Shown here one piece after another: positions 1 through 64,000 of a stretch of DNA of 64,000 nucleotides (the stretch's first letter is position 1; every line of letters starts with the position of its first letter). This stretch comes from Mesorhizobium sp. M3A.F.Ca.ET.080.04.2.1. GTDB taxonomy: Bacteria; Pseudomonadota; Alphaproteobacteria; Rhizobiales; Rhizobiaceae. Under the pieces are notes generated by a model, which saw nothing but the letters and a program-made list of their open reading frames with translations, did no database searches and was not told the DNA's origin. The stretch is taken from assembly GCF_003952525.1 (NCBI RefSeq), contig NZ_CP034451.1, forward strand, positions 4,030,001-4,094,000, in the 5' to 3' direction. A program made the position numbers and the translations under genes.

Positions 1-27
1 CTGATCTAAAATAAAAGGAACCGCTGG

Positions 28-1899
28 ATGCAATATAGGCGCTATATCGAGGGCCTTAGGGCCGTTGCTGTACTTCCGGTCGTACTCTTTCATTTCGGAA
101 TTTCGGCGATCCCGGGTGGCTTTAGCGGGGTCGATATCTTCTTCGTCATCTCCGGCTACCTAACCAGCGGAAGCCTCCTGGATGACCTTGAACGCGGCCA
201 ATTTTCCATCGTCAACTTCTACTGGCGCCGTGCCCGGCGCATTCTGCCGGCGCTCGTCTTTGTGATGCTTCTCACCTGCATTGCAGCATTGTTCATTCTT
301 CTGCCACCGGATCTGCGCGGATTCAGTCTTAGCATCATAGCTACCTCGACCTTCTGGTCGAACGTTTTCTTCTGGAAAACGTCAAGTTACTTCTCTATCG
401 ATGCCGCGCTTCTACCACTGTTGCACACTTGGCCGCTTTCCGTAGCGGAGCAGTACTACATCTTCGCACCAATCCTGATGTTCCTAATCTATCGCTACAT
501 CGGGAAGCGCTGGCTGACGACACTTCTTCCGATAATTCTCTGCAGCTTCGTAGTGGCGGTGATGGCGACATCGCTGGCACCCACCGCCGGATTCTATCTG
601 CTGCCGACCCGAATCTGGGAACTCATGTTGGGCGCCCTGCTCATGCTCAAATGCCCCTCGCCGCTGGGCAACCGATTCCTGATGGAGTCGGTGGGGGTGG
701 CCGGATTTGGCCTTCTCGCCATCGGGTTCTTCGCGATTTCGGCGAGTGATCCGTTCCCAGGCTACAACGCCTTGTATCCATGCATCGGAACGGCCCTTCT
801 GATCTATGTTGGCCAAAATACCCCCTCGACGGTCGCCACCCGCATGCTCGAAGTCCGGCCGCTGGTCTGGATTGGGCTCATCTCGTATTCGTTGTATCTT
901 GTTCACTGGCCTCTCAATGCGTTCGCGCACTATCTTTCGTTCCAAAAACTCGATCCGTTGATGACCGGTGCGATGTTGGTGGCAAGCCTCGCATTGGCTG
1001 CATTCTCCTGGAAGTTTGTAGAGCAGCCGTTTCGACAGAAGAGGGCCTTCACCTCCCCGGGGCCTATCTTCGCCTTTTCAGCGCTCGCGATCGTTGTCCT
1101 TTGTGCCGGCGGAGCGGCGGGGGCGCTCGGCAATGGCTTTCCGCAACGGTTTCCGGACTATGTCCAGCGGCGCATTTCCGTCGGGGACTGGAGGAATGGC
1201 ATCTGTTTCAACGAGGGCACCAGCCGGATCGAAAGCTGGAATATGGAGGATTGCACGCGCACCAGCGGTTTTCCAACAACGGTTTTTTTGTGGGGCGACT
1301 CCTTCGCCGCGCACTATGTTTCCGGCTTGGGTGCTAACATAAATCGATTGCAGGCGAACATCGTTGAATATACGTACGCCAGCTGCGCGCCGATACTCTA
1401 TTACTACCCTTACGATCGTCTTGATTGTGTCCGGTTCAATCGCAAGGCCTTGGACGTCATCTTGGAAGCGGACATCAAGACGGTTATCCTCAGCGGTAGA
1501 TGGAGTGACTATGAGGTCAGAGGTTTCGACGGTCTTCAGCAAACAATCGCTACGCTTCGTGCCCTGGGCGTGCGCGTGTTTGTCATCGGCCAGTCTCCGC
1601 AGTTCCCAACTGACGTCCGGAAAATTGCGTTCTTCGCCAAGCGCCAAAATCTGGACGATACGTCCTGGCCGATCGCGATGGACCCCGACATCAACGAACG
1701 TGTGCGCTCATTTACCAAAGGCGCCACATTCATCGATCCGCTGAAATTCCTGTGCAGCGCAGGACGCTGCGCCTATTCCGATAGAGGAGAGTTTTTATAT
1801 TTCGACTATGGTCATTTCTCTTCAGCCGGCGCCACACTGGCAATCTCGAAATACTGGCCGGCTTTTGGCAAGGACAATGCTCTTCCTAAGACGAAGTAG
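28..1899 (+). CDS. Acyltransferase-3 / SGNH-domain O-acyltransferase (OafA/YrhL type)
   Basis: A 623-residue membrane protein that should transfer acyl groups (usually acetyl) to cell-surface polysaccharide. The N-terminal part starts with the family signature RYIEGLRAVAVLPVVLFH and GGFSGVDIFFVISGYL, followed by about ten hydrophobic segments to roughly residue 370. The C-terminal periplasmic half is an SGNH hydrolase-like domain: WGDSFAAH (Ser block) near residue 425 and DYGHFSSAGA (Asp/His block) near residue 600. The ATG is preceded by AAAAGGAA at a normal distance. It stands alone, so the acceptor cannot be named; exopolysaccharide, LPS O-antigen or Nod factor decoration are all possible. 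Confidence 0.88.
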   Translation: MQYRRYIEGLRAVAVLPVVLFHFGISAIPGGFSGVDIFFVISGYLTSGSLLDDLERGQFSIVNFYWRRARRILPALVFVMLLTCIAALFILLPPDLRGFSLSIIATSTFWSNVFFWKTSSYFSIDAALLPLLHTWPLSVAEQYYIFAPILMFLIYRYIGKRWLTTLLPIILCSFVVAVMATSLAPTAGFYLLPTRIWELMLGALLMLKCPSPLGNRFLMESVGVAGFGLLAIGFFAISASDPFPGYNALYPCIGTALLIYVGQNTPSTVATRMLEVRPLVWIGLISYSLYLVHWPLNAFAHYLSFQKLDPLMTGAMLVASLALAAFSWKFVEQPFRQKRAFTSPGPIFAFSALAIVVLCAGGAAGALGNGFPQRFPDYVQRRISVGDWRNGICFNEGTSRIESWNMEDCTRTSGFPTTVFLWGDSFAAHYVSGLGANINRLQANIVEYTYASCAPILYYYPYDRLDCVRFNRKALDVILEADIKTVILSGRWSDYEVRGFDGLQQTIATLRALGVRVFVIGQSPQFPTDVRKIAFFAKRQNLDDTSWPIAMDPDINERVRSFTKGATFIDPLKFLCSAGRCAYSDRGEFLYFDYGHFSSAGATLAISKYWPAFGKDNALPKTK

Positions 1900-2229
1900 C
1901 GGCTCAGCGGCTGACAAGCACCAGTACGGGTCCCAGTGATAGCTCCTGCTTCCGCAGCAGCCGCGACGATGGAGCTGTTCAGGTTTAAGGCCCCCGATAG
2001 TGACCTAGGATGGGTGCTGCCACGCGGCTCGGACTCAGCGTGCATTATCACGTAAATGTTGAGAGAATGAATGGCGCCGCGAAGGGCAATTCCAGCCGTC
2101 CAAAGCGACAGGCGTGTCGCGGCCTCGACATTGCAGTGGCGCTTACCTAACACGGCCTCACACTGCCCTCTAAGCGGCCCCGAATTTGAACTGACGGCCC
2201 CTGGCCGGTTCATCGGGCAGGTCAAGGGC
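1900..2229. other. Gene-free stretch after the acyltransferase
   Basis: No supported gene or RNA. The minus strand is open for over 100 codons but its translation shows no family signature. It leads into the IS3 scrap that follows and may be further insertion-sequence debris. Confidence 0.4.
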
Positions 2230-2263
2230 TAGGTGTAGTACACAGGGCTCATAACTTTCAGTT

Positions 2264-2379
2264 TCTAGTTGGTACGATGGGCCGTGGACGGTCGATGCAG
2301 ACTTCAAGATGGCGAACGAAGCTCTCCATGCGTGCGTTGTCGAGGCAAGTGCCTTTGCCATGCTCGCGACTGGAGAGAT
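2264..2379 (-). mobile_element. IS3-family transposase fragment
   Basis: Read on the minus strand, the segment encodes HGKGTCLDNARMESFVRHLE, which matches the conserved DNA/ESF block near the end of the IS3-family DDE integrase (typically GxxxDNAxxESFF..LK). Only about 35 residues survive and no terminal repeats were seen. It begins directly after the stop codon of the porin gene, so an insertion or deletion event probably created the junction. Confidence 0.6.
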
Positions 2380-2380
2380 T

Positions 2381-3520
2381 TCAAAATGAGCCTTGTAAGC
2401 GGAGAATGCCGCCGACGCTGTTCGGCTTGCTCGTGCCCTTGACGGCGGTAGGCTCGGCAGGGCCGAGGCCAGAGTTGCCGTAGTGGTCGTAATCGACCTC
2501 GGCTGTGACCGTGAAGCCGGGAACGACCATGTAGGCGACGTTTGCAGCCACACCAGCATCCTTGAGCTGATCACCCGAGACCTGAAGGTTGAACGAAGTT
2601 TTCTCGTCAAACTCGTAGGTGGCGCCCGCCCAGAAAGCCCACTGGCCGTTCCAGATTTTGTACGAGCCGCGCCCATGATTGGCAATTGCGCCGTTTGAGT
2701 CCTCGTTGAGACTGGCATTGGAACCGTAGCCGAAGAGTCCAAACAGCGACAGCTGGTTTGTGACAGCGACGTCGACGCGGATCTTGCCGGCAAAAGCTTC
2801 GTAATTGCTGTCATAAGCCGCGACGCCGGTGATCGAGCCCCAGCCTTGCGTGTATTTCAAGCCGGCGACAACGTGCGGAATATAGCTGTCGATAGTACCG
2901 GCTGAGCCCGATCCTTGTTCGAGCGAAATCACAGTCGAAATGCCGTTGCCGGCGTCGAAGTGGTACTGAGCCACGTTGGTGTCGAAGCCGGCCGACGGAA
3001 CGAGCATACTATCGAGAACGTCGCCAGCGTAGCTTACAAACGTATCGAAGGCCGACCCCTCCTTGCCAACTCGCAGGCCTCCCAGCTCGACCCAGGCAGA
3101 AGCCAGTGCGAGGCCGCTGTTGAAATCATAGTTCTGAGGACTGTCATGCGAGTTAGCGCTGTTGCCAAAATTCACGTGGGTTTCGGTATAGGTCGTCAAC
3201 GCGCCGAGCTCGGTCTGCTGGCCGGTCCAAGTTTTGAACGTGAAGCGTGTGCTGTTTCGCCAAGTGCCTTGGTCCTCGCCAGTTCTCACGTCCGAGGTTC
3301 TTGCGCTGTCATACGATCGGACGTCACCCAGGCCGATATCGTAACGGACATAGCCGCCGATGCGCAGGCAGGTCTCGGTGTTGGGAATATAGGAATATCC
3401 CGAGCCGAGGACGTCGCAGATCTTGATGTACTCGGCCGGTTCCCGCTCGGCGCCAGCTGCTCGACCGACGGAAACGGTCATCAGAGCAGTTAAGCCGAGA
3501 AGAGGACTCTTGATGTACAT
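2381..3520 (-). CDS. Alphaproteobacterial outer-membrane porin (Porin_2 / RopA-Omp2b type)
   Basis: A 379-residue porin forming a trimeric beta-barrel channel for small solutes. The start chosen is the ATG preceded by GGAG, giving a signal peptide (MYIKSPLLGLTALMTVSV...AGA) and then the family block EYIKICDVLGSGYSYIPNTE and CLRIGGYVRYD, whose two Cys are typical of rhizobial and Brucella porins. The chain ends in a terminal Phe (RLQGSF), as expected for barrel assembly. An in-frame extension upstream to 3691 has no RBS and is rejected. The 3' end abuts an IS3 scrap, but the ending looks complete. Confidence 0.9.
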   Translation of the reverse strand: MYIKSPLLGLTALMTVSVGRAAGAEREPAEYIKICDVLGSGYSYIPNTETCLRIGGYVRYDIGLGDVRSYDSARTSDVRTGEDQGTWRNSTRFTFKTWTGQQTELGALTTYTETHVNFGNSANSHDSPQNYDFNSGLALASAWVELGGLRVGKEGSAFDTFVSYAGDVLDSMLVPSAGFDTNVAQYHFDAGNGISTVISLEQGSGSAGTIDSYIPHVVAGLKYTQGWGSITGVAAYDSNYEAFAGKIRVDVAVTNQLSLFGLFGYGSNASLNEDSNGAIANHGRGSYKIWNGQWAFWAGATYEFDEKTSFNLQVSGDQLKDAGVAANVAYMVVPGFTVTAEVDYDHYGNSGLGPAEPTAVKGTSKPNSVGGILRLQGSF

Positions 3521-4139
3521 GTCTAGATCTCCATGAAGGAATAAAAAGGATAGAGGCGAAAGAGCAAGCTTTTCCTCTAAATTTTGTGCGTGTTGTCTCC
3601 AATATGTGGACGCCAAAGCGCTTGACACGAGAGGTGAGCCAGCGTAAAAGCCACATGTACTTATAATAGTGTTTTCTGTTAGGAGATTCATTATCGTTTA
3701 CATGTGAAACACTCCGGTCGGACCGCTGCAGCTCTCCGAAATAGAGCAGCAAGCGACATGCCAACCTGAAGCGTAAATGCGGCCGACACCAAAATCGGGC
3801 CGACGCGCCTTCGTCTCGCTGGAATCACTTTTTTTGAGGGTCACTGCGAAAAGCAATGTGCGACACGGTTCGCCATGTTCGATATGTGACAGTCTCGTTT
3901 AACAGCGACGGCTTCCCGTCTGACCGCAACGGAGGCCGCGCCATGCGCTACCGAGAAGGATCACTGCGCGTACGCTCCGCAAGGGCTGCGCCAGGAACAG
4001 AGGGCGTGCGCGTCCGAGGCGTCGCATGGTGGCCGCAGCACCTTTTCGCCGCTGTAAGTTCGCCGTGCAGGTACATTGCGCGGCCGGAAGCGAGAGGGAG
4101 CGCACCCTGAAACGGCTGCCTACGGCTCGCCTCGAGTAA
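3521..4139. other. Intergenic region upstream of the porin
   Basis: No gene supported. It should hold the porin promoter on the minus strand (a TATTAT-like box lies near 3663), but no convincing pair of promoter hexamers was found. Confidence 0.35.
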
Positions 4140-4145
4140 TTGGCG

Positions 4146-4559
4146 ATGAACAGCATTCTCGAGAACTTAGTCTCGACGGAAAGAGCAACGAAAGGAAGCC
4201 GCTTGGACGAGCACGATCCGAAGGAAGAACCGATCGAGACCATTTTCCGCAACGGCACAATCACTGCCGTGGGTATCCTGCTTGCCTTTTCGCTCGGCTT
4301 CCTCACTCATTGGGCCGCGAACCCCTTGCCATGGCAACTCTACGATCTGTTCGCCGTAGTGCCGATCCTGCTCGGCATCGCACTGCAGATGAGAGCGCTG
4401 TCCATGCTGCTCGACATGAGTTCCTTGCGGCGCCCCATCTACGAACGCGCCAATCGCATTTTCATGGTCGGCCTCATCCAGACCGCGTGTGGCGTCGGCA
4501 TGGCCATCTTGGTCGATCTTTTCGGGATATCGGTAGGGGGCACGCTGCCCGGCGCTTGA
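4146..4559 (+). CDS. Small inner-membrane protein of unknown function
   Basis: About 137 residues, not recognised as a named family. After a charged N-terminus (residues 1-36) it has two or three hydrophobic helices (ITAVGILLAFSLGFLTHWA; LFAVVPILLGIALQM; a third near FMVGLIQTACGVGMAILVDL). This layout resembles small conserved membrane proteins common in rhizobia. A TTG two codons upstream (4140) is an alternative start. It stands alone on the plus strand. Confidence 0.55.
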   Translation: MNSILENLVSTERATKGSRLDEHDPKEEPIETIFRNGTITAVGILLAFSLGFLTHWAANPLPWQLYDLFAVVPILLGIALQMRALSMLLDMSSLRRPIYERANRIFMVGLIQTACGVGMAILVDLFGISVGGTLPGA

Positions 4560-5029
4560 CGACAAGCCACACCGCCGCTCTTCGCTCGAAGCGACGTCAA
4601 GCCGGGGAACCTTGTGCACCCCCTAGCGGCGTCCTCCTTTCATCAAATGAGCCGACGTCAGCTTTAGAGCGTCTCGGTGGCTAAAGCCGGTATGGTTTTT
4701 CGGCCGGCAGGGAAGGCCGCTGGCTGGACCTGGATGGCGTCTGAACGAGGCTTGACAGGTCCGTTGCGTCGGACATGAATTTCGCATTGCAAAGTTCTTC
4801 CGCAGACGCCTCAAGCACACTGCACTGGCGTCACGTACTACTCAGACGTTGAATGCGGCACCGCACCATCACCTCAGGCGCAACCATGGCACGCGCGCTC
4901 CCCGGCGTGGTTGACCCCATCCTGTCCAAACGAGACTGCGACATAAGCGGGACGCACTGACTTAGGTCAGAGACCAGGACGAGCGCGCAACGAAAGAATG
5001 ATGGATCAGCGACGTGGGATGACAGCTCC
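4560..5029. other. Gene-free stretch upstream of the hemN pseudogene
   Basis: No supported gene. The one notable element is a small palindrome, CTGAC-TTAG-GTCAG, at 4957-4970. Confidence 0.4.
4957..4970. promoter_or_regulatory. Weak FNR/FixK-like palindrome upstream of hemN
   Basis: CTGACTTAGGTCAG is a 5-4-5 palindrome about 60 bp before hemN. The FNR/FixK consensus is TTGAT-N4-ATCAA, so this is a poor match. It is listed because rhizobial hemN genes are usually under FixK/FNR control. Confidence 0.25.
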
Positions 5030-6356
5030 TTGCACACCTCAATCCTGACAAAGTACCGGGACCCCCGGCCGCCTTGGTATACCATCTATCCGACTGTGCC
5101 AGACTTCTCTGCGGCAGTTGGTGCTGACGATTATGAGGAATGGCTGGGGGGCCTCCCGGCCGACGAATCGGTGTCGCTCTATTTCCACATTCCGTTTTGC
5201 CGATCCATGTGCTGGTATTGCGGCTTCCCTACCGCGGTCATCCGTCGCAACGGCCCGATCCTTAATTATTTAGCGGTGCTGCGTCAGGAGATCAGTTTGG
5301 TGTCGGAGCAAGTGCGGCAAGGGCTGCCGGTGAGCGATGTGCATTTCGGCGCGGAACGCCTCACCTTATCGGGCCAGCCGAGCACTTGGCGCTGATGGAA
5401 TTTCTACGCCGCCACTTCGCTTTCAGCAAAACTGCTGCGATCACCGTGGAGATCGATCCCCGAACGTTCACACCGGAAATGGCCGAAGCCTTGGCAGCTA
5501 ACGGTGTCAACCGCGCGAGCATCGGCGTGCAGAGCTTTGATCCCGATGTGCAAAGGCGATCAATCGGATCCAGAGTAAGGTGCAGACGGCCGCTGCAGTC
5601 CAAAATCTCCGCCGGCATGGCGTTGGCCATATCAACTTCGACCTCATCTTCGGTCTACCGAAACAGACTGTGCAGTCCTGCATCCAGACCGCGATGGCTG
5701 CGGTCGCCATGCGCCCCAACCGGCTTGCGGTGTTCGGATACGCGCATATTCCTTCCGTGATAAAGAACCAGCGCCTATCGAGCAGGCAGGTCTACCGGAC
5801 GGCGATCTTCGCGCCGAACAGGCTGCAGCTGTCGCCGAGACACTGGTTGGCGCTGGCTACCGGGAGATCGGGCTCGATCATTTCGCTCCGCCGGACGACG
5901 AACTCGCGCTAGCGCAGAAGACCGGGCGCGCCTACGGCGTAATTCGCTGGGATACTCGGCCGATACTTGCAAAACGTGATCGGCTTAGGCGCGTCGGCTA
6001 TTGGCCGAGTCCGCGAGGGGTATGTTCAGAACGAAGTAACACGGGATTCTTACGCCCGGCACATCGCAAGTGGACGTCTGGCGACATCAAAGGGTCACCG
6101 TCTGACCGACGATGACCGGGTGCGCGCAGCGATCATCGAGCGACTGATGTGCGATTTGGAGGCCGACGTGCCGACCATCTGTGCCGCCCACGAAATCGAA
6201 CCAGCTCGTTTTCTCGATTCAGTTGAGAGTTTGGTGACGCTGGCTGAGGAGGGGATCCTGGACGTCGAAAACGGCTTCATCCGCGTGCGGCCGGAGCACC
6301 GCTTTGTTGTTCGCGCCGTTGCTGCTGCATTCGATGCTTTTCTCGCGAATCGATGA
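5030..6356 (+). pseudogene. hemN: Oxygen-independent coproporphyrinogen III oxidase (HemN), multiply frameshifted
   Basis: HemN is a radical-SAM enzyme that decarboxylates coproporphyrinogen III in low-oxygen haem synthesis. The radical-SAM site is readable (HIPFCRSMCWYCGF, the CxxxCxxC cysteines), as are SIGVQSFDPDVQ, INFDLIFGLPKQT and NVIGLGASAIGR. These blocks lie in different frames. Single-base losses near 5350 (in the FGGGTP motif) and near 5551, further shifts near 5755 and 5930, and another before 5967 break the gene. Total span matches a normal hemN of about 440-450 codons, so decay is by indels and not truncation. The first readable start is a TTG. Function would need another hemN copy elsewhere. 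Confidence 0.88.
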
Positions 6357-6590
6357 GTTGAGGCCACGACGCCGAAAGGCATCAAACCTTGTTTGGCGCT
6401 CGTCGGCATGGGCTCTCGCAGAAGACTCCGCAAGCGTATGCAGGGGACTTCCACTTGACGCCGCGTTCACCATCATCTCGCCTGGGTGCGCGCGAAAGCG
6501 CACAACCCGGAGCACGCTGCTCTCGGTGTGAGGCTGTGCTCTGCAAAGCACCGGTGATCCACCCTGTCCCTGGACAGCAGCTTGATGGCG

Positions 6591-8234
6591 TCATCTTGGA
6601 GGACGAGAAAAGATTGTCGAGGTACGGGTACGAATTGCCTCGGTCGTCCGTTCAATCGAAAGCACTGTCTGCGGAGGCACCTCTCCTTCATGCAGTGACA
6701 GGAGATGCTGGGCGACTTCCTTATCTGCTGCGGTGAGTCGATGATTTAGGCGGAGAAAGTCCATCCAGGTGGGGGTGCGGAATGTCTCCGTCCAAAGTGA
6801 CGGTGTTTGCAGATTTCGCTGGAGCGTCCAGTTTCGTGCACCGGCACGGCTCTGGACGTGTCGCCGCGTGCGCATGGAGCCCAGAAAGGCCTCGATATTT
6901 TCCTCCGATATCAAATACTCGACCTTGGCCACGATAGGGCCACTTCTGGGTTTCAGATCGAGAGCCACGTCCGGCGGATGAAAAACTGAACTTTCTTGAT
7001 CGGTTTCTTCCCAGGGACGGACCGGCAACACGATCCCCGCTGCTGCAACCAGCAACAGAGCGCCTGCGGCGCCCTCCAATGCTAAGGTCAAGGAATAGTT
7101 TTGCGCGACAGAACCCCAGATCCAGCTGCCAGCAGCCATACCGCCTGCGCTCAAGGCGTAGTAAATGGAGAGCGTGCGGCCTACAACCCACCTTGGGCTT
7201 GCCAACTGCACCGACACGTCAATGCCCGTCCAGGTGATAAGCCAACCCGCTCCGCCGAGCGCCAGCGAAATGGCCGCCACAGGAATCGACGATGTAAGGG
7301 CAAGGGAGAGGCAACAGACTGCACAAGCCACAGAGGCGAAGGCCACCAGCCTGTTTTGAGACGTGACCTTCCTCAAGAAGCCGTTGCCCATGCCCGCGAT
7401 GAAAGCACCCATGCCGAAGCCGGCCAATAAGATACCGTAGACAATTGGCCCACTCTTCAACTGATCCCGGACGACGAGGGGGAGCAACGCCAGAATGGAG
7501 ATGCTTGCCAATCCGAAAAGAGCGGCTCGGGCGGTCGCTGCCCTGATCTCCAAAGACATCGCAGTAAAGCGCACTCCGTCATGAATTGCCGTCGTCATTC
7601 TCTCACGAGGGAGAGGCGAAGAGCGGACCTCCCATTTGGTGCGCCATATCGCGCTTATGGGCGCCAGATCACTCACCGCAGCCAAGGCGAAAGCGGCCAG
7701 CGGCCCAAAGACGGCCAGGATCACGCCCCCCAAGGCCGGACCAACGCTGCGCACAATGTTGTATCCGACGGACATAAGCGTCACTGCGGCCGGAATGTCG
7801 CGTTTGTGAAGGATATCGCCGACCGAAGCGTGCCAAGCCGGATCATTCAAGGCAAAGCCGCAGCCGGCCAGGAAACCTAACCCGAGAATCAGCCAAGGAC
7901 TGACAAATCCCAGACCCACAGAAATCATCAGCGTCGTCGACGCCGATGCTATCAGGCAGTGTCCCGCAAACATCACCCACCGGCGGCTGAAGTTGTCGGC
8001 AATGGCTCCGGCGAAAACTGAGAGGAAGAACACCGGCAATGTGGATGCGGCCTGGACGAGTGCCACCATGAGGTCGGACGCTGAAATCGTTGCCATAAGC
8101 CAACTGATGGCGACCGTTTGCACTAGCCAACCGAGGCTGGAAATCTGGGTGGCCGCCCAAATTGAGCGAAACACCTTGTTTCGAAATGGGGCGAGCGTCT
8201 TTGAAACGGGCGGTTGAGGATTTTCGCTCTGCAT
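6591..8234 (-). CDS. MFS transporter, enterobactin-exporter-like (MFS_3) family
   Basis: A 547-residue major facilitator with about 12 hydrophobic segments in the first 420 residues (for example VALVQAASTLPVFFLSVFAGAIAD and SRRWVMFAGHCLIA, the loop 2-3 region of MFS_3 proteins). A soluble tail of roughly 130 residues follows (KVEYLISEENIEAFLGSMR...). This fused tail is usual in the rhizobial members. Substrates of this family are generally exported small molecules, but nothing here names one. It lies downstream of bioZ on the same strand with a 173-bp gap, so it may or may not be cotranscribed. Confidence 0.85.
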   Translation of the reverse strand: MQSENPQPPVSKTLAPFRNKVFRSIWAATQISSLGWLVQTVAISWLMATISASDLMVALVQAASTLPVFFLSVFAGAIADNFSRRWVMFAGHCLIASASTTLMISVGLGFVSPWLILGLGFLAGCGFALNDPAWHASVGDILHKRDIPAAVTLMSVGYNIVRSVGPALGGVILAVFGPLAAFALAAVSDLAPISAIWRTKWEVRSSPLPRERMTTAIHDGVRFTAMSLEIRAATARAALFGLASISILALLPLVVRDQLKSGPIVYGILLAGFGMGAFIAGMGNGFLRKVTSQNRLVAFASVACAVCCLSLALTSSIPVAAISLALGGAGWLITWTGIDVSVQLASPRWVVGRTLSIYYALSAGGMAAGSWIWGSVAQNYSLTLALEGAAGALLLVAAAGIVLPVRPWEETDQESSVFHPPDVALDLKPRSGPIVAKVEYLISEENIEAFLGSMRTRRHVQSRAGARNWTLQRNLQTPSLWTETFRTPTWMDFLRLNHRLTAADKEVAQHLLSLHEGEVPPQTVLSIERTTEAIRTRTSTIFSRPPR

Positions 8235-8407
8235 GAGGTATTGCTGGCCTTCGATGAGCGCTGCGATTTGAGCAAGCGGGTCGATACTTAGACATCGCGG
8301 AGCACCGCACGGAACCCAGCTCTATGGAGCTTGCCGGCGACTATTTACGTATTGAGCCATTCTCATAGTCTCATTCATGAGCAGTCCTGTGCGCAAGCAT
8401 TGCTTTG

Positions 8408-9391
8408 CTAAATTCCCACCACAAGCGCGCCGCCGCTGAGACCCGCACCCGCTGCCGCCAAGAGGACTTTCTCGCCAGGCCGAAACGGCTGCGCCCGATG
8501 GGCCAGCGACAATGAGAGCGGGATCGTCGCGGCGGAAGAGTTGCCATATTCGGCGATCGTCTTGACGATCGAGTGATCAGCGATGCCGAGGTTCCTGCCG
8601 ACCGCGTCGAAAATGCGCGCATTGGCCTGATGCGGCACGAAACGATCGAGGTCTTGCGGCCTCAGTCGGGCAGCAGTGAGCGCATCTCTCGAGCAGGCGG
8701 TCATCATCTCCACGGCCTTGCTGAATACTTCACGGCCGTCAGTGATCGTCATCCGTGTCTGCGCGAGGTCGAGGTCGGCATGGAACGGAGTGTTGCTTCC
8801 CCCGGCGGGAATCTGGATTAGCCCGTAGCGCGAGCCGTCGGAATCCACCGAAGCGCCGAGAATGCCTCGATCCGGGTCATCGCAAGGACTGATCACCATG
8901 GCGCCGGCGGCATCGGCAAACAGCACGGCGCTGGCGCGCTCGGCCAAATTGATGCGGTGGCTGAGGATGTTGGCGGCGATGACAAGGCTCGCTTTGCCGT
9001 GCAGGCGGGTGAACCCGTCGGCGAACATCAGCGCATAGATGAAGCCGGCGCAGGCGCCGGTCAGGTCGATCGCTCCGGCGCGGCCTAGCCCCAGCCGATG
9101 TGCGACCAGCGGCGCGCTTGGCGGCAGAAGGTGATCGGGCGTCGACGTGGCGAGCAAGAGTAGACCGACGTCGCCGCGGTCGATACCGGCATTGGTCAGC
9201 GCCATGTCGCCGGCAGAGGCGGCAAGGCCCGACAGCGTGTCTTCGTCTGTTGCCCAGAAGCGCGAGCGAATTCCGGTGCGCCGCTCGATCCAGCCGGGCT
9301 CAAGCCCGAGCCGGTCTTCGATTTCCGGGTTCTCGACCTTGCGCGCCGGCGCATGATGGCCGAAGCCGAGAACGCGCGACGATAGGTTCAT
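8408..9391 (-). CDS. bioZ: BioZ, beta-ketoacyl-ACP synthase III-like enzyme of pimeloyl-ACP synthesis
   Basis: A 327-residue FabH-type condensing enzyme. The catalytic triad is visible: Cys in [13 protein letters not shown], His in PHQANARI and Asn in YGNSSAAT. In alphaproteobacteria BioZ condenses glutaryl-CoA (or glutaryl-ACP) with malonyl-ACP to start the pimelate moiety of biotin, replacing BioC/BioH. Its position as last gene of the bio operon, with its ATG overlapping the bioA stop by 4 nt, supports BioZ over a housekeeping FabH. Confidence 0.93.
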
Positions 9392-10653
9392 GGCCGCGAG
9401 CCGAAGCGTTCGCCGGCCTCCTCTATCGCGTCATAGAGCCCGCCCAATTCGTCGCTGGTGATGCAATAGGGCGGTAGAAGATAGAGGACATTGCCGAGCG
9501 GGCGCACAAGTAGCCCCCGCTCAAGGAAAAAAGCGCGCAGTTTTGGCCCGATCTCGGCCAGATAACCGGCTGAGCCGGTGCGTAGGTCGAGTGCCGCGAT
9601 GGTGCCGGTTGTCCGGCAGTCGGTGAAATATGGATTGACCCGGAAGCGTTGCAGCCCGGCGGCCTGCCTCGCGCTCAAGACCGCGATCCGCTCGGCCACC
9701 GGCTCGTCACGCCAGATCTCGACATTGGCAAGTGCTGCCGCGCAGGCGATCGGATTGGCGGTGTAGGAGCTCGAATGGAAAAACGTCTTCTTGCGATCCT
9801 CCGAAAAGTGAGCGTGGAAGATGGCATCGGTGGCGATCGTGGCGGCCAGCGGGATGGTACCACCGGTCAGACCTTTCGAGGTGCACAAGATGTCGGGCGA
9901 GACGGACGCCTGTTCGCAGGCAAACATGGTTCCGGTGCGCCCCCAGCCGGTCATCACTTCATCGGCGATCAGCAGCGTGCCGGAGGCTTCGGCGATCCTC
10001 TTCAATTCGGCAAGAACCCAGGCCGGATACATCAGCATGCCGCCGGCGCCAAGCACCAGCGGCTCGACGATCAGCGCGGCTGCGCGCCGGTCGCGGCTAA
10101 CGGCCTCGAACCGATCCAGCGTTTCCTGCTCGCGCCCGGCGGCCGGGAAGGGGATGGCGTCGACCTCGAACAGCAAAGGATCATAGGCGGCGTTGAAGAC
10201 GCCGCGGGCGCCGACGCTCATCGCCCCGATCGTGTCGCCATGATAGCTGTGCTCCATGACGGCGATGCGCGAACGCGGCGCGCCGATGTTGCGGAAATAG
10301 CCGAGCGCCATCTTCAGCGCGACTTCGACTGAGGTGGAGCCACTGTCGGAATAGAACACCCGGTCGAGGCCGGCGGGTGCGATGCCGATAAGCGCCTCGG
10401 CCAGCCGTTCGGCCGGCTCGTGGGTGAAGCCCGCGAAGATGATCTGGTCGAGGCTCGACGCGGTCGTCTCGATGGCCTTCATGATGCGGGGGTGGCGATG
10501 GCCATGGGTGACGACCCACCAGGAAGAAATCGCATCGAGGATGCGGAAGCCGTCGGCCTTGTGGAGATAGGCGCCTTCAGTCAGCACGATTTCAGGGACC
10601 GAGGGCTCTAGCGCGTGCTGCGTGAACGGATGCCAGACTCGAGACTCCGCCAT
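9388..10653 (-). CDS. bioA: Adenosylmethionine-8-amino-7-oxononanoate aminotransferase (BioA)
   Basis: A 421-residue class III PLP aminotransferase that converts KAPA to DAPA using S-adenosylmethionine as amino donor. It begins with the BioA-specific WHPFTQH block. It has [12 protein letters not shown], the glycine/serine phosphate-binding area [15 protein letters not shown], the PLP aspartate in [15 protein letters not shown] and the Schiff-base lysine in CTSKGLTGG. Its start overlaps the bioD stop by one base (TGATG) and its end overlaps bioZ by 4 nt, so translation is coupled. Confidence 0.96.
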
Positions 10654-11288
10654 CAGTCGCCTCCGGCAATCATGGCCAGGTCGAAGCCGGAAATCATTGC
10701 ATCTCTCAACGTTTCACCCGTCAGCGGACCGAGGTGCGGCAGCCTGCCCAGCTGCGGCACGCCGCCGAATTCCACGATTGTCCTTTGTGTATCGGCCACC
10801 TCTTCGCCAATGAAGGCAATGCCGATGAGCGGGATGGAGCGGGCTCTCAGGGCCTCGATCGACAACAGCGTATGATTGATGGTGCCAAGCGCGGTGCGGG
10901 CGCACAGTATGACCGGCAGCCGCCATTGTTCGAATATGTCAATGAACCTTGTCTGTCGATTGAGCGGCACCATCAGCCCGCCGGCGCCTTCGATGACGAG
11001 CGGTGTCGGCAGGACCGGAAATGAAAGATCGTCGGCCTCGATCGCGACGCCGTCGATTTCGGCTGATCGATGCGGCGACAGCGGCATCGTCAGTCGATAG
11101 ACTTCGGGCAGCACGCGTCCGTCGGGCAAGCCGGAAAGCCGGGCGACGACCTCGCTGTCGGTCTCCTCGTTGAGGCCCGATTGCACCGGCTTCCAGTAGA
11201 AGCCGTCGAGCAGCCCGGCAAGTCCGGCCGAAAACACTGTCTTGCCAATTCCAGTGTCTGTTCCGGTGACGACGATGCGTTTGGTCAT
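10653..11288 (-). CDS. bioD: Dethiobiotin synthetase (BioD)
   Basis: A 211-residue ATP-dependent enzyme closing the ureido ring of dethiobiotin from DAPA and CO2. It starts with [20 protein letters not shown], the BioD P-loop (GxxxxGKT), followed by YWKPVQSG with the carbamate-stabilising Lys, and [12 protein letters not shown]. Length is normal (about 210-240). The start codon overlaps the bioF stop by 4 nt. Confidence 0.96.
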
Positions 11289-12424
11289 GCTGTGGCCAAC
11301 ACTCCGACGAGAGCCTCGACCATGGCGGAAATGTCGGCTTCGTCGACGTTGAGAGTCAGCGAAATGCGCAGGCGCGACGTACCCTCAGGCACTGTCGGCG
11401 GGCGAATGCCGCGTATGTCGAAGCCGCGTGCCTGCAGTCCTGCCGCCACCGCCATGGTGCGGCTGTTATCGCCGATCACAAGCGGCTGGATCTGCGAACC
11501 GCTGGGCATCACGCCGCAGCGTTCGGCCAATTGCCGGCTCGCGAAAGCGACACGCTCGTGCAACTGAGCACGACGCATAGGCTCGTCAGACAGAATAGTC
11601 AGCGCCTCACGTGCCGCGACTGCCATCAGCGGCGATGGTGCGGTCGCATAGATGAATGGCCGGCACCGGTTGATAAGATAGTCGCACAGTGTTCGCGGTC
11701 CGGTAACGAGCGCGCCGGATGCGCCAAGCGCCTTGCCGCATGTGTGGAGCGTGACGATGTTGTCGCGGCCTTCATACGCGGCGGCCAGTCCCCGGCCGTC
11801 CGGTCCCCAGACGCCGGTGGCATGCGCTTCATCGACGACGATGAATGCCTGGTACCGATCAGCCAGCGCGACCAGGCTCTCCATCGGCGCACGGTCGCCA
11901 TCCATGCTGTAAAGGCTTTCGAAGGCGATCCACACCCGCCCCATGCCGCCTTCGGCGCGCCAGCGGGTGATTGCGTCCTCGACAGCGTCGACGTCGTTGT
12001 GCGCGGCCAGCTTGAACTCAGCGCGCCCGGCCTGGGCACCCTCATGCATGCTGGCATGAGCGAGCTCGTCGAGGACCAGCAGGTCGCCTTTCTGCGGCAG
12101 GGCCGTCAGCAGAGCGAAGTTGGCGATATAGCCGCTGCCGAAGAACAGTGCACGCTCGGCTCCGAAAAATGCCGCTGCGTCCGCCTCCAGTTGCTCATGT
12201 TCCGGTGCATTGCCGCGCAACAGCCGCGATCCGGTGGCGCCCACTGGCGTGCCCCGCGCAATCGCCGTCGAAACCGCATCGCCCAGTCTTTTGGAGGCGG
12301 CAAGTCCGATATAGTCGTTCGACGAGAAGTCGAGCCCGGCGCGCGGTGCGAGCGTCCGCAACCGGTCCTTGCGCCCCAGTCCCCGCAAGGTTGCGTCATA
12401 GCGGGCAAGAATTGCCTCCTTCAT
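11285..12424 (-). CDS. bioF: 8-amino-7-oxononanoate synthase (BioF)
   Basis: A 379-residue PLP enzyme that joins pimeloyl-ACP or pimeloyl-CoA and L-alanine to give KAPA. Visible features are [19 protein letters not shown], the PLP aspartate motif [19 protein letters not shown] and the [12 protein letters not shown] lysine block. The ATG overlaps the bioB stop by 4 nt (ATGA), and its own stop overlaps bioD the same way. Confidence 0.96.
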
Positions 12425-13431
12425 TGCGTGGCGAGTTCCATAGGCTCAATGCCGAGGCGCCGGAACAGAAGGGTATCCTTGTCCTCGCCGGGATTTCCCG
12501 CCGTCAGCAGCGTGTCGCCGACAAAGATCGAATTGGCCCCGGCAAAGAAGCACAGCGCCTGCGTTTCGTCGCTCATCGCCGTCCTGCCGGCGGACAGCCT
12601 TACATAGGATTTCGGCATCATCACCCGCGCGAGCGCAACGATGCGGACGAAATCGATCGGATCGATGGCGTCGGCCGCGGCAAGCGGCGTGCCTTCGATG
12701 GGAATAAGCATGTTGATCGGCACGCTTTCCGGCGGCTCGGGCAGGTTCGCGAGCGTGACCAGCATGTCGATGCGATCGGTCTTTTCTTCTCCCATCCCGA
12801 CAATGCCGCCGCAGCAGACTTTCATCCCAACCGCGCGCACGTGCCCAAGCGTTTCCAGCCGGTCGGCAAAAGTCCTGGTTGAAATAACCTCGCCATAGTA
12901 GCGCTCAGAGGTATCGATGTTGTGGTTATAGTAGTCGAGACCGGCCTGCTTCAGGCGAGCAGCTTGCTCAAGATCGAGCATGCCGAGCGTCATGCAGGTC
13001 TCCATGCCGAGGGCCTTGACGCCCTCAATCATGGCGACCACAACCTCCATGTCGCGCTCCTTGGGACTTCGCCACGCCGCGCCCATGCAATAGCGCGTTG
13101 CGCCGCCATCACGCGCCATGGCCGCTTCGTCGATGACATGCTTGACGTCCACCAGCTTCGACGCCTTCACACCGGTTTCGTAATGCGCAGACTGGCTGCA
13201 ATAGCCGCAATCTTCGGGGCACCCGCCGGTCTTGATGCTAAGGAGCCGCGACAGCTGCACTCGGTTTCGATCGAAGTTCTGGCGGTGGATCGTCTGAGCT
13301 AGGAACAGCAGATCGTTGAATGGCATGCCGTAGATGGCCTCGGCCTCTTTGCGGTTCCATCGCGGAGGCGTTCCATCGACCGATTGCATGGTCTGGTTCA
13401 CGTCGAACTCCGAGTTCATTCCAATCGTCAT
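12421..13431 (-). CDS. bioB: Biotin synthase (BioB)
   Basis: A 336-residue radical-SAM enzyme inserting sulfur into dethiobiotin. The radical-SAM cluster motif is [11 protein letters not shown] (CxxxCxxC). [19 protein letters not shown], and the C-terminal [16 protein letters not shown] with the [2Fe-2S] Arg/Cys region are also present. The ATG chosen has AAAGG about 8 nt upstream; a GTG at 13506 would add 25 residues before the conserved start (MTIGMNSEF). This is the first gene of a fully overlapping bioBFDAZ operon. No BioR-type box (TTATMKATAA) was found upstream. Confidence 0.95.
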
Positions 13432-13563
13432 CGTCAAACCTTTGTTTGCTAGTCCGGTACGCCTTCTTGGCTTTGGGGCGCACTCGCTAAAGGCGAGCTG
13501 CGGCACGTCTTTCCAGCACCTCCTACGCCTGCCGAGCTGATGTTGCTCCTCACGCCGTAATCC

Positions 13564-14445
13564 TCAGTTCAAGTGCTTGCAGATGTTCTGGTGGTCCGGC
13601 ATGTCCAGGCCGATGTCGAGGATCGGGGCGCTGTGCGTCAGCCAACCCATGGAGATGAGATCGACACCGGTCGCCGCAATCGCCGCCGCCGTTTTCGGCA
13701 TCACCCGACCGGACGCCTCGGTGATCGTACGGCCATCCACTATAGAAACCGCGCGGGCAAGATCCTCGACCGACATATTGTCGAGCAGCACCGCGTCAAC
13801 ACCAATCGCGAGCGCTGCATCGAGCTGCTTCAGCGTGTCGACCTCGACCTCGACCTTCACCATATGCCCTGCTGCGGCGCGCGCCCGCTCTATTGCTGTG
13901 CGGATATCGCCGGCGATCGCGATGTGGTTGTCCTTTATGAGCACGCCGTCATCGAGGCCGAACCGGTGATTGGCACCGCCGCCGACGCGCACGGCGTATT
14001 TCTCCAATGCCCGCAGCCCGGGCGTCGTCTTTCGCGTCGATACAATCCTCGCCTTGTGACCGCGCACGGCCTCAACCATGGCCGCTGTGGCAGTGGCAAT
14101 GCCGCTCAGCCGGCATAAGAAATTGAGGGCCGTGCGTTCGGCCGTGAGCAGGCCTCGTGCGGGTCCGGACAATCTTGCAATGGTTTCCCCGGCCCCAACC
14201 TCGCTGCCATCAGGGCGCCAGATCTGGATGTTGATCGCCGGTTCCACGAGAAGGAAGGCATACGAGACCAGATCGAGCCCGGCAACGACGCCCGCCTGCC
14301 TCGCTTTGAGCACCAACGTGGCAGTGCAATCATACGGGATAACCGCATCGGTGGTCAGGTCGCCGGATCTGCCCAGGTCTTCGAGGAGCGCAACGCGCAC
14401 AATCGGTTCGATCAGGGTCGCGGGGAGGGGGGAGAATGAAGTCAT
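13564..14445 (-). CDS. nadC: Nicotinate-nucleotide pyrophosphorylase (quinolinate phosphoribosyltransferase)
   Basis: A 293-residue enzyme that makes nicotinate mononucleotide from quinolinate and PRPP. It has LLEDLGRSGDLTTDA near the start, RTALNFLCRLSGIATAT, VSTRKTTPGLRALEKYAV (the Arg/Lys substrate loop), GGGANHRFGLDDGVLIKDNH and the Glu/Asp sites in VEVEVDTLKQLDAAL and DAVLLDNMS. It follows nadB with a single base between stop and ATG. Its 3' end lies about 130 bp from bioB, so read-through from nad into bio is possible. Confidence 0.95.
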   Translation of the reverse strand: MTSFSPLPATLIEPIVRVALLEDLGRSGDLTTDAVIPYDCTATLVLKARQAGVVAGLDLVSYAFLLVEPAINIQIWRPDGSEVGAGETIARLSGPARGLLTAERTALNFLCRLSGIATATAAMVEAVRGHKARIVSTRKTTPGLRALEKYAVRVGGGANHRFGLDDGVLIKDNHIAIAGDIRTAIERARAAAGHMVKVEVEVDTLKQLDAALAIGVDAVLLDNMSVEDLARAVSIVDGRTITEASGRVMPKTAAAIAATGVDLISMGWLTHSAPILDIGLDMPDHQNICKHLN

Positions 14446-14446
14446 A

Positions 14447-15988
14447 TCAAGTGCTCCGTATGGTAGCCCGGCAATCGAGTGCGGCCGCGGCCCGCATTGC
14501 GCTGTGCAGTGTCAGCCGTGATGGGCGCACGTTGGCATCGTGGAGCGGGAAATCGGACCGACAGTGCGCGCCTCGACTCTCTTCCCGCCTCAGGGCCGCC
14601 GCGGCGATCATCAGTGAGACCAAAGCCGGACCAGAGGCAGCGACACTATTGGCTGCGATCGGCAGCAGGGTCGCCACCGCTTCGCGCATTGCCTCGCCGT
14701 CGCGGATGATACCCAGGGCGGCGGAGACAATCGGGCGGACCACGGAAGCGTCTGGTCGTGGAGGGACGAATGTGGAGCATCTGCGCGGTCGCCGGGTATA
14801 CGACGTGCCGGCAACGCTTTCGGCAACCCAGCTCGCGGTGACCGCCGCTTCGGTGAGCGAGTTGCTGGCCAGGCGGTTGGCGCCGTGCAGGCCGGTACAG
14901 GCCACCTCACCGCAGGCCCACAATCCCTCGATGGAGCTGCGGCCGGCGCTGTCTACGGCGACGCCGCCCATGTGATAATGTGCCGCCGGGCGCACCGGGA
15001 TCAGGTCGGTCGCGGGGTCGATTCCTGCGCTCCGGCACAATTCGGCGATGCCTGGAAAACGCTTGCCAAATCTCGGGCCGAGACTTTGCCGTGCGTCCAG
15101 GAATACGCGGCGTCCAACGGCAAGCTGGTGCCAAATGGCGCGCGCTACGACGTCGCGAGGCGCAAGTTCACCGCCAGGTGTGTCGGCGAGGAAGCGCTCT
15201 CCTCGCTCATCGATGAGCACCGCGCCTTCGCCACGCACGGCTTCGCTCACCAGCGGCATCGGCCGGCGCGGACCGTCGAGCGCAGTTGGATGGAACTGTA
15301 TGAATTCCAAGTCGGCGAGTTCCGCCCCCGCCCATGCGGCGAGCGCCAGCCCGTGACCCCATGAGCCAGCGGGGTTTGTCGTGTCGCAAAACAGCCCGCC
15401 GACGCCGCCGGTCGCCAGCACCGCGCGACGCGTGGGCAGAGCGAGCGCGCCGGCTCGTCCTGCTGCGACCACGGCGATGACCGACCCGTCCTGCACGACC
15501 AGCCGGCGGACCTCCACATTTTCGATAATGGTGATCGAGGCTGTACGCCGAACCGCGGCGACGAGCGCGCGCACCAACTCGCGACCGGTGGCGTCGCCGG
15601 CTGCATGCACAATTCGCCGTCGCGAGTGTGCCGCCTCGAGCCCAAGTCGCAACGCGCGGTCAGGGTGCTGGTCGAAGTCGACGCCGAACCTTTGGATCGT
15701 CCTAATCGCTTCGGGTGCAGCTCGTACCACTCGCCGCACCGTGGCCTCATCGCAGAGTCCGTCGCCGGCAGCTATCGTGTCGCAAAGGTGAAAATCTGGG
15801 CCGTCGTCGCCCCCGAGACTTGCCGCAAGACCGCCCTGGGCAAGTTCACTGCAGGCTCCGGTTCCAAGCGGCGCGTTGGTCAAAAGCACGACCGGTTCCG
15901 GCGCCAGATGAAGCGCCGTCATCAGGCCGGCAATGCCGCCGCCGATGACGACCGGCGCCCCGGCGATGTCGCGAACCTCCAGACTCAT
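14447..15988 (-). CDS. nadB: L-aspartate oxidase
   Basis: A 513-residue FAD enzyme oxidising L-aspartate to iminoaspartate for NAD synthesis. It opens with the dinucleotide fold [16 protein letters not shown] and has [20 protein letters not shown], the active-site stretch [23 protein letters not shown], and [24 protein letters not shown]. The C-terminal helical domain is shorter and more divergent than in E. coli NadB. The start overlaps the nadA stop by 4 nt. Confidence 0.95.
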
Positions 15989-16959
15989 AGGGAAAGCATG
16001 CGCTCGACCGCGCGGCGGGCGGGGCCGGCAATTTCGGGATCAATCCGGACCTCATGCCGGTTCTGCTCGAGTGCGGCGCGAATGTTGGCCAGGTTGATGC
16101 GCTTCATGTGCGGGCACAGATTGCATGGGCGAACGAACTCGACGTCGGGATGCGCGACCGCGACGTTGTCGCTCATCGAACATTCGGTCAGAAGGACGAC
16201 ACGCGTCGGTTTCTCACGCTCGACATAATCCGACATCGCCGCGGTCGAGCCGGAGAACTCCGCCTCCGCGACAACGTCTGGTGGGCATTCTGGATGGGCC
16301 AGCACGATGACGCCTGGATGGGCATCGCGCAGTTCCCGGATGTCTGCTGCGGTGAAGCGCTCATGCACCTCGCAATGGCCTTTCCAGGCGATGATCTCGA
16401 CGTCTGTATCGGCTGCCACGTTCCTCGCCAGATATTCGTCCGGGAGCATCAGCACACGCGCCACGCCAAGCGATTCCACCACCGCCTTGGCGTTGCCGGA
16501 CGTGCAGCAGATGTCGGACTCCGCTTTTACGGCGGCGGAAGTGTTGACGTAAGTAACAACGGGGACCCCCGGATACCGCAGCCGCATTAGCCGCACGTCG
16601 TTTGCCGTGATCGATTCGGCCAGCGAGCAGCCGGCGCGGAGATCCGGGATGAGCACGGTCTTGTTCGGATTGAGCAGTTTTGCCGTCTCGGCCATGAAAT
16701 GAACGCCGGCAACCACGATGATGTCGGCGTCGACCGTCACCGCCTTGTGGGCCAACGCCAGGCTGTCGCCGACGATGTCTGCCACGCAATGAAAAATTTC
16801 GGGCGTCTGGTAATTGTGCGCCAGCACCACCGCATTGCGCTCACGCTTCAGCGCTAAGATGGCTTCAATATCGCCGGCGAACGCGAGCCATTCAACGGGT
16901 GGGATCACCCGCCGGACACGCTCATACAGGGACGCAGCCATAGGTAACGCCCCAGTCAT
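15985..16959 (-). CDS. nadA: Quinolinate synthase A
   Basis: A 324-residue [4Fe-4S] enzyme that condenses iminoaspartate with dihydroxyacetone phosphate to quinolinate. The three cluster-ligating cysteines are seen in [21 protein letters not shown] and [22 protein letters not shown] and [13 protein letters not shown] are the substrate-binding blocks. An internal ATG at 16941 (MAASLYERV) is an alternative start. First gene of nadABC, preceded by palindromes likely to bind the neighbouring NrtR-like regulator. Confidence 0.95.
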
Positions 16960-16971
16960 TGGCGCCTCGAT

Positions 16972-17000
16972 TATATTCGGTTTGACAATAAGGGAATATA
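16972..17000. promoter_or_regulatory. Inverted repeat upstream of nadA (candidate NrtR operator)
   Basis: TATATTC at 16972-16978 is the exact reverse complement of GAATATA at 16994-17000, separated by 15 bp. It sits directly in front of nadA and just downstream of the NrtR-like gene, where an autoregulated NAD-pathway operator would be expected. No binding motif for this regulator could be confirmed. Confidence 0.45.
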
Positions 17001-17005
17001 TCTAC

Positions 17006-17026
17006 CTTGACTATAAGTATGTCAAG
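17006..17026. promoter_or_regulatory. CTTGAC-N9-GTCAAG palindrome between nrtR-like gene and nadA
   Basis: A perfect 6-9-6 inverted repeat (17006-17011 and 17021-17026) that runs into the last codons of the regulator gene. Together with the repeat at 16972-17000 it makes a compact operator-like region for nadABC. It could alternatively contain the -35 element (TTGAC) of the nadA promoter. Confidence 0.45.
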
Positions 17027-17984
17027 CCCGCGCCAGCGGTAATTTTGTCCCGGCGATAGCCCTGTCGTCGAGGACGGCATGCCGGAAGCGATAAAGCTTC
17101 GCCGGTCGGCCGCCCGTGTCGAGGGAGGTCTCCCCGGTCTCCTCAACAAGTTCCTGCTGCTCGACCAATCTCCGGAAGTTCGGCTTGTTGATCAGCCTGC
17201 CAGCCAAAGCTTCCACGGTTCGCTGCAGTTGCAGCAGCGTGAAGGAAGGCCGCATAAGCTCGAACACGACCGGCCGGTATTTGATCTTCGAACGCAGCCG
17301 CGCGATCCCGGTTGCCAGAATACGACGGTGGTCAGCGACCATTGGTTTGCCAGCCGCGGCCGCAATCGCGTCCCTGCCGCCACCGGCCTCCTCAATCAGA
17401 CCAGCTTCATAGAGCAACTCGTAGCGTTGGAGCGTGAGTTCCTCGTTCCAATGGCGGTCGTCGAAGCCGAAGGCTATCGCAGCGCGCTGCCGGCGCTCGC
17501 GTTGAGTGGTCGGCTCGCTGGCGCCGCCGGCCCACTCAATCAGGCGGGGCCGCAATCTATCGAGCAGCACAGGCGGCGTGCCGAAGCGGTGGTCCTCCCA
17601 GGGAAAATATTCGTACCAACTTTGCCAGCCGCACGCGGCCGAGTTCGTTGCCTGTTCCTTCCTGGTCAATGCGAGATAGCTGATTGAGATGACGCGCTGG
17701 TGGCGCTCAGTGCCGATGCGATCGCGATCGGCGAAGGTGTAGAGTTGCTCGATGTATCCAAGTGCATGGCCGGTCTGCTGCTCCACCCACCCCCTCAAAC
17801 CCGACTGCAGTGATCGATGCTCAAGGGCAAAAGGTCCAGAAGGGAGGGTGTCCGCATGACCGACTGTGAGGACACAGGGCTCACTGTCGTTTACGGCGAC
17901 CACGACGGCAGTCAGGTCCACTTTGGCTTCGTCAGCTTTGACGGCGGCTTTGCCTTTCTTGGTTCTTCTTGTCTGAGGATCCAT
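17022..17984 (-). CDS. NrtR-like Nudix-fold transcriptional regulator of NAD synthesis
   Basis: About 320 residues. The N-terminal half (residues 20-170) resembles the Nudix domain of NrtR proteins (LTAVVVAVND..., LEHRSLQSGLRGWVEQQTG, QLYTFADRDR, VISISYLALT), lacking a full catalytic Nudix box, as is usual for the regulators. The C-terminal part (FTLLQLQRTVEALAG, NKPNFRRLVEQQELVEETG, GRPAKLYRFRHAVL) fits the winged helix that reads the operator. NrtR proteins sense ADP-ribose and repress NAD genes. Immediate synteny with nadABC on the same strand supports that role. An in-frame TTG at 18008 is an alternative start. Confidence 0.82.
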   Translation of the reverse strand: MDPQTRRTKKGKAAVKADEAKVDLTAVVVAVNDSEPCVLTVGHADTLPSGPFALEHRSLQSGLRGWVEQQTGHALGYIEQLYTFADRDRIGTERHQRVISISYLALTRKEQATNSAACGWQSWYEYFPWEDHRFGTPPVLLDRLRPRLIEWAGGASEPTTQRERRQRAAIAFGFDDRHWNEELTLQRYELLYEAGLIEEAGGGRDAIAAAAGKPMVADHRRILATGIARLRSKIKYRPVVFELMRPSFTLLQLQRTVEALAGRLINKPNFRRLVEQQELVEETGETSLDTGGRPAKLYRFRHAVLDDRAIAGTKLPLARA

Positions 17985-18155
17985 GTTTGCGAAAGCGGGT
18001 TGGCCCAACGGAGCGCCTTAATCGATTGAATGTAACCTTGGAAGCCAGCACGTCAACACCAGAGTACTCAAGCGCTGTTTTTAGCTCTTCGCAGTCGCAC
18101 AAAAATATGCCAAACGCGACACCCGCTGTTGGTAACGTAAGGGAAGGGGCCTCGG

Positions 18156-18992
18156 TTGAGCGCGGCTGGTGAGATAAAAGGGATGACTCCTCCAGATATT
18201 CGATCGCGAAAAGGCCAGACGCCACTTGTATGCTTGACGGCCTACACCACGCCGGTCGCGAGGCTGCTCGATCGCCACTGCGACATCGTTCTTGTCGGCG
18301 ACAGCGTCGGCATGGTGCTGCACGGCCTGTCGTCGACGCTGGGGGTCACGCTCGACATGATGATCATGCACGGACAGGCCGTTCGCCGCGGCCTTGAACA
18401 CGCGCTGATGGTCGTCGACCTGCCCTTCGGTTCCTACGAGGAAAGCCCAGAGCACGCTTTCGGCAACGCTGCGCGCGTGATGGGTGAGACCGGTTGTTCA
18501 GCGGTAAAGATCGAGGGCGGCGAGACCATCTCGGAAACCATCCGCTTCCTTACCGCGCGCGGCGTACCTGTCATGGCCCATGTGGGCCTGACGCCGCAGG
18601 CGGTAAACACGTTTGGAGGCTATCGTGTGCAGGGCCGGGGAGCCGATGCAGAGCGGATCAGGCGCGACGCCAGGGCGGTAACCGAAGCGGGCGCCTTCTC
18701 CTTGGTGCTGGAAAAGATACCGGAGCAGCTTGCACGGCAGATAACCGCCGATATCGACATACCCACAATCGGCATCGGTGCCTCGCCAGCTTGCGACGGC
18801 CAGATTCTGGTGAGCCACGATATGCTCGGGCTCTTCACCTCATTTCGGCCGAAGTTCGTCAAACGCTATGCCGAGCTCGGTGAGCAGGCTGAGGCGGCAA
18901 TCGCCGCTTACGCCACCGATGTGCGGAACCGGCACTTTCCGGCGGTCGAACATCTCTATGTCAACGCCTTGAAGGCCGGTGACTTCACATGA
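18156..18992 (+). CDS. panB: 3-methyl-2-oxobutanoate hydroxymethyltransferase (PanB)
   Basis: A 278-residue enzyme making ketopantoate from alpha-ketoisovalerate and methylene-THF. Features are [26 protein letters not shown] (metal-binding Asp), [26 protein letters not shown], the catalytic Glu in LVLEKIPE and [22 protein letters not shown]. The start is probably the TTG with AAGGGG upstream; the ATG at 18183 would remove part of the TPxDIR block expected at the N-terminus and has a poorly spaced RBS. Divergent from the NrtR-like gene; overlaps panC by 4 nt. Confidence 0.94.
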
Positions 18993-19897
18993 GCGTGCCG
19001 ATCGCTCGAACCGTGAGCGAGCTGCGCGGCGTCGTTGCGCAATGGCGTCGCTCGGGTGCCACGATCGGTATTGTGCCGACCATGGGAGCCTTGCACGACG
19101 GGCATCTGAGCCTCGTGCGGAAGGCGCTCGAAAGGGCCGAGCGGGTGATCGTGACGCTGTTCGTAAACCCCAAGCAGTTCAACAGCCCCGCCGACCTGAT
19201 TGCCTACCCTCGGACGGAAAGCGACGATGCTGCCAAGCTCGCTCTGCTGGGCACGCATCTGCTCTATGTGCCGGACACAGAGGAAATGTACCAGGTGGGC
19301 TTCGCCACGGCCGTTTCAGTGTCCGGCATCAGCGAATGCCTTTGCGGCGCATTCCGGCCCGGCCATTTCAATGGCGTGGCGACGGTCGTGGCCAAGCTCT
19401 TCCTGCAGGCCGGCGCTGACTTCGCCTTTTTTGGCGAAAAGGATTTTCAGCAACTTCAGCTTGTCAGGCGCTTGGTCCGGGATCTCGACATTCCGATCAC
19501 TATTGTGCCCTGTCCGACAGTCCGCGAAGCCGATGGTCTTGCGCTATCGTCGCGTAACGTGCGGCTCTCCCCAGCCCAACGCGCCATTGCCCCAAAACTA
19601 GCATCGGTCCTGCTCGATACGGCCGAGCGGCTTGCACGCGGCTCCCCCATCCTGCCTACGCTTGATGAAGCGCGTGCAGCAATTCTGGCTGCCGGCTATC
19701 GCGAGCTCGAATACCTGGAGCTGCGCGGAGAAACAGACCTGCAATCGTTAGCAAGCCTTGACCGACCGGCACGCTTGCTTGCTGCGGCTTGGCTTGGCGA
19801 CACGCGGCTCATCGATAACGTCGCAATATCACCCATCGGTAGTTGGTCAGGTGGGCGGAGCTCTCTCCAATCGGAAGCAGCACAGCAATTGCGGTGA
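18989..19897 (+). CDS. panC: Pantothenate synthetase (PanC)
   Basis: A 302-residue ATP-dependent ligase joining pantoate and beta-alanine. Signatures are [19 protein letters not shown] (HIGH-like nucleotide site), [39 protein letters not shown] and the KMSKS-equivalent [15 protein letters not shown]. The C-terminus runs about 20 residues longer than typical and looks unconserved. The ATG overlaps the panB stop by 4 nt, giving a two-gene panBC operon. Confidence 0.95.
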
Positions 19898-19995
19898 TGA
19901 CGGCGGCGCGTCGTATGCCCTGCAGGGACAGGCCATCATTTAGAACCACGTCTCCGTCGGCTTCCAGCAACCTCCGCGAGGTACGCTAAGCGCAG

Positions 19996-20715
19996 ATGCA
20001 TCGCGTATTTGAAACCTTGGTCGAGCAACTCTCTGCAAGCGTCGATGCCGTCGATCTCCATGAGGCAATGGCGTCCGCCGCAGCCGGGTTCGACTTTCCG
20101 CTCTTCGCTTATTTCACCTACCCATCCGCTTCCGGCGACAGGCCGCGATTGATCTCGAATTATCCATCATCATGGACATCACATTACCTGCAACAGCGCT
20201 ACCACAGCGTGGATCCCGTGATCCTGCGGGGACTGCGGGGCTGGGATACCTTCGACTGGGGTGTGGACCGCGATCACCGTTATTTGCCGACCTCTCAGCA
20301 GGAAGTCCTGGAAAAAGCAGCTGAGTTCGGCATTCGCGGCGGACTGACCATGTCGATGCATGATCATCGCGGCCGGTTCGCCGCACTGACCTTCGCCTCC
20401 AACGAGGCGCATCCGCCATTTCTGAGGTCGCTGACGCGCTACGAAAAAGCAATGCAACTGGTTGCGATCAACGTTCATATCCATGCCCGGCGCAGGCTCG
20501 CCGAAGATTGCGTGGTAGATGGCATAACGCTCACCCGGCGGGAGTTCGAGTGCCTGAAATGGGCGGCGTGCGGCAAGTCGGCCTGGGATATCAGCCAGAT
20601 TCTCGGTGTCTCGAAACGCACCGTGACCTTCCATCAGGAAAACGCCAAGGCGAAGCTTGGCGTGCGAACCATCAACCAGGCCGTAGTGCGGATGGCTGCT
20701 CGGGCGAGATCCTGA
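19996..20715 (+). CDS. traR: LuxR-family quorum-sensing activator, TraR-like
   Basis: A 239-residue regulator with an N-terminal autoinducer-binding domain (residues 1-165; aromatic-rich core including DFPLFAYFTYP, WTSHYLQQRYHSVDPVI and FDWGVD) and a C-terminal LuxR helix-turn-helix (LTRREFECLKWAACGKSAWD, ISQILGVSKRTVTFHQENA, KAKLGV). In Mesorhizobium ICESym elements TraR plus 3-oxo-C6-HSL-type signals induces excision and transfer. The AHL synthase gene follows directly, with a lux/tra-box-like palindrome between them. Confidence 0.92.
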   Translation: MHRVFETLVEQLSASVDAVDLHEAMASAAAGFDFPLFAYFTYPSASGDRPRLISNYPSSWTSHYLQQRYHSVDPVILRGLRGWDTFDWGVDRDHRYLPTSQQEVLEKAAEFGIRGGLTMSMHDHRGRFAALTFASNEAHPPFLRSLTRYEKAMQLVAINVHIHARRRLAEDCVVDGITLTRREFECLKWAACGKSAWDISQILGVSKRTVTFHQENAKAKLGVRTINQAVVRMAARARS

Positions 20716-20731
20716 TCCTCTCCAAGTCTAG

Positions 20732-20747
20732 CTGTAAAGGTCTACAG
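20732..20747. promoter_or_regulatory. tra-box/lux-box-like palindrome upstream of traI
   Basis: CTGTA-AAGGTC-TACAG is a perfect 5-6-5 inverted repeat in the 92-bp gap between traR and traI, about 60 bp before the traI start codon. Lux/tra boxes are dyads of this size and position, so it is the likely TraR site giving positive feedback on AHL synthesis. Confidence 0.65.
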
Positions 20748-20807
20748 GCTGCATTCATGACGGCTTTGCCCTTCGATTGCGTGGACACATCCCGCACGGA
20801 GACGACA

Positions 20808-21440
20808 ATGATGCAGCTGATAACACCCGACTGCTACGCCGAGTTTGCGAGCGAACTCAAGGAAATGCACGGACTTAGGTATCGGGTTTTCAAGAAGCGG
20901 CTCGATTGGGAAGTGCAGACCGAAGGCGAAATGGAAACGGACCCGTTTGACAGCCTGAACCCCGTCTACCTGCTTCTCAAGGGGTCCGATTGGCGAACTT
21001 GCGGCTGCGTCCGCCTTTTGCCGACCACCGGACCGACAATGTTGCGCGATACGTTTCCGACGCTGCTGGATGAGATGGTGGTCCCTGCGAGTGCCGATAT
21101 CTGGGAGAGTAGTCGTTTCGCGCTCGATCTCCCTGCGACAGCGCCGAAGGCAGCTGGCGGCCTGGCCCAAGCAACCTACGAGCTCTTCGCGGGGATCATC
21201 GAATTCGGCTTGGCCAACAATCTCTCCGGGATCGTAACGGTGACAGATACGCGCATCGAAAGGATCCTTCGTCTCGCCACCTGGCCGTTGTCACGTATCG
21301 GACAGCCCAAGCAGGTCGGCAACACCGAGGCAGTCGCCGGCTTCCTCGATATTTCCTACGCCAGTCTCTTGCGCATCCGCTGGAGGGGACGCCTCAACGG
21401 GCCGGTGTTGTGGCAACCAGTTCTCATCCAATCGGCATAG
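20808..21440 (+). CDS. traI: Acyl-homoserine-lactone synthase, LuxI/TraI-type
   Basis: A 210-residue autoinducer synthase using acyl-ACP and S-adenosylmethionine. The conserved residues are visible: RYRVFKKRLDWEV (Arg, Phe, Trp), the acidic pair in ETDPFDS, CGCVRLLPTTGP, DIWESSRFALD (WExxRF) and TVTDTRIERIL. The start is the first ATG of an ATGATG pair, preceded by GGAG with a 6-base spacer; the open frame upstream has no support. Pairs with traR immediately upstream. Confidence 0.94.
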   Translation: MMQLITPDCYAEFASELKEMHGLRYRVFKKRLDWEVQTEGEMETDPFDSLNPVYLLLKGSDWRTCGCVRLLPTTGPTMLRDTFPTLLDEMVVPASADIWESSRFALDLPATAPKAAGGLAQATYELFAGIIEFGLANNLSGIVTVTDTRIERILRLATWPLSRIGQPKQVGNTEAVAGFLDISYASLLRIRWRGRLNGPVLWQPVLIQSA

Positions 21441-21800
21441 CGCCTGCGGATGCTCAGCCGTGACTTGAGTTAAGTCTGCTCACGGCCGCCACCGCCGCCG
21501 TGAGGGTGAGCGGACCCGCCCCCACGAGCTTTCGACTGTTCCGGTCGATTGGCTCGCGCGGCCGGACTTTGGATTTCCGTAGGCGCAACCCGCAGTCCAG
21601 CGTGAGCACGCCAAAATGGCGCCCCTCCGCTTCGTCCAAAGAAGCCAACGTGGCTTCTGAGGTCGTCTTAGAATATTGGACCGGCCGCCGTGAGCGATCG
21701 CAACCTCAAACCTTTGCCGGTATGCCGGTTTGGCCGGACCGTCGGCCAGTCGGAGCAGTCCCCTGATAAGGACCCGAGCTGACGCGCGGTCCAACAGCGC
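21441..21800. other. Gene-free stretch after traI
   Basis: No supported gene, RNA or repeat. The minus strand is open in places but the translation is arginine-rich and shows no family signature. Confidence 0.4.
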
Positions 21801-21806
21801 CCGAGC

Positions 21807-22055
21807 CTATGCTTTGTGCATTACCGTTCGGTTGGCCATGTCGTCCAAGACCGCATGAAGAAGGCTTCCAACCTCCTGCGCAGCGAGCTCTGGCGCAATT
21901 CCTACATCGGACAATTGAATGAGCATTTTCTTGGCAGCACAGCGCCAGAACGCACTCGCCGCCTCGCCGTTCTTGGTCTCGAGGGCCTGGGCGATACTTT
22001 CGACCAATATACGTCGCCGATGCAGCGGAAATACGCAAATGTTTGATTCATGCAT
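21807..22055 (-). CDS. DUF6074 family small protein
   Basis: An 82-residue protein with the pattern FPLHRRRILVESIAQAL, NGEAASAFWR, typical of the small DUF6074 proteins found on rhizobial plasmids and islands: an N-terminal FPxxRR stretch, then a helical segment with GEAAxxFW. The function of the family is not known. The ATG follows a GAGGTGATTG ribosome-binding site; a TTG one codon earlier is possible. Antisense reading frames here are shadows. Confidence 0.75.
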   Translation of the reverse strand: MHESNICVFPLHRRRILVESIAQALETKNGEAASAFWRCAAKKMLIQLSDVGIAPELAAQEVGSLLHAVLDDMANRTVMHKA

Positions 22056-22580
22056 CAATCACCTCACAGATTCAGTTCCACAAAGAAAAACACCGGCGTC
22101 TTCAAAAGAGCCCCGCTAGCGCGGTGACGGTTCGCGGCGACATGACGAGTTCCACTTCCCCATCGACAAGCTATTGGGAGATGAGCCGCCGGACCGCATA
22201 TCCGGGACCGCACATAAGGTGAACCACCATTGCTCATCCGGCTGCATTTTCCTGGGCCGTTCGACGAGGCGTTCCAGCCGAATTGACGTCCAATGACTTG
22301 ATCTCTGAAAGGGCAGGGCGGTACGAATCACCCGATTGTTCCGCTGCTTACATTCCTGCGAGCTTGTGTATGAACGATTAAAGCGTGCCCGAGCCGTTCT
22401 TGGTGGCCGCCGCAGAAGGGAATCATGTCATCCGCTGCCTATCGTAGGCGGCGCGACTTCTAGCATGACTGCACTGCCCCGACAGGGCTTTGCAATCGCG
22501 CGTTTCGAAGCCTATGCTTTGGCATCGGCCGGCATTTACTTCGGTGCAGCCGACAGTAAGACGTACGCGCTCTTGCCCCG
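22056..22580. other. Gene-free stretch
   Basis: No supported gene. Short open frames on both strands have no recognisable motif; a minus-strand frame at 22116-22331 is slightly protein-like but unassigned. Confidence 0.35.
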
Positions 22581-23252
22581 TTGGAAGAGAGCCTTGCCCG
22601 ATCCCTCTTTCGCGACCAGGTGCTGAAGCCCTCACCCCGCAGGACTTCGCGCTTTTGCGACCATCGCTGCATCACGTCGAACCGGGCATCAAGGACCAGT
22701 TGGAGGTCGCGCATCAGCCGATCAAGAACGTATATTTTCCCGAGAGGGGCATCGCGTCGGTGGTCGCCACCATGACCGGCGGGCGGCAAGGTGAAGTCGG
22801 CATTGTCGGCTATGACGGGATGAAAGGAATTGCCGTCATTCTCGGAAAGGAAAGCACTACCTGGCGCCTGCCGGTTGAAAACCTTCGCCCTGCGATTAGC
22901 CCGTCGCTTCGCACCTCAGTGCTGGATTATGCCCACGCGTTCCTCGTCCAATCATGCCGGACGGCACTGGTCAATGGCCACTCCAAGATCGAAGAACGGC
23001 TGGCCCGCTGGCAGCTGATGGTCCACGACCGTGCGGAAGGAGATAAGATCCTCCCGACGCATGAATTTCTGGCGACCATGCTCGCGCCCACCGCCCGGGG
23101 TCACCACGGCCCTGCAAATGCTTGAGTATCGAGGACTGGTGCACGCCAAGCGCGGCGAGATCACGATCATCGACCGTGCCGGATTGATAAAGCTCACACA
23201 TGGCGCTTATGACAAGGAGGAGCAGCGTTATTTCGGCCTGGCCGCTGCCTGA
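22581..23252 (+). pseudogene. Crp/Fnr-family regulator, frameshifted
   Basis: The translation in consecutive frames gives EESLARSLFRDQVLK, then (after a shift near 22625) LTPQDFALLRPSLHHVEPG, KNVYFPERGIASVVATM, GEVGIVGYDGM, the cAMP-receptor-like sensor fold. After a second shift near 23085 comes GVTTALQMLEYRGLVHAKRG, the winged helix-turn-helix. Residues between the sensor and HTH (after TTWRLPVENL) also look shortened. The pattern matches the Mesorhizobium Crp/Fnr group that lacks a classical cAMP pocket. At least two frameshifts make it non-functional as read. Confidence 0.78.
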
Positions 23253-23426
23253 AGCATGTCGGTTGAAACGGGTTCAGCCGACGTCTCCTTGCCCCTCACC
23301 AGGTCGCCCAAAAGCATCAGCGGTTTTGAACGAATCGCAGCTATTGTCCGCAATCGGACATAGGCTTGAAGGCGGTCGAATTCGTGCCATAAGTCGGGTT
23401 GGTCAGGGTTCAGGGAGGAATTCGTC

Positions 23427-23672
23427 ATGACCAATTCGTTTCACACCGTCACCGTCGAAAAAGCCGCAGAAGCCTATGTCCTTTCCAGGGGAAGGGTCCG
23501 CTTTCTCTCCATGGCGCAGGCGATCCGCGCCATCCGAACACTAATGCCGGCATGCAAGGCCACCGACCGCGAGTTGGAGGAACTGTTGGCGGCCGCTTCC
23601 TTCGTTCATGGCGTGCCCGTCGCCTTCGACACAAAAACAGCCGATGGTGTAGAACCACGGCTGCATTCCTAA
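23427..23672 (+). CDS. Small conserved-looking protein of unknown function
   Basis: An 81-residue protein (MTNSFHTVTVEKAAEAYVLS...) with an excellent GGAGGA ribosome-binding site 7 bases before the ATG. It is mixed helical and has no transmembrane segment or known motif. Codon use is like the real genes around it. Not recognised as a named family. Confidence 0.6.
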   Translation: MTNSFHTVTVEKAAEAYVLSRGRVRFLSMAQAIRAIRTLMPACKATDRELEELLAAASFVHGVPVAFDTKTADGVEPRLHS

Positions 23673-23861
23673 GAGGGCATGCCGCGCCATGCAGACTGTC
23701 AGAGGGCATTCGTCAGATGGTAGTCCGCTAACTTAACTGCAGAGTCTAAAGGACGTGTTCCAGCATTGCGAACTCACCGATCGCTTTGTTGCCAAAGCTG
23801 CCAGCAAGCGATCGCCTCATCCAGCCGTTTGCACCATCTCATCACAGACATCATCGCGATG

Positions 23862-24251
23862 CTACCTGTCCAGCATATGTCCAGCATTTCGCAAGGCGGC
23901 CAGAAGGAGCCTCGCATAGCCTGTGACATCGATCTGGGCCTGCATCGAAAGGGGCATGCTGGTCCAGTTCTCCAACGGTGCAATGAAAGGTGAGAAGGTG
24001 CCATTGACTAGGCAACAACAGCTAACAAGGCCCTCTCGGTCCAATGCCACCACACCGATCTTGTCGCCTGGATATCCAATGGCTGCGACTCGCTGGACCT
24101 CCAGGTCACCGTCCACCCGCACGTCAAAAAGAAGGCTACCACGGCTCCTCGTGGCTATCTCAGCCGCCTTCTCATCAAAGCTTGAAGAGAGCAAGCGGAC
24201 GCTTTCCACCGCCATCTGGAAAATCACCAAATCCAGTTCATTCACGGCCAT
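23862..24251 (-). CDS. Hypothetical protein
   Basis: About 129 residues beginning MAVNELDLVIFQMAVESVRLL, chosen because GGAA lies upstream of this ATG and the protein-like composition starts here; the frame is open to 24293. It contains a Cys triplet (VSCCCLVNG) and an LxxxLRNAGHML ending. No family recognised; it could be a degraded remnant, since it sits between two pseudogenes. Confidence 0.4.
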   Translation of the reverse strand: MAVNELDLVIFQMAVESVRLLSSSFDEKAAEIATRSRGSLLFDVRVDGDLEVQRVAAIGYPGDKIGVVALDREGLVSCCCLVNGTFSPFIAPLENWTSMPLSMQAQIDVTGYARLLLAALRNAGHMLDR

Positions 24252-24770
24252 ATGGGCATTTCCGCGCAACGGGTGGTGATTGCAATGACACATACTGCTT
24301 GTTCACAGATGTCGGTCACGAACGATCATTCGTCGGGTTCCGGTTCCGACCAACGGTGTCGCCACCTGATCGTGCTGCGGTTCGAACCTTCCGAACGCGA
24401 GCCGAGCGCGCTATGAGGTTGGAGTCTAGGTCTCGGACCCTGCCTCGCGGCCTTCTCATCTTTGGCAGACCCGTTGCAACGCCGCCGCGATGGCGCAAAC
24501 GCCAGATGACGCTGATCCATCGCTTGATCGTGAACTGAGCTTCTGAACACCATTGGGACAGCAGGGTGGAAGGGCTTGACCAACGCTGCCCCCGTTTTCC
24601 AAGAGGACCCGTCCTCGATTGAATCTTTCGAGCCCCGTGCGGCGCGCAGCCAAATGATGACGATCTGGACTCAGCTCGCAGACCGCAAGGCAAAGAGGGA
24701 ACCTTCCAGGCAGCCAAGCTGCTCGACGCAAAGAGCGGCCTTTGGAGTTCCCAAGAATCGACCCTTCCAT
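24252..24770. other. Gene-free stretch upstream of dctA relic
   Basis: No supported gene. It leads into the promoter elements of the dctA relic. Confidence 0.35.
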
Positions 24771-24771
24771 A

Positions 24772-24786
24772 GTTGCGACAGGCAAC
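24772..24786. promoter_or_regulatory. GTTGC-N5-GCAAC palindrome (possible DctD activator site)
   Basis: A perfect 5-5-5 dyad centred about 87 bp upstream of the sigma-54 promoter of dctA, a normal position for an enhancer site of a DctD/NtrC-type activator. The match to DctD sites could not be checked. Confidence 0.35.
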
Positions 24787-24858
24787 CACTGCACGAGTGT
24801 GGGAGAGCGAATCGCAAGCATTGCGTGAGGTCCTGCGCGTTTTCCCCTCTTTGCTATT

Positions 24859-24873
24859 TGGCACATCGTTTGC
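24859..24873 (+). promoter_or_regulatory. Sigma-54 promoter of dctA
   Basis: TGGCACATCGTTTGC has the invariant GG and GC exactly 10 bases apart and the consensus TGGCAC/TTGC boxes. It lies about 83 bp before the dctA start. Rhizobial dctA is known to be transcribed by RNA polymerase with sigma-54 and DctD (or NifA in bacteroids). Confidence 0.75.
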
Positions 24874-24955
24874 GCCGAAGTGGGCGCAGCGTTCGACCGG
24901 AGCACTGCATGGGAGAGGGAGGAGCCCCACCCCGATCCGGTCAAGGAGAGAGACG

Positions 24956-26158
24956 GTGTTGGTTCCAAGAGTTCCCCGCGCGATCGCAGCGCCCCGCAAG
25001 CGCCATTTTGCCCGGACCTACGTGCAGGTACTTGCCGCCATAATCCTGGGTGCCGCAATCGGCTATTTCCATTTGGAGACCGGCCACAGCCTGAAGCCGC
25101 TCGGCGATGCCTTCGTCGATGTCGTCAAGATAATCACCGTACCTGTCATCTTCCTGACAATGGCGACCGGCATTGCCGGCATGAGCGATCTGCAGAAGGT
25201 CGGCCGAGTTGCCGCCAAGGCGATGGTCTATTTTCTCACCTTTTCGACGCTCGCTTTTGTTGTCGGGCTGATTGTCGCGAATATCGTTCAGCCTGGCGCC
25301 GGCCTCAACATCGATCCGGCCTCGCTCGATGTCCAAGCCGTTAAGGGCTATGTGGCCACGGCTCACGAGCAGTCCGTGACCAGCTTCCTGATGAACATCA
25401 TCCCGTCAACGATTGCCAATGCCTTCGCGGAAGGCGACATCCTGCAAGTCTTGTTCCTCTCGGTCCTGTTCGGCGCGGTCTGCCGCTACAACGGCCGCTC
25501 GCTCTTCTCTCTCGTCCGATACATCAAGGACGAGCTGCTGCTCGCAATGTCCTCCTCAGAGGCCGCGCTGGCCTCGCTCATGGAGAAGATGGAAAGGGCC
25601 GGCGCCACGCATTCGGTCGTGGGTCTCATTCCATTCAATCTGGACGGCACGAATATGATGCTCGCCGCCCTTTTCATCGCCCAAGCGACGAAAACTGATC
25701 TCCCGATCGGCTGCCGGATCCTCATGCTGTTTGTCGCATTGTTCCCTTCGAACGGAACAACCCGCATTACCGGTGCAGGCCTCGTCACAATGGCTGCAAC
25801 GCTCTTTCTTGTTCCGGCCGCACCGGTCACCTCCGTGGGGCTTATTCTTGGCGTCGATCAGCTTATGTCCGAATGCCACGCGCTGACGGTTTTTCTCCGC
25901 AGCGTAGCGGCAACGCTGGCTGTCACCCGGTCCGGGGCGAGCGGGATAAACGACGATTCGGGGAGCGCCTCACTAGCGGACCGTTCAGCGCTCCGGCGGT
26001 GGACGGTCAAGTCGCCCGGCGTGGTGAACACAATTCCCCGTGCGAACGACGCTCAGCTATTGGGGTGGACCCGATGGCGCAAAGCCGTATTTGAGAAACC
26101 GCCAGATCGCACCGGCACCTGTGCGCCTGTAGCAACTGCGGGGCACGATCAAAACTGA
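24956..26158 (+). pseudogene. dctA: C4-dicarboxylate transporter DctA, internally deleted
   Basis: DctA imports succinate, malate and fumarate; bacteroids depend on it. The GTG start has AAGGAG upstream. The N-terminal half is normal ([60 protein letters not shown]). LFLSVLFG then jumps straight to AVCRYNGRS, so roughly 70-80 residues containing transmembrane helices 5-6 are missing in frame. The PTGYS part of the substrate loop before FNLDGTN and the residues after NLDGTN are also missing, and the C-terminus shifts frame near 25935. The SSSEAAL hairpin is retained. Probably inactive despite a good promoter. Confidence 0.82.
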
Positions 26159-26218
26159 CCCATTTTACACCAAAAAGGCGGCCGTTGCTGCCACGCCGTC
26201 CATGGATTGGAGACTCAT

Positions 26219-26830
26219 GTCTAAGCCGACTGCCATCACTGTCGCAGCTCTTCTTTTACTCCTCGCCTTGCTGGCGAGCCAATATAGCGCGAACCTGCAC
26301 CGGCAGGCGTGGTCGACCGACAGGCAAAAGTGGAGCGGCGCATTCGACAACGATCTCCTTCGCCAATCGCCGGCAACCCGCAAGGCGATGCCGTTCTGGT
26401 CATATTCAATGACTACCACAACTGTCCGCATTGCAGACTGGCTGATATCAACTACCAAAAAGCCTTCAAGCATGAACCCAATCTGAAGCTTGTGATCAAA
26501 CAGTTCCCGGTCCTGGGACCGGATTCCCAATTCCCAGCCTTCGCCGCACTCGCCTCGAGAAAACAGGGAAAGTTCGACGAATTCCACCGCGCCCTTATGA
26601 TTTCCCCCAGTTGAAGGGTCACTCTCAAGATCGCAGCGCGTGTAGGCCTTGACGTTGAGCAGCTCAAGCGGGAATGCAAGATCCGGCCATCGCAGATGAA
26701 ATGCGCGGTCCGCGCACTCGCGAAAGGTCTGCACTTAGACGGTACGCCCGCGTTGGTGGTCGGCGATATAGTGGTCGCCGACCTTGTGGACATGGCCAGC
26801 TTGCAACGCTTGCATCGCCGATGCGCGCTC
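26219..26830 (+). pseudogene. DsbA/thioredoxin-fold disulfide protein, frameshifted with in-frame stop
   Basis: The start encodes MSKPTAITVAALLLLLALLA, a signal or anchor segment. After a frameshift near 26370 the frame reads AVLVIFNDYHNCPHCRLADI, with the CPHC redox motif, then VIKQFPVLGPDSQFPAFAAL, as in periplasmic DsbA/ScsC-like proteins. An in-frame TGA at 26612-26614 interrupts it, and the same frame continues with AARVGLDVEQLKREC and GTPALVVGDIVV (the cis-Pro TP loop). The gene is therefore broken at two places. Confidence 0.75.
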
Positions 26831-26839
26831 AAAGCGTGC

Positions 26840-27345
26840 TGGCTCTCGTGCGGGGCAGCATCTGTAGACCGGCCACGCTGTTGTTGCCGGAGCGTGCCGT
26901 TTGTGGCAGCTGGCTTTGCTGTCGCTCCTCGTAATCTTGTTGCGGTCATCCAGCTGCCGTGGGCGCCAACAACAATCCTGAGCGCCCGCGCCTGAAGTCG
27001 CTGGCCGGGTGCTCGTGAACCGAGCCCGCTTTTCTTCGGCAAGCTCAGGCGGTCTTGGCCCTGCGGCATCGCCCCCTGGCGCGGGGCAGCCTTCGGCTGC
27101 TGACGGTCGCCGGCCTGTCGGCCGGCGTCTTTCTATTGTGGCCTTCCCCCTGGCGCAGGGTGGGCAGCACTCCCTTCTAGGCCCGCCGCGGCGTCCCGCA
27201 ACCCTTCGCTTGTCGCTTTCGGGTCCTCCACTCCGTTCCGGTCCTGCTGATGCAGTCCGCCTCCGACGGCGGGCCTTTCCGGTCGCTTTTGCCGCCCACC
27301 CCGCTTCCGGGGAGGGCGCGCGATTGTAGAGCGGAGGACATCACG
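26840..27345. other. GC-rich structured leader upstream of ardC
   Basis: No coding gene supported over about 500 bp. Two strong hairpins are present: GCAGC-CTTCG-GCTGC at 27087-27101 (a UUCG-type tetraloop) and an 8-bp stem at 27108-27127. The length and structure suggest an untranslated leader for ardC. Confidence 0.45.
27108..27127 (+). terminator. Terminator-like hairpin in the ardC leader
   Basis: CGCCGGCC-TGTC-GGCCGGCG is a perfect 8-bp stem with a 4-base loop, followed by TCTTTCT. It could end upstream transcription or act as an attenuator before ardC. Confidence 0.45.
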
Positions 27346-28347
27346 ATGCGTGCAAACAACAAACGTTGCGGCAGCCGACAGGCTGGCGCAGACAGTGGCG
27401 GGCGCACCGGCGCCAGCCTTTATCAGGAAATCACCGACCGCATCATTGCCGAACTGGAGCGCGGCACCGTGCCATGGGTCAAGCCGTGGGGCAGGGCAAG
27501 GACAGGCCTCGGCCTGCCGCGGAATGCGGCCACCCAGCGCCGATATTCCGGCATCAATATCCTGATCCTGTGGGGCGCGGTCATCGAGCGCGGTTTCCCC
27601 AGCCAGAACTGGCTCACCTTCCGGCAGGCGCTTTCGCTTGGCGGCAATGTCAGGAAGGGCGAGCACGGCACCACCATCGTTCACGCTGACCGCTTTGTTC
27701 CCAAGAACGAAAAGCAACGCGCCGACACCGATGGCGACGAACCGCAGGCGGTGCCCTTCCTGAAGCGCTTCACCGTCTTCGATGTCGCGCAGTGCGATAA
27801 TCTGCCCGAACATCTTTACGCCGCCGGCGAGCCTCTGCCTGAGCGCGAGATGGTCCCGCAGGCCGAGGCGCTCATTCATGCAACCGGCGCTGATTTTCGC
27901 ATCGGCGGCGAGCGCGCCTTCTACATGCCCGGCAGCGACACCATACAGGTGCCGCCGCAGCCGGCTTTCTTCCACCAGATCGACTATTACCGGACCTGCT
28001 TTCACGAGCTTGGACACTGGACCGGCCACCCGAGGCGACTCGCGCGCGACCTGTCCGGCTCCTTCGGGTCCAACACCTATGCGCGCGAGGAACTGGTCGC
28101 CGAAATCGCATCAGCCTTCATCTGCAGCAGTCTCGGCATCGAGCCGAGCGTGCGCCATGCCGACTACATCGGCTCATGGCTGACGGTTTTGCGCGAGGAC
28201 AACCGCGCCATCTTCCGCGCCGCAAGCCATGCCTCGAAAGCCGCCGATTTCCTGCTTGGCCGCAATGTCGATGTCGAAGGCGAGGCACATGCCGAAACCG
28301 CCTATGGGAGCGCGCAATCCTCACACGCGACCGCCTTGCGCCTCTGA
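27346..28347 (+). CDS. ardC: Antirestriction protein ArdC (ssDNA-binding domain plus zincin metallopeptidase domain)
   Basis: A 333-residue protein. Residues 20-150 form the ArdC N-terminal domain (LYQEITDRIIAELERG, VPWVKPWG, RYSGINILILW, WLTFRQAL, VRKGEHGTTIV). The C-terminal half is a zinc-metallopeptidase-like domain with FHELGHWTGH (HExxH) and the downstream Glu in YAREELVAEIASAF. ArdC proteins protect single-stranded DNA entering a new host from restriction. The ATG has a GCGGAGGAC Shine-Dalgarno; in-frame sequence upstream to 27250 is leader. Location next to transfer genes fits a role in ICE establishment. Confidence 0.92.
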   Translation: MRANNKRCGSRQAGADSGGRTGASLYQEITDRIIAELERGTVPWVKPWGRARTGLGLPRNAATQRRYSGINILILWGAVIERGFPSQNWLTFRQALSLGGNVRKGEHGTTIVHADRFVPKNEKQRADTDGDEPQAVPFLKRFTVFDVAQCDNLPEHLYAAGEPLPEREMVPQAEALIHATGADFRIGGERAFYMPGSDTIQVPPQPAFFHQIDYYRTCFHELGHWTGHPRRLARDLSGSFGSNTYAREELVAEIASAFICSSLGIEPSVRHADYIGSWLTVLREDNRAIFRAASHASKAADFLLGRNVDVEGEAHAETAYGSAQSSHATALRL

Positions 28348-28447
28348 TGACGCAAAGCCGCGCGCAACCAACTCGACAGTTCTTTTGAGGTTGCCCTAAC
28401 GCCGATGGCCGGCGTTGGCGTCGATCGTTCATCGGACCGAGGTTCGC

Positions 28448-28479
28448 AAAAAAAGAGGGCGGCATTGATGCCGCCCTCT
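28448..28479 (-). terminator. Rho-independent terminator of groESL
   Basis: AGAGGGCGGCAT (28454-28465) pairs with ATGCCGCCCTCT (28468-28479), followed on the minus strand by a run of T (the A-run 28448-28454). It lies 26 bp past the groEL stop codon. Confidence 0.88.
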
Positions 28480-28504
28480 CGTTGCGAAAGCTGCCAGAGC
28501 TGGA

Positions 28505-30519
<2,015 letters not shown>

Positions 30520-30558
30520 TTTCGGATTTTTCCCTGGTGCGCTGTTGAGGGGTTTTTG

Positions 30559-30585
30559 TTAGCACTCGCGATGGACGAGTGCTAA
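30559..30585. promoter_or_regulatory. CIRCE operator of groESL
   Basis: TTAGCACTC, nine bases, GAGTGCTAA: a perfect 9-9-9 CIRCE element 40 bp upstream of groES. HrcA binds this site and represses groESL until heat shock. Confidence 0.95.
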
Positions 30586-30929
30586 CGCGATAGTGAGGTA
30601 GGCTGTAAGCGGGCACTCGTCAAGACGGACGAGGGCAGGCGAGGAGCTCTGGCCCCCTCCCCGGTGGAACCCAACGCATACGCGGCATCCGCGTTGATGG
30701 CTGCGAGCCCCACATTTCCATTGAATTCGGCGTCATGACGCCAACTTGCTCGCGCCGCTTCCAAGTCGTCAGTCGTGCTGCCGTCAGCACGAACATAGGG
30801 CTGCGCTTCACTTCCCGTCGAAGCCGCGGCAAGCAGCGTCGCCGTCAGCACGCTCCTTTGCAGATGCTTGCCAAAGGTGGACAGTGAGCGCACCTGCGCC
30901 GGGCTGTTGGTGCGAACGTAAGACGTCAT
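30582..30929 (-). pseudogene. N-terminal fragment of an autotransporter subtilisin-like serine protease
   Basis: The fragment starts with an ATG behind AAAGGAG and has a signal peptide (SVLTATLLAAASTGSEA). It then reads EFNGNVGLAAINADAAYALG and TGEGA, which matches the start of S8 passenger domains of autotransporters (AxxAYxxGxTGxGVxVxVxDSG). It stops about 116 codons in, before the catalytic Asp, and its end overlaps the CIRCE element. Only the head of a protein normally close to 1000 residues remains. Confidence 0.6.
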
Positions 30930-31939
30930 TGACAACTCCTTTTTGCAAGTCGAGCCCCTTCTCCACCTTCGGCCGCCGTCGACGCGAAGAAGTCCGCATC
31001 GCGTTGAAGACGAGCTGCGAAAAAGAGAAAGATGTGTTTGATGGCTGCGGCCCCAACGGTGCCTTCAGATTTGAGATCACTTCCGCCGCGAGCGGCTGAA
31101 GCTCCTCGCAACGTCAAATCGAATCTGCTGCCAAGCCTCCAGGAAAGGAGAGCATTGCTCATCTCGCGCTTGTGCATGCAGTCAACCTTCGATCCGTGTT
31201 GCCACATCAAGAGCAAATGCCGTGCCAAAGCTCACTGGGAAGTGAACGCATGGCTCTCCCTGAAAACCTCACAAATCCAGCATGGTCAATTGTGCGGAAC
31301 CCGACATGCGTCTTCTGCCACTGTCAGCTTTCGGACAGGCATGACGCGTTTCGCGCCGACCACCGGTCGATCGGTTTTGGGGCCGGTCTGTTCGCCTCAT
31401 AAGAGCGCGTTACATTGCGTAGCGGTTTCCCGAGCGCCGCCACATGACACTGGACCTGCAGGTAGCACCGGCTTCTCATCCAGCCTTACTTTGGCCCCCT
31501 CGCGTATCAAATTCCCGCTGGCGAGCCCTGCTTTCATAGATCGCACCATGCCGGATGTCTGCTCTGGCGCCCGACCCGCTGGCACGATCTCGATCCGGCA
31601 TAAGGGCGCAGCATCTTTGCAGGCCGTTTCATCCCGGCGTCCTGCTTGGCTGACAGACCGCACTTGGCGAGCGGTCTCCATGCTCTCTCCAAGGACCATC
31701 CCTGCGGCTGGCTTGTCGACCTATGGGCGGGTCCGGCCGCCCGAAACCCTCGCGCCATCAGCTTTTTTCCCCGCCGCCTGCGGCGGCTTCCTCGCGCCGC
31801 TTCGCTCACAAAAAAGCTGCCCGCTCGGGTCCTTCACTGTCGCTGCGGCCCTGTCGGATTCAGGCGGTCCTGACGCGCCCATTACGGTGCGCCATCGCAG
31901 GGGATGGTCCCCGGCGAAACCACAAAAGGAGACTTCGAA
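30930..31939. other. Long gene-free stretch and DUF736 leader
   Basis: About 1 kb without a supported gene. A 303-codon open frame covers most of it but is rich in Ser, Pro, Ala and Arg, has no motif and no ribosome-binding site. The last 180 bp form a structured leader for the DUF736 gene. Confidence 0.45.
31759..31819. repeat. Nested inverted repeats in the DUF736 leader
   Basis: CAGCTTTTTT (31759-31768) is the exact complement of AAAAAAGCTG (31810-31819). Inside lies a second hairpin, GCCGCC-TGC-GGCGGC (31773-31787). The arms carry T and A runs, so the structure could act as a bidirectional terminator or a regulatory leader. Confidence 0.55.
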
Positions 31940-32263
31940 ATGACCGCGATCGGTTACGTCAACAAGCAGGAAAACGGCGCCTACAAGGGCCAGTTCAAGA
32001 CGCTCAGCGTCCGCGCCGACATCGATATCGTCCCCAACCAGGCCAAGAGCGCCGATAACCATCCCGACTTCCGGGTGCTTACGCAAGGGGTCGAAGTCGG
32101 CGCTGGCTGGATCCGCACCGGCGAGACTTCCGGCAAGGATTATGTGAGCCTGTCGATTGCAGCGCCGGAGTTCGGACCGCGCAAGCTCTACGCCAATCTC
32201 GGCCGAGCCGCCGGCCAGGACGATCACGACACCTACGCCATCATCTGGAACCCGGCCGACTGA
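31940..32263 (+). CDS. DUF736 family protein
   Basis: A 107-residue protein with the family pattern IGYVNKQENGAYKGQFKTLS, PNQAKSADNHPDFRV, GAGWIRTGETSGKDYVSLSI and PEFGPRKLYANLGRA. DUF736 proteins are typical companions of rhizobial and other alphaproteobacterial conjugation modules; a role in plasmid or ICE maintenance is suspected but unproven. The ATG follows AAAGGAGACTTCGAA. An extended frame to 31904 is leader. Confidence 0.88.
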   Translation: MTAIGYVNKQENGAYKGQFKTLSVRADIDIVPNQAKSADNHPDFRVLTQGVEVGAGWIRTGETSGKDYVSLSIAAPEFGPRKLYANLGRAAGQDDHDTYAIIWNPAD

Positions 32264-32276
32264 CCGGCCGAGATAA

Positions 32277-32308
32277 GAGCCTCGCGCCGCAGCCCCGGCG
32301 CGGGGCTC
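32277..32308 (+). terminator. Strong hairpin after the DUF736 gene
   Basis: GAGCCTCGCGCC (32277-32288) pairs with GGCGCGGGGCTC (32297-32308), 12 bp with one G-T pair. It starts 13 bp after the stop codon. No T-run follows, so termination may be Rho-dependent or the hairpin may protect the 3' end. Confidence 0.5.
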
Positions 32309-32336
32309 ATTCCCAGGAGTTCCACCCAAACCCCGT

Positions 32337-32352
32337 CCGCCCTAAAGGGCGG
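32337..32352 (+). other. Hairpin upstream of rdfS
   Basis: CCGCCC-TAAA-GGGCGG, a 6-bp stem with a 4-base loop, about 90 bp before the rdfS start. Confidence 0.35.
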
Positions 32353-32444
32353 CGAAAACTCTCCCCCGACTCTTCGCCCGTCCCCGAGACGATCTCCCTC
32401 GCCCATCCTCGCCCTCGCTTGTCCGAAGCGAAACGAGGATCATC

Positions 32445-32714
32445 ATGGACGACGAAAACGAACGCGCGGCCCGCGCGAAAAAGGGCAGCCCGTTTCTCAG
32501 CACAGCCCAAGCCGCCTTCTATATCGGGCTCTCCCAGCGCACGCTCGAAAAGATGCGGCTCAAGGGCGGCGGCCCGAAATTCCGCAAGCACGGCCGCTAT
32601 GTCCGCTATCACATCGACGAACTCGACCATTGGTCGAAAGGACACCCGCAGCACTCCATCGCCGGCGATGGCAAGGCCGGTTCCGGCCAGGGCGGCACGG
32701 GAGGCCGTTCATGA
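32445..32714 (+). CDS. rdfS: RdfS-like excisionase / recombination directionality factor
   Basis: An 89-residue winged-helix protein: FLSTAQAAFYIGLSQRTLEK, MRLKGGGPKFRKHGRYVRYH and IDELDHWSK are the excisionase-type HTH (MerR-like) signature. In ICEMlSym of strain R7A a gene of this size in the same place (before traF) is RdfS, which steers integrase IntS toward excision. GAGGA precedes the ATG. Its stop overlaps the traF start by 4 nt. High-level RdfS is lethal or destabilising in the known system, so its expression is tightly controlled. Confidence 0.88.
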   Translation: MDDENERAARAKKGSPFLSTAQAAFYIGLSQRTLEKMRLKGGGPKFRKHGRYVRYHIDELDHWSKGHPQHSIAGDGKAGSGQGGTGGRS

Positions 32715-33259
32715 GGCGGCGCCCTTCCATCCATCTGATCGGCAGCCGCCTGAGGCGTGTTCGAGCCCGTAAGACGGTCGCCTTGGCCGCGGCCGGTCTC
32801 GGTCTTTTGGGCTTCACGGCGCTGGGAAAGCCCGCCCCTTGGCTGGTCTGGAACGCCTCGGCCAGCGCGCCGATCGGCCTTTACCGCATCGCTGCGGGAG
32901 CGCTGGCGCGTGGCGATCTCGTGCTCGTGCGCCCGCCTGAATACGCGGCGTATCTCGCCGCCGAGCGCAGCTATCTGCCTCGCAATGTGCCGCTGGCAAA
33001 ACGTCTTGCAGCGCTGCCGGACGATAATGTCTGCGCCTTCAATGACGCCATCATCATCGGCGGCGACATCGTCGCGCGCCGGCTCAAAATCGACGCCGAA
33101 GGCCGACCTTTGCCATGGTGGAACGGCTGCCGAGCGCTCGGGGATAACGAGGTTTTCCTGCTCGGCAGCGACAAAAACCGCTCCTTCGACAGCCGCTATT
33201 TCGGGCCTGTTCCCACTCAAAATGTCATCGGGAGGCTCGTACCACTATGGACCGAGTGA
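32711..33259 (+). CDS. traF: TraF conjugal transfer signal peptidase (S26 family)
   Basis: A 182-residue membrane-anchored peptidase. The N-terminal helix (VALAAAGLGLLGFTAL) is followed by the S26 site WNASASAPIGLYRI (catalytic Ser in SAPxGLY), then RGDLVLVRPP, VPLAKRLAALP with the catalytic Lys, and LLGSDKNRSFDSRYFGPVP. TraF matures and cyclises the TrbC pilin in IncP-type systems. Overlaps rdfS upstream and the next gene downstream (13 bp). Confidence 0.92.
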   Translation: MRRRPSIHLIGSRLRRVRARKTVALAAAGLGLLGFTALGKPAPWLVWNASASAPIGLYRIAAGALARGDLVLVRPPEYAAYLAAERSYLPRNVPLAKRLAALPDDNVCAFNDAIIIGGDIVARRLKIDAEGRPLPWWNGCRALGDNEVFLLGSDKNRSFDSRYFGPVPTQNVIGRLVPLWTE

Positions 33260-33930
33260 CCCTCCTCTTGTTGGGCATGATCGCCATTGCGCCATGCGCC
33301 TGTTCCGCCTCGACCGGCGCTGAGCCGGTCGCCATCTCCCAAAGTCCGCAGCTGCGAAAGTGGCAGACGTTGGTATCGGAAGCAAGCCGGCGCTTCCATA
33401 TTCCCCAAGCCTGGATCTATGCCGTCATGGCTGCCGAAAGCGGCGGCAAGACAATGCGCGGCGGCCGCCCCATCACCTCCCCCGCTGGCGCCATGGGCCT
33501 CATGCAGGTGATGCCCGGCACCTATGAAGAGATGCGGGTCGAACACGGCCTTGGGCCTAACCCCCACGATCCGCGCGACAATATCCTGGCCGGCACGGCC
33601 TATCTCAGTGCCATGTATGACCGCTTCGGATTTCCTGGCCTGTTTGGCGCCTACAATGCCGGTCCCGAGCGCTACGACGAGCATTTGAAGCGTGGCAAAC
33701 CGCTGCCAGAAGAGACCGTCGAGTACCTCGACCAACTCAAGGCGGCCGGAGTTTCGGCGGCCGACATCGAGGCGTTCGAAAGCCAATCTGTCGCTCCAAA
33801 GGCGCAAATCGCTCCTCTCGGACGGTCGCTGTTCTTCATTCATGACGGTGTTCACTCAGGCGTGCGAAACGGCGATCTCTTCGTGCCGCTCGGCAAGGAC
33901 GGCGCGCAGCCGAAGGAGCCGGTGCGTTAG
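33247..33930 (+). CDS. Lytic transglycosylase (SLT domain) of the transfer module
   Basis: A 227-residue secreted muramidase that opens peptidoglycan for the mating channel. The signal peptide ends in a lipoprotein-like CACSAS stretch. The SLT domain has AWIYAVMAAESGGKTM (catalytic Glu), SPAGAMGLMQVMPGTYEEM, NILAGTAYLSAMYDRFG and LFGAYNAGPERYD. The C-terminal 60 residues are unassigned. Corresponds to the VirB1-like gene found between traF and rlxS in ICESym. Confidence 0.9.
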   Translation: MDRVTLLLLGMIAIAPCACSASTGAEPVAISQSPQLRKWQTLVSEASRRFHIPQAWIYAVMAAESGGKTMRGGRPITSPAGAMGLMQVMPGTYEEMRVEHGLGPNPHDPRDNILAGTAYLSAMYDRFGFPGLFGAYNAGPERYDEHLKRGKPLPEETVEYLDQLKAAGVSAADIEAFESQSVAPKAQIAPLGRSLFFIHDGVHSGVRNGDLFVPLGKDGAQPKEPVR

Positions 33931-34108
33931 CCATGGCGGACGGGGGCGCGTCTGGCGGGGCTGGGCGCGGAAGGCAAGATAAAGGTACCGCCTCCAGGAG
34001 GCGGTTAAATCTTTGTCTGCACATCGTTTTTCCGGGAGGCTGCCGCCGGTGCCAAGAGGGTTTGACGTGTAAGTGTCTGATTTTGCTTGATATGTCTGGG
34101 AGGCTCGC
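33931..34108. other. Candidate origin of transfer region between lytic transglycosylase and rlxS
   Basis: A 178-bp intergenic gap directly upstream of the relaxase gene, the place where oriT lies in related ICEs. It contains a strong palindrome at 33987-34005 and an AT-richer stretch (TGTCTGATTTTGCTTGATATG) before rlxS. No nic consensus was identified with certainty. Confidence 0.45.
33987..34005. repeat. Palindrome in the candidate oriT
   Basis: ACCGCCTCC-A-GGAGGCGGT is a perfect 9-bp inverted repeat about a single central base. It may be the relaxase recognition dyad or a terminator for the upstream operon. Confidence 0.55.
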
Positions 34109-36079
34109 ATTAAGGATGACGAGTTCAGGCCGAAGCTCGGCAAAATCGGGTCGCGCGGCTCGAAGGCCGGCAAACGCTATGCCGGCCAGGTTCGTGCGGC
34201 GATCAACCGGGCTGGCGGCCGGCCGCAACGCGGTGGTCGCTTCACAGGAAGCCGGACAGGGCGCGGCGGGGCGGCCGCCGCACTGCTGAAATCGCGCGAC
34301 CGGTATGCCGCCTTCCGCCAGCGCCGGGTGATCGTCAAGGCGCGGGTCGTCAAGCTCGCCGGCAAGGGCGCGGACGGGGCGCGTGCCCATCTACGCTATC
34401 TTCAGCGCGACGGGGTCACCCGCGAAGGTGAACCTGGCGAGCTCTACGGCGCCGACAGCGGCCGCGTCGACGGCAAGGCGTTCATCGATCGCGCGGACGG
34501 CGACCGCCATCAGTTCCGCTTCATCGTCGCTGCCGAAGACGGCATCGAGTACGACGACCTCAAGGCGCTGACGCGGCGGCTCATGGCGCAGATGCAGGAA
34601 GACCTCGGCACGAAGCTCGACTGGGTCGCGGTCGATCATTTCAACACCGGCCACCCGCACAGCCACATCATCGTCCGTGGCAGGGACGACCGTGGCGAGA
34701 ACCTGGTCATCGCGCGCGAATATATCTCATCTGGCATCCGCGAGCGGGCGGCCGAGCTGGTCAGCCTCGATCTCGGTCCGCGAACCGACCGCGAGATTGA
34801 GCTTCGCCTGCGCCGGGAAATGGAGCAGGAACGCTTCACCAGCATCGACCGTCGGCTGCTCAGCATGCGTGATGATGACGGCCTGGTCTCGCCGGGCGGT
34901 CCCGACGCCATTCGCCAGACGCTGCACCAGGGACGGCTGCGCAAGCTCGAGCGGATGGGTCTGGCCGCGGAGGTCGGCGCTGGCTCCTGGCGCCTCGACG
35001 ATGAGCTCGAAGCCACGCTGCGCCGCACCGGCGAACGCGGCGACATCATCAAGACCATGCACCGCGAACTGACCGGCAAGGGGCTTGCCCGCAGGGCCGC
35101 CGACTGGGTGATCCACGATCGATCCGGCGAGCCCGTCCAGTCTCTCGTCGGTCGCGTTGTCGCGCGTGGACTGGCCGACGAGATCAATGACCGCCATTAC
35201 ATGATCGTCGACGCCGTCGACGGTAAGAGCCATTGGATCAACATCGGTAGAGGCGAGGCGATGGAAACGATGCCTAATGGCTGCATCGTGCGTGTCGCGC
35301 CAAGGAACACCGAGCCGAGGCAGGTCGATCGTACCATCGCCGAAATCGCCGCCGCGCATGGCGGCCGTTACGACGTCGATATGCACCTGAAGCATGACCC
35401 ATCCGCCACCGAGAGCTTTGCGCGAACGCATGTGCGGCGGCTGGAGGCGATCCGCCGCGCGACCGGCGGCGTCGAGCGAGAGCCGAACGGCACCTGGCTC
35501 ATCGCGCCGGACCATCTCGATCGCGTCGCGAATTATGAGGGCCAGCGGGCCAGGGCCGAGCCTGTCGTTGCCGACAAGCTCTCCTCAATGGCGCTGGAGC
35601 GACAGGTCAGCTTCAACGGCGCCACCTGGCTCGACCGGGAGCTGGTTGCCGATAGACCCGAGCCTTTGCACGGATCCGGCTTCGGCCGCGACGTGAGAGA
35701 GGCGCAAGCTCGCCGGCGGCAGTGGCTGATCGCGCAAGGCCTCGCGCATAAAGAACAGGATGGGATCGTCTATCGAGCCAACATGCTTTCGATCCTGCGC
35801 CAGCGAGAACTGAACCGTGTTGCTGGCCAACTGTCGGAGGAACTTGGCCTGCCCTATGCCGAAGCGCGATCCGGAGGACGAGTAGAGGGTACGCTCCGCC
35901 GCTCCGTCGAGCTTGCCAGCGGAAAATATGCCGTCGTTGAAAAGTCGCGCGAGTTCACGCTGGTGCCATGGCGGCCGGTGCTTGAGCGCCATGTGGGCAA
36001 GGAGGTCTCCGGTGTCGTAAGTGGGGAGGGGATTTCATGGACCGTCGGCCGGCAAAGGAGCGGACCTGGTGTTTCGTGA
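34109..36079 (+). CDS. rlxS: RlxS-type conjugative relaxase (DUF3363, VirD2-like), apparent ATT start
   Basis: The relaxase nicks oriT and pilots the strand into the recipient. The HUH metal motif is WVAVDHFNTGHPHSHIIVRG (about 170 residues in), with YISSGIRERAAELVSLDLGPR after it. The conserved N-terminus reads DDEFRPKLGKIGSRGSKAGK and runs into the frame of the first GTG (34328). No ATG, GTG or TTG lies between the in-frame stop at 34088-34090 and 34328. The codon with GGGAGG before it and in the expected place is ATT (34109). Counting from there the protein has 656 residues and ends in GRQRSGPGVS. Confidence 0.88.
   Translation: MKDDEFRPKLGKIGSRGSKAGKRYAGQVRAAINRAGGRPQRGGRFTGSRTGRGGAAAALLKSRDRYAAFRQRRVIVKARVVKLAGKGADGARAHLRYLQRDGVTREGEPGELYGADSGRVDGKAFIDRADGDRHQFRFIVAAEDGIEYDDLKALTRRLMAQMQEDLGTKLDWVAVDHFNTGHPHSHIIVRGRDDRGENLVIAREYISSGIRERAAELVSLDLGPRTDREIELRLRREMEQERFTSIDRRLLSMRDDDGLVSPGGPDAIRQTLHQGRLRKLERMGLAAEVGAGSWRLDDELEATLRRTGERGDIIKTMHRELTGKGLARRAADWVIHDRSGEPVQSLVGRVVARGLADEINDRHYMIVDAVDGKSHWINIGRGEAMETMPNGCIVRVAPRNTEPRQVDRTIAEIAAAHGGRYDVDMHLKHDPSATESFARTHVRRLEAIRRATGGVEREPNGTWLIAPDHLDRVANYEGQRARAEPVVADKLSSMALERQVSFNGATWLDRELVADRPEPLHGSGFGRDVREAQARRRQWLIAQGLAHKEQDGIVYRANMLSILRQRELNRVAGQLSEELGLPYAEARSGGRVEGTLRRSVELASGKYAVVEKSREFTLVPWRPVLERHVGKEVSGVVSGEGISWTVGRQRSGPGVS
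35961..36079 (+). repeat. rlxS 3' end, left copy of a duplicated segment
   Basis: The last 40 codons of rlxS (LVPWRPVLERHVG ... GRQRSGPGVS). It shares 16 identical bases (35961-35976) and 17 identical bases GGCCGGCAAAGGAGCGG (36047-36063) with a second copy at 39947-40043. Confidence 0.8.
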
Positions 36080-36434
36080 GATGGTGTACAGCTTTTTAGC
36101 CAGCGGCGCGGGCAGCCATGCGAGCCCGCGTAGACCTTATGGCCGCACGCCCGCAATCGGTCGCATGGACCTGCCAGGCGGGGCGGCTTTGGAGCGTTCG
36201 GACCCGACACGCTGCGTGAGTGGCCAGACTTCGAGCGCTCGAAGATGCGGACTGTTGTCTGCTGGCCGGCGTTATTCCGGCTGGCCTATGACCGCGGCGC
36301 AACAGTTCACCGCTGAAGTTGCCACGGGCGAACATCGACAAGAGAAAAAACACCATTGCGCGATACAAATCGCCGTTGAAAGCGTTTAGGTTGCATGCGC
36401 TTCGCCAAGTAAACGGATACCCCAGAAGAGAGCC
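36080..36434. other. Gene-free stretch between rlxS and ietA
   Basis: No supported gene or integrase-like sequence. Presumably holds the promoter of the ietAS pair. Confidence 0.4.
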
Positions 36435-37421
36435 ATGACCACGGCCCGCCATATCGTGACGCTGCTTAAAAGCCACATTGCCGGCGACGAGGATCGTTTC
36501 CTCTCTATCGCGATGCAGCTTGCTGCGCATGAGGCACGTCAAGGCCATGGTAAGCTTGCTCAGGAGCTCAAGGATCTGGTCGACGCAGCCAAGAGCAGGG
36601 ACGCCCGGATTGTCAAGAGCAGTCGGCCGGTTCCCCTTTTTCAGCCAAAGGGCGAGCTCGCAGGGCTCCTGCATGTGCGCTATCCGGACCTGCGACTGAC
36701 CGACATGATTTTGCCGGACAGTCTGCGCTCGCGCCTGCACCGCGTGCTGGGAGAGCAGCGCCAACAAGCAAGCTTGCGCGAGCACGGGCTTGTTCCCCGT
36801 CGCAAACTGCTTCTGGTCGGCCCGCCAGGATCAGGCAAGACGATGACCGCATCGGCATTGGCCGGGGAGCTTCATCTGCCCCTTTTCACGATCGTCCTCG
36901 ATGGTTTGATCACCAAGTTCATGGGAGAGACTGCCGGAAAGCTGCGGCTTGTTTTTGATGCAATGCAGGCGACGCGGGGCGTCTACTTCTTTGACGAATT
37001 CGATGCCATCGGCGCGCGTCGAGGCGAACGCCAGGATGTTGGCGAGATTCGGCGCGTGCTGAATTCGTTTCTGCAGTTTCTCGAGCAAGACGACAGCCAC
37101 AGCCTGATTATTGCGGCAACAAATCATCCCGAGCTGCTCGACAGAGCTTTGTTCCGCCGTTTCGACGATGTCATCGAATACGCCGTGCCCGATCGGCCGA
37201 TTATAGAGGCGCTGCTTCGGGCTCGACTCGACCGCTTCGACACCAGAGGGCTTGCCTGGAACGAGGCGATCTCTCAGGCAGAGAGACTGTCGCAGGCCGA
37301 GATCACGCGCGCGGCCGACGACGCTGCAAAAACCATCATATTGCGGGGGGGGAAGCGGATCACCTCGGAAGCGCTCATCGACGCTCTGAAGGAACGCCGG
37401 CAGGCGTCGCTGTTTGAGTAG
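36435..37421 (+). CDS. ietA: IetA-like AAA+ ATPase
   Basis: A 328-residue AAA+ ATPase: Walker A GPPGSGKT (residues 129-136), Walker B VYFFDEFD (183-190), sensor-1 Asn in IIAATN, and arginine fingers in ALFRRFDDVI. Its partner, 17 bp downstream, is a subtilisin-like protease. AAA ATPase plus S8 protease pairs are known as IetAS, first described as a plasmid incompatibility/exclusion locus on a Ti plasmid and listed among antiphage systems. The ATPase presumably delivers or controls substrates for the protease. Confidence 0.85.
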   Translation: MTTARHIVTLLKSHIAGDEDRFLSIAMQLAAHEARQGHGKLAQELKDLVDAAKSRDARIVKSSRPVPLFQPKGELAGLLHVRYPDLRLTDMILPDSLRSRLHRVLGEQRQQASLREHGLVPRRKLLLVGPPGSGKTMTASALAGELHLPLFTIVLDGLITKFMGETAGKLRLVFDAMQATRGVYFFDEFDAIGARRGERQDVGEIRRVLNSFLQFLEQDDSHSLIIAATNHPELLDRALFRRFDDVIEYAVPDRPIIEALLRARLDRFDTRGLAWNEAISQAERLSQAEITRAADDAAKTIILRGGKRITSEALIDALKERRQASLFE

Positions 37422-37438
37422 CGACAGCACAGATCATA

Positions 37439-39901
37439 ATGGCAGACGATTTTCCGCGCGACCGCGCCCATATCCACCTTCGCAACAACGGCATTCGGGA
37501 AGCCTATCGGCGGCCCAACCAACTTATACATGCACCGCCGCTGCCGGCGCGTGATCGGGCGTCGCATGCTGCGGCCTTGACGCAATCCATCGAACAAGCG
37601 GTCGAAAGTGCACGCCAGCAGATTGCGGCGCGTGACCCCCAGCTGTCGGTCGGCACGCCTGGCTTTTACCTCGCGATCGATCTGCCCATGTCCGGACGGG
37701 CGGCCCTCGACCAGTTGGCCGATCGTCGCCAGCACATGGAGCTGGTCGCCGTCCATGAGCCAACTCAACCCGGTGCTCCCATCACAGCGTCGGTGTTCCT
37801 GCCGCAAAGCGCGCAAGCCTATTATTTGCGGAAAGTCGAGGCGTATCGAGACGTTGATACTGACCGCGGCAGACCGCGCAACGAGCCGCTCGTCTCCCGC
37901 ATGGAGACAGTCAGGCTGGCGACTGCACGATCGTTGTTTACCGACCACGACGACCTCTTCCCCCAGGCCGCTGACGAGCAGGTGTGGTGGGAAGTCTGGC
38001 TGCGCGACGGTCGCCGCGAGAACTTCGAGCACATTGCCGAAGCCCTGAACATCACTTTGCGCACGCATGCGGTTAGGTTTCCGGAGCGGGTGGTCATGCT
38101 GGCCCTCGCCAGCACGGCAATGCTCGACCGCATGATTGCGCACAGCGATGTCGTCGCCGAGCTGCGGCGCGCGAAGGATACGCCGTCCTTCTTCCTGGGC
38201 CTTGGCGGCGCGGAGCAAAGGGACTGGAGCGACGAGCTTCTCGGGCGCGTCAGACCGCCTCAATCCGATATTGCGGTCTGCATTCTCGACAGCGGCGTGC
38301 GTCGCACCCACCCGTTGATCGAACCCGCACTTGCCGTTTAAGACTGGCACACCGTCAAACCGGCATGGGGCAGCGACGACACACCTGCGTGGAGCGGCCA
38401 CGGGACGCGAATGGCAGGTGTCGGCCTGTACGGTGATCTGGTCCCGCTCCTGGTCGGAGGCGATCCAGTTCCATTGCCCTTTCGGCTGGAGAGTGTTCGT
38501 ATCCTTCCGCCAGAAGACGAGGCAAACGATCCAGAACTCTATGGCGCGATCACCGCGGAAGCGATCGCCCGCGCCGAGGTGCAGGCGCCGGAGCGCCGCC
38601 GCGCGATCGCAATGGCTGTGACAAGCGCCAGTCCGGCGCGTGGAAGGCCCACATCGTGGTCTGCCGCTATCGACCAACTCTGTTTCGAAGAGGAACAGCG
38701 ACGCTTGATCGTTCTCTCTGCCGGCAACATCGGCGATGACCTCATGCCGGCCGAGCATTTGACGCGCAACGATCTGGAAGCAGTCGATGATCCTTCTCAG
38801 GCCTGGAATGCGCTGACGGTCGGCGCTTTCACAGAAAAGGTCGATATCATTGACACCGACTTTTCGGGCTACGCTCCGATCGCGCCGGTCGGCGAGCTCT
38901 CGCCGCGCAGTCGCACTTCGGTCGTTTGGGACAGGCAGTGGCCGGTGAAGCCCGAGGTCGTCTTCGAAGGCGGCAATCTCGCCCATGACGGTGTGTTGCC
39001 CGGCGAGCCGATCGACGATCTGCAGATATTGACCACTTTCTGTCGACCCGAACTGCGCCACTTCACCACCCTCGGAGATACGAGCGCGGCAACGGCCCAT
39101 GCCGCACGGATGGCGGGACTAATTCTATCAGCGCGCCCCGAGCTGTGGCCTGAATCGGTTCGCGCCCTGATCGTCCACTCGGCCGAATGGACTCCGGCGA
39201 TGCGCGCACGCATCGATGCGTGCAACGGAGCGAAGGGCGAGATCCAGGCGCTCGTGCGGCGCTATGGTTACGGCGTGCCAGATCTTGGGCGCGCGCTTCT
39301 GTCAACGGTGAACGACCTCACGCTTATCGTTGAAGATGAGCTTCAGCCTTTCCAGCGCGAGGGCGGCGCGGCTGCCAAAACGCGTGACATGAAGCTGCAT
39401 CGCCTGCCTTGGCCGAAGGAGCAGCTCGCGGCGCTCGGCGCTGCCCAGCTCCGCGTCACGCTGTCCTATTTCATCGAACCCAACCCCGGTGAACGCGGAT
39501 GGACCCGCCGGCATCGTTACGCGTCCCATGGTCTTCGGTTCAGAGTAAAGTCAGCGACCGAGACAGTCGACGAATTCCGAGCCCGCATCAATCAGGCCGC
39601 TCGGGACGAGGAGGAAGGGGCGCCTGCTGGAGGCGGAGAAGAGTGGCTGCTCGGCACCTTCCGCGATCGCGGCTCGTTGCACGCCGATTTCTGGTCGGGC
39701 AGCGCCGCCGATCTCGCCGAGCGTGACGCGATCGGCGTGTTCCCGGTCGGGGGCTGGTGGAAGGAGAAGCCTTACCTGGAACGCGTCGACGCTCTGGCTC
39801 GGTACGCCCTGATTGTGACGATTCGGGCGCCTGGGGTCGATGTTGACATCTTCACACCCGTCGAAGCAGCCCTGACTGTCGAGACGTCGGTCGAGACCTG
39901 A
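37439..39901 (+). pseudogene. ietS: IetS-like subtilisin protease interrupted by an in-frame TAA
   Basis: The frame is continuous for 820 codons except for a single TAA at 38339-38341 (codon 301). Catalytic Asp is in AVCILDSGVRRTHP (residue 284), His in GHGTRMAG (residue 321), the oxyanion Asn in VLSAGNIGDD, and Ser in GDTSAATAHAARMAG (residue 549). The stop therefore separates Asp from His and Ser. Both sides are otherwise clean and read as one protein (DWHTVKPAWG follows the TAA directly), which suggests a recent point mutation (for example GAA or CAA to TAA), read-through, or a sequencing error. The C-terminal half (380-820) is a family-specific extension. Confidence 0.85.
38339..38341 (+). 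other. In-frame TAA between catalytic Asp and His of ietS
   Basis: The local reading is CTT GCC GTT TAA GAC TGG CAC. No start codon is available before M325 (38411), which is past the catalytic His, so re-initiation cannot restore a full active site. Confidence 0.85.
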
Positions 39902-39946
39902 TGCAGCACTGTCCAAACCGGCCAACAACGGAGGTTTGACCAGCCT

Positions 39947-40043
39947 CTGGTGCCATGGCGGCTGGTGCTGGATCATCACGTCGGCACGGGATCATGCGCG
40001 GAGGACGATAGGCCGGCAAAGGAGCGGGCCAAGCGTGTCATAA
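39947..40043 (+). pseudogene. Second, decayed copy of the rlxS 3' end
   Basis: The segment encodes LVPWRLVLDHHVG and, after a shortened and frameshifted middle, GRQRSGPSVS followed by TAA (40041-40043). These are the same C-terminal residues that end the intact relaxase at 36079. The two copies bracket ietAS. Confidence 0.8.
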
Positions 40044-40133
40044 TGGCGCCCATGGTCACGCCCACAAGCCGCGCCCCCTGCGTCTACGGAGAGGTGCGCG
40101 TCTGCTTAGGCGGCCGAGACATCGCTTACCTGA

Positions 40134-41663
40134 TCAACGCGCTCCGTATTTGCGCCTGTAAGCGGCAATGAAATCGTCGTCGCTACAGATGCAGCGGCCG
40201 CTGGAGTCCTTGGCCTTCGGATCGTGCAAGTGAGAGCCAAGGGGGCGCAGAAGATTCACCCGAGTGCTCGTCGTCGGGCTCATGGGAAACCCCGCACTAT
40301 GCTTGACCAAATCCGCGGCAAGCATAATCCCGGCAAGCACCGACTGAAAGGCCATCGGAACCACAGTTCGAACGCGGCGACTTCCTTCGCTAAGCTGGAA
40401 CACCAGACCGCCGCAGATAGCCTGCTGATAAAAGGAGCGCAGGGGCTGGCCGACAAACGGGGCTAGCGGTTCAAACGGCACAGCCATCGCTGTAGCCACG
40501 CGAACTACAAAGTCGTTGGGAACTCCGGCATTTGTCTGCAGGAGCGTTTTCACCTGCTCGTGTGCTTCCGGTATTCCGAGTTCCTCGGCAATCAGCTGGT
40601 GCTCGTCCTTGGATTTTCCGGATGGCAGGTACATGCAACAAAGGCAAGCCTGGCCGTCATCGAAACCATGCCGGGAGATACCGAGATCGTGCTCCTGCAT
40701 CCAAGCGTTTGCGATCCATCGCGGCAGTGCACCTTGGACAGCCAGACGGTCGGCGGCGGTGTCAAGCGCCACACCCACTTGGTCTAAGACCCAATTGCCC
40801 CGGCGCGCAACATATTCTGCCCACGTCAGAGGGTGCGCCTCGACCTCAAGGCCAGTCGATCTAAGGGCGGTGGCTGCAAGAACCGCCTTGGACATACCAA
40901 TCTCCGCCTGGCCGGCCAATGCGTAGCGCTGCAGGTTTGAGAGTTCGATCGCTTCGTGATCGATTACATGCAGACGACCCTTGAGATCGGGTTGTCTCGC
41001 TAGCGCCCAAAGCGAGCCATGGCCTATCGCACCGAGCCCAACGAGGTGGGTTTCGCCAAGGTCGACTGGGAAGTCGATCGGGCCAGCCTCCCCGGCTTTG
41101 GTCTTGTCGTAGCTGCATAGCGAGAGGTCGATGGTTTCGTCCAACTCGGCGCCGGTCAACTGGGCGGCGAAGATAGTTCGAAAGACGTTGGCGGCGCCGA
41201 AGCAACTGGCGGCGCCAGCTCCAAAAGGCAGCAGACTTGGGCCAGAGCCCACCGGGTCCGTACGCGACAGCTTTGCCGCCCAACCGTCCGATCCCACGAA
41301 AAAGATCGGGCACCGGAGTGATGGGCGCGTTACCCCTGCAACGACGCAGACGGTGGCAGACTTGCCGGAACGCCGGATGCCGACTTTTGGATTGATCGAC
41401 TTTGCCAAGCGCTCCAGCGCTTGGGCTTGAGAGCTCGCCGCGCTGTCCAGCGGGAGTATCGCCAGAACCGGGTAGAGCCTAGCGAGCAATCTCACCGCAA
41501 GATCTAGTGTCGCCTGGCCTTCGGCGCAGGAAGCGGCCTGATGGTCGAAGGCGACTGCCACGACCTGCTTTTCAAGAGCTGCTTTGAAGTCTCCCAGATG
41601 AAAATCGGCCAGGACCTGAGATGCCGCCGTGGCGGCACGATCGATGAAGTTAGCGAATGCCAT
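40134..41663 (-). CDS. E1-like ubiquitin-activating enzyme (ThiF fold) of a Bil/Bub-type operon
   Basis: A 509-residue protein. Residues 1-200 form an N-terminal domain of unclear fold, possibly an inactive adenylation half. From about 205 it is a ThiF/E1 adenylation domain: LVGLGAIGHGSLWAL (nucleotide loop, 209-214), VIDHEAIELSNLQRY with Asp235 and Arg246. A Cys cluster ACLCCMY (340-343) could hold the catalytic thioester Cys or a metal. The tail has SSGRCICSDDDFIAAYRRKY. E1 activates the ubiquitin-like protein with ATP and passes it to E2. Last gene of the operon, 3 bp after the JAB gene, and convergent with the rlxS remnant. Confidence 0.88.
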   Translation of the reverse strand: MAFANFIDRAATAASQVLADFHLGDFKAALEKQVVAVAFDHQAASCAEGQATLDLAVRLLARLYPVLAILPLDSAASSQAQALERLAKSINPKVGIRRSGKSATVCVVAGVTRPSLRCPIFFVGSDGWAAKLSRTDPVGSGPSLLPFGAGAASCFGAANVFRTIFAAQLTGAELDETIDLSLCSYDKTKAGEAGPIDFPVDLGETHLVGLGAIGHGSLWALARQPDLKGRLHVIDHEAIELSNLQRYALAGQAEIGMSKAVLAATALRSTGLEVEAHPLTWAEYVARRGNWVLDQVGVALDTAADRLAVQGALPRWIANAWMQEHDLGISRHGFDDGQACLCCMYLPSGKSKDEHQLIAEELGIPEAHEQVKTLLQTNAGVPNDFVVRVATAMAVPFEPLAPFVGQPLRSFYQQAICGGLVFQLSEGSRRVRTVVPMAFQSVLAGIMLAADLVKHSAGFPMSPTTSTRVNLLRPLGSHLHDPKAKDSSGRCICSDDDFIAAYRRKYGAR

Positions 41664-41666
41664 TGT

Positions 41667-42155
41667 TCAACTCGATATCATGATCATTCGCGACAGTGCC
41701 GCGGGAGGGAGCGCATTCCATTTGGCCTTTTCGTCAAGCCGATAGGCGGCGACCCGAGCAAAATCGAAAGGCTCGCGGGCGAAATTCGGCACTACCAGCG
41801 ACAGACACCCAACCGTGGTAGCAACCGCATAAGCGTCGTCCGTCGTCGAATGGTAGGCGCGGCCCGGATGGCTGTGAATCTGGGCCAAGAGTTTCAGGCC
41901 GCTTTTGTAGAGCCAGACATTGAGCCGGTGCAGTTCTTCGGCCGCAACGATCACGCAAACGCCATCGTTTGTCCGAATGTGACGCTGCGCCGGGATAACC
42001 GTCTCTGTTACGGCAAAGTGCCGGTCTTGCTGAACGCCGACCCAGAGCGCCATCCCCTCATTGCCTTCGCGACCAACTGAGCGCAGATGCCCATGCGTGG
42101 TCGAGATGCAGCCGCGCGGGAGAGTCACGATCGTTACATCTCTCAAACCAGTCAT
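41667..42155 (-). CDS. JAB/JAMM metallo-isopeptidase (deubiquitinase-like) of the Bil/Bub-type operon
   Basis: A 162-residue protein with the JAMM zinc site: Glu in GNEGMALWVG, then QIHSHPGRAYHSTTDDAY (HxH ... S..D). It would trim or remove the ubiquitin-like protein. The start is the ATG overlapping the E2 stop by 4 nt (ATGA); the frame is open upstream to 42305 but that part is E2 in another frame. In the published Bil order (UBL, E2, E1, peptidase) this gene is last; here it comes before the E1. Confidence 0.9.
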   Translation of the reverse strand: MTGLRDVTIVTLPRGCISTTHGHLRSVGREGNEGMALWVGVQQDRHFAVTETVIPAQRHIRTNDGVCVIVAAEELHRLNVWLYKSGLKLLAQIHSHPGRAYHSTTDDAYAVATTVGCLSLVVPNFAREPFDFARVAAYRLDEKAKWNALPPAALSRMIMISS

Positions 42156-42769
42156 TCTTGTATCGCCTGAGGGGATACCACCATTCCTACGATTGCCGGT
42201 GGGAGTTGAATCTGCAACTGCTCTATAGGAATGATTCCGTACTTGATGATCTTGTCCAGGATGAAGGCCAAACAGCCTTCGCCAGAACCCCGATGAAGTA
42301 GCCATGGATCACCTGAATGGGCTGGATTGTCGTGGTATTCCCGGACGCCCGCCATGCACAGGAATGGTTCGTCCTCGGGACTGTTGGCCTGGATGAAGTC
42401 CGTCAGCGGCACGGCGTTCTGCTGGATGAGAGCTCCTATCATCTCCGGCGGCGTTCCGGGCAGCGGCGGACGTCTAAGCATTTTCAGGTATAGATCTTTC
42501 CGGGCAATCGGATGACGCGTAAACGGATCGACGAAGACCACGGACGGTGGTCTTAAGTCGTAGTCGGTGAAGTCGACCTCGCTCGCTGCGCTGATCACCC
42601 GTGGTTTTAACTTGAGGCTTGCGAAAATGAAGAAAGCGCGCGGAAAGGTCGCCTCGATCAAGAAGCAGCCCTGAGCCCGATAGACATCAGCATATGGCCG
42701 GAACCGGCCGATCTCCCGATCAAACTTCGCTCGGGAGACCTCCGGATCCACACTTTGGGGTTTAGGCAC
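42152..42769 (-). CDS. E2-like ubiquitin-conjugating protein of the Bil/Bub-type operon
   Basis: A 205-residue prokaryotic E2-like protein. The likely catalytic Cys is Cys138 in DEPFLCMAGVREYHDN, followed by PAHSGDPWLLHRGSGEG; this Cys...H...W pattern is typical of bacterial E2 folds found next to ThiF and JAB genes. The N-terminal part (RFRPYADVYRAQGCFLIEAT) fits the UBC alpha/beta core. Starts with GTG, overlapping the UBL stop by 8 bp, and its stop overlaps the JAB start. Function inferred from neighbours. Confidence 0.82.
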   Translation of the reverse strand: MPKPQSVDPEVSRAKFDREIGRFRPYADVYRAQGCFLIEATFPRAFFIFASLKLKPRVISAASEVDFTDYDLRPPSVVFVDPFTRHPIARKDLYLKMLRRPPLPGTPPEMIGALIQQNAVPLTDFIQANSPEDEPFLCMAGVREYHDNPAHSGDPWLLHRGSGEGCLAFILDKIIKYGIIPIEQLQIQLPPAIVGMVVSPQAIQE

Positions 42770-43058
42770 CTGCGACGCCCGCCTTCAGGCTGAGGAACAG
42801 GGTCACAGTATTCGGGAAACCGAAATCGCCAAGCTTCTTGTCGACGTCGAGCAAGTTGCCGGCCTCATCCTTCAATTCCCAATTCTCGGCTGGTTGGGCG
42901 ACATTCTGCGTGTTCTCAAGGGCTTTGGTACGAATGACGTGAAGCGGCTGGTTGGGATTGGCTTCGACCTGCGTGGGCTGGCCGTTCACCACCATCGTGA
43001 TCTCGATCTTGCCCGGCCCGCCGCCGTGATTATCGCCCTTACCCGAATCCTTCGACAT
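42762..43058 (-). CDS. Ubiquitin-like protein, first gene of the Bil/Bub-type operon
   Basis: 98 residues. A flexible Gly-rich head (SKDSGKGDNHGGGPG) precedes a beta-grasp-like domain (KIEITMVVNGQPTQVEANPN, HVIRTKALENT, WELKDEAGNLLD, KLGDFGFPNTVTLFLSL). The C-terminus is KAGVAGA, without the Gly-Gly of eukaryotic ubiquitin; Gly97 followed by Ala98 implies one-residue trimming or direct use of Ala. I think it belongs to the DUF2604-type UBLs but could not check. Start is the ATG (MSKDSG); an in-frame extension to 43091 lacks support. Confidence 0.82.
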   Translation of the reverse strand: MSKDSGKGDNHGGGPGKIEITMVVNGQPTQVEANPNQPLHVIRTKALENTQNVAQPAENWELKDEAGNLLDVDKKLGDFGFPNTVTLFLSLKAGVAGA

Positions 43059-44608
<1,550 letters not shown>

Positions 44609-44640
44609 GCGGATTGCCGTGTATTAAACCGCTTTTCCTT

Positions 44641-44655
44641 TGGCACGCATATTGC
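44641..44655 (+). promoter_or_regulatory. Sigma-54 (nif-type) promoter
   Basis: TGGCACGCATATTGC matches the TGGCAC-N5-TTGC consensus with GG and GC 10 bases apart. It points toward the S9 peptidase gene 380 bp downstream, with a possible 80-codon frame in between. Confidence 0.72.
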
Positions 44656-44763
44656 GCCCTATCGGTAAACCTCGTCATGGGCCGGCGGCAATCGCTCGGA
44701 GATTGTCGAAATAGCACAATCTGCCGGGGTGACATCCGGCCCGACTAGAGCAGGACCTTTCAG

Positions 44764-45006
44764 ATGATGCAGAAAAGCAAGCGGCCATACTCGCGGGGAA
44801 ATAGTCGCGTCAGGGCTGCATGGACGCTCTTTCCTGGTTGTTTCGGCGACGGACGCCAACTCTTCAATCGGCACCCGAACCAGTGCCTGGATGTCCAAGG
44901 AGCGCCCCTGTTGCGCGTGCCTGGCTGCACCCGCGTGCTGGCTCTCCTCCAAGGCGACGCTCGGCGCTGCTGCAGACCGGCGACGAGAACCCAACTTCAA
45001 AATTAG
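44764..45006 (+). CDS. Possible small ORF behind the nif-type promoter
   Basis: An 80-codon frame (MMQKSKRPYSRG...) with AGGA about 8 bases before its ATG, located about 100 bp after the predicted nif-type transcription start. It is Arg- and Cys-rich with no recognisable motif. It may be a remnant or not a gene at all; kept only because of its promoter context. Confidence 0.25.
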   Translation: MMQKSKRPYSRGNSRVRAAWTLFPGCFGDGRQLFNRHPNQCLDVQGAPLLRVPGCTRVLALLQGDARRCCRPATRTQLQN

Positions 45007-45036
45007 CATTCCGAAAACCGAAAGAAGTGAACAGGT

Positions 45037-47343
45037 ATGTCCAGGATCGGCGCTTTGACGCGCGCGGCATGGCGATCGGCAACTCAGACGCTGGCCAAGG
45101 GTTCGAAAAGTTTACACCCGACGCTAGCGCCGGCCGATTTCAAGCGCGCACTTACGATCAACGATCGATATGGCGGGCTCACTGTCAATGTCCCCAAAAT
45201 GCCTTTCTGGCTGACCGGGGGTGAAGCCTTCGTCTACCGCCGGACTAGCCACGGCGAGCAGCAGTTCATGCAGGTCGATGCTGCCACGGGTTTCAAGCGG
45301 CCCGCTTTCGATCAGGCGCGTCTGGCGGCAGCGCTAAACAAGGTGAGCCATGAGAGCTATCAAGCCGGCAATCTTCCGTTCGACCGTTTCGAACTGAGTG
45401 AGGATGGTCGCAGGCTCGACTTCCAGATTGAAGACACCCGGTGGAGCTGCGACCTTGCAAGCTATGACTGTACCAGCACCACATTCGATGCAAGGAAAGG
45501 GGACCGTAGGGAGCTCAGCCACCGCTACACGCCGCCAGCGGAGAACAACCCCGACAAGAGCAACGCGTCGCCCGACGGCAAATGGATCGCCTATATCAAG
45601 AACTGCAACGTTTTCCTGCGCAGCGAGGACGGATTGCAGGATGTTCCTCTGAGCCGGGACGGAGCCGAAGGCAATTGCTACGTCTTTTCGACGCTGAGCT
45701 GGTCGCCGGACTCGCGCCACCTCGCCGCTTACCTTGTTCGCCCCGGCTATAGGCGAGAGGTCCGCTACCTCAATTCATCGACGGACCAGTTGGAGCGGGA
45801 ATATTCAACAATATTCTATCCCAGGCCGGGCGATGTCCTTCCGCTGCCCCAACCAGTCCTGTTCGACATTGCCGGCCGGCGCCAGATCGTGATTGACGGT
45901 GCCCTCTTCTCGAACGTCTTCGAACTTTCCCCTCTCCGGTGGTGGGCGGACAGCCGCGGCTTCACTTTCGAATATAACCAGCGCGGGCATCAGCTCTATC
46001 GCTTGGTCGAGGTAGACGCCGCCTCGGGCCGCGGGCGCTCCCTGATCGATGAGACCAGCGAGACATTCGTGGATTATTTGCCGCTGGGGCATGGCCAGGA
46101 GGATGCCGGAAAAATCTTCCGTTACGATGTCGATGACGGGAAGGAGATCATCTGGGCATCAGAGCGCGACGGGTATGAGCATTTGTATCTTTTCAACGGC
46201 CGGACAGGCGCGCTCGAAAACCAGATCACCCGAGGTGAGTGGGTCGTCCGGAGGGTCAACCATGTCGATCCGGTGAAGCGTCAGATCTGGTTCGAGGCGA
46301 GCGGGATGAACTCGCAGGAGGACCCCTATTGGGTCCATGCTTACCGCATCGGCTTTGACGGCAAGGGACTGACTGCACTGACGCCCGAACCGGCCAACCA
46401 CCATATCGAGTTCTCGCCTGACAGGCGCTATTATGTCGATCTCTGGTCACGCATCGATCTGCCCCCGCGCATGGCACTCTACCGCGCCAGCGACAATGCC
46501 AAGCTCCAGCAGATCGAGACGGCCGACATTTCCGAGCTCGTCGCCGCAGGCTGGCAGCCGCCGCTCAGTTTCCATTCCAAGGGGCGCGACGGCAAAACTG
46601 ACATCTGGGGTGTGCTCCACCTGCCAGCCAACTTCGACCCGACGAAGAAATACCCGGTTGTGGAGAATATCTATGCTGGACCCCACGGCTCCTTCGTCCC
46701 AAAATCCTTCTCGCGGTGGACAGAGCCGCTCACGCAGCTGGGCTTCGTCGTTGCTCAGATCGACGGCATGGGCACCAACAACCGCTCCCGCGCCTTCCAT
46801 GATGTTGCTTGGAAGAATCTGAAGGACGCAGGATTTCCCGATCGCATTCTGTGGCACAAGGCGGCGGCCGCGCAATATCCATGGTACGACATATCCAACG
46901 TCGGCATTTTTGGCGCATCCGCCGGCGGCCAGAGTGCAGTCAGCGCGCTGCTCTTTCACCCCGATTTCTACAAGGTCGCCGTCGCCAAAAACGGCTGCTT
47001 CGACAACAGGATAGACAAGACCTGGTGGAATGAACTGTGGATGGGGTGGCCGGTCGGCATTGAATATTCGCAATCCTCCGCCGTTGACAATGCTCACAGG
47101 CTGCAGGGCAAGCTGATGATCGCGGTCGGCGAAATGGATGATAATGTCGATCCGTTTTGCTCGTTCCAGCTTGCCGATCGACTCATCAAGGCAGGAAAAG
47201 ATTTTGACATTGTCTACGTTCCTGGTGCCAATCACCATACTCTAGGCACCTACACCGAGCGCAAACTCCTAGACTTCTTCGTTCGCAACATTCTCGGTCA
47301 GACCCCGCCCGACTGGAACAGCAAACCGATCGAGCTGGAGTAG
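45037..47343 (+). CDS. S9 family prolyl oligopeptidase / dipeptidyl peptidase IV-like enzyme
   Basis: A 768-residue serine peptidase. Residues 130-480 are the beta-propeller (DPP IV N-terminal type: SPDGKWIAYIKN, LSWSPDSRHLAAYLV, EIIWASERDGYEHLYLF). The C-terminal alpha/beta hydrolase has IFGASAGGQSAVSAL (nucleophile Ser in GxSxGG), Asp in VGEMDDNVDP and His in PGANHHTLG, all in the right order. No clear signal peptide. It lies downstream of a NifA/sigma-54-type promoter, so nodule expression is possible. Substrate unknown; family members remove X-Pro dipeptides or cut small peptides. Confidence 0.9.
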   Translation: MSRIGALTRAAWRSATQTLAKGSKSLHPTLAPADFKRALTINDRYGGLTVNVPKMPFWLTGGEAFVYRRTSHGEQQFMQVDAATGFKRPAFDQARLAAALNKVSHESYQAGNLPFDRFELSEDGRRLDFQIEDTRWSCDLASYDCTSTTFDARKGDRRELSHRYTPPAENNPDKSNASPDGKWIAYIKNCNVFLRSEDGLQDVPLSRDGAEGNCYVFSTLSWSPDSRHLAAYLVRPGYRREVRYLNSSTDQLEREYSTIFYPRPGDVLPLPQPVLFDIAGRRQIVIDGALFSNVFELSPLRWWADSRGFTFEYNQRGHQLYRLVEVDAASGRGRSLIDETSETFVDYLPLGHGQEDAGKIFRYDVDDGKEIIWASERDGYEHLYLFNGRTGALENQITRGEWVVRRVNHVDPVKRQIWFEASGMNSQEDPYWVHAYRIGFDGKGLTALTPEPANHHIEFSPDRRYYVDLWSRIDLPPRMALYRASDNAKLQQIETADISELVAAGWQPPLSFHSKGRDGKTDIWGVLHLPANFDPTKKYPVVENIYAGPHGSFVPKSFSRWTEPLTQLGFVVAQIDGMGTNNRSRAFHDVAWKNLKDAGFPDRILWHKAAAAQYPWYDISNVGIFGASAGGQSAVSALLFHPDFYKVAVAKNGCFDNRIDKTWWNELWMGWPVGIEYSQSSAVDNAHRLQGKLMIAVGEMDDNVDPFCSFQLADRLIKAGKDFDIVYVPGANHHTLGTYTERKLLDFFVRNILGQTPPDWNSKPIELE

Positions 47344-48004
47344 CTTGTGGCTCTTGCAATTGTTAGCTCGCCTTATCGGCTGTAATCAGGGCGAGGCGCG
47401 AGCAAATCTGCACCGAAGGACGATCGTGGAGTCTAGGACTTGCGCTGCGTATTGAGGATAGGCTCGCCGCGACGTTGGTCTGAGCAAACTGCTTGATAGG
47501 CACGCCTGCAGACCGCGTGTGTGCGATTGCAAGATCCCCTATCAGCCTGGTGTGAAGCGTTCAGGGGAAAAGCCGCACCCAACGCCGCTTCCGCTCGCCG
47601 TAACGCTACGGCGGTGCGGCCCACCCGATCCGCTCGACGAGCATAGGAACACATAGGTCCCCGAACGGACGATTACCTTGGCAATAGAAGACCCTCGTCG
47701 GTCATCGCCGCTGTGGGTGGCAGCCCGTCGGTCTGGAGCTGCCACGATTCTCATCCTCGCGTCACATATGAGCTGAAGCTTTCCGGATCGGGTATCCAAT
47801 CGGCATCCAGTTGCTCGGCGATATGGTTGAATTCTACCTCAGGACAAGAGTGAGTAGAGCAGCCCCGCTACGAAAATCCTATCCTGGTTCGTTTGACGCA
47901 TCGACTATTCAGATTGATTGGCGTGATACCCGGCGCGGCCGCAACACGCTAGGCCGTCAACCGCTGAGCAGAAAACCAGCCTTCGCCTTCCGCGGCGGCG
48001 GACC
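47344..48004. other. Gene-free stretch before the effector gene
   Basis: About 660 bp with no supported gene. A minus-strand frame near 47542-47799 is faintly transposase-like but has no definite motif. Confidence 0.35.
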
Positions 48005-48034
48005 TCGTCAGCCTTTCGAAAGCTTGCCTGAGTA
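48005..48034 (+). promoter_or_regulatory. tts box (TtsI-binding type III secretion promoter)
   Basis: The segment contains CGTCAGCCTTTCGAAAGCTT followed by GCCTGAGTA, very close to the rhizobial tts-box consensus (GTCAGCTT...TCGAAAGCT...C.GA..TA). TtsI, induced by flavonoids through NodD, activates type III effector genes at such boxes. Confidence 0.85.
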
Positions 48035-48068
48035 GGTTGCTCATGTGATCTGTGGAAGTGAGGCTAGC

Positions 48069-51000
48069 GTGCACCCGTACAAACTGGACATTCATCGTAG
48101 CAGCTTGGCTGCAGGTGCAGCACGCCGTACCGCACGAGCAAGCGGACAAGCCGGCCAAGCCGGTTTTGAGCAGCACTTGGGCGAATTGCAGGCGGCGGAT
48201 GAGTTGATGAGTGCACCAGGCGAGGATGTCCTCGTCAATGGCTCGCATGGCAAAGGTGAGTTGAGACCAACGAAGAGGCAGAGGATCCAAAGCAATCTGC
48301 AGCATGCTGTCACTGAGCGGCAACCAGGTCAGGTTGGTGACTCAGGCGCTCGCGCGATGATGCAACTCCCTGCCCATCAGGTGGGTACATCGGAACGGGA
48401 GGCGCAGCTCGCGATGCAGGGGGATGAGCACGAATACACCCCAGCGCCGCATCTCGATGGGTCGATGCCCTCGACAGTGCAGCCGGATCGTCCAATTGTG
48501 GCCCCCGACGGTGCCGACAAGCGTCCTGTTTATTCCAACGATGCCACCGCCATCGAAGGGCTGAAGTCTGCACTCCTTGCGGGTAAAGCCAGGCCGGACA
48601 CGGTCACTCGCAGCGCAAATTCTCTTTTCGGCTTTAGTCGTTGGCTCTTTCAAAACAAAAAGCCAGGGTTTGCTGCTCGGCTTTACCATCCGTCGCTGAG
48701 CCAGGATCTCGAGGAGTACGAGAGTAGGGGTGGTTCCTCCACAGTGGCTGGCGCACTGCGTCAACTGATGAAGCCGATAGGCGGAGCCGCCCCGATTGTG
48801 GGTCGCGCTGTCCTGAACCCCCATCCTGACGACGCCGCGCTCACTAGACATTTCAGATCCGCGAGCGGCTACGCAACTGCTCTTAACCATTTCAGTCATT
48901 ACCTACGTCAAAATGACAAGCTCGGGATTGCGGGCCGGATTTACGATGAATCGCTGGATAAAGATGTTGAGAGCTACAAGGCCGCCTCCTCTACTCGTGG
49001 AGCTCCGATCGAATCTGCACTGGTTTATATCCGCAAGCACCCGCCGCGCGTTATACTCGGGAGTCATCTGGAAAACGCGGTCAGCATGGAGGCTCGTCCC
49101 CGTGGCGACGCTGCTCAGCATACCGCACCACAGCAGGGATTCGATTGGCCAGAGGAGCTCCTGCCGGTAGGTTATAAGGAGGGCACCGATCTACCATTGT
49201 CTCTCGCCCCAACCGCGCACCAACACCAAGCACCCGACTTTGGAGAGGCCGTCCCTCACTTGAACTGGCGCCACGGCGACCAGGGCGCCCCGGAGGGGCT
49301 GGTAGCTGCACGGGACAGGAGCAGCCCGCTGCCAAGCGAGGCGGTGCCACATAAATCTGGACGGGGACTCGCTACGCAGCCCAGATTGTGGGCGGAGAAA
49401 TCCGCCTCGCCAGAGCTCTTTCGACGGCGGGCGGAGCAGGCTCTGCCGGCGTCCGCCAGAGGTGTGGAGACATCCTCCGCGGTTGATGAAGCCGCCGCTC
49501 GCCAAGCTTTGGCTTGGTTGCAGCAGGAGATGGAGGGGATCGAACCGATGCAGGATCCTCATAAGGTGGCTACACCGGAATCTGAGGCGCAGCTCGTCAG
49601 GCAGAGGGATGAACACGAATCCACCCCAGCACCGCATCCCGGAGGTGGTGGTTCGATGTCCTCGACAGTGCAGCCGGATCGTCCAATTGTAGTCCCCAAC
49701 GGTTCCGACAAGCGTCCTGTCTATTCCAACGATGCGACCGCTATCGAAGGGCTGAGGGCAGCATTCCACGCGGGTAAGGCCAGCGCGAACACGGTCACTT
49801 TCAATGTAAATTCTCTTTTCGGCTTTAGTCGGTGGCTCCTTCAAAACAACAAGCCAGGGTTTGCTGCTCGGCTTTACCATTCGTCGCTGGATCAGGATCT
49901 CAAGGAGTACGAGAGTACGGGTGGTTCCTCCACCGTGGCTGGCGCACTGCGTTACCTCAAGAAGTCGACAAGCGGAGCCCCGATTATGGGTCGCCCTCTC
50001 GTGATCCCCTATCCTGACGATGCCGAGCTCATTAGAGATTACAGAGCCGCTTCGACCAAGGAGTACCTGGCAGCGCCTGCGACCGGACGGAATCCAGATA
50101 CCGTGGGCGGCTATACAAATTTTCTTAGACATTTTAGCCAGTATCTGCGTCAAAATAACAAGCCTGGGATTGCCGCTCGGATTCACGACAAATCGCTGGA
50201 TAAAGATGTTGAGAGCTTCAAGGCTGTCTCCTATGGTAATAGACTAAGTATCGGTTCTGCATTGGCTCACCTCCGGGATATCCTGCCGCGCATTGTGCTC
50301 GGGCGCGAAACTGTCCTTGCTGCTCATCCGGCAGACGCAGTCACCAGGCGCGTTGGGGCCGCTGCTGAAGCTGGGCCAGCGGCACCGGCAAGAGCTCCCC
50401 AACCCGCCTCGCCAGCAACCGCTAAGCTGCCAGGCACCTACCGCGGCCTTCCACTGGTTGATGTGACCACACTGACGACCAGTTCCTCTGGGGCTCAGAT
50501 CGGGGCGCTCGATCCGACAGCCCCGTCCAACGTTGCAACGGGGCGGGTGCTCGGCGCCGCCGAATGGCTGAGCGACGCCCATGTCCAGAGAGATTACAAT
50601 TTGCTGGAGCGGCAACTGCAGGGGATCAATCCGGCGCTCGCTGCCCGGACTCGGCTGGTGGATCCTTCCGTATCCCATCTACTGCGACACACGTCGCCGC
50701 AAGACGCTCGAGGCATATTGCAGTCCATCTATAATCAAAACAACGCCACAGCCGACTTCCTGTTCTTGCCAGTGAATAATGGCACGGCTACTAGCCCCGG
50801 CACCCATTGGTCGCTGCTGCTCGTTGATCGCCGCGACCCCGAAAGGCGGTTCGCCTATCACTACGACTCCCTCCAGCGAGAGGGATATAACGACGTGCCT
50901 GCAAAACAGCTCGCAGGACTGCTGAATGCTACCTTGGCGCCAGCCCCCATGGCCAGACAGACGAACCATTATGATTGCGGCGTATTTGTCCTGGAGGGCA

Positions 51001-51698
51001 CGTGGGCGCTGGTTGAACGATTGGTGAAAGGGCAGCGGCCAGACCACGAGCCGCTGCCCCTCGACAACCTCGTTGCCGATCGGCAGGCGCTGCAAGACCG
51101 GCTAAGGAGGCGCTTGCCGCACGAGGAAGAGCCGCGGCAGCTGCTGGAGGATGAACCCGCCTCCCCACCGATGATGGCATTCGAGCCAGGGGAACTGCGG
51201 CAACTGTTGGAAGACGAGCCTGACTCCCCACCAATGATGGCGTTCGAGTCAGGGGAACTGCGGCAACTGTTGGAAGACGAGCCTGCCTCCCCACCAATGA
51301 TGGCGTTCGAGTCAGGGGAACTGCGGCAACTGTTGGAGGACGAGCCTGCCTCCCCACCAATGATGGCGTTCGAGCCAGGGGAACTGCGGCAGCTGTTGGA
51401 GGATGAACCCGCTTCCCCACCGATGATGGCGTTCGAGCCAGGGGAACTGCGGCAGCTGTTGGAGGATGAACCCGCTTCCCCACCGATGATGGCGTTCGAG
51501 CCAGGGGAACTGCGGCAACTGTTGGAAGACGAGCCTGCCTCCCCACCAATGATGGCGTTCGAGCCAGGGGAACTGCGGCAACTGTTGAATGATGAGCCTG
51601 CCTCCACTTGGGCACAAATCAATTCGACCCCACATGCGCGAGCGGACGGTGTTCATCAGCCAGCCCAGGCGCCCTGGCTCCCTGAACGCAGAAGATAA
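48069..51698 (+). CDS. Type III effector with C48 (Ulp1/SUMO protease) domain, NopD-like
   Basis: About 1209 residues. The GTG start with TGAGG upstream leaves room after the tts box; a GTG at 48045 is too close to it. Residues ~140-770 contain two diverged copies of a ~200-residue segment (PIVxPxGxDKRPVYSNDATA, SLFGFSRW, KPGFAARLYH). The C48 domain at about 860-1030 has His in GTHWSLLLVD, Asp in AYHYDSLQ and Cys in NHYDCGVFVLEG. The C-terminus is a 21-residue repeat (LRQLLEDEPASPPMMAFEPG). NopD-type effectors cleave SUMO or SUMO-like proteins in plant nuclei; M. loti MAFF303099 mlr6316 is a comparable effector. Confidence 0.9.
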   Translation: MHPYKLDIHRSSLAAGAARRTARASGQAGQAGFEQHLGELQAADELMSAPGEDVLVNGSHGKGELRPTKRQRIQSNLQHAVTERQPGQVGDSGARAMMQLPAHQVGTSEREAQLAMQGDEHEYTPAPHLDGSMPSTVQPDRPIVAPDGADKRPVYSNDATAIEGLKSALLAGKARPDTVTRSANSLFGFSRWLFQNKKPGFAARLYHPSLSQDLEEYESRGGSSTVAGALRQLMKPIGGAAPIVGRAVLNPHPDDAALTRHFRSASGYATALNHFSHYLRQNDKLGIAGRIYDESLDKDVESYKAASSTRGAPIESALVYIRKHPPRVILGSHLENAVSMEARPRGDAAQHTAPQQGFDWPEELLPVGYKEGTDLPLSLAPTAHQHQAPDFGEAVPHLNWRHGDQGAPEGLVAARDRSSPLPSEAVPHKSGRGLATQPRLWAEKSASPELFRRRAEQALPASARGVETSSAVDEAAARQALAWLQQEMEGIEPMQDPHKVATPESEAQLVRQRDEHESTPAPHPGGGGSMSSTVQPDRPIVVPNGSDKRPVYSNDATAIEGLRAAFHAGKASANTVTFNVNSLFGFSRWLLQNNKPGFAARLYHSSLDQDLKEYESTGGSSTVAGALRYLKKSTSGAPIMGRPLVIPYPDDAELIRDYRAASTKEYLAAPATGRNPDTVGGYTNFLRHFSQYLRQNNKPGIAARIHDKSLDKDVESFKAVSYGNRLSIGSALAHLRDILPRIVLGRETVLAAHPADAVTRRVGAAAEAGPAAPARAPQPASPATAKLPGTYRGLPLVDVTTLTTSSSGAQIGALDPTAPSNVATGRVLGAAEWLSDAHVQRDYNLLERQLQGINPALAARTRLVDPSVSHLLRHTSPQDARGILQSIYNQNNATADFLFLPVNNGTATSPGTHWSLLLVDRRDPERRFAYHYDSLQREGYNDVPAKQLAGLLNATLAPAPMARQTNHYDCGVFVLEGTWALVERLVKGQRPDHEPLPLDNLVADRQALQDRLRRRLPHEEEPRQLLEDEPASPPMMAFEPGELRQLLEDEPDSPPMMAFESGELRQLLEDEPASPPMMAFESGELRQLLEDEPASPPMMAFEPGELRQLLEDEPASPPMMAFEPGELRQLLEDEPASPPMMAFEPGELRQLLEDEPASPPMMAFEPGELRQLLNDEPASTWAQINSTPHARADGVHQPAQAPWLPERRR
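48468..49075 (+). repeat. Effector internal segment, copy 1
   Basis: Encodes VQPDRPIVAPDGADKRPVYS ... ESALVYIRKHPPRVILG. The same order of motifs returns at about 49654-50310, so this is an internal segmental duplication. Confidence 0.75.
49654..50310 (+). repeat. Effector internal segment, copy 2
   Basis: Encodes VQPDRPIVVPNGSDKRPVYS ... GSALAHLRDILPRIVLG, clearly paralogous to copy 1 but with an extra stretch (STKEYLAAPATGRNPDTVGG) in the second half. Confidence 0.75.
51124..51600 (+). repeat. 63-bp tandem repeat in the effector C-terminus
   Basis: Seven full copies and one partial copy of a 63-bp (21-codon) unit encoding ELRQLLEDEPASPPMMAFEP with Ala/Asp and Pro/Ser variants. Several neighbouring copies are identical or nearly so at DNA level, so copy number probably changes by slippage or recombination. 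Confidence 0.9.
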
Positions 51699-51904
51699 CT
51701 TTGCGGAGGAGCGGTCACGCAACTGTCGGCGGCGCCGGGCCTCAGGGTGAATGGAGAGGATGGTGTCGCGTGAAGGCGCAACACGCGTGCTGACCGACCT
51801 GCATAGTAGGAAGTCGTTCATTGCTCCCAAATCGTATGTGAGGAACATTCCTGTCCCGGCTGCACCGCGCGATGCTAGGTCGCGTTGTTCAGCGGGCCAA
51901 GCCG

Positions 51905-53929
51905 ATGACACCTACGAAGCTACTGATCGGGCAGATCGCCGTTGTGTGCGCAATTGTCATTATCGGCGTATGGACGGCAACCCAATGGTGCGCTCAAATG
52001 CTGACCTACCAGACGCCTCTCGGCGCACCATGGTTTCTCTTCGCCGGCTGGCCAATCTACAAGCCGTGGAAGCTGTTTGAATGGTGGTTCCACTTCGATG
52101 CTTATGCGCCGGAGGTCTTCGACAAAGCCGGTACGCTTGCAGGCGCCAGCGGATTCCTGGGCTGTGCCGCCGCAATCGCAGGCTCGCTTTTGCGCGCGCG
52201 ACAGCGCGGGTCGGTTACGACCTATGGGTCTTCACGGTGGGCCACGACTCATGAGGTCGAGACGGCAGGGTTGTTACGGCCGGCGGGCGTTTTCCTCGGT
52301 AGGCTGAACGATCGCTATCTGCGCCATGACGGCCCGGAGCACGTCATGGCATTTGCGCCGACGCGTTCGGGCAAGGGCGTGGGGCTGGTTGTTCCAACGC
52401 TACTTTCCTGGACCGGGTCTGCCATCATTCATGATATAAAAGGCGAAAATTGGCAGTTGACCTCCGGCTGGCGGTCGAAATTCTCGTACTGCCTTCTGTT
52501 CAATCCGACCGACCCGAGATCGGCACGCTACAACCCGCTGCTGGAGGTGCGCAAAGGCCCAGATGAGATCCGGGACGTTCAAAACATCGCCGACATCCTC
52601 GTCGATCCCGAGGGCGCGCTGGAGCGACGGAATCACTGGGAGAAGACCAGCCATTCACTCCTAGTTGGCGCCATTTTGCACGTGCTCTACGCTGAAGAGG
52701 ACAAGACGCTAGCCCGCGTCGCCACCTTCCTGTCGGACCCGCAACGCTCGTTTGCCGCAACGCTACGGCGGATGATGACGACAAACCATCTCGGGACGGG
52801 GCATAACCCTCAGGTCCATCCCGTAGTGGCCTCGGCGGCTCGCGAACTCCTGAACAAGTCGGAAAACGAGCGCTCAGGCGTCCTCTCGACCGCCATGTCC
52901 TTTCTTGGGCTTTATCGTGATCCAACGGTCGCGGCGGCCACTTCGTCCTGCGACTGGCGCATCGCTGACCTAGTGGATGGAGAGCGACCGCTGTCGCTCT
53001 ATCTGGTCGTGCCGCCTTCGGATATCTCGCGCACCAAGCCTTTGGTGCGACTGATCTTGAACCAGATCGGCAGGCGGTTGACGGAGCGTCTGGAGGGGGA
53101 CCCGAAGAAGAGCCGTAAGCATCAGCTGCTCATGATGCTGGACGAGTTTCCGGCGCTCGGTCGCCTCGACTTCTTCGAAACGGCGCTCGCCTTCATGGCA
53201 GGTTATGGCATTCGCTCCTATCTGATCGCACAATCTTTGAACCAGGTTTCAAAGGCCTATGGCGAGAACAATGCTATTCTCGACAATTGCCACGTGCGAA
53301 TTGCCTTTTCCTCCAATGACGAACGCACGGCCAAGCGCATCTCGGATGCCCTCGGCACCGCAACCGAACTTAGGTCGATGCGCAACTATGCGGGCCATCG
53401 GCTTGCGCCCTGGCTTTCACATGTCATGGTGAGCCGCCAGGAAACCGCGCGCCCGCTCCTGACGCCAGGCGAGGTGATGCAATTGCCGCCGTCAGACGAA
53501 TTGGTCCTGGTTTCTGGGTTGCCGCCGATCCGCGCCAAGAAGCTGCGCTATTATCAGGATCAGAATTTCACAGATCGGGTGCTGCCTGCGCCGGTGCTGC
53601 ACGACGGACCCTATGCGGACTGCCCTGCATCACGCCCGGACGGCTGGACTGGACAAGTGTGCAGCGTCGATAGCCGACTTGCTGCGGACGAGGAAAGCGC
53701 CGACGCGCCAGTTGAAGACGAGGGAGGCGTTCAGCAGCAACGCCATCCAAGCCTGCCCGAAGAAGACGTTGTTGTCTCTCAAGAGCCCGATCAGGCCGAT
53801 CTGTACAAGCCCGCAGACGATGACAGCGAAGCGCTCGCGGACAAGCGTGTCATGGATCGGATTTCCACTGCGGCCCGCGCCTACGGTATCAACGAGGGCA
53901 GGGGCGACGATGTCATTCCCGGCTTCTGA
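51905..53929 (+). CDS. traG: TraG / VirD4-type conjugal coupling protein
   Basis: A 674-residue ATPase linking relaxosome and channel. Two N-terminal membrane helices (LLIGQIAVVCAIVIIGVW; LAGASGFLGCAAAIAGSLL) precede Walker A in APTRSGKGVGLVVPTLL (about residue 155) and Walker B in LLMMLDEFPALGRLDFFE. YGSSRWATTHEVETAGLL and the KGENW stretch are TraG hallmarks. The ATG at 51905 gives the usual TraG N-terminus; an upstream ATG at 51872 would add 11 basic residues. The tail after 600 is acidic and variable. Confidence 0.94.
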   Translation: MTPTKLLIGQIAVVCAIVIIGVWTATQWCAQMLTYQTPLGAPWFLFAGWPIYKPWKLFEWWFHFDAYAPEVFDKAGTLAGASGFLGCAAAIAGSLLRARQRGSVTTYGSSRWATTHEVETAGLLRPAGVFLGRLNDRYLRHDGPEHVMAFAPTRSGKGVGLVVPTLLSWTGSAIIHDIKGENWQLTSGWRSKFSYCLLFNPTDPRSARYNPLLEVRKGPDEIRDVQNIADILVDPEGALERRNHWEKTSHSLLVGAILHVLYAEEDKTLARVATFLSDPQRSFAATLRRMMTTNHLGTGHNPQVHPVVASAARELLNKSENERSGVLSTAMSFLGLYRDPTVAAATSSCDWRIADLVDGERPLSLYLVVPPSDISRTKPLVRLILNQIGRRLTERLEGDPKKSRKHQLLMMLDEFPALGRLDFFETALAFMAGYGIRSYLIAQSLNQVSKAYGENNAILDNCHVRIAFSSNDERTAKRISDALGTATELRSMRNYAGHRLAPWLSHVMVSRQETARPLLTPGEVMQLPPSDELVLVSGLPPIRAKKLRYYQDQNFTDRVLPAPVLHDGPYADCPASRPDGWTGQVCSVDSRLAADEESADAPVEDEGGVQQQRHPSLPEEDVVVSQEPDQADLYKPADDDSEALADKRVMDRISTAARAYGINEGRGDDVIPGF

Positions 53930-54045
53930 AGTCCGCTGAGTTGCAGAGCGCACCTCAGCGTAGATAACGGCCATAAGCAATTTTGAGCGTCTGGCCGATG
54001 CTTCTCCCGTCGCCGGCGCAACGCCGGGCCGTCGGAACGAGCCGC

Positions 54046-54459
54046 ATGAAGCCGCACCGCATTCGCCATCAGTTTCTGCTTGAGCCGGAGCTCAGCGAGA
54101 AACTGGACAACCTCAGTCGCGATCCGTCAACGACCAAATCAGCGATCGTGGCGAAGGCGATCGAGGCGTTCATCGAGCGGCGTGGCGAGAGCGAGTTCGA
54201 TCGGCGCTACGGCGTAAGGCTTGACCGGCTCTCCCGCGATCTTGCCCACGTCAGGCGCGATTCCGAGGTGATCCTGGAGAGCCTGGCGCTCTTCATCCGC
54301 TTTTCGATCACCCTTCACGCCCACACGCCGGTCCCGGATCGGGCAACGCAGGCTATTGCCCAAGAGCGTTTCGAGAAATTCGTTGAGAAGGTCGGCCGCC
54401 AGATCGCTTCCGGCAAAAAGTCGCTTAGCAAAGACAATGGTGGGGGAGGGGAAGGATGA
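54046..54459 (+). CDS. Ribbon-helix-helix (CopG-like) protein of the tra-trb operon
   Basis: 137 residues. The N-terminus KPHRIRHQFLLEPELSEKLD, NLSRDPSTTKSAIVAKAIEA and FIERRG is a ribbon-helix-helix DNA-binding fold; the rest is helical. Such a protein regularly lies between traG and trbB in rhizobial conjugation clusters and may regulate the operon or assist the relaxosome. The start chosen is the ATG before the RHH; the frame is open to 53983. Stop overlaps trbB by 4 nt. Confidence 0.8.
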   Translation: MKPHRIRHQFLLEPELSEKLDNLSRDPSTTKSAIVAKAIEAFIERRGESEFDRRYGVRLDRLSRDLAHVRRDSEVILESLALFIRFSITLHAHTPVPDRATQAIAQERFEKFVEKVGRQIASGKKSLSKDNGGGGEG

Positions 54460-55424
54460 GCTCTCATCCCGAGGCCGACCACCGGCGGCGTGTCATGCTG
54501 CGCACCGCCATGGGTCCGGCAATCACCGAAGCCCTGGCCGATCCGTCCGTCATCGAGGTGATGGTCAATCCCGACGGCGCGCTGCGACTCGACCGGTTAG
54601 GCGAAGGTCGGGTCGATACCGACGTTCACATGCACCCGTCCGAGGCAGAACGTATCATCCGCCTGGTTGCTTCGCACGTGCGCGCCGAGGCGCACGCCGA
54701 CAACCCGATCGTCAGTGCCGAATTGCCGTCTGGCGAACGCTTCGAAGGCCTGCTGCCACCTGTGGTGTTGGCGCCATGTTTTGCCATCCGCAAGCCCGCC
54801 GCGAAAGTCTACACCCTGGCCGACTATGTTGCCGAACGCATCATGCTGCCGCTGCAGGCCGATGCGCTGAAAAAGGCCGTCCGCGAGCGGCGCAACATGC
54901 TGATCGCCGGCGGCACTTCCTCGGGGAAGACAACACTCGCCAACGCTCTGCTGGCTGAAGTCGCCGAATGCGACGATCGGGTGATCCTGATCGAGGACAC
55001 ACGCGAACTGCAGTGCGCGGCCAGGGACTGCGTTGCCCTGAGAACAAGGCGGGGCTCGGTCACCCTTGCCGATCTCGTGCGCTCGACGCTGAGGCTCAGG
55101 CCGGACCGCATCATCGTGGGCGAGGTGAGGGGCGCGGAAGCGCTCGACATGCTGAAGGCATGGAACACCGGGCACCCAGGCGGCATCGCTACCGTACACG
55201 CCAATTCCGCGCGCTCGGCTCTCTATCGCATTGAGCAACTCGCCCAGGAAGCGGTGGTCACCGTTCCCCGCCGGCTCATCGCTGAGGCGATAGATCTGAT
55301 CGTCTTCATAGCGGGACGCGGCTCGTCGCGCCACATCGACGCAATCGCCGAGGTCACCGGTCTCGACGGCAGCGGCGATTACGCCGTTGCCCCGCTCACG
55401 CTTTCGCAACTCCAGCAGCTTTGA
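54456..55424 (+). CDS. trbB: TrbB, VirB11-type secretion ATPase
   Basis: A 322-residue hexameric ATPase at the base of the mating channel. It has VIEVMVNPDGALRLDRLGEG, Walker A IAGGTSSGKTTLANALL (about residue 150), the Asp box ILIEDTRELQC, Walker B region LRLRPDRIIVGEVRGAEALD and the His box NTGHPGGIATVHANS. First gene of trbBCDEJLFGI. Confidence 0.96.
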   Translation: MSSHPEADHRRRVMLRTAMGPAITEALADPSVIEVMVNPDGALRLDRLGEGRVDTDVHMHPSEAERIIRLVASHVRAEAHADNPIVSAELPSGERFEGLLPPVVLAPCFAIRKPAAKVYTLADYVAERIMLPLQADALKKAVRERRNMLIAGGTSSGKTTLANALLAEVAECDDRVILIEDTRELQCAARDCVALRTRRGSVTLADLVRSTLRLRPDRIIVGEVRGAEALDMLKAWNTGHPGGIATVHANSARSALYRIEQLAQEAVVTVPRRLIAEAIDLIVFIAGRGSSRHIDAIAEVTGLDGSGDYAVAPLTLSQLQQL

Positions 55425-55436
55425 AAGGCCTTCCTC

Positions 55437-55745
55437 ATGCGCAAGAAGCTTCGCTTTCTTTCGTCCACAGCGCTCGCGTTTCTTAACACGGCCCCGGTTT
55501 ATGCCGCCGGCTCCGGCATGCCGTGGGAGCAGCCGCTGCAGCAGATCCTGGAGTCCGTGCAGGGACCGGTCGCCAAGATCGTTGCGGTGATCATCATTAT
55601 CACCACCGGCCTGACGCTTGCCTTCGGCGACACCGCCGGTGGTTTTCGGCGCCTGATTCAGATCGTCTTCGGTCTGTCAATCGCCTTCGCGGCATCGAGC
55701 TTCTTCCTCTCCTTCTTCTCCTTCGGTGGTGGGGCGCTCGTCTGA
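55437..55745 (+). CDS. trbC: TrbC, prepilin (VirB2-like)
   Basis: 102 residues with a cleavable N-terminus (LSSTALAFLNTAPVYAAGSG) and two membrane helices (VAKIVAVIIIITTGLTLAFG; LIQIVFGLSIAFAASSFFL), the layout of cyclic pilins. Maturation would be by the TraF peptidase. The last base of its stop codon is the first base of trbD. Confidence 0.93.
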   Translation: MRKKLRFLSSTALAFLNTAPVYAAGSGMPWEQPLQQILESVQGPVAKIVAVIIIITTGLTLAFGDTAGGFRRLIQIVFGLSIAFAASSFFLSFFSFGGGALV

Positions 55746-56017
55746 TGGCCGCCGGGGAGCAGCATATCGAGGGCTTCGCAGTACCGGTCCACCGGGCGCT
55801 GACCGAGCCGATCCTGCTCGGCGGGGCTCCGCGCGCGGTGGCGATCCTCAACGGTACAGTGGCCGCGGCCATTGGCTTCGGCTTGCAGCAATGGATTGCT
55901 GGTCTGGTGCTTTGGATCGCAGGCCACTCGTTAGCGGTGTTTGCCGCAAGACGCGATCCGGACTTCGCCAGCGTGCTTGTGCGCCACCTACGTCTGAAGG
56001 GGTGGCTTGCATGCTGA
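55745..56017 (+). CDS. trbD: TrbD, VirB3-like inner-membrane protein
   Basis: 90 residues: EGFAVPVHRALTEPILLGGA is the TrbD/VirB3 signature, followed by two helices (AVAILNGTVAAAIGFGL; WIAGLVLWIAGHSLAVFAA) and the RRDPDF motif. Overlaps trbC by 1 bp and trbE by 7 bp. Confidence 0.93.
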   Translation: MAAGEQHIEGFAVPVHRALTEPILLGGAPRAVAILNGTVAAAIGFGLQQWIAGLVLWIAGHSLAVFAARRDPDFASVLVRHLRLKGWLAC

Positions 56018-58461
56018 ACCTTTCGGAATATCGAAGCAAAGCCGACCGGCTTGCCGACCATCTACCCTGGGCTGCCTTGGTGGCGCCCGGCATCGTGCTC
56101 AACAAGGACGGCAGCTTTCAGCGGACGTTGCGGTTCCGCGGCCCGGATCTCGAAAGTGCGACGGAGGCTGAACTCGTCGGCATTTGCGCCCGGGCGAACA
56201 ATGCTCTCAGACGCCTTGGCTCTGGCTGGGCATTGTTCTTTGAGGCCGAGCGCACAGAAGCGCTGGGCTATCCGAACTCGCATTTTCCTGACGCCGCGTC
56301 GTGGCTGGTCGACGAAGAACGCCGCGCTGCTTTCGAGGGGAAGGTAGCGCACTACGAGAGCCGCTATCATCTGACCTTGGTGTTTATGCCACCGCCGGAC
56401 GCCCAGGCGCGCGCAGAAAGCGCGCTCGTCGACTCTCATTATTCCCGAGGAGAAAGAGACTGGCGCCAGGATCTGGCGAGGTTCCGTGACGAGACCAACC
56501 GCGTGCTCGATCTCTTCTCGGGTTTCATGTCCGAAGTACGCGTCCTCGATGATGCTCAGACGTTGACCTACCTCCACGGCACGATTTCGCCTCGTCGCCA
56601 TCCTATCATGGCCCCGGAAACGCCGATATATCTGGATGCAATCCTGGTCGATGCGCCGCTTACCGGTGGCCTGGAGCCGATGCTGGGTGAGCAGCATCTT
56701 CGCACACTGACCATCCTCGGCTTTCCGAACCTCACCCGGCCCGGAATCCTCGATACCCTCAATCATCAGGATTTCGCCTATCGCTGGATGACGCGCTTCA
56801 TTCCGCTCGAGAAAACGGAAGCCACGAAGACGCTGACGCGATTGCGCCGGCAGTGGTTTGCCAAGCGCAAATCGATCGTGGCAATCCTACGCGAGGTCAT
56901 TACCAACGAGCCGGTCCCGCTTGTCGATAACGATGCCGACAACAAGGCGCTCGATGCCGACGAAGCCCTTCAGGCATTGGGCGGTGATCATGTGAGTTTC
57001 GGCTATCTCACCACCACCGTGACGGTGTGGGGCGAGGATCGCCAAGCCGCTGCAGAGAAGCTTCGCGCGGTCGAGCGCATCATCAATGGGCTCGGCTTCA
57101 CCACGATCCGAGAAGGCGTCAATGCGGTCGAGGCTTGGCTCGGCTCATTGCCTGGCCATGTCTACGCTAACGTTCGCCAACCGCTCGTTCATACATTGAA
57201 CCTTGCCCATCTCATGCCGCTGTCGTCGGTTTGGGCCGGTCCTGCGACAAACGAGCATCTCGCGAAAGTCACCCAAACCGAAGCGCCACCGCTTTTCGTT
57301 GCCGAGACCAGTGGGTCGACACCGTTTCGGCTTTCCACCCACGTCGAAGATGTCGGCCACATGCTGGTTGTTGGTCCGACCGGCGCCGGCAAGTCGGTTC
57401 TGCTTGCTCTGATTGCTCTGCAGTTCAGGCGCTATGCCGGCGCCCAGGTTTATGTCTTCGACAAAGGCAATTCGGCCCGTGCTGCAACACTTGCCATGGG
57501 TGGAGAACACCACGCGCTAGGAGCGGACGGTTCCCTTGCCTTTCAGCCACTGCGCAGCATCAACGACCAGGCTAGCCGAAGCTGGGCGGCCGAATGGATC
57601 GCCAGCCTTGTTGCCCACGAGAACGTCACCGTCACGCCGGAGGTGAAGGAGGCTATTTGGTCAGCGCTGGCCAGCCTTGCCACCGCGCCGGCGCAGGAAC
57701 GCACACTGACCGGTCTTTCGGTCCTGCTTCAATCCAATGCGCTGAAGACCGCATTGATGCCCTACACGCTCGACGGTCCCTTCGGCCGCCTGCTCGATGC
57801 CGATCATGATGGGCTGGCCTTGTCGGATGTGCAGTGTTTCGAGACCGAGGAGTTAATGCACAGCCAAGGCGCTTTGCTGCCGGTGCTTACCTATCTGTTC
57901 CAGCGACTTGAGGAACGGTTCGACGGACGGCCCACGCTGATCATGCTCGACGAGGCGTGGGTCTATCTCGACAATCCGCTGTTCGCCGCCCGCATCCGCG
58001 AATGGCTGAAGGTGCTGCGAAAGAAGAACGTGTCGGTTGTCTTCGCTACGCAGTCGCTGGCTGATATCGCGGGCTCTGGCATAGCGCCGGCAATCATCGA
58101 AAGCTGCCCGCAGCGCATTTTCCTTCCCAATGATCGTGCCGTGGAACCCCAGGCGCGCACAGCCTACGAGCGCTTCGGTTTAAGCGAGCGGCAGATCGAA
58201 TTGATCGCCCGCGCCACGCCGAAGCGTCAGTATTATCTGCAATCGCGCCGCGGCAACCGTCTGTTCGAGCTCGAGCTTGGCCCCATCGCTCTTGCGCTTT
58301 GCGGTGCTTCCGATCCGGCCACGCAGACTCTGATCGACAGGATCATGTCCGAAGACGGGCAAGGCAGCTTTGCCTCGCAGTTCCTGATCGCGCGCGGCCT
58401 CGATTGGGCCGGCGAACTTCTCAAGCAATTCCCTCAACCAGACAAGGAGCAATTCTCATGA
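56011..58461 (+). CDS. trbE: TrbE, VirB4-type ATPase
   Basis: An 816-residue ATPase energising pilus assembly and transfer. It starts with MLNLSEYRSKADRLADHLPW and has Walker A VVGPTGAGKSVLLALI near residue 455 and Walker B TLIMLDEAWVYLDNP near 645, followed by VVFATQSLADI and RIFLPND. The ATG at 56011 is chosen because upstream in-frame sequence belongs to trbD in another frame. Overlaps trbJ by 4 nt. Confidence 0.96.
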   Translation: MLNLSEYRSKADRLADHLPWAALVAPGIVLNKDGSFQRTLRFRGPDLESATEAELVGICARANNALRRLGSGWALFFEAERTEALGYPNSHFPDAASWLVDEERRAAFEGKVAHYESRYHLTLVFMPPPDAQARAESALVDSHYSRGERDWRQDLARFRDETNRVLDLFSGFMSEVRVLDDAQTLTYLHGTISPRRHPIMAPETPIYLDAILVDAPLTGGLEPMLGEQHLRTLTILGFPNLTRPGILDTLNHQDFAYRWMTRFIPLEKTEATKTLTRLRRQWFAKRKSIVAILREVITNEPVPLVDNDADNKALDADEALQALGGDHVSFGYLTTTVTVWGEDRQAAAEKLRAVERIINGLGFTTIREGVNAVEAWLGSLPGHVYANVRQPLVHTLNLAHLMPLSSVWAGPATNEHLAKVTQTEAPPLFVAETSGSTPFRLSTHVEDVGHMLVVGPTGAGKSVLLALIALQFRRYAGAQVYVFDKGNSARAATLAMGGEHHALGADGSLAFQPLRSINDQASRSWAAEWIASLVAHENVTVTPEVKEAIWSALASLATAPAQERTLTGLSVLLQSNALKTALMPYTLDGPFGRLLDADHDGLALSDVQCFETEELMHSQGALLPVLTYLFQRLEERFDGRPTLIMLDEAWVYLDNPLFAARIREWLKVLRKKNVSVVFATQSLADIAGSGIAPAIIESCPQRIFLPNDRAVEPQARTAYERFGLSERQIELIARATPKRQYYLQSRRGNRLFELELGPIALALCGASDPATQTLIDRIMSEDGQGSFASQFLIARGLDWAGELLKQFPQPDKEQFS

Positions 58462-59183
58462 TGCGGCGACGCCTTCTCTCCGGCCTGATCACCGTTTCCC
58501 TGATCGCCAAGCCTATGGCCGACTATGTGCAGCCCGCGTACGCCCTTATCGTGTTCGATCCGTCCAATTATGCGCAGAACGTGCTGACGGCCGCGCGCGC
58601 ATTGGAGCAGATCAACAACCAAATCCAGTCGCTGCAGAATCAGGCGACCATGCTGCAGAACATGGCGCGCAATCTTCAGCGTCTGGATTTCTCTTCCGTT
58701 GGCCAACTCACCGGTTCGCTCCATCGCATCGACGGCTTGATGGACCAGGCGAGTGGCCTCAGCTTTGATCTGGGCAAGCTTCAAGACCAGTGGCGCAGCC
58801 AATATCCGGAAAGCTACGACGCCACGATCAAAGTCAGCGATGTGGCGAGTGCTGCGCGGGAGCGTTGGCAAACCGCCATGCAGGCGTTCCGCCAGACCAT
58901 GGGTGTCCAGTCGCAAATCGTCGAGAACGTCCGCGCCGACGGCGATCTGCTCGCCGATCTCGTCAACCGCAGCCAAGGGGCGGCCGGTGCGCTTCAGGCA
59001 AGCCAGGCCACCAACCAGCTGATGGCGCTTTCGACAAAACAGCAGATGCAGATCCAGACGCTGCTCGCAACGCAGTTTCGAGCTGAGGCCGAGGATGCCG
59101 CCCGCAAGGCCCAGTCAGACGAAGCCGCCCGCGAGATGACGAAGCGGTTCTTGGGTACCGGCTCGGCTTATCCCGGCAATTAA
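58458..59183 (+). CDS. trbJ: TrbJ, VirB5-like periplasmic protein
   Basis: 241 residues with a signal peptide and then IVFDPSNYAQNVLTAARALE, QINNQIQSLQNQATMLQNMA, the long coiled-coil typical of TrbJ. VirB5 family proteins sit at the pilus tip or contribute to entry exclusion. A start of ATGATG overlaps the trbE stop. Confidence 0.94.
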   Translation: MMRRRLLSGLITVSLIAKPMADYVQPAYALIVFDPSNYAQNVLTAARALEQINNQIQSLQNQATMLQNMARNLQRLDFSSVGQLTGSLHRIDGLMDQASGLSFDLGKLQDQWRSQYPESYDATIKVSDVASAARERWQTAMQAFRQTMGVQSQIVENVRADGDLLADLVNRSQGAAGALQASQATNQLMALSTKQQMQIQTLLATQFRAEAEDAARKAQSDEAAREMTKRFLGTGSAYPGN

Positions 59184-59216
59184 TCACGAGTTCATCACGA
59201 CGAGAAAGGCAGCGGC

Positions 59217-60539
59217 ATGAACGACCTTGGCGTCATCGATCGCTTCATGGAGACCTTCATCCGCTACATCGACAGCGGGTTCGGTCTGCTATCGGGCGAC
59301 CTCGCCTTCCTCACTACCATTCTGATCGGCATTGACATCACACTTGCCGGCCTGGCGTGGGCGCTCGGCGACGAAACCAGCGTTCTCGGCCGGCTTGTCC
59401 GCAAGGTGCTCTATGTTGGCGTCTTCGCCTTCATTCTGAACAATTTCAAGAACCTCGCCGATATCGTTTATCGTTCTTTTGCCGGTCTCGGGATTAAGGC
59501 GTCGGCCGGCAATCTGTCGGCAGACAATCTCTTGCGCCCGGGCCGCATTGCCGCGACCGGTTTCGAAGGTGCTTGGCCAATGCTTGACCAAGCCAGTCAG
59601 CTCCTGGGCTTCCCGGAAATCTTCGGCAACGCACTGACCATCTTCGTGCTGCTGATGGCCTGGTTCCTGGTTATCATCGCCTTCTTCATCCTTTCCATCC
59701 AGCTTTTCATCACCATCCTAGAGTTCAAGCTCACCACGCTGGCAGGTTTTGTTTTGGTTCCATTCGCACTTTGGAACCGTTCAGCGTTCCTGGCCGAACG
59801 CGTGCTCGGCCATGTTATCTCGTCAGGCATCAAGGTGATGGTGCTCGCCGTCATTGTCGGTATCGGCTCCACGCTCTTCGGGGAGTTCGCTTCCGCATTG
59901 CAAGGCAAGGAGCCGGATCTTGCCGGTGCCATGTCCCAGGTACTGGGCGCACTGGCACTGCTTGGCCTTGGCATTTTTGGGCCGGGGATCGCGTCGGGTC
60001 TTGTCTCAGGCGCACCGCAGCTTGGGGCGGGCGCCGCCCTCGGCACGACCGCGGCGGCAGCGGGTGTATCACTCGTTGCTGGAGGCACAGCATTTGCTGG
60101 CGCGCGTATGGCAACCAGCGGCGGTCTCGCCGCCATCCGAGCCGGCACAACAATGGGATCGGCTGCTTCCACGTCATGGCAGATCGGGCGCGCAACCTCG
60201 CCCGACGCTGGCCTCTCCGGTGTGGCTGCTGGAATGCATGGTGTAACCAGTGCAGCTGGCGGCGCCGCTATACGCATAGCGCGATCCGCCACTGCAAGTG
60301 TTGGGCGCAACGCCGATGCCGGGCGCGATGCCGCGTGGACCGCGACCGGCGGCGCGCCGACAGCGTCAATGACCGAACGCTCTGCCGGTTCGGCCACTGT
60401 TTCGGCGCCGACGTGGGCAAGGCGCCTACGTTCTGAACAGACCGCCCGGGCAAATCGCCACGCTGCCATGCAAGCTGTCCGAGACGGAGACCGGCCGGGA
60501 GGCAGCGCCAACCCCTCTCTCAACGACAAGGATGACTAG
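59217..60539 (+). CDS. trbL: TrbL, VirB6-like channel protein
   Basis: 440 residues with at least six membrane helices (FLTTILIGIDITLAGLAWAL; IFVLLMAWFLVIIAFFILSI; LSHVISSGIKVMVLAVIVG-like region; ALGALALLGLGIFGPGIASG). The C-terminal 150 residues are Ala/Gly/Ser/Thr-rich and hydrophilic, as is normal for TrbL. It is separated from trbJ by 33 bp with its own GAGAAAGG and abuts trbF. Confidence 0.94.
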   Translation: MNDLGVIDRFMETFIRYIDSGFGLLSGDLAFLTTILIGIDITLAGLAWALGDETSVLGRLVRKVLYVGVFAFILNNFKNLADIVYRSFAGLGIKASAGNLSADNLLRPGRIAATGFEGAWPMLDQASQLLGFPEIFGNALTIFVLLMAWFLVIIAFFILSIQLFITILEFKLTTLAGFVLVPFALWNRSAFLAERVLGHVISSGIKVMVLAVIVGIGSTLFGEFASALQGKEPDLAGAMSQVLGALALLGLGIFGPGIASGLVSGAPQLGAGAALGTTAAAAGVSLVAGGTAFAGARMATSGGLAAIRAGTTMGSAASTSWQIGRATSPDAGLSGVAAGMHGVTSAAGGAAIRIARSATASVGRNADAGRDAAWTATGGAPTASMTERSAGSATVSAPTWARRLRSEQTARANRHAAMQAVRDGDRPGGSANPSLNDKDD

Positions 60540-61271
60540 ATGCTCTTCAAGCGACCCGTGCACCGTTACGGCAAAACACCCGAACCGGTCACGCCGTATC
60601 AAAAAGCCGCCCAACTGTGGGACGAGCGCATCGGCTCATCTCGACTGCAGGCCAGGAACTGGCGGATCATGGCCCTTGGCTGCCTGGCCTTGGCGACCGG
60701 GCTTTCCGGCGGACTCGTATGGCAGTCGATGCAAAGCCGTGTCGTGCCTTATGTCGTCGAGGTCGATGGCTTCGGCGAGACGCGCGCCGTCGCGCCGGCG
60801 GTCCGGAATTATGAGCCCTCGGATGCTCAGATCGCCTGGCATCTCGGCCGCTTCATCCAGAATGTCCGTTCCGTTTCCACCGATCCGGTTTTGGTTCGGC
60901 AGAACTGGTTGGCAGCGTACGACTTTGCTAGCGATCGCGCAGCGCTCTTCCTCAACGAATACGCCAAGGCGAACGACCCCTTCGGTCAGATCGGAACGCG
61001 CAGTGTTTCGGTACAGGTCACCAGCGTGGTCAGAGCCTCCGAAAGTTCATTCCAGGTCAAATGGACCGAGCAGGTGTTTGAGCGCGGAAGCCTTGCCAGC
61101 ACGATGCGCTGGACTGCGATCCTCACGATCGTGATCCGCTCGCCAAGCAATACGGATCAGCTGCGCAAGAATCCGCTCGGCGTCTTCATCAATGCCATTG
61201 ACTGGTCACGCGAGCTCGACAGCGCCGTCCCAGCCCCCCTTTCTCCGACGGAGTCCACCAATGAAAGGTAA
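60540..61271 (+). CDS. trbF: TrbF, VirB8-like scaffold protein
   Basis: 243 residues: cytoplasmic head (FKRPVHRYGKTPEPVTPYQK, AAQLWDERIGSSRLQARNWR), one membrane helix (IMALGCLALATGLSGGLVW) and a periplasmic domain (QSRVVPYVVEVDGFGETRAV, FEVNP-like region FIQNVRSVSTDPV, LGVFINAIDWSREL). Starts right after the trbL stop and overlaps trbG by 11 bp. Confidence 0.95.
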   Translation: MLFKRPVHRYGKTPEPVTPYQKAAQLWDERIGSSRLQARNWRIMALGCLALATGLSGGLVWQSMQSRVVPYVVEVDGFGETRAVAPAVRNYEPSDAQIAWHLGRFIQNVRSVSTDPVLVRQNWLAAYDFASDRAALFLNEYAKANDPFGQIGTRSVSVQVTSVVRASESSFQVKWTEQVFERGSLASTMRWTAILTIVIRSPSNTDQLRKNPLGVFINAIDWSRELDSAVPAPLSPTESTNER

Positions 61272-62298
61272 AATGTCACCGATTCGTGCCGTGCTGATCC
61301 TATCGGTGTCGGCAGCGGTCGTTTCCGCTTGTGCATCGAAGAAGGTGCCGCCGCCTGAGATTTCCTATGACGCTGCCGACTTCAAACCGGCCGCGATCGA
61401 AAAAGCGCCGGAGAGGCCGATTAGAATTGTCGAGGTGCCAAAACCACTGCCGCTGCCTGGCCAAATGCAGCCCGAGCCCGGCAAGGCCGAGGACAAGCGC
61501 CCTCCTGAAGAACGCGTCGCTGATGCCAACAAAGCCGCGACCCAGCAACCCACCAAGTACGGGTATGTTAATGCAGTGCAAGTCTACCCCTTCACCGATG
61601 GCGCGCTTTATCAACTCTATGCCGCGCCGGAGCGCGTGACCGACATCGCTCTGCAGCCGGGCGAGAAACTAACCGCCGTGTCGGCTGGCGACACCGTGCG
61701 CTGGGTCATTGGCGATACCGCAAGCGGCACCGGTGACAATCAGCGCACCCATGTTCTGGTAAAACCCTTCGCGCCGGGTCTTGCCACCAATGTCGTCATT
61801 ACGACGGACCGGCGGACCTATCATTTGCAGCTTCAAAGCACCGAGAAGACCGCAATGGCGGCAATCTCCTGGACCTACAGCCAAGACCAGATCATCGCGC
61901 TTCGCCAGCGCAATGCTCAAGCCGAGGCAGTTACACCGGTCGCGTCGAACATCGCGCTCGAAAACCTTCGCTTTCGCTACTCAATCAGTGGCGACACACC
62001 GCCCTGGAGACCGACGCGAGCCTTCGACGACGGCAGCAAGGTCTATATTGAGTTCCCTCGTCGCATAGATCAGGGCGAGGCGCCACCACTCTTCATCGTC
62101 GGCGCAGATGGGAGCAGCGAGCTCGTCAACTATCGCGTGCGCGGCAACTATTACATCGTCGATCGGCTCTTCGCCGCGGCCGAACTTCGCCTCGGCACCA
62201 AGCGGCAGCAGGTGATCCGCATCAGCAGGATTGACGGCAGGCAACCGCAACGGCGGATCTCGCTCTTTCGCGGCAGCCGGCGAGGTGAGGGCTCATGA
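61261..62298 (+). CDS. trbG: TrbG, VirB9-like outer-membrane core protein
   Basis: 345 residues with a lipoprotein-type leader (ILSVSAAVVSACAS, lipobox VSAC). The VirB9 domain reads VYPFTDGALYQLYAAPERVT, DIALQPGEKLTAVSAGDTVR, HVLVKPFAPGLATNVVITTD and YHLQLQSTEK, with C-terminal VYIEFPRRIDQGEAPPLFIV. The start chosen, MKGKMSP, overlaps the end of trbF. Confidence 0.95.
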   Translation: MKGKMSPIRAVLILSVSAAVVSACASKKVPPPEISYDAADFKPAAIEKAPERPIRIVEVPKPLPLPGQMQPEPGKAEDKRPPEERVADANKAATQQPTKYGYVNAVQVYPFTDGALYQLYAAPERVTDIALQPGEKLTAVSAGDTVRWVIGDTASGTGDNQRTHVLVKPFAPGLATNVVITTDRRTYHLQLQSTEKTAMAAISWTYSQDQIIALRQRNAQAEAVTPVASNIALENLRFRYSISGDTPPWRPTRAFDDGSKVYIEFPRRIDQGEAPPLFIVGADGSSELVNYRVRGNYYIVDRLFAAAELRLGTKRQQVIRISRIDGRQPQRRISLFRGSRRGEGS

Positions 62299-63509
62299 TC
62301 GAAAATTCCCGCTCTGGCATCCCGCCGAAACTGGATCCCGAGGAACTGCAGCTTCGGGCCTCTCCCCGCCGCGTGGTGCGGTTCAGGCGCGGTGTGATCA
62401 TCGCTATCGCAGCGCTCGGATCCGGCGCTGTCTTCGGCGTTACCATGATCGCCCTCCAGGGGCCGGCCCTTCGCATCAGGGATCAGGCGGAAGATCTCTA
62501 CAACACTGAGCGCAAACCAACCGCCGAGGGACTCGATACGCTTCCCCATGACTATTCCGGCATGAAGCCAAAGCCTCCCGTCCTTGGGCTACCTTTGCCG
62601 GGCGACCTCGGCCGCCCCATCCTCGAGCGGCAGCGCCAGCTCGGCATCGTGCCGGGCCAAGACATCTCGGCCGAGGAGCAGCGTCTAGCGCAGCAGGCGA
62701 TCGAAGCGCGTGAATCGCGGGTGCTTTTCCGCGTCGAAAATCGAGCTCAACAGACAGATGTCGGAGAGAGCGTGCAAACTGCTCAGCATCCATTTGAGGC
62801 GCTTCCCCAATCCGAAGCAGGACGCGCGTCAGCCTCGGTGGCGGCGGCGGAAGGCGACCAGAACAATCAGCAGCGAAAGCTTGATTTTCTCAGCCAGCGG
62901 AGCACTGGCGGGATCTACAATCCGCATGCGCTTCAGACGCCGATCTCGCCATATCAACTGATGGCTGGCAGCGTGATTGCCGCCAGCCTGATCACCGGCA
63001 TCAATTCCGATTTGCCGGGCCTTGTCGTCGCGCAAGTCACCGAAAATGTGCACGACACGGTCACGGGCAACATATTGCTGATTCCGCAGGGCTCACGTCT
63101 TATCGGCGTCTACGACAGCGTCGTCGCGTTCGGGCAAAAGCGAGCGCTGCTGGTCTGGCAGCGCATTCTGCTGCCCGACGGCTCGTCGGCCGAAATCGAC
63201 AATCTGCCCGCGAGCGACACCGCCGGCTACGCAGGGCTGGAAGACAAAGTCGATTTCCACACTTGGCAGATGATCAAGGGAGTGGCGCTTGCCACATTGC
63301 TCGGTGTCGGCACAGAATTCAGCCTCGGCGAAAACGAGAGCGATCTGGTCAAGGCGATCCGGGAATCAGCCCAGCAGAACGCCAGTCGAGCCGGCCAGCG
63401 CATCACCGAAAAAAACCTCAATATCCAGCCCACCATCGTCGTCCGCCCAGGTTGGCCACTGCGCGTCATCGTGCACAAGGACATCGTGCTGCGGCCATAC
63501 GCCAGTTGA
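62295..63509 (+). CDS. trbI: TrbI, VirB10-like channel protein
   Basis: 404 residues: a short cytoplasmic part, one helix (GVIIAIAALGSGAVFGVTMI), a Pro-rich linker (PKPPVLGLPLPGDLG) and the VirB10 barrel domain (ISPYQLMAGSVIAASLITGI, VHDTVTGNILLIPQGSRLIG, YDSVVAFGQKRALLVWQRI). It overlaps trbG by 4 nt and completes the trb series. Confidence 0.95.
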   Translation: MIENSRSGIPPKLDPEELQLRASPRRVVRFRRGVIIAIAALGSGAVFGVTMIALQGPALRIRDQAEDLYNTERKPTAEGLDTLPHDYSGMKPKPPVLGLPLPGDLGRPILERQRQLGIVPGQDISAEEQRLAQQAIEARESRVLFRVENRAQQTDVGESVQTAQHPFEALPQSEAGRASASVAAAEGDQNNQQRKLDFLSQRSTGGIYNPHALQTPISPYQLMAGSVIAASLITGINSDLPGLVVAQVTENVHDTVTGNILLIPQGSRLIGVYDSVVAFGQKRALLVWQRILLPDGSSAEIDNLPASDTAGYAGLEDKVDFHTWQMIKGVALATLLGVGTEFSLGENESDLVKAIRESAQQNASRAGQRITEKNLNIQPTIVVRPGWPLRVIVHKDIVLRPYAS

Positions 63510-63521
63510 GCAGGAGTTATC

Positions 63522-63764
63522 ATGGCTGACCTGAAACTTGGAAAACTTCCGGACCGAACAGCTTCGAAGATCACCATTACCGTCAGCGCGGAGCTGAGCC
63601 AAACACTCAAGGAGTATGCTGCACTTTACCGTCAGACCTATGGTCAGTCTGAAACCGTGGCAGAACTCATCCCTTTCATGCTGGCGGCGTTTCTGGAAGG
63701 CGACCGAGCCTTTGCCAGGGCCAGAAAAGAACGTCTGCCGACGGAGCTTGCCGGAAAATCGTGA
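63522..63764 (+). CDS. DUF2274 family protein
   Basis: An 80-residue protein: LKLGKLPDRTASKITITVSA, ELSQTLKEYAALYRQTYGQS and VAELIPFMLAAFLEGDRAFA are the DUF2274 pattern. It regularly follows trbI in alphaproteobacterial transfer operons and may be a small accessory DNA-binding or regulatory protein; function unproven. CAGGAG lies before the ATG, 12 bp after trbI. Confidence 0.9.
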   Translation: MADLKLGKLPDRTASKITITVSAELSQTLKEYAALYRQTYGQSETVAELIPFMLAAFLEGDRAFARARKERLPTELAGKS

Positions 63765-63933
63765 CTCCTCCGCTAGGGCAGCTGGAACATTGCCTAGCTG
63801 TCGCGACCTACCTGCTCCTCGCGAAGCATAGGATCAAACCCCTTGGAATGTAGGTATGCGCAAGAGAGGATGTGGAAGGAGATACCGCGCAACAGCCTAA
63901 GTTTGCATTTTCGATTTGATGCGGTAGTCGCCT

Positions 63934-64000
63934 ATGAGCGGTCAAAACGAACGCAGCTGGTTCGCCGATCGACCAAACGGCGAGCGCACTGTGCTTTGCT
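63934..64000 (+). CDS. Possible start of a gene running off the window
   Basis: An ATG opens 22 codons (MSGQNERSWFADRPNGERTV...) that reach the window edge without a stop. No clear ribosome-binding site and no family recognised from so few residues. Confidence 0.25.
   Translation, partial: MSGQNERSWFADRPNGERTVLC

Follow-up and report, generated by a model that had tools for sequence, protein, structure and literature searches.

Does the cluster of ubiquitin-conjugation genes in this contig of a nitrogen-fixing Mesorhizobium represent a new kind of bacterial conjugation system or a further copy of a described one? A sequence-only reading of the window (the whole 64,000-nucleotide stretch analyzed here) had proposed a Bil-type operon, perhaps of a distinct subtype, carried by a symbiosis ICE. 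Open reading frames and Pfam matches confirmed its four genes on the minus strand (43058 to 40134), which encode a ubiquitin-like protein (UBL), an E2, a JAMM peptidase, and an E1:

42762..43058, minus strand: bilA, single-domain UBL, DUF2604 (PF10790); 98 aa; Pfam E = 4.2e-36
42152..42769, minus strand: bilB, E2, Pfam "Metal_CEHH" (PF14455); 205 aa; GTG start; E = 2.8e-99
41667..42155, minus strand: bilC, JAB/JAMM peptidase, Prok-JAB; 162 aa from the likely ATG; E = 1.6e-06
40134..41663, minus strand: bilD, E1, "Prok-E2_C" (PF14459) and ThiF; 509 aa; E = 5.2e-76 and 1.3e-10

The Pfam matches exceed their cut-offs, that of bilC narrowly (28.4 versus 25 bits). All residues singled out in the sequence-only reading are present, namely, C138 of the E2, the HSHPG JAMM motif of the peptidase, and GLGAIG, D235, R246, and the CxC tail (C491/C493) of the E1. 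In addition, the bilA product is a precursor with the C-terminal end ...AGVAGA; BilB carries E144, H146, and H151 besides its catalytic cysteine; and BilC carries E33, H94, H96, and D107, with the roles of the last three taken from the motif. In BilD, an N-terminal domain labeled Prok-E2_C (residues 38 to 166) precedes the ThiF adenylation domain, and the protein further contains K259, the catalytic C417, and a CxxC (C340/C343). The genes had been described as overlapping, which is correct for the UBL and E2 genes (8 bases) and for the E2 and JAB genes but not for the JAB and E1 genes, which lie 3 bases apart. The longest JAB frame begins at 42305; with the start taken as 42155, the position of the first residue of the solved BilC chain, the JAB and E2 genes overlap by 4 bases. 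Between 43000 and 43400, a promoter scan found no promoter-like sites versus 0.2 expected, which is weak evidence; the promoter/terminator scan gave no result, and a literature search on DUF2604 returned no match.

In a PDB sequence search, all four proteins matched the BilA to BilD chains of 8TYX, 8TYY, 8TYZ, and 8TZ0 lengthwise; each protein returned one to four distinct sequences, with Bil proteins on top. The E1 aligned to E1(BilD) (8tyz_A; 1032 bits, residues 1 to 507 of 509), the E2 to E2(BilB) (8tyz_C; E = 2.2e-110), the UBL to Ubl(BilA) (8tyx_A; E = 3.4e-56), and the JAB protein to the E33A mutant of DUB(BilC) (8tyx_B; E = 1.3e-85), a chain that begins at the ATG at 42155 and in which the residue corresponding to E33 was mutated. 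Identity to the locus of Ensifer aridi LMR001 (L046) is 81 to 93% (UBL, 91/98; E2, 169/201; JAB, 131/162; E1, 463/507), and UniRef names one homologue of the E2 "E2(BilB), Ensifer aridi." Passages of a review of structural work (PMC11354881) describe the CEHH protein as an E2 with catalytic C138 and the N-terminal domain of BilD as an inactive adenylation domain; C138, E144, H146, H151, and E1 C417 carry the same numbers in our proteins as the BilB and BilD residues given there. Searching with profile models, which the sequence-only reading had suggested as a check, bore it out, since Pfam matched all four proteins and PADLOC matched BilC (1.1e-16) and BilD (1.2e-15). The BilA and BilB models of PADLOC-DB 2023 matched none of the operon proteins, suggesting that this copy has diverged from the types behind those models. 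Because the solved E. aridi proteins bear Bil names, we take this miss to be a limit of the models.

The operon shows the traits of Bil systems: (i) a beta-grasp UBL gene in first position, defined by DUF2604, the AGVAGA end, and the Ubl(BilA) match, with trimming of the product predicted; (ii) an E2 with C138-E144-H146-H151; (iii) a JAB protein with E...HxH...D; (iv) an E1 with C417 and, following the domain reading in the review passages (PMC11354881), an inactive N-terminal and an active C-terminal adenylation domain; and (v) the order A-B-C-D. The proteins are predicted to fold like the solved chains; for the E2-like protein, homology answers the doubt about a UBC fold raised in the sequence-only reading, its solved homologue being named E2(BilB). 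The operon is an intact and complete copy of an already described system, not a new kind. We are highly confident that it is BilABCD of the rhizobial, single-UBL type represented by the solved E. aridi proteins, a conjugation pathway for which analogy suggests a role in phage defense. This copy is presumably expressed and active, with an anti-phage role.

Comparison with known systems placed the operon more precisely. The E. aridi Bil (8TYX, 8TYY, 8TYZ, and 8TZ0) resembles it in gene set, order, domain plan, and catalytic residues; the window E1 differs in the last two residues of its tail and falls short of the 519 aa seen in most copies. The flanks also differ, with L046 lacking a match to the window relaxase or IetAS. 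The same operon class appears in row 6c of Iyer et al. 2006 (PMC1779556), from the Rhizobium sp. NGR234 megaplasmid, M. loti, R. etli, and others, and the pNGR234a copy is 79 to 90% identical in the four proteins. As listed in that row, the class comprises E2+E1, JAB, and a metal-binding protein, without the UBL and with the E2 assigned to the N-terminal domain of the E1. The E2 and E1 of the Methylobacterium brachiatum Bil (PDB 8u38) are 55% (P0107) and 56% (P0167) identical to those of the window. Its BilA chain, however, is 243 aa and is matched in its last third, whereas the window UBL is a single domain of 98 aa; passages of the review (PMC11354881) likewise describe a BilA with two UBL domains, in contrast to the one found here. 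The Bil of Collimonas sp. OK412 is likewise described as conjugating a UBL with an E1, an E2, and a JAB protein. Type II CBASS Cap2/Cap3 shares E1/E2-like chemistry and a JAB peptidase. Cap2, however, conjugates a CD-NTase via a fused N-terminal E2 domain according to passages of PMC12355090, whereas the window has a separate UBL and E2, and no CD-NTase was found among the seven gene products scanned. Bub (bacterial ubiquitination-like) operons also encode UBL-conjugation-like functions; PMC13373217 treats Bub as a separate family for which phage protection is said not to be shown.

To assess conservation, we aligned 38 E2 and 40 E1 proteins, consisting of the window's own and 37 and 39 homologues chosen among the matches listed (the best 120 of 669 for E2 and of 1091 for E1, the E1 search having scored the 7998 candidates sharing most words). 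The sequence-only reading had made the conjugation pathway depend on conserved active residues, and these are invariant: C138, E144, H146, and H151 in 38/38 E2 proteins and D235, R246, K259, and C417 in 40/40 E1 proteins, as are C340, C343, C491, and C493. The features once offered as marks of a distinct subtype did not hold up as such. A peptidase gene preceding the E1 gene is the BilC-BilD order of known Bil; the N-terminal E1 domain of about 200 residues is the counterpart of the BilD adenylation domain described as inactive in the review passages (PMC11354881); and the CxC tail, kept in all 40 E1 proteins, is general to the family. All three being family features, we rejected a new Bil subtype. 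The CxC (C491/C493) and C340/C343 probably form a structural zinc site. The UBL ends in AGVAGA in 14 of 15 aligned copies and in AGVAGG in the remaining one (L055). Across 50 loci (the window, 5 plasmid loci, and 44 genome loci, many near-identical), the E1 has 519 aa in 34 and a 509-aa form in 10, including the window, where it stops 10 residues short of the usual length. The genome loci came from a contig scan for close E1 relatives, so their distribution is a lower bound.

By analogy with other Bil systems, BilC would trim the UBL precursor after ...AGVAG, exposing a C-terminal glycine. BilD would then adenylate the UBL in an ATP site containing D235, R246, and K259 and hold it as a thioester on C417, and BilB would take it over on C138 and conjugate it to lysines of targets. 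The operon contains no separate E3 gene. BilC may remove the tag as well. UBL processing, E1 activation, E2 catalysis, and tail-fiber tagging are reported for other Bil systems in the published passages. For Collimonas Bil, two papers describe covalent attachment of the UBL to the central tail fiber of the phage, yielding tailless or nonfunctional particles (PMC11364771, PMC11676413). If the rhizobial single-UBL branch likewise defends against phage, the useful target would be a phage structural protein, and infected cells would release defective particles.

The surroundings of the operon in the window were as follows:

34328..36079, plus strand: relaxase, DUF3363; E = 9.9e-145
36435..37421, plus strand: IetA-like AAA ATPase of a neighboring defense pair outside Bil; PADLOC IetA, E = 9.3e-74
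37439..39901, plus strand: IetS-like subtilase, broken at codon 301 by an in-frame stop into 37439-38341 and 38411-39901
51872..63509, plus strand: type IV secretion/conjugation genes (TraG-type coupling protein, TrbE-like, TrbL, CagX-like, TrbI)

Bil thus has a relaxase on its left and the type IV secretion genes on its right; the MobA/VirD2-like Relaxase match of the former scores 23.7 bits, slightly below the cut-off of 24.6. On the same 6.17-Mb contig, the window has nodA (3,766,860) about 263 kb and nifH (3,821,204) about 208 kb to its left. The claim that the operon is cargo of a symbiosis ICE therefore stands as regards the conjugation genes and the nod and nif genes on the contig, which together make a symbiosis ICE likely, and is weakened to that degree. 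The relaxase recurs as a neighbor of Bil in Mesorhizobium: it was matched in 40 of the 50 fetched loci, counting many near-identical copies, and of the ten others, eight belong to Sinorhizobium/Rhizobium and two (L053 and L056) have Bil represented by E1 fragments alone. In eight loci (L009, L011, L041, L043, L045, L049, L050, and L055) the relaxase gene follows the E1 gene directly, tail to tail, with the match limited to relaxase residues 209 to 583 in L009 and L043. In the window clade, the IetAS-like pair separates Bil from the relaxase. The same gap in L044 is occupied by a different IetAS-like pair together with one DUF6884/PDC-M57 gene and one SIR2-like gene; the same IetA-like match (36%) occurs in L042. 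Distinct IetAS-type pairs reached this position on at least two occasions, and the variety of IetAS-like, PDC-M57, and SIR2-like genes indicates that it collects defense genes.

This setting bears on whether phage defense is the role for which Bil is maintained. The UBL-conjugation enzymes could work as described and yet be selected in rhizobia for an effect on conjugation, whether of the carrier element or of a competitor, or on symbiosis, which would explain Bil on symbiosis plasmids and islands. The frequent relaxase is consistent with such a role, as are symbiosis genes close to some copies (nolL in L009; nifB/nifT in L010), and the literature passages contain no anti-phage assay of the single-UBL branch. 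However, Bil is not always linked to transfer genes, given that this relaxase is missing near 8/8 fetched Sinorhizobium/Rhizobium copies; the IetAS-like, SIR2-like, and PDC-M57 neighbors suggest a defense hotspot; and Collimonas Bil is described as tagging phage tail fibers (PMC11364771). We consider a nondefense role unlikely. That the operon is functionless cargo might be suspected from the interrupted IetS gene next to it, from the E1 fragments in L053 and L056, and from the altered E1 start of L049 and diverged JAB end of L051. Against this, all four genes are present in the same order on one strand in 48/50 loci, with no stop in any matched stretch, and in 46 of these 48 each gene either is covered by its match except for a few terminal residues or has a full-length open frame. 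Moreover, divergent copies are under purifying selection: in 25 pairs from 15 loci, dN/dS was 0.07 to 0.41 wherever dS exceeded 0.1. Values of 0.62 to 0.65 came from three gene pairs that are nearly identical or have hardly diverged (dS, 0.007 to 0.021), with too few changes to weigh. Conserved order and purifying selection together argue that the gene set is not due to chance, and a functionless operon is highly improbable.

An equally remote alternative concerns the assignment of the parts: the ThiF protein would supply the E2 as its N-terminal domain, as in an E1-E2 fusion akin to type II CBASS, and the CEHH protein would be an accessory that binds metal. This was proposed by Iyer et al. 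2006 (PMC1779556) and agrees with the Pfam label "Prok-E2_C" (PF14459), with weak PADLOC E1-E2 matches, with the N-domain cysteine C154 kept in 40/40 E1 proteins, and with a passage of PMC10952713 giving PF14455, PF14464, and PF14459 for ISG15-like and CBASS type II systems alike. The review passages (PMC11354881) instead assign the E2 role, with C138, to the CEHH protein and regard the N-terminal domain as an adenylation domain that is inactive; the PDB names agree, and the scanned products lack a CD-NTase. On the strength of that review, we rejected an E2 fused to the E1, which had followed from Pfam names, and retain BilB as the E2 of a BilABCD operon.

Within this operon, the E2 has a history of its own. 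Two E2 classes were distinguished, class A (the window, L022, L029, L038, and L050) and class B (L009, L011, L041 to L045, L049, and L055), between which dS is 0.68 to 0.85 in the E2 versus 0.18 to 0.29 in the E1. Between the window and L011, for example, dS is 0.73 in the E2 and 0.15, 0.14, and 0.18 in the UBL, JAB, and E1 genes, respectively. Synonymous divergence is close to 1 outside the catalytic core, which is less diverged. Compared with five class B loci, the window E2 gave dS of 0.72 to 1.35 in residues 21 to 110 and 173 to 205, 0.32 to 0.51 in residues 126 to 172, and 0 to 0.58 in the first 20 codons. Rapid adaptive evolution of the E2 was rejected, since its low identity to some relatives is accompanied by equally raised synonymous divergence, which recombination explains and a high dN/dS does not. 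Trees were built from 22 loci, after 26 near copies and two fragments among the 50 had been set aside. A single branch (100/100) separates class B from the other sequences in the E2 tree, but a class B clade is rejected by the E1 data (p-AU = 0.0103). The JAB gene of L055 is divergent too (dS = 0.60). Together, these results suggest that the E2, at times together with the JAB gene, was probably exchanged by recombination within an otherwise more constant chassis. Both unrooted trees keep Mesorhizobium (with Aminobacter) apart from Sinorhizobium/Rhizobium and so name no donor of the E2 alleles.

The Mesorhizobium E2 may be an exchangeable specificity module, with two classes swapped on a UBL/E1 chassis and the E2 picking the phage protein to be tagged. 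With no E3 encoded, the E2 would decide the target, and swapping it would change targets. We offer this idea tentatively and consider it rather unlikely; exchange of E2 alleles by chance explains the mosaic too. Natural E2 swaps on one chassis offer a ready test of the target-selecting component in a system without an encoded E3.

As another copy of a published system, the operon alone changes little. Modestly new are its location with a relaxase gene on one side and type IV secretion genes on the other, the recurrent Mesorhizobium relaxase neighbor, the repeated entry of IetAS, and the E2 mosaic. A single-UBL Bil can sit inside the transfer module of a probable symbiosis element, linked with IetAS-type genes in a small defense hotspot beside the relaxase; this hotspot and the mosaic are the parts worth keeping. 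PF14455 is uncommon in the window's family, occurring in 6 of 394 genomes chosen for spread, with two of the six matches weak and partial. Eight close copies were found in plasmid records of Mesorhizobium and Sinorhizobium, that of pNGR234a among them, and more distant E1 relatives, at 47%, on four Rhizobium plasmids, one of them from R. etli CFN 42.

Between the relaxase gene and the Bil operon of the window lies a pair of genes resembling IetAS, and further features were noted around Bil, in the window and in related loci. The main ones are as follows.

Window 36435–39901 (+): IetAS-like pair, between the relaxase gene and Bil
Window 43274–44608, divergent from Bil: frame with a match to FMN-dependent dehydrogenases over its own residues 297–409
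Window 48045–51698: gene for a protein of 1217 aa that carries a C48 (Ulp1-type) protease domain, directly preceding the coupling-protein gene
L044 12639–20644: second, different IetAS-like pair with genes of the DUF6884/PDC-M57 and SIR2-like types
L009 20907–22973: multiubiquitin-domain protein adjoining a ThiF protein

In the window, codon 301 of the IetS-like subtilase gene is an in-frame stop; on inspection by eye, it falls after the catalytic Asp motif and before the His motif or the reverse, within the stretch that separates the two. Of 29 related loci, 7 share the stop at this codon, and 9 others have a frame break near codon 275. Together, these lesions suggest that IetS is decaying, while Bil remains intact. 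In the L044 locus, the listed genes, including the different IetAS-like pair, occupy the gap from the Bil E1 gene to the relaxase gene, and the IetS reading spans two overlapping frames. The L042 locus, where the comparison was limited to the IetA-like protein, gave the same match as L044. On the Mesorhizobium plasmid carrying L009, the multiubiquitin-domain and ThiF genes lie approximately 8 kb from Bil and make up a putative second ubiquitin-like system.

Variation was also detected at the ends of the Bil proteins. E1 is 509 aa long in the window and in 10 of the 50 loci altogether, and 519 aa long in 34; in the window, its final residues (40134–40166) are different. In Mesorhizobium loti CJ3sym (L049, 9947–10001), the E1 match lacks the first 16 residues, and immediately upstream of residue 17 the frame is closed; the start of this E1 is therefore altered. 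The UBL of a further locus (L055, 8615–8911) ends in AGVAGG rather than AGVAGA, and the tail exposed by predicted trimming may therefore differ from that of the AGVAGA copies.

Judged by eye, the frame divergent from Bil encodes a putative type 2 isopentenyl-diphosphate isomerase, following what resembles a terpene-synthase remnant. C48 protease domains are known in rhizobial symbiosis effectors. In the window, a ubiquitin-like protease gene and a ubiquitin-like conjugation operon are 5 kb apart; this closeness is probably a coincidence.
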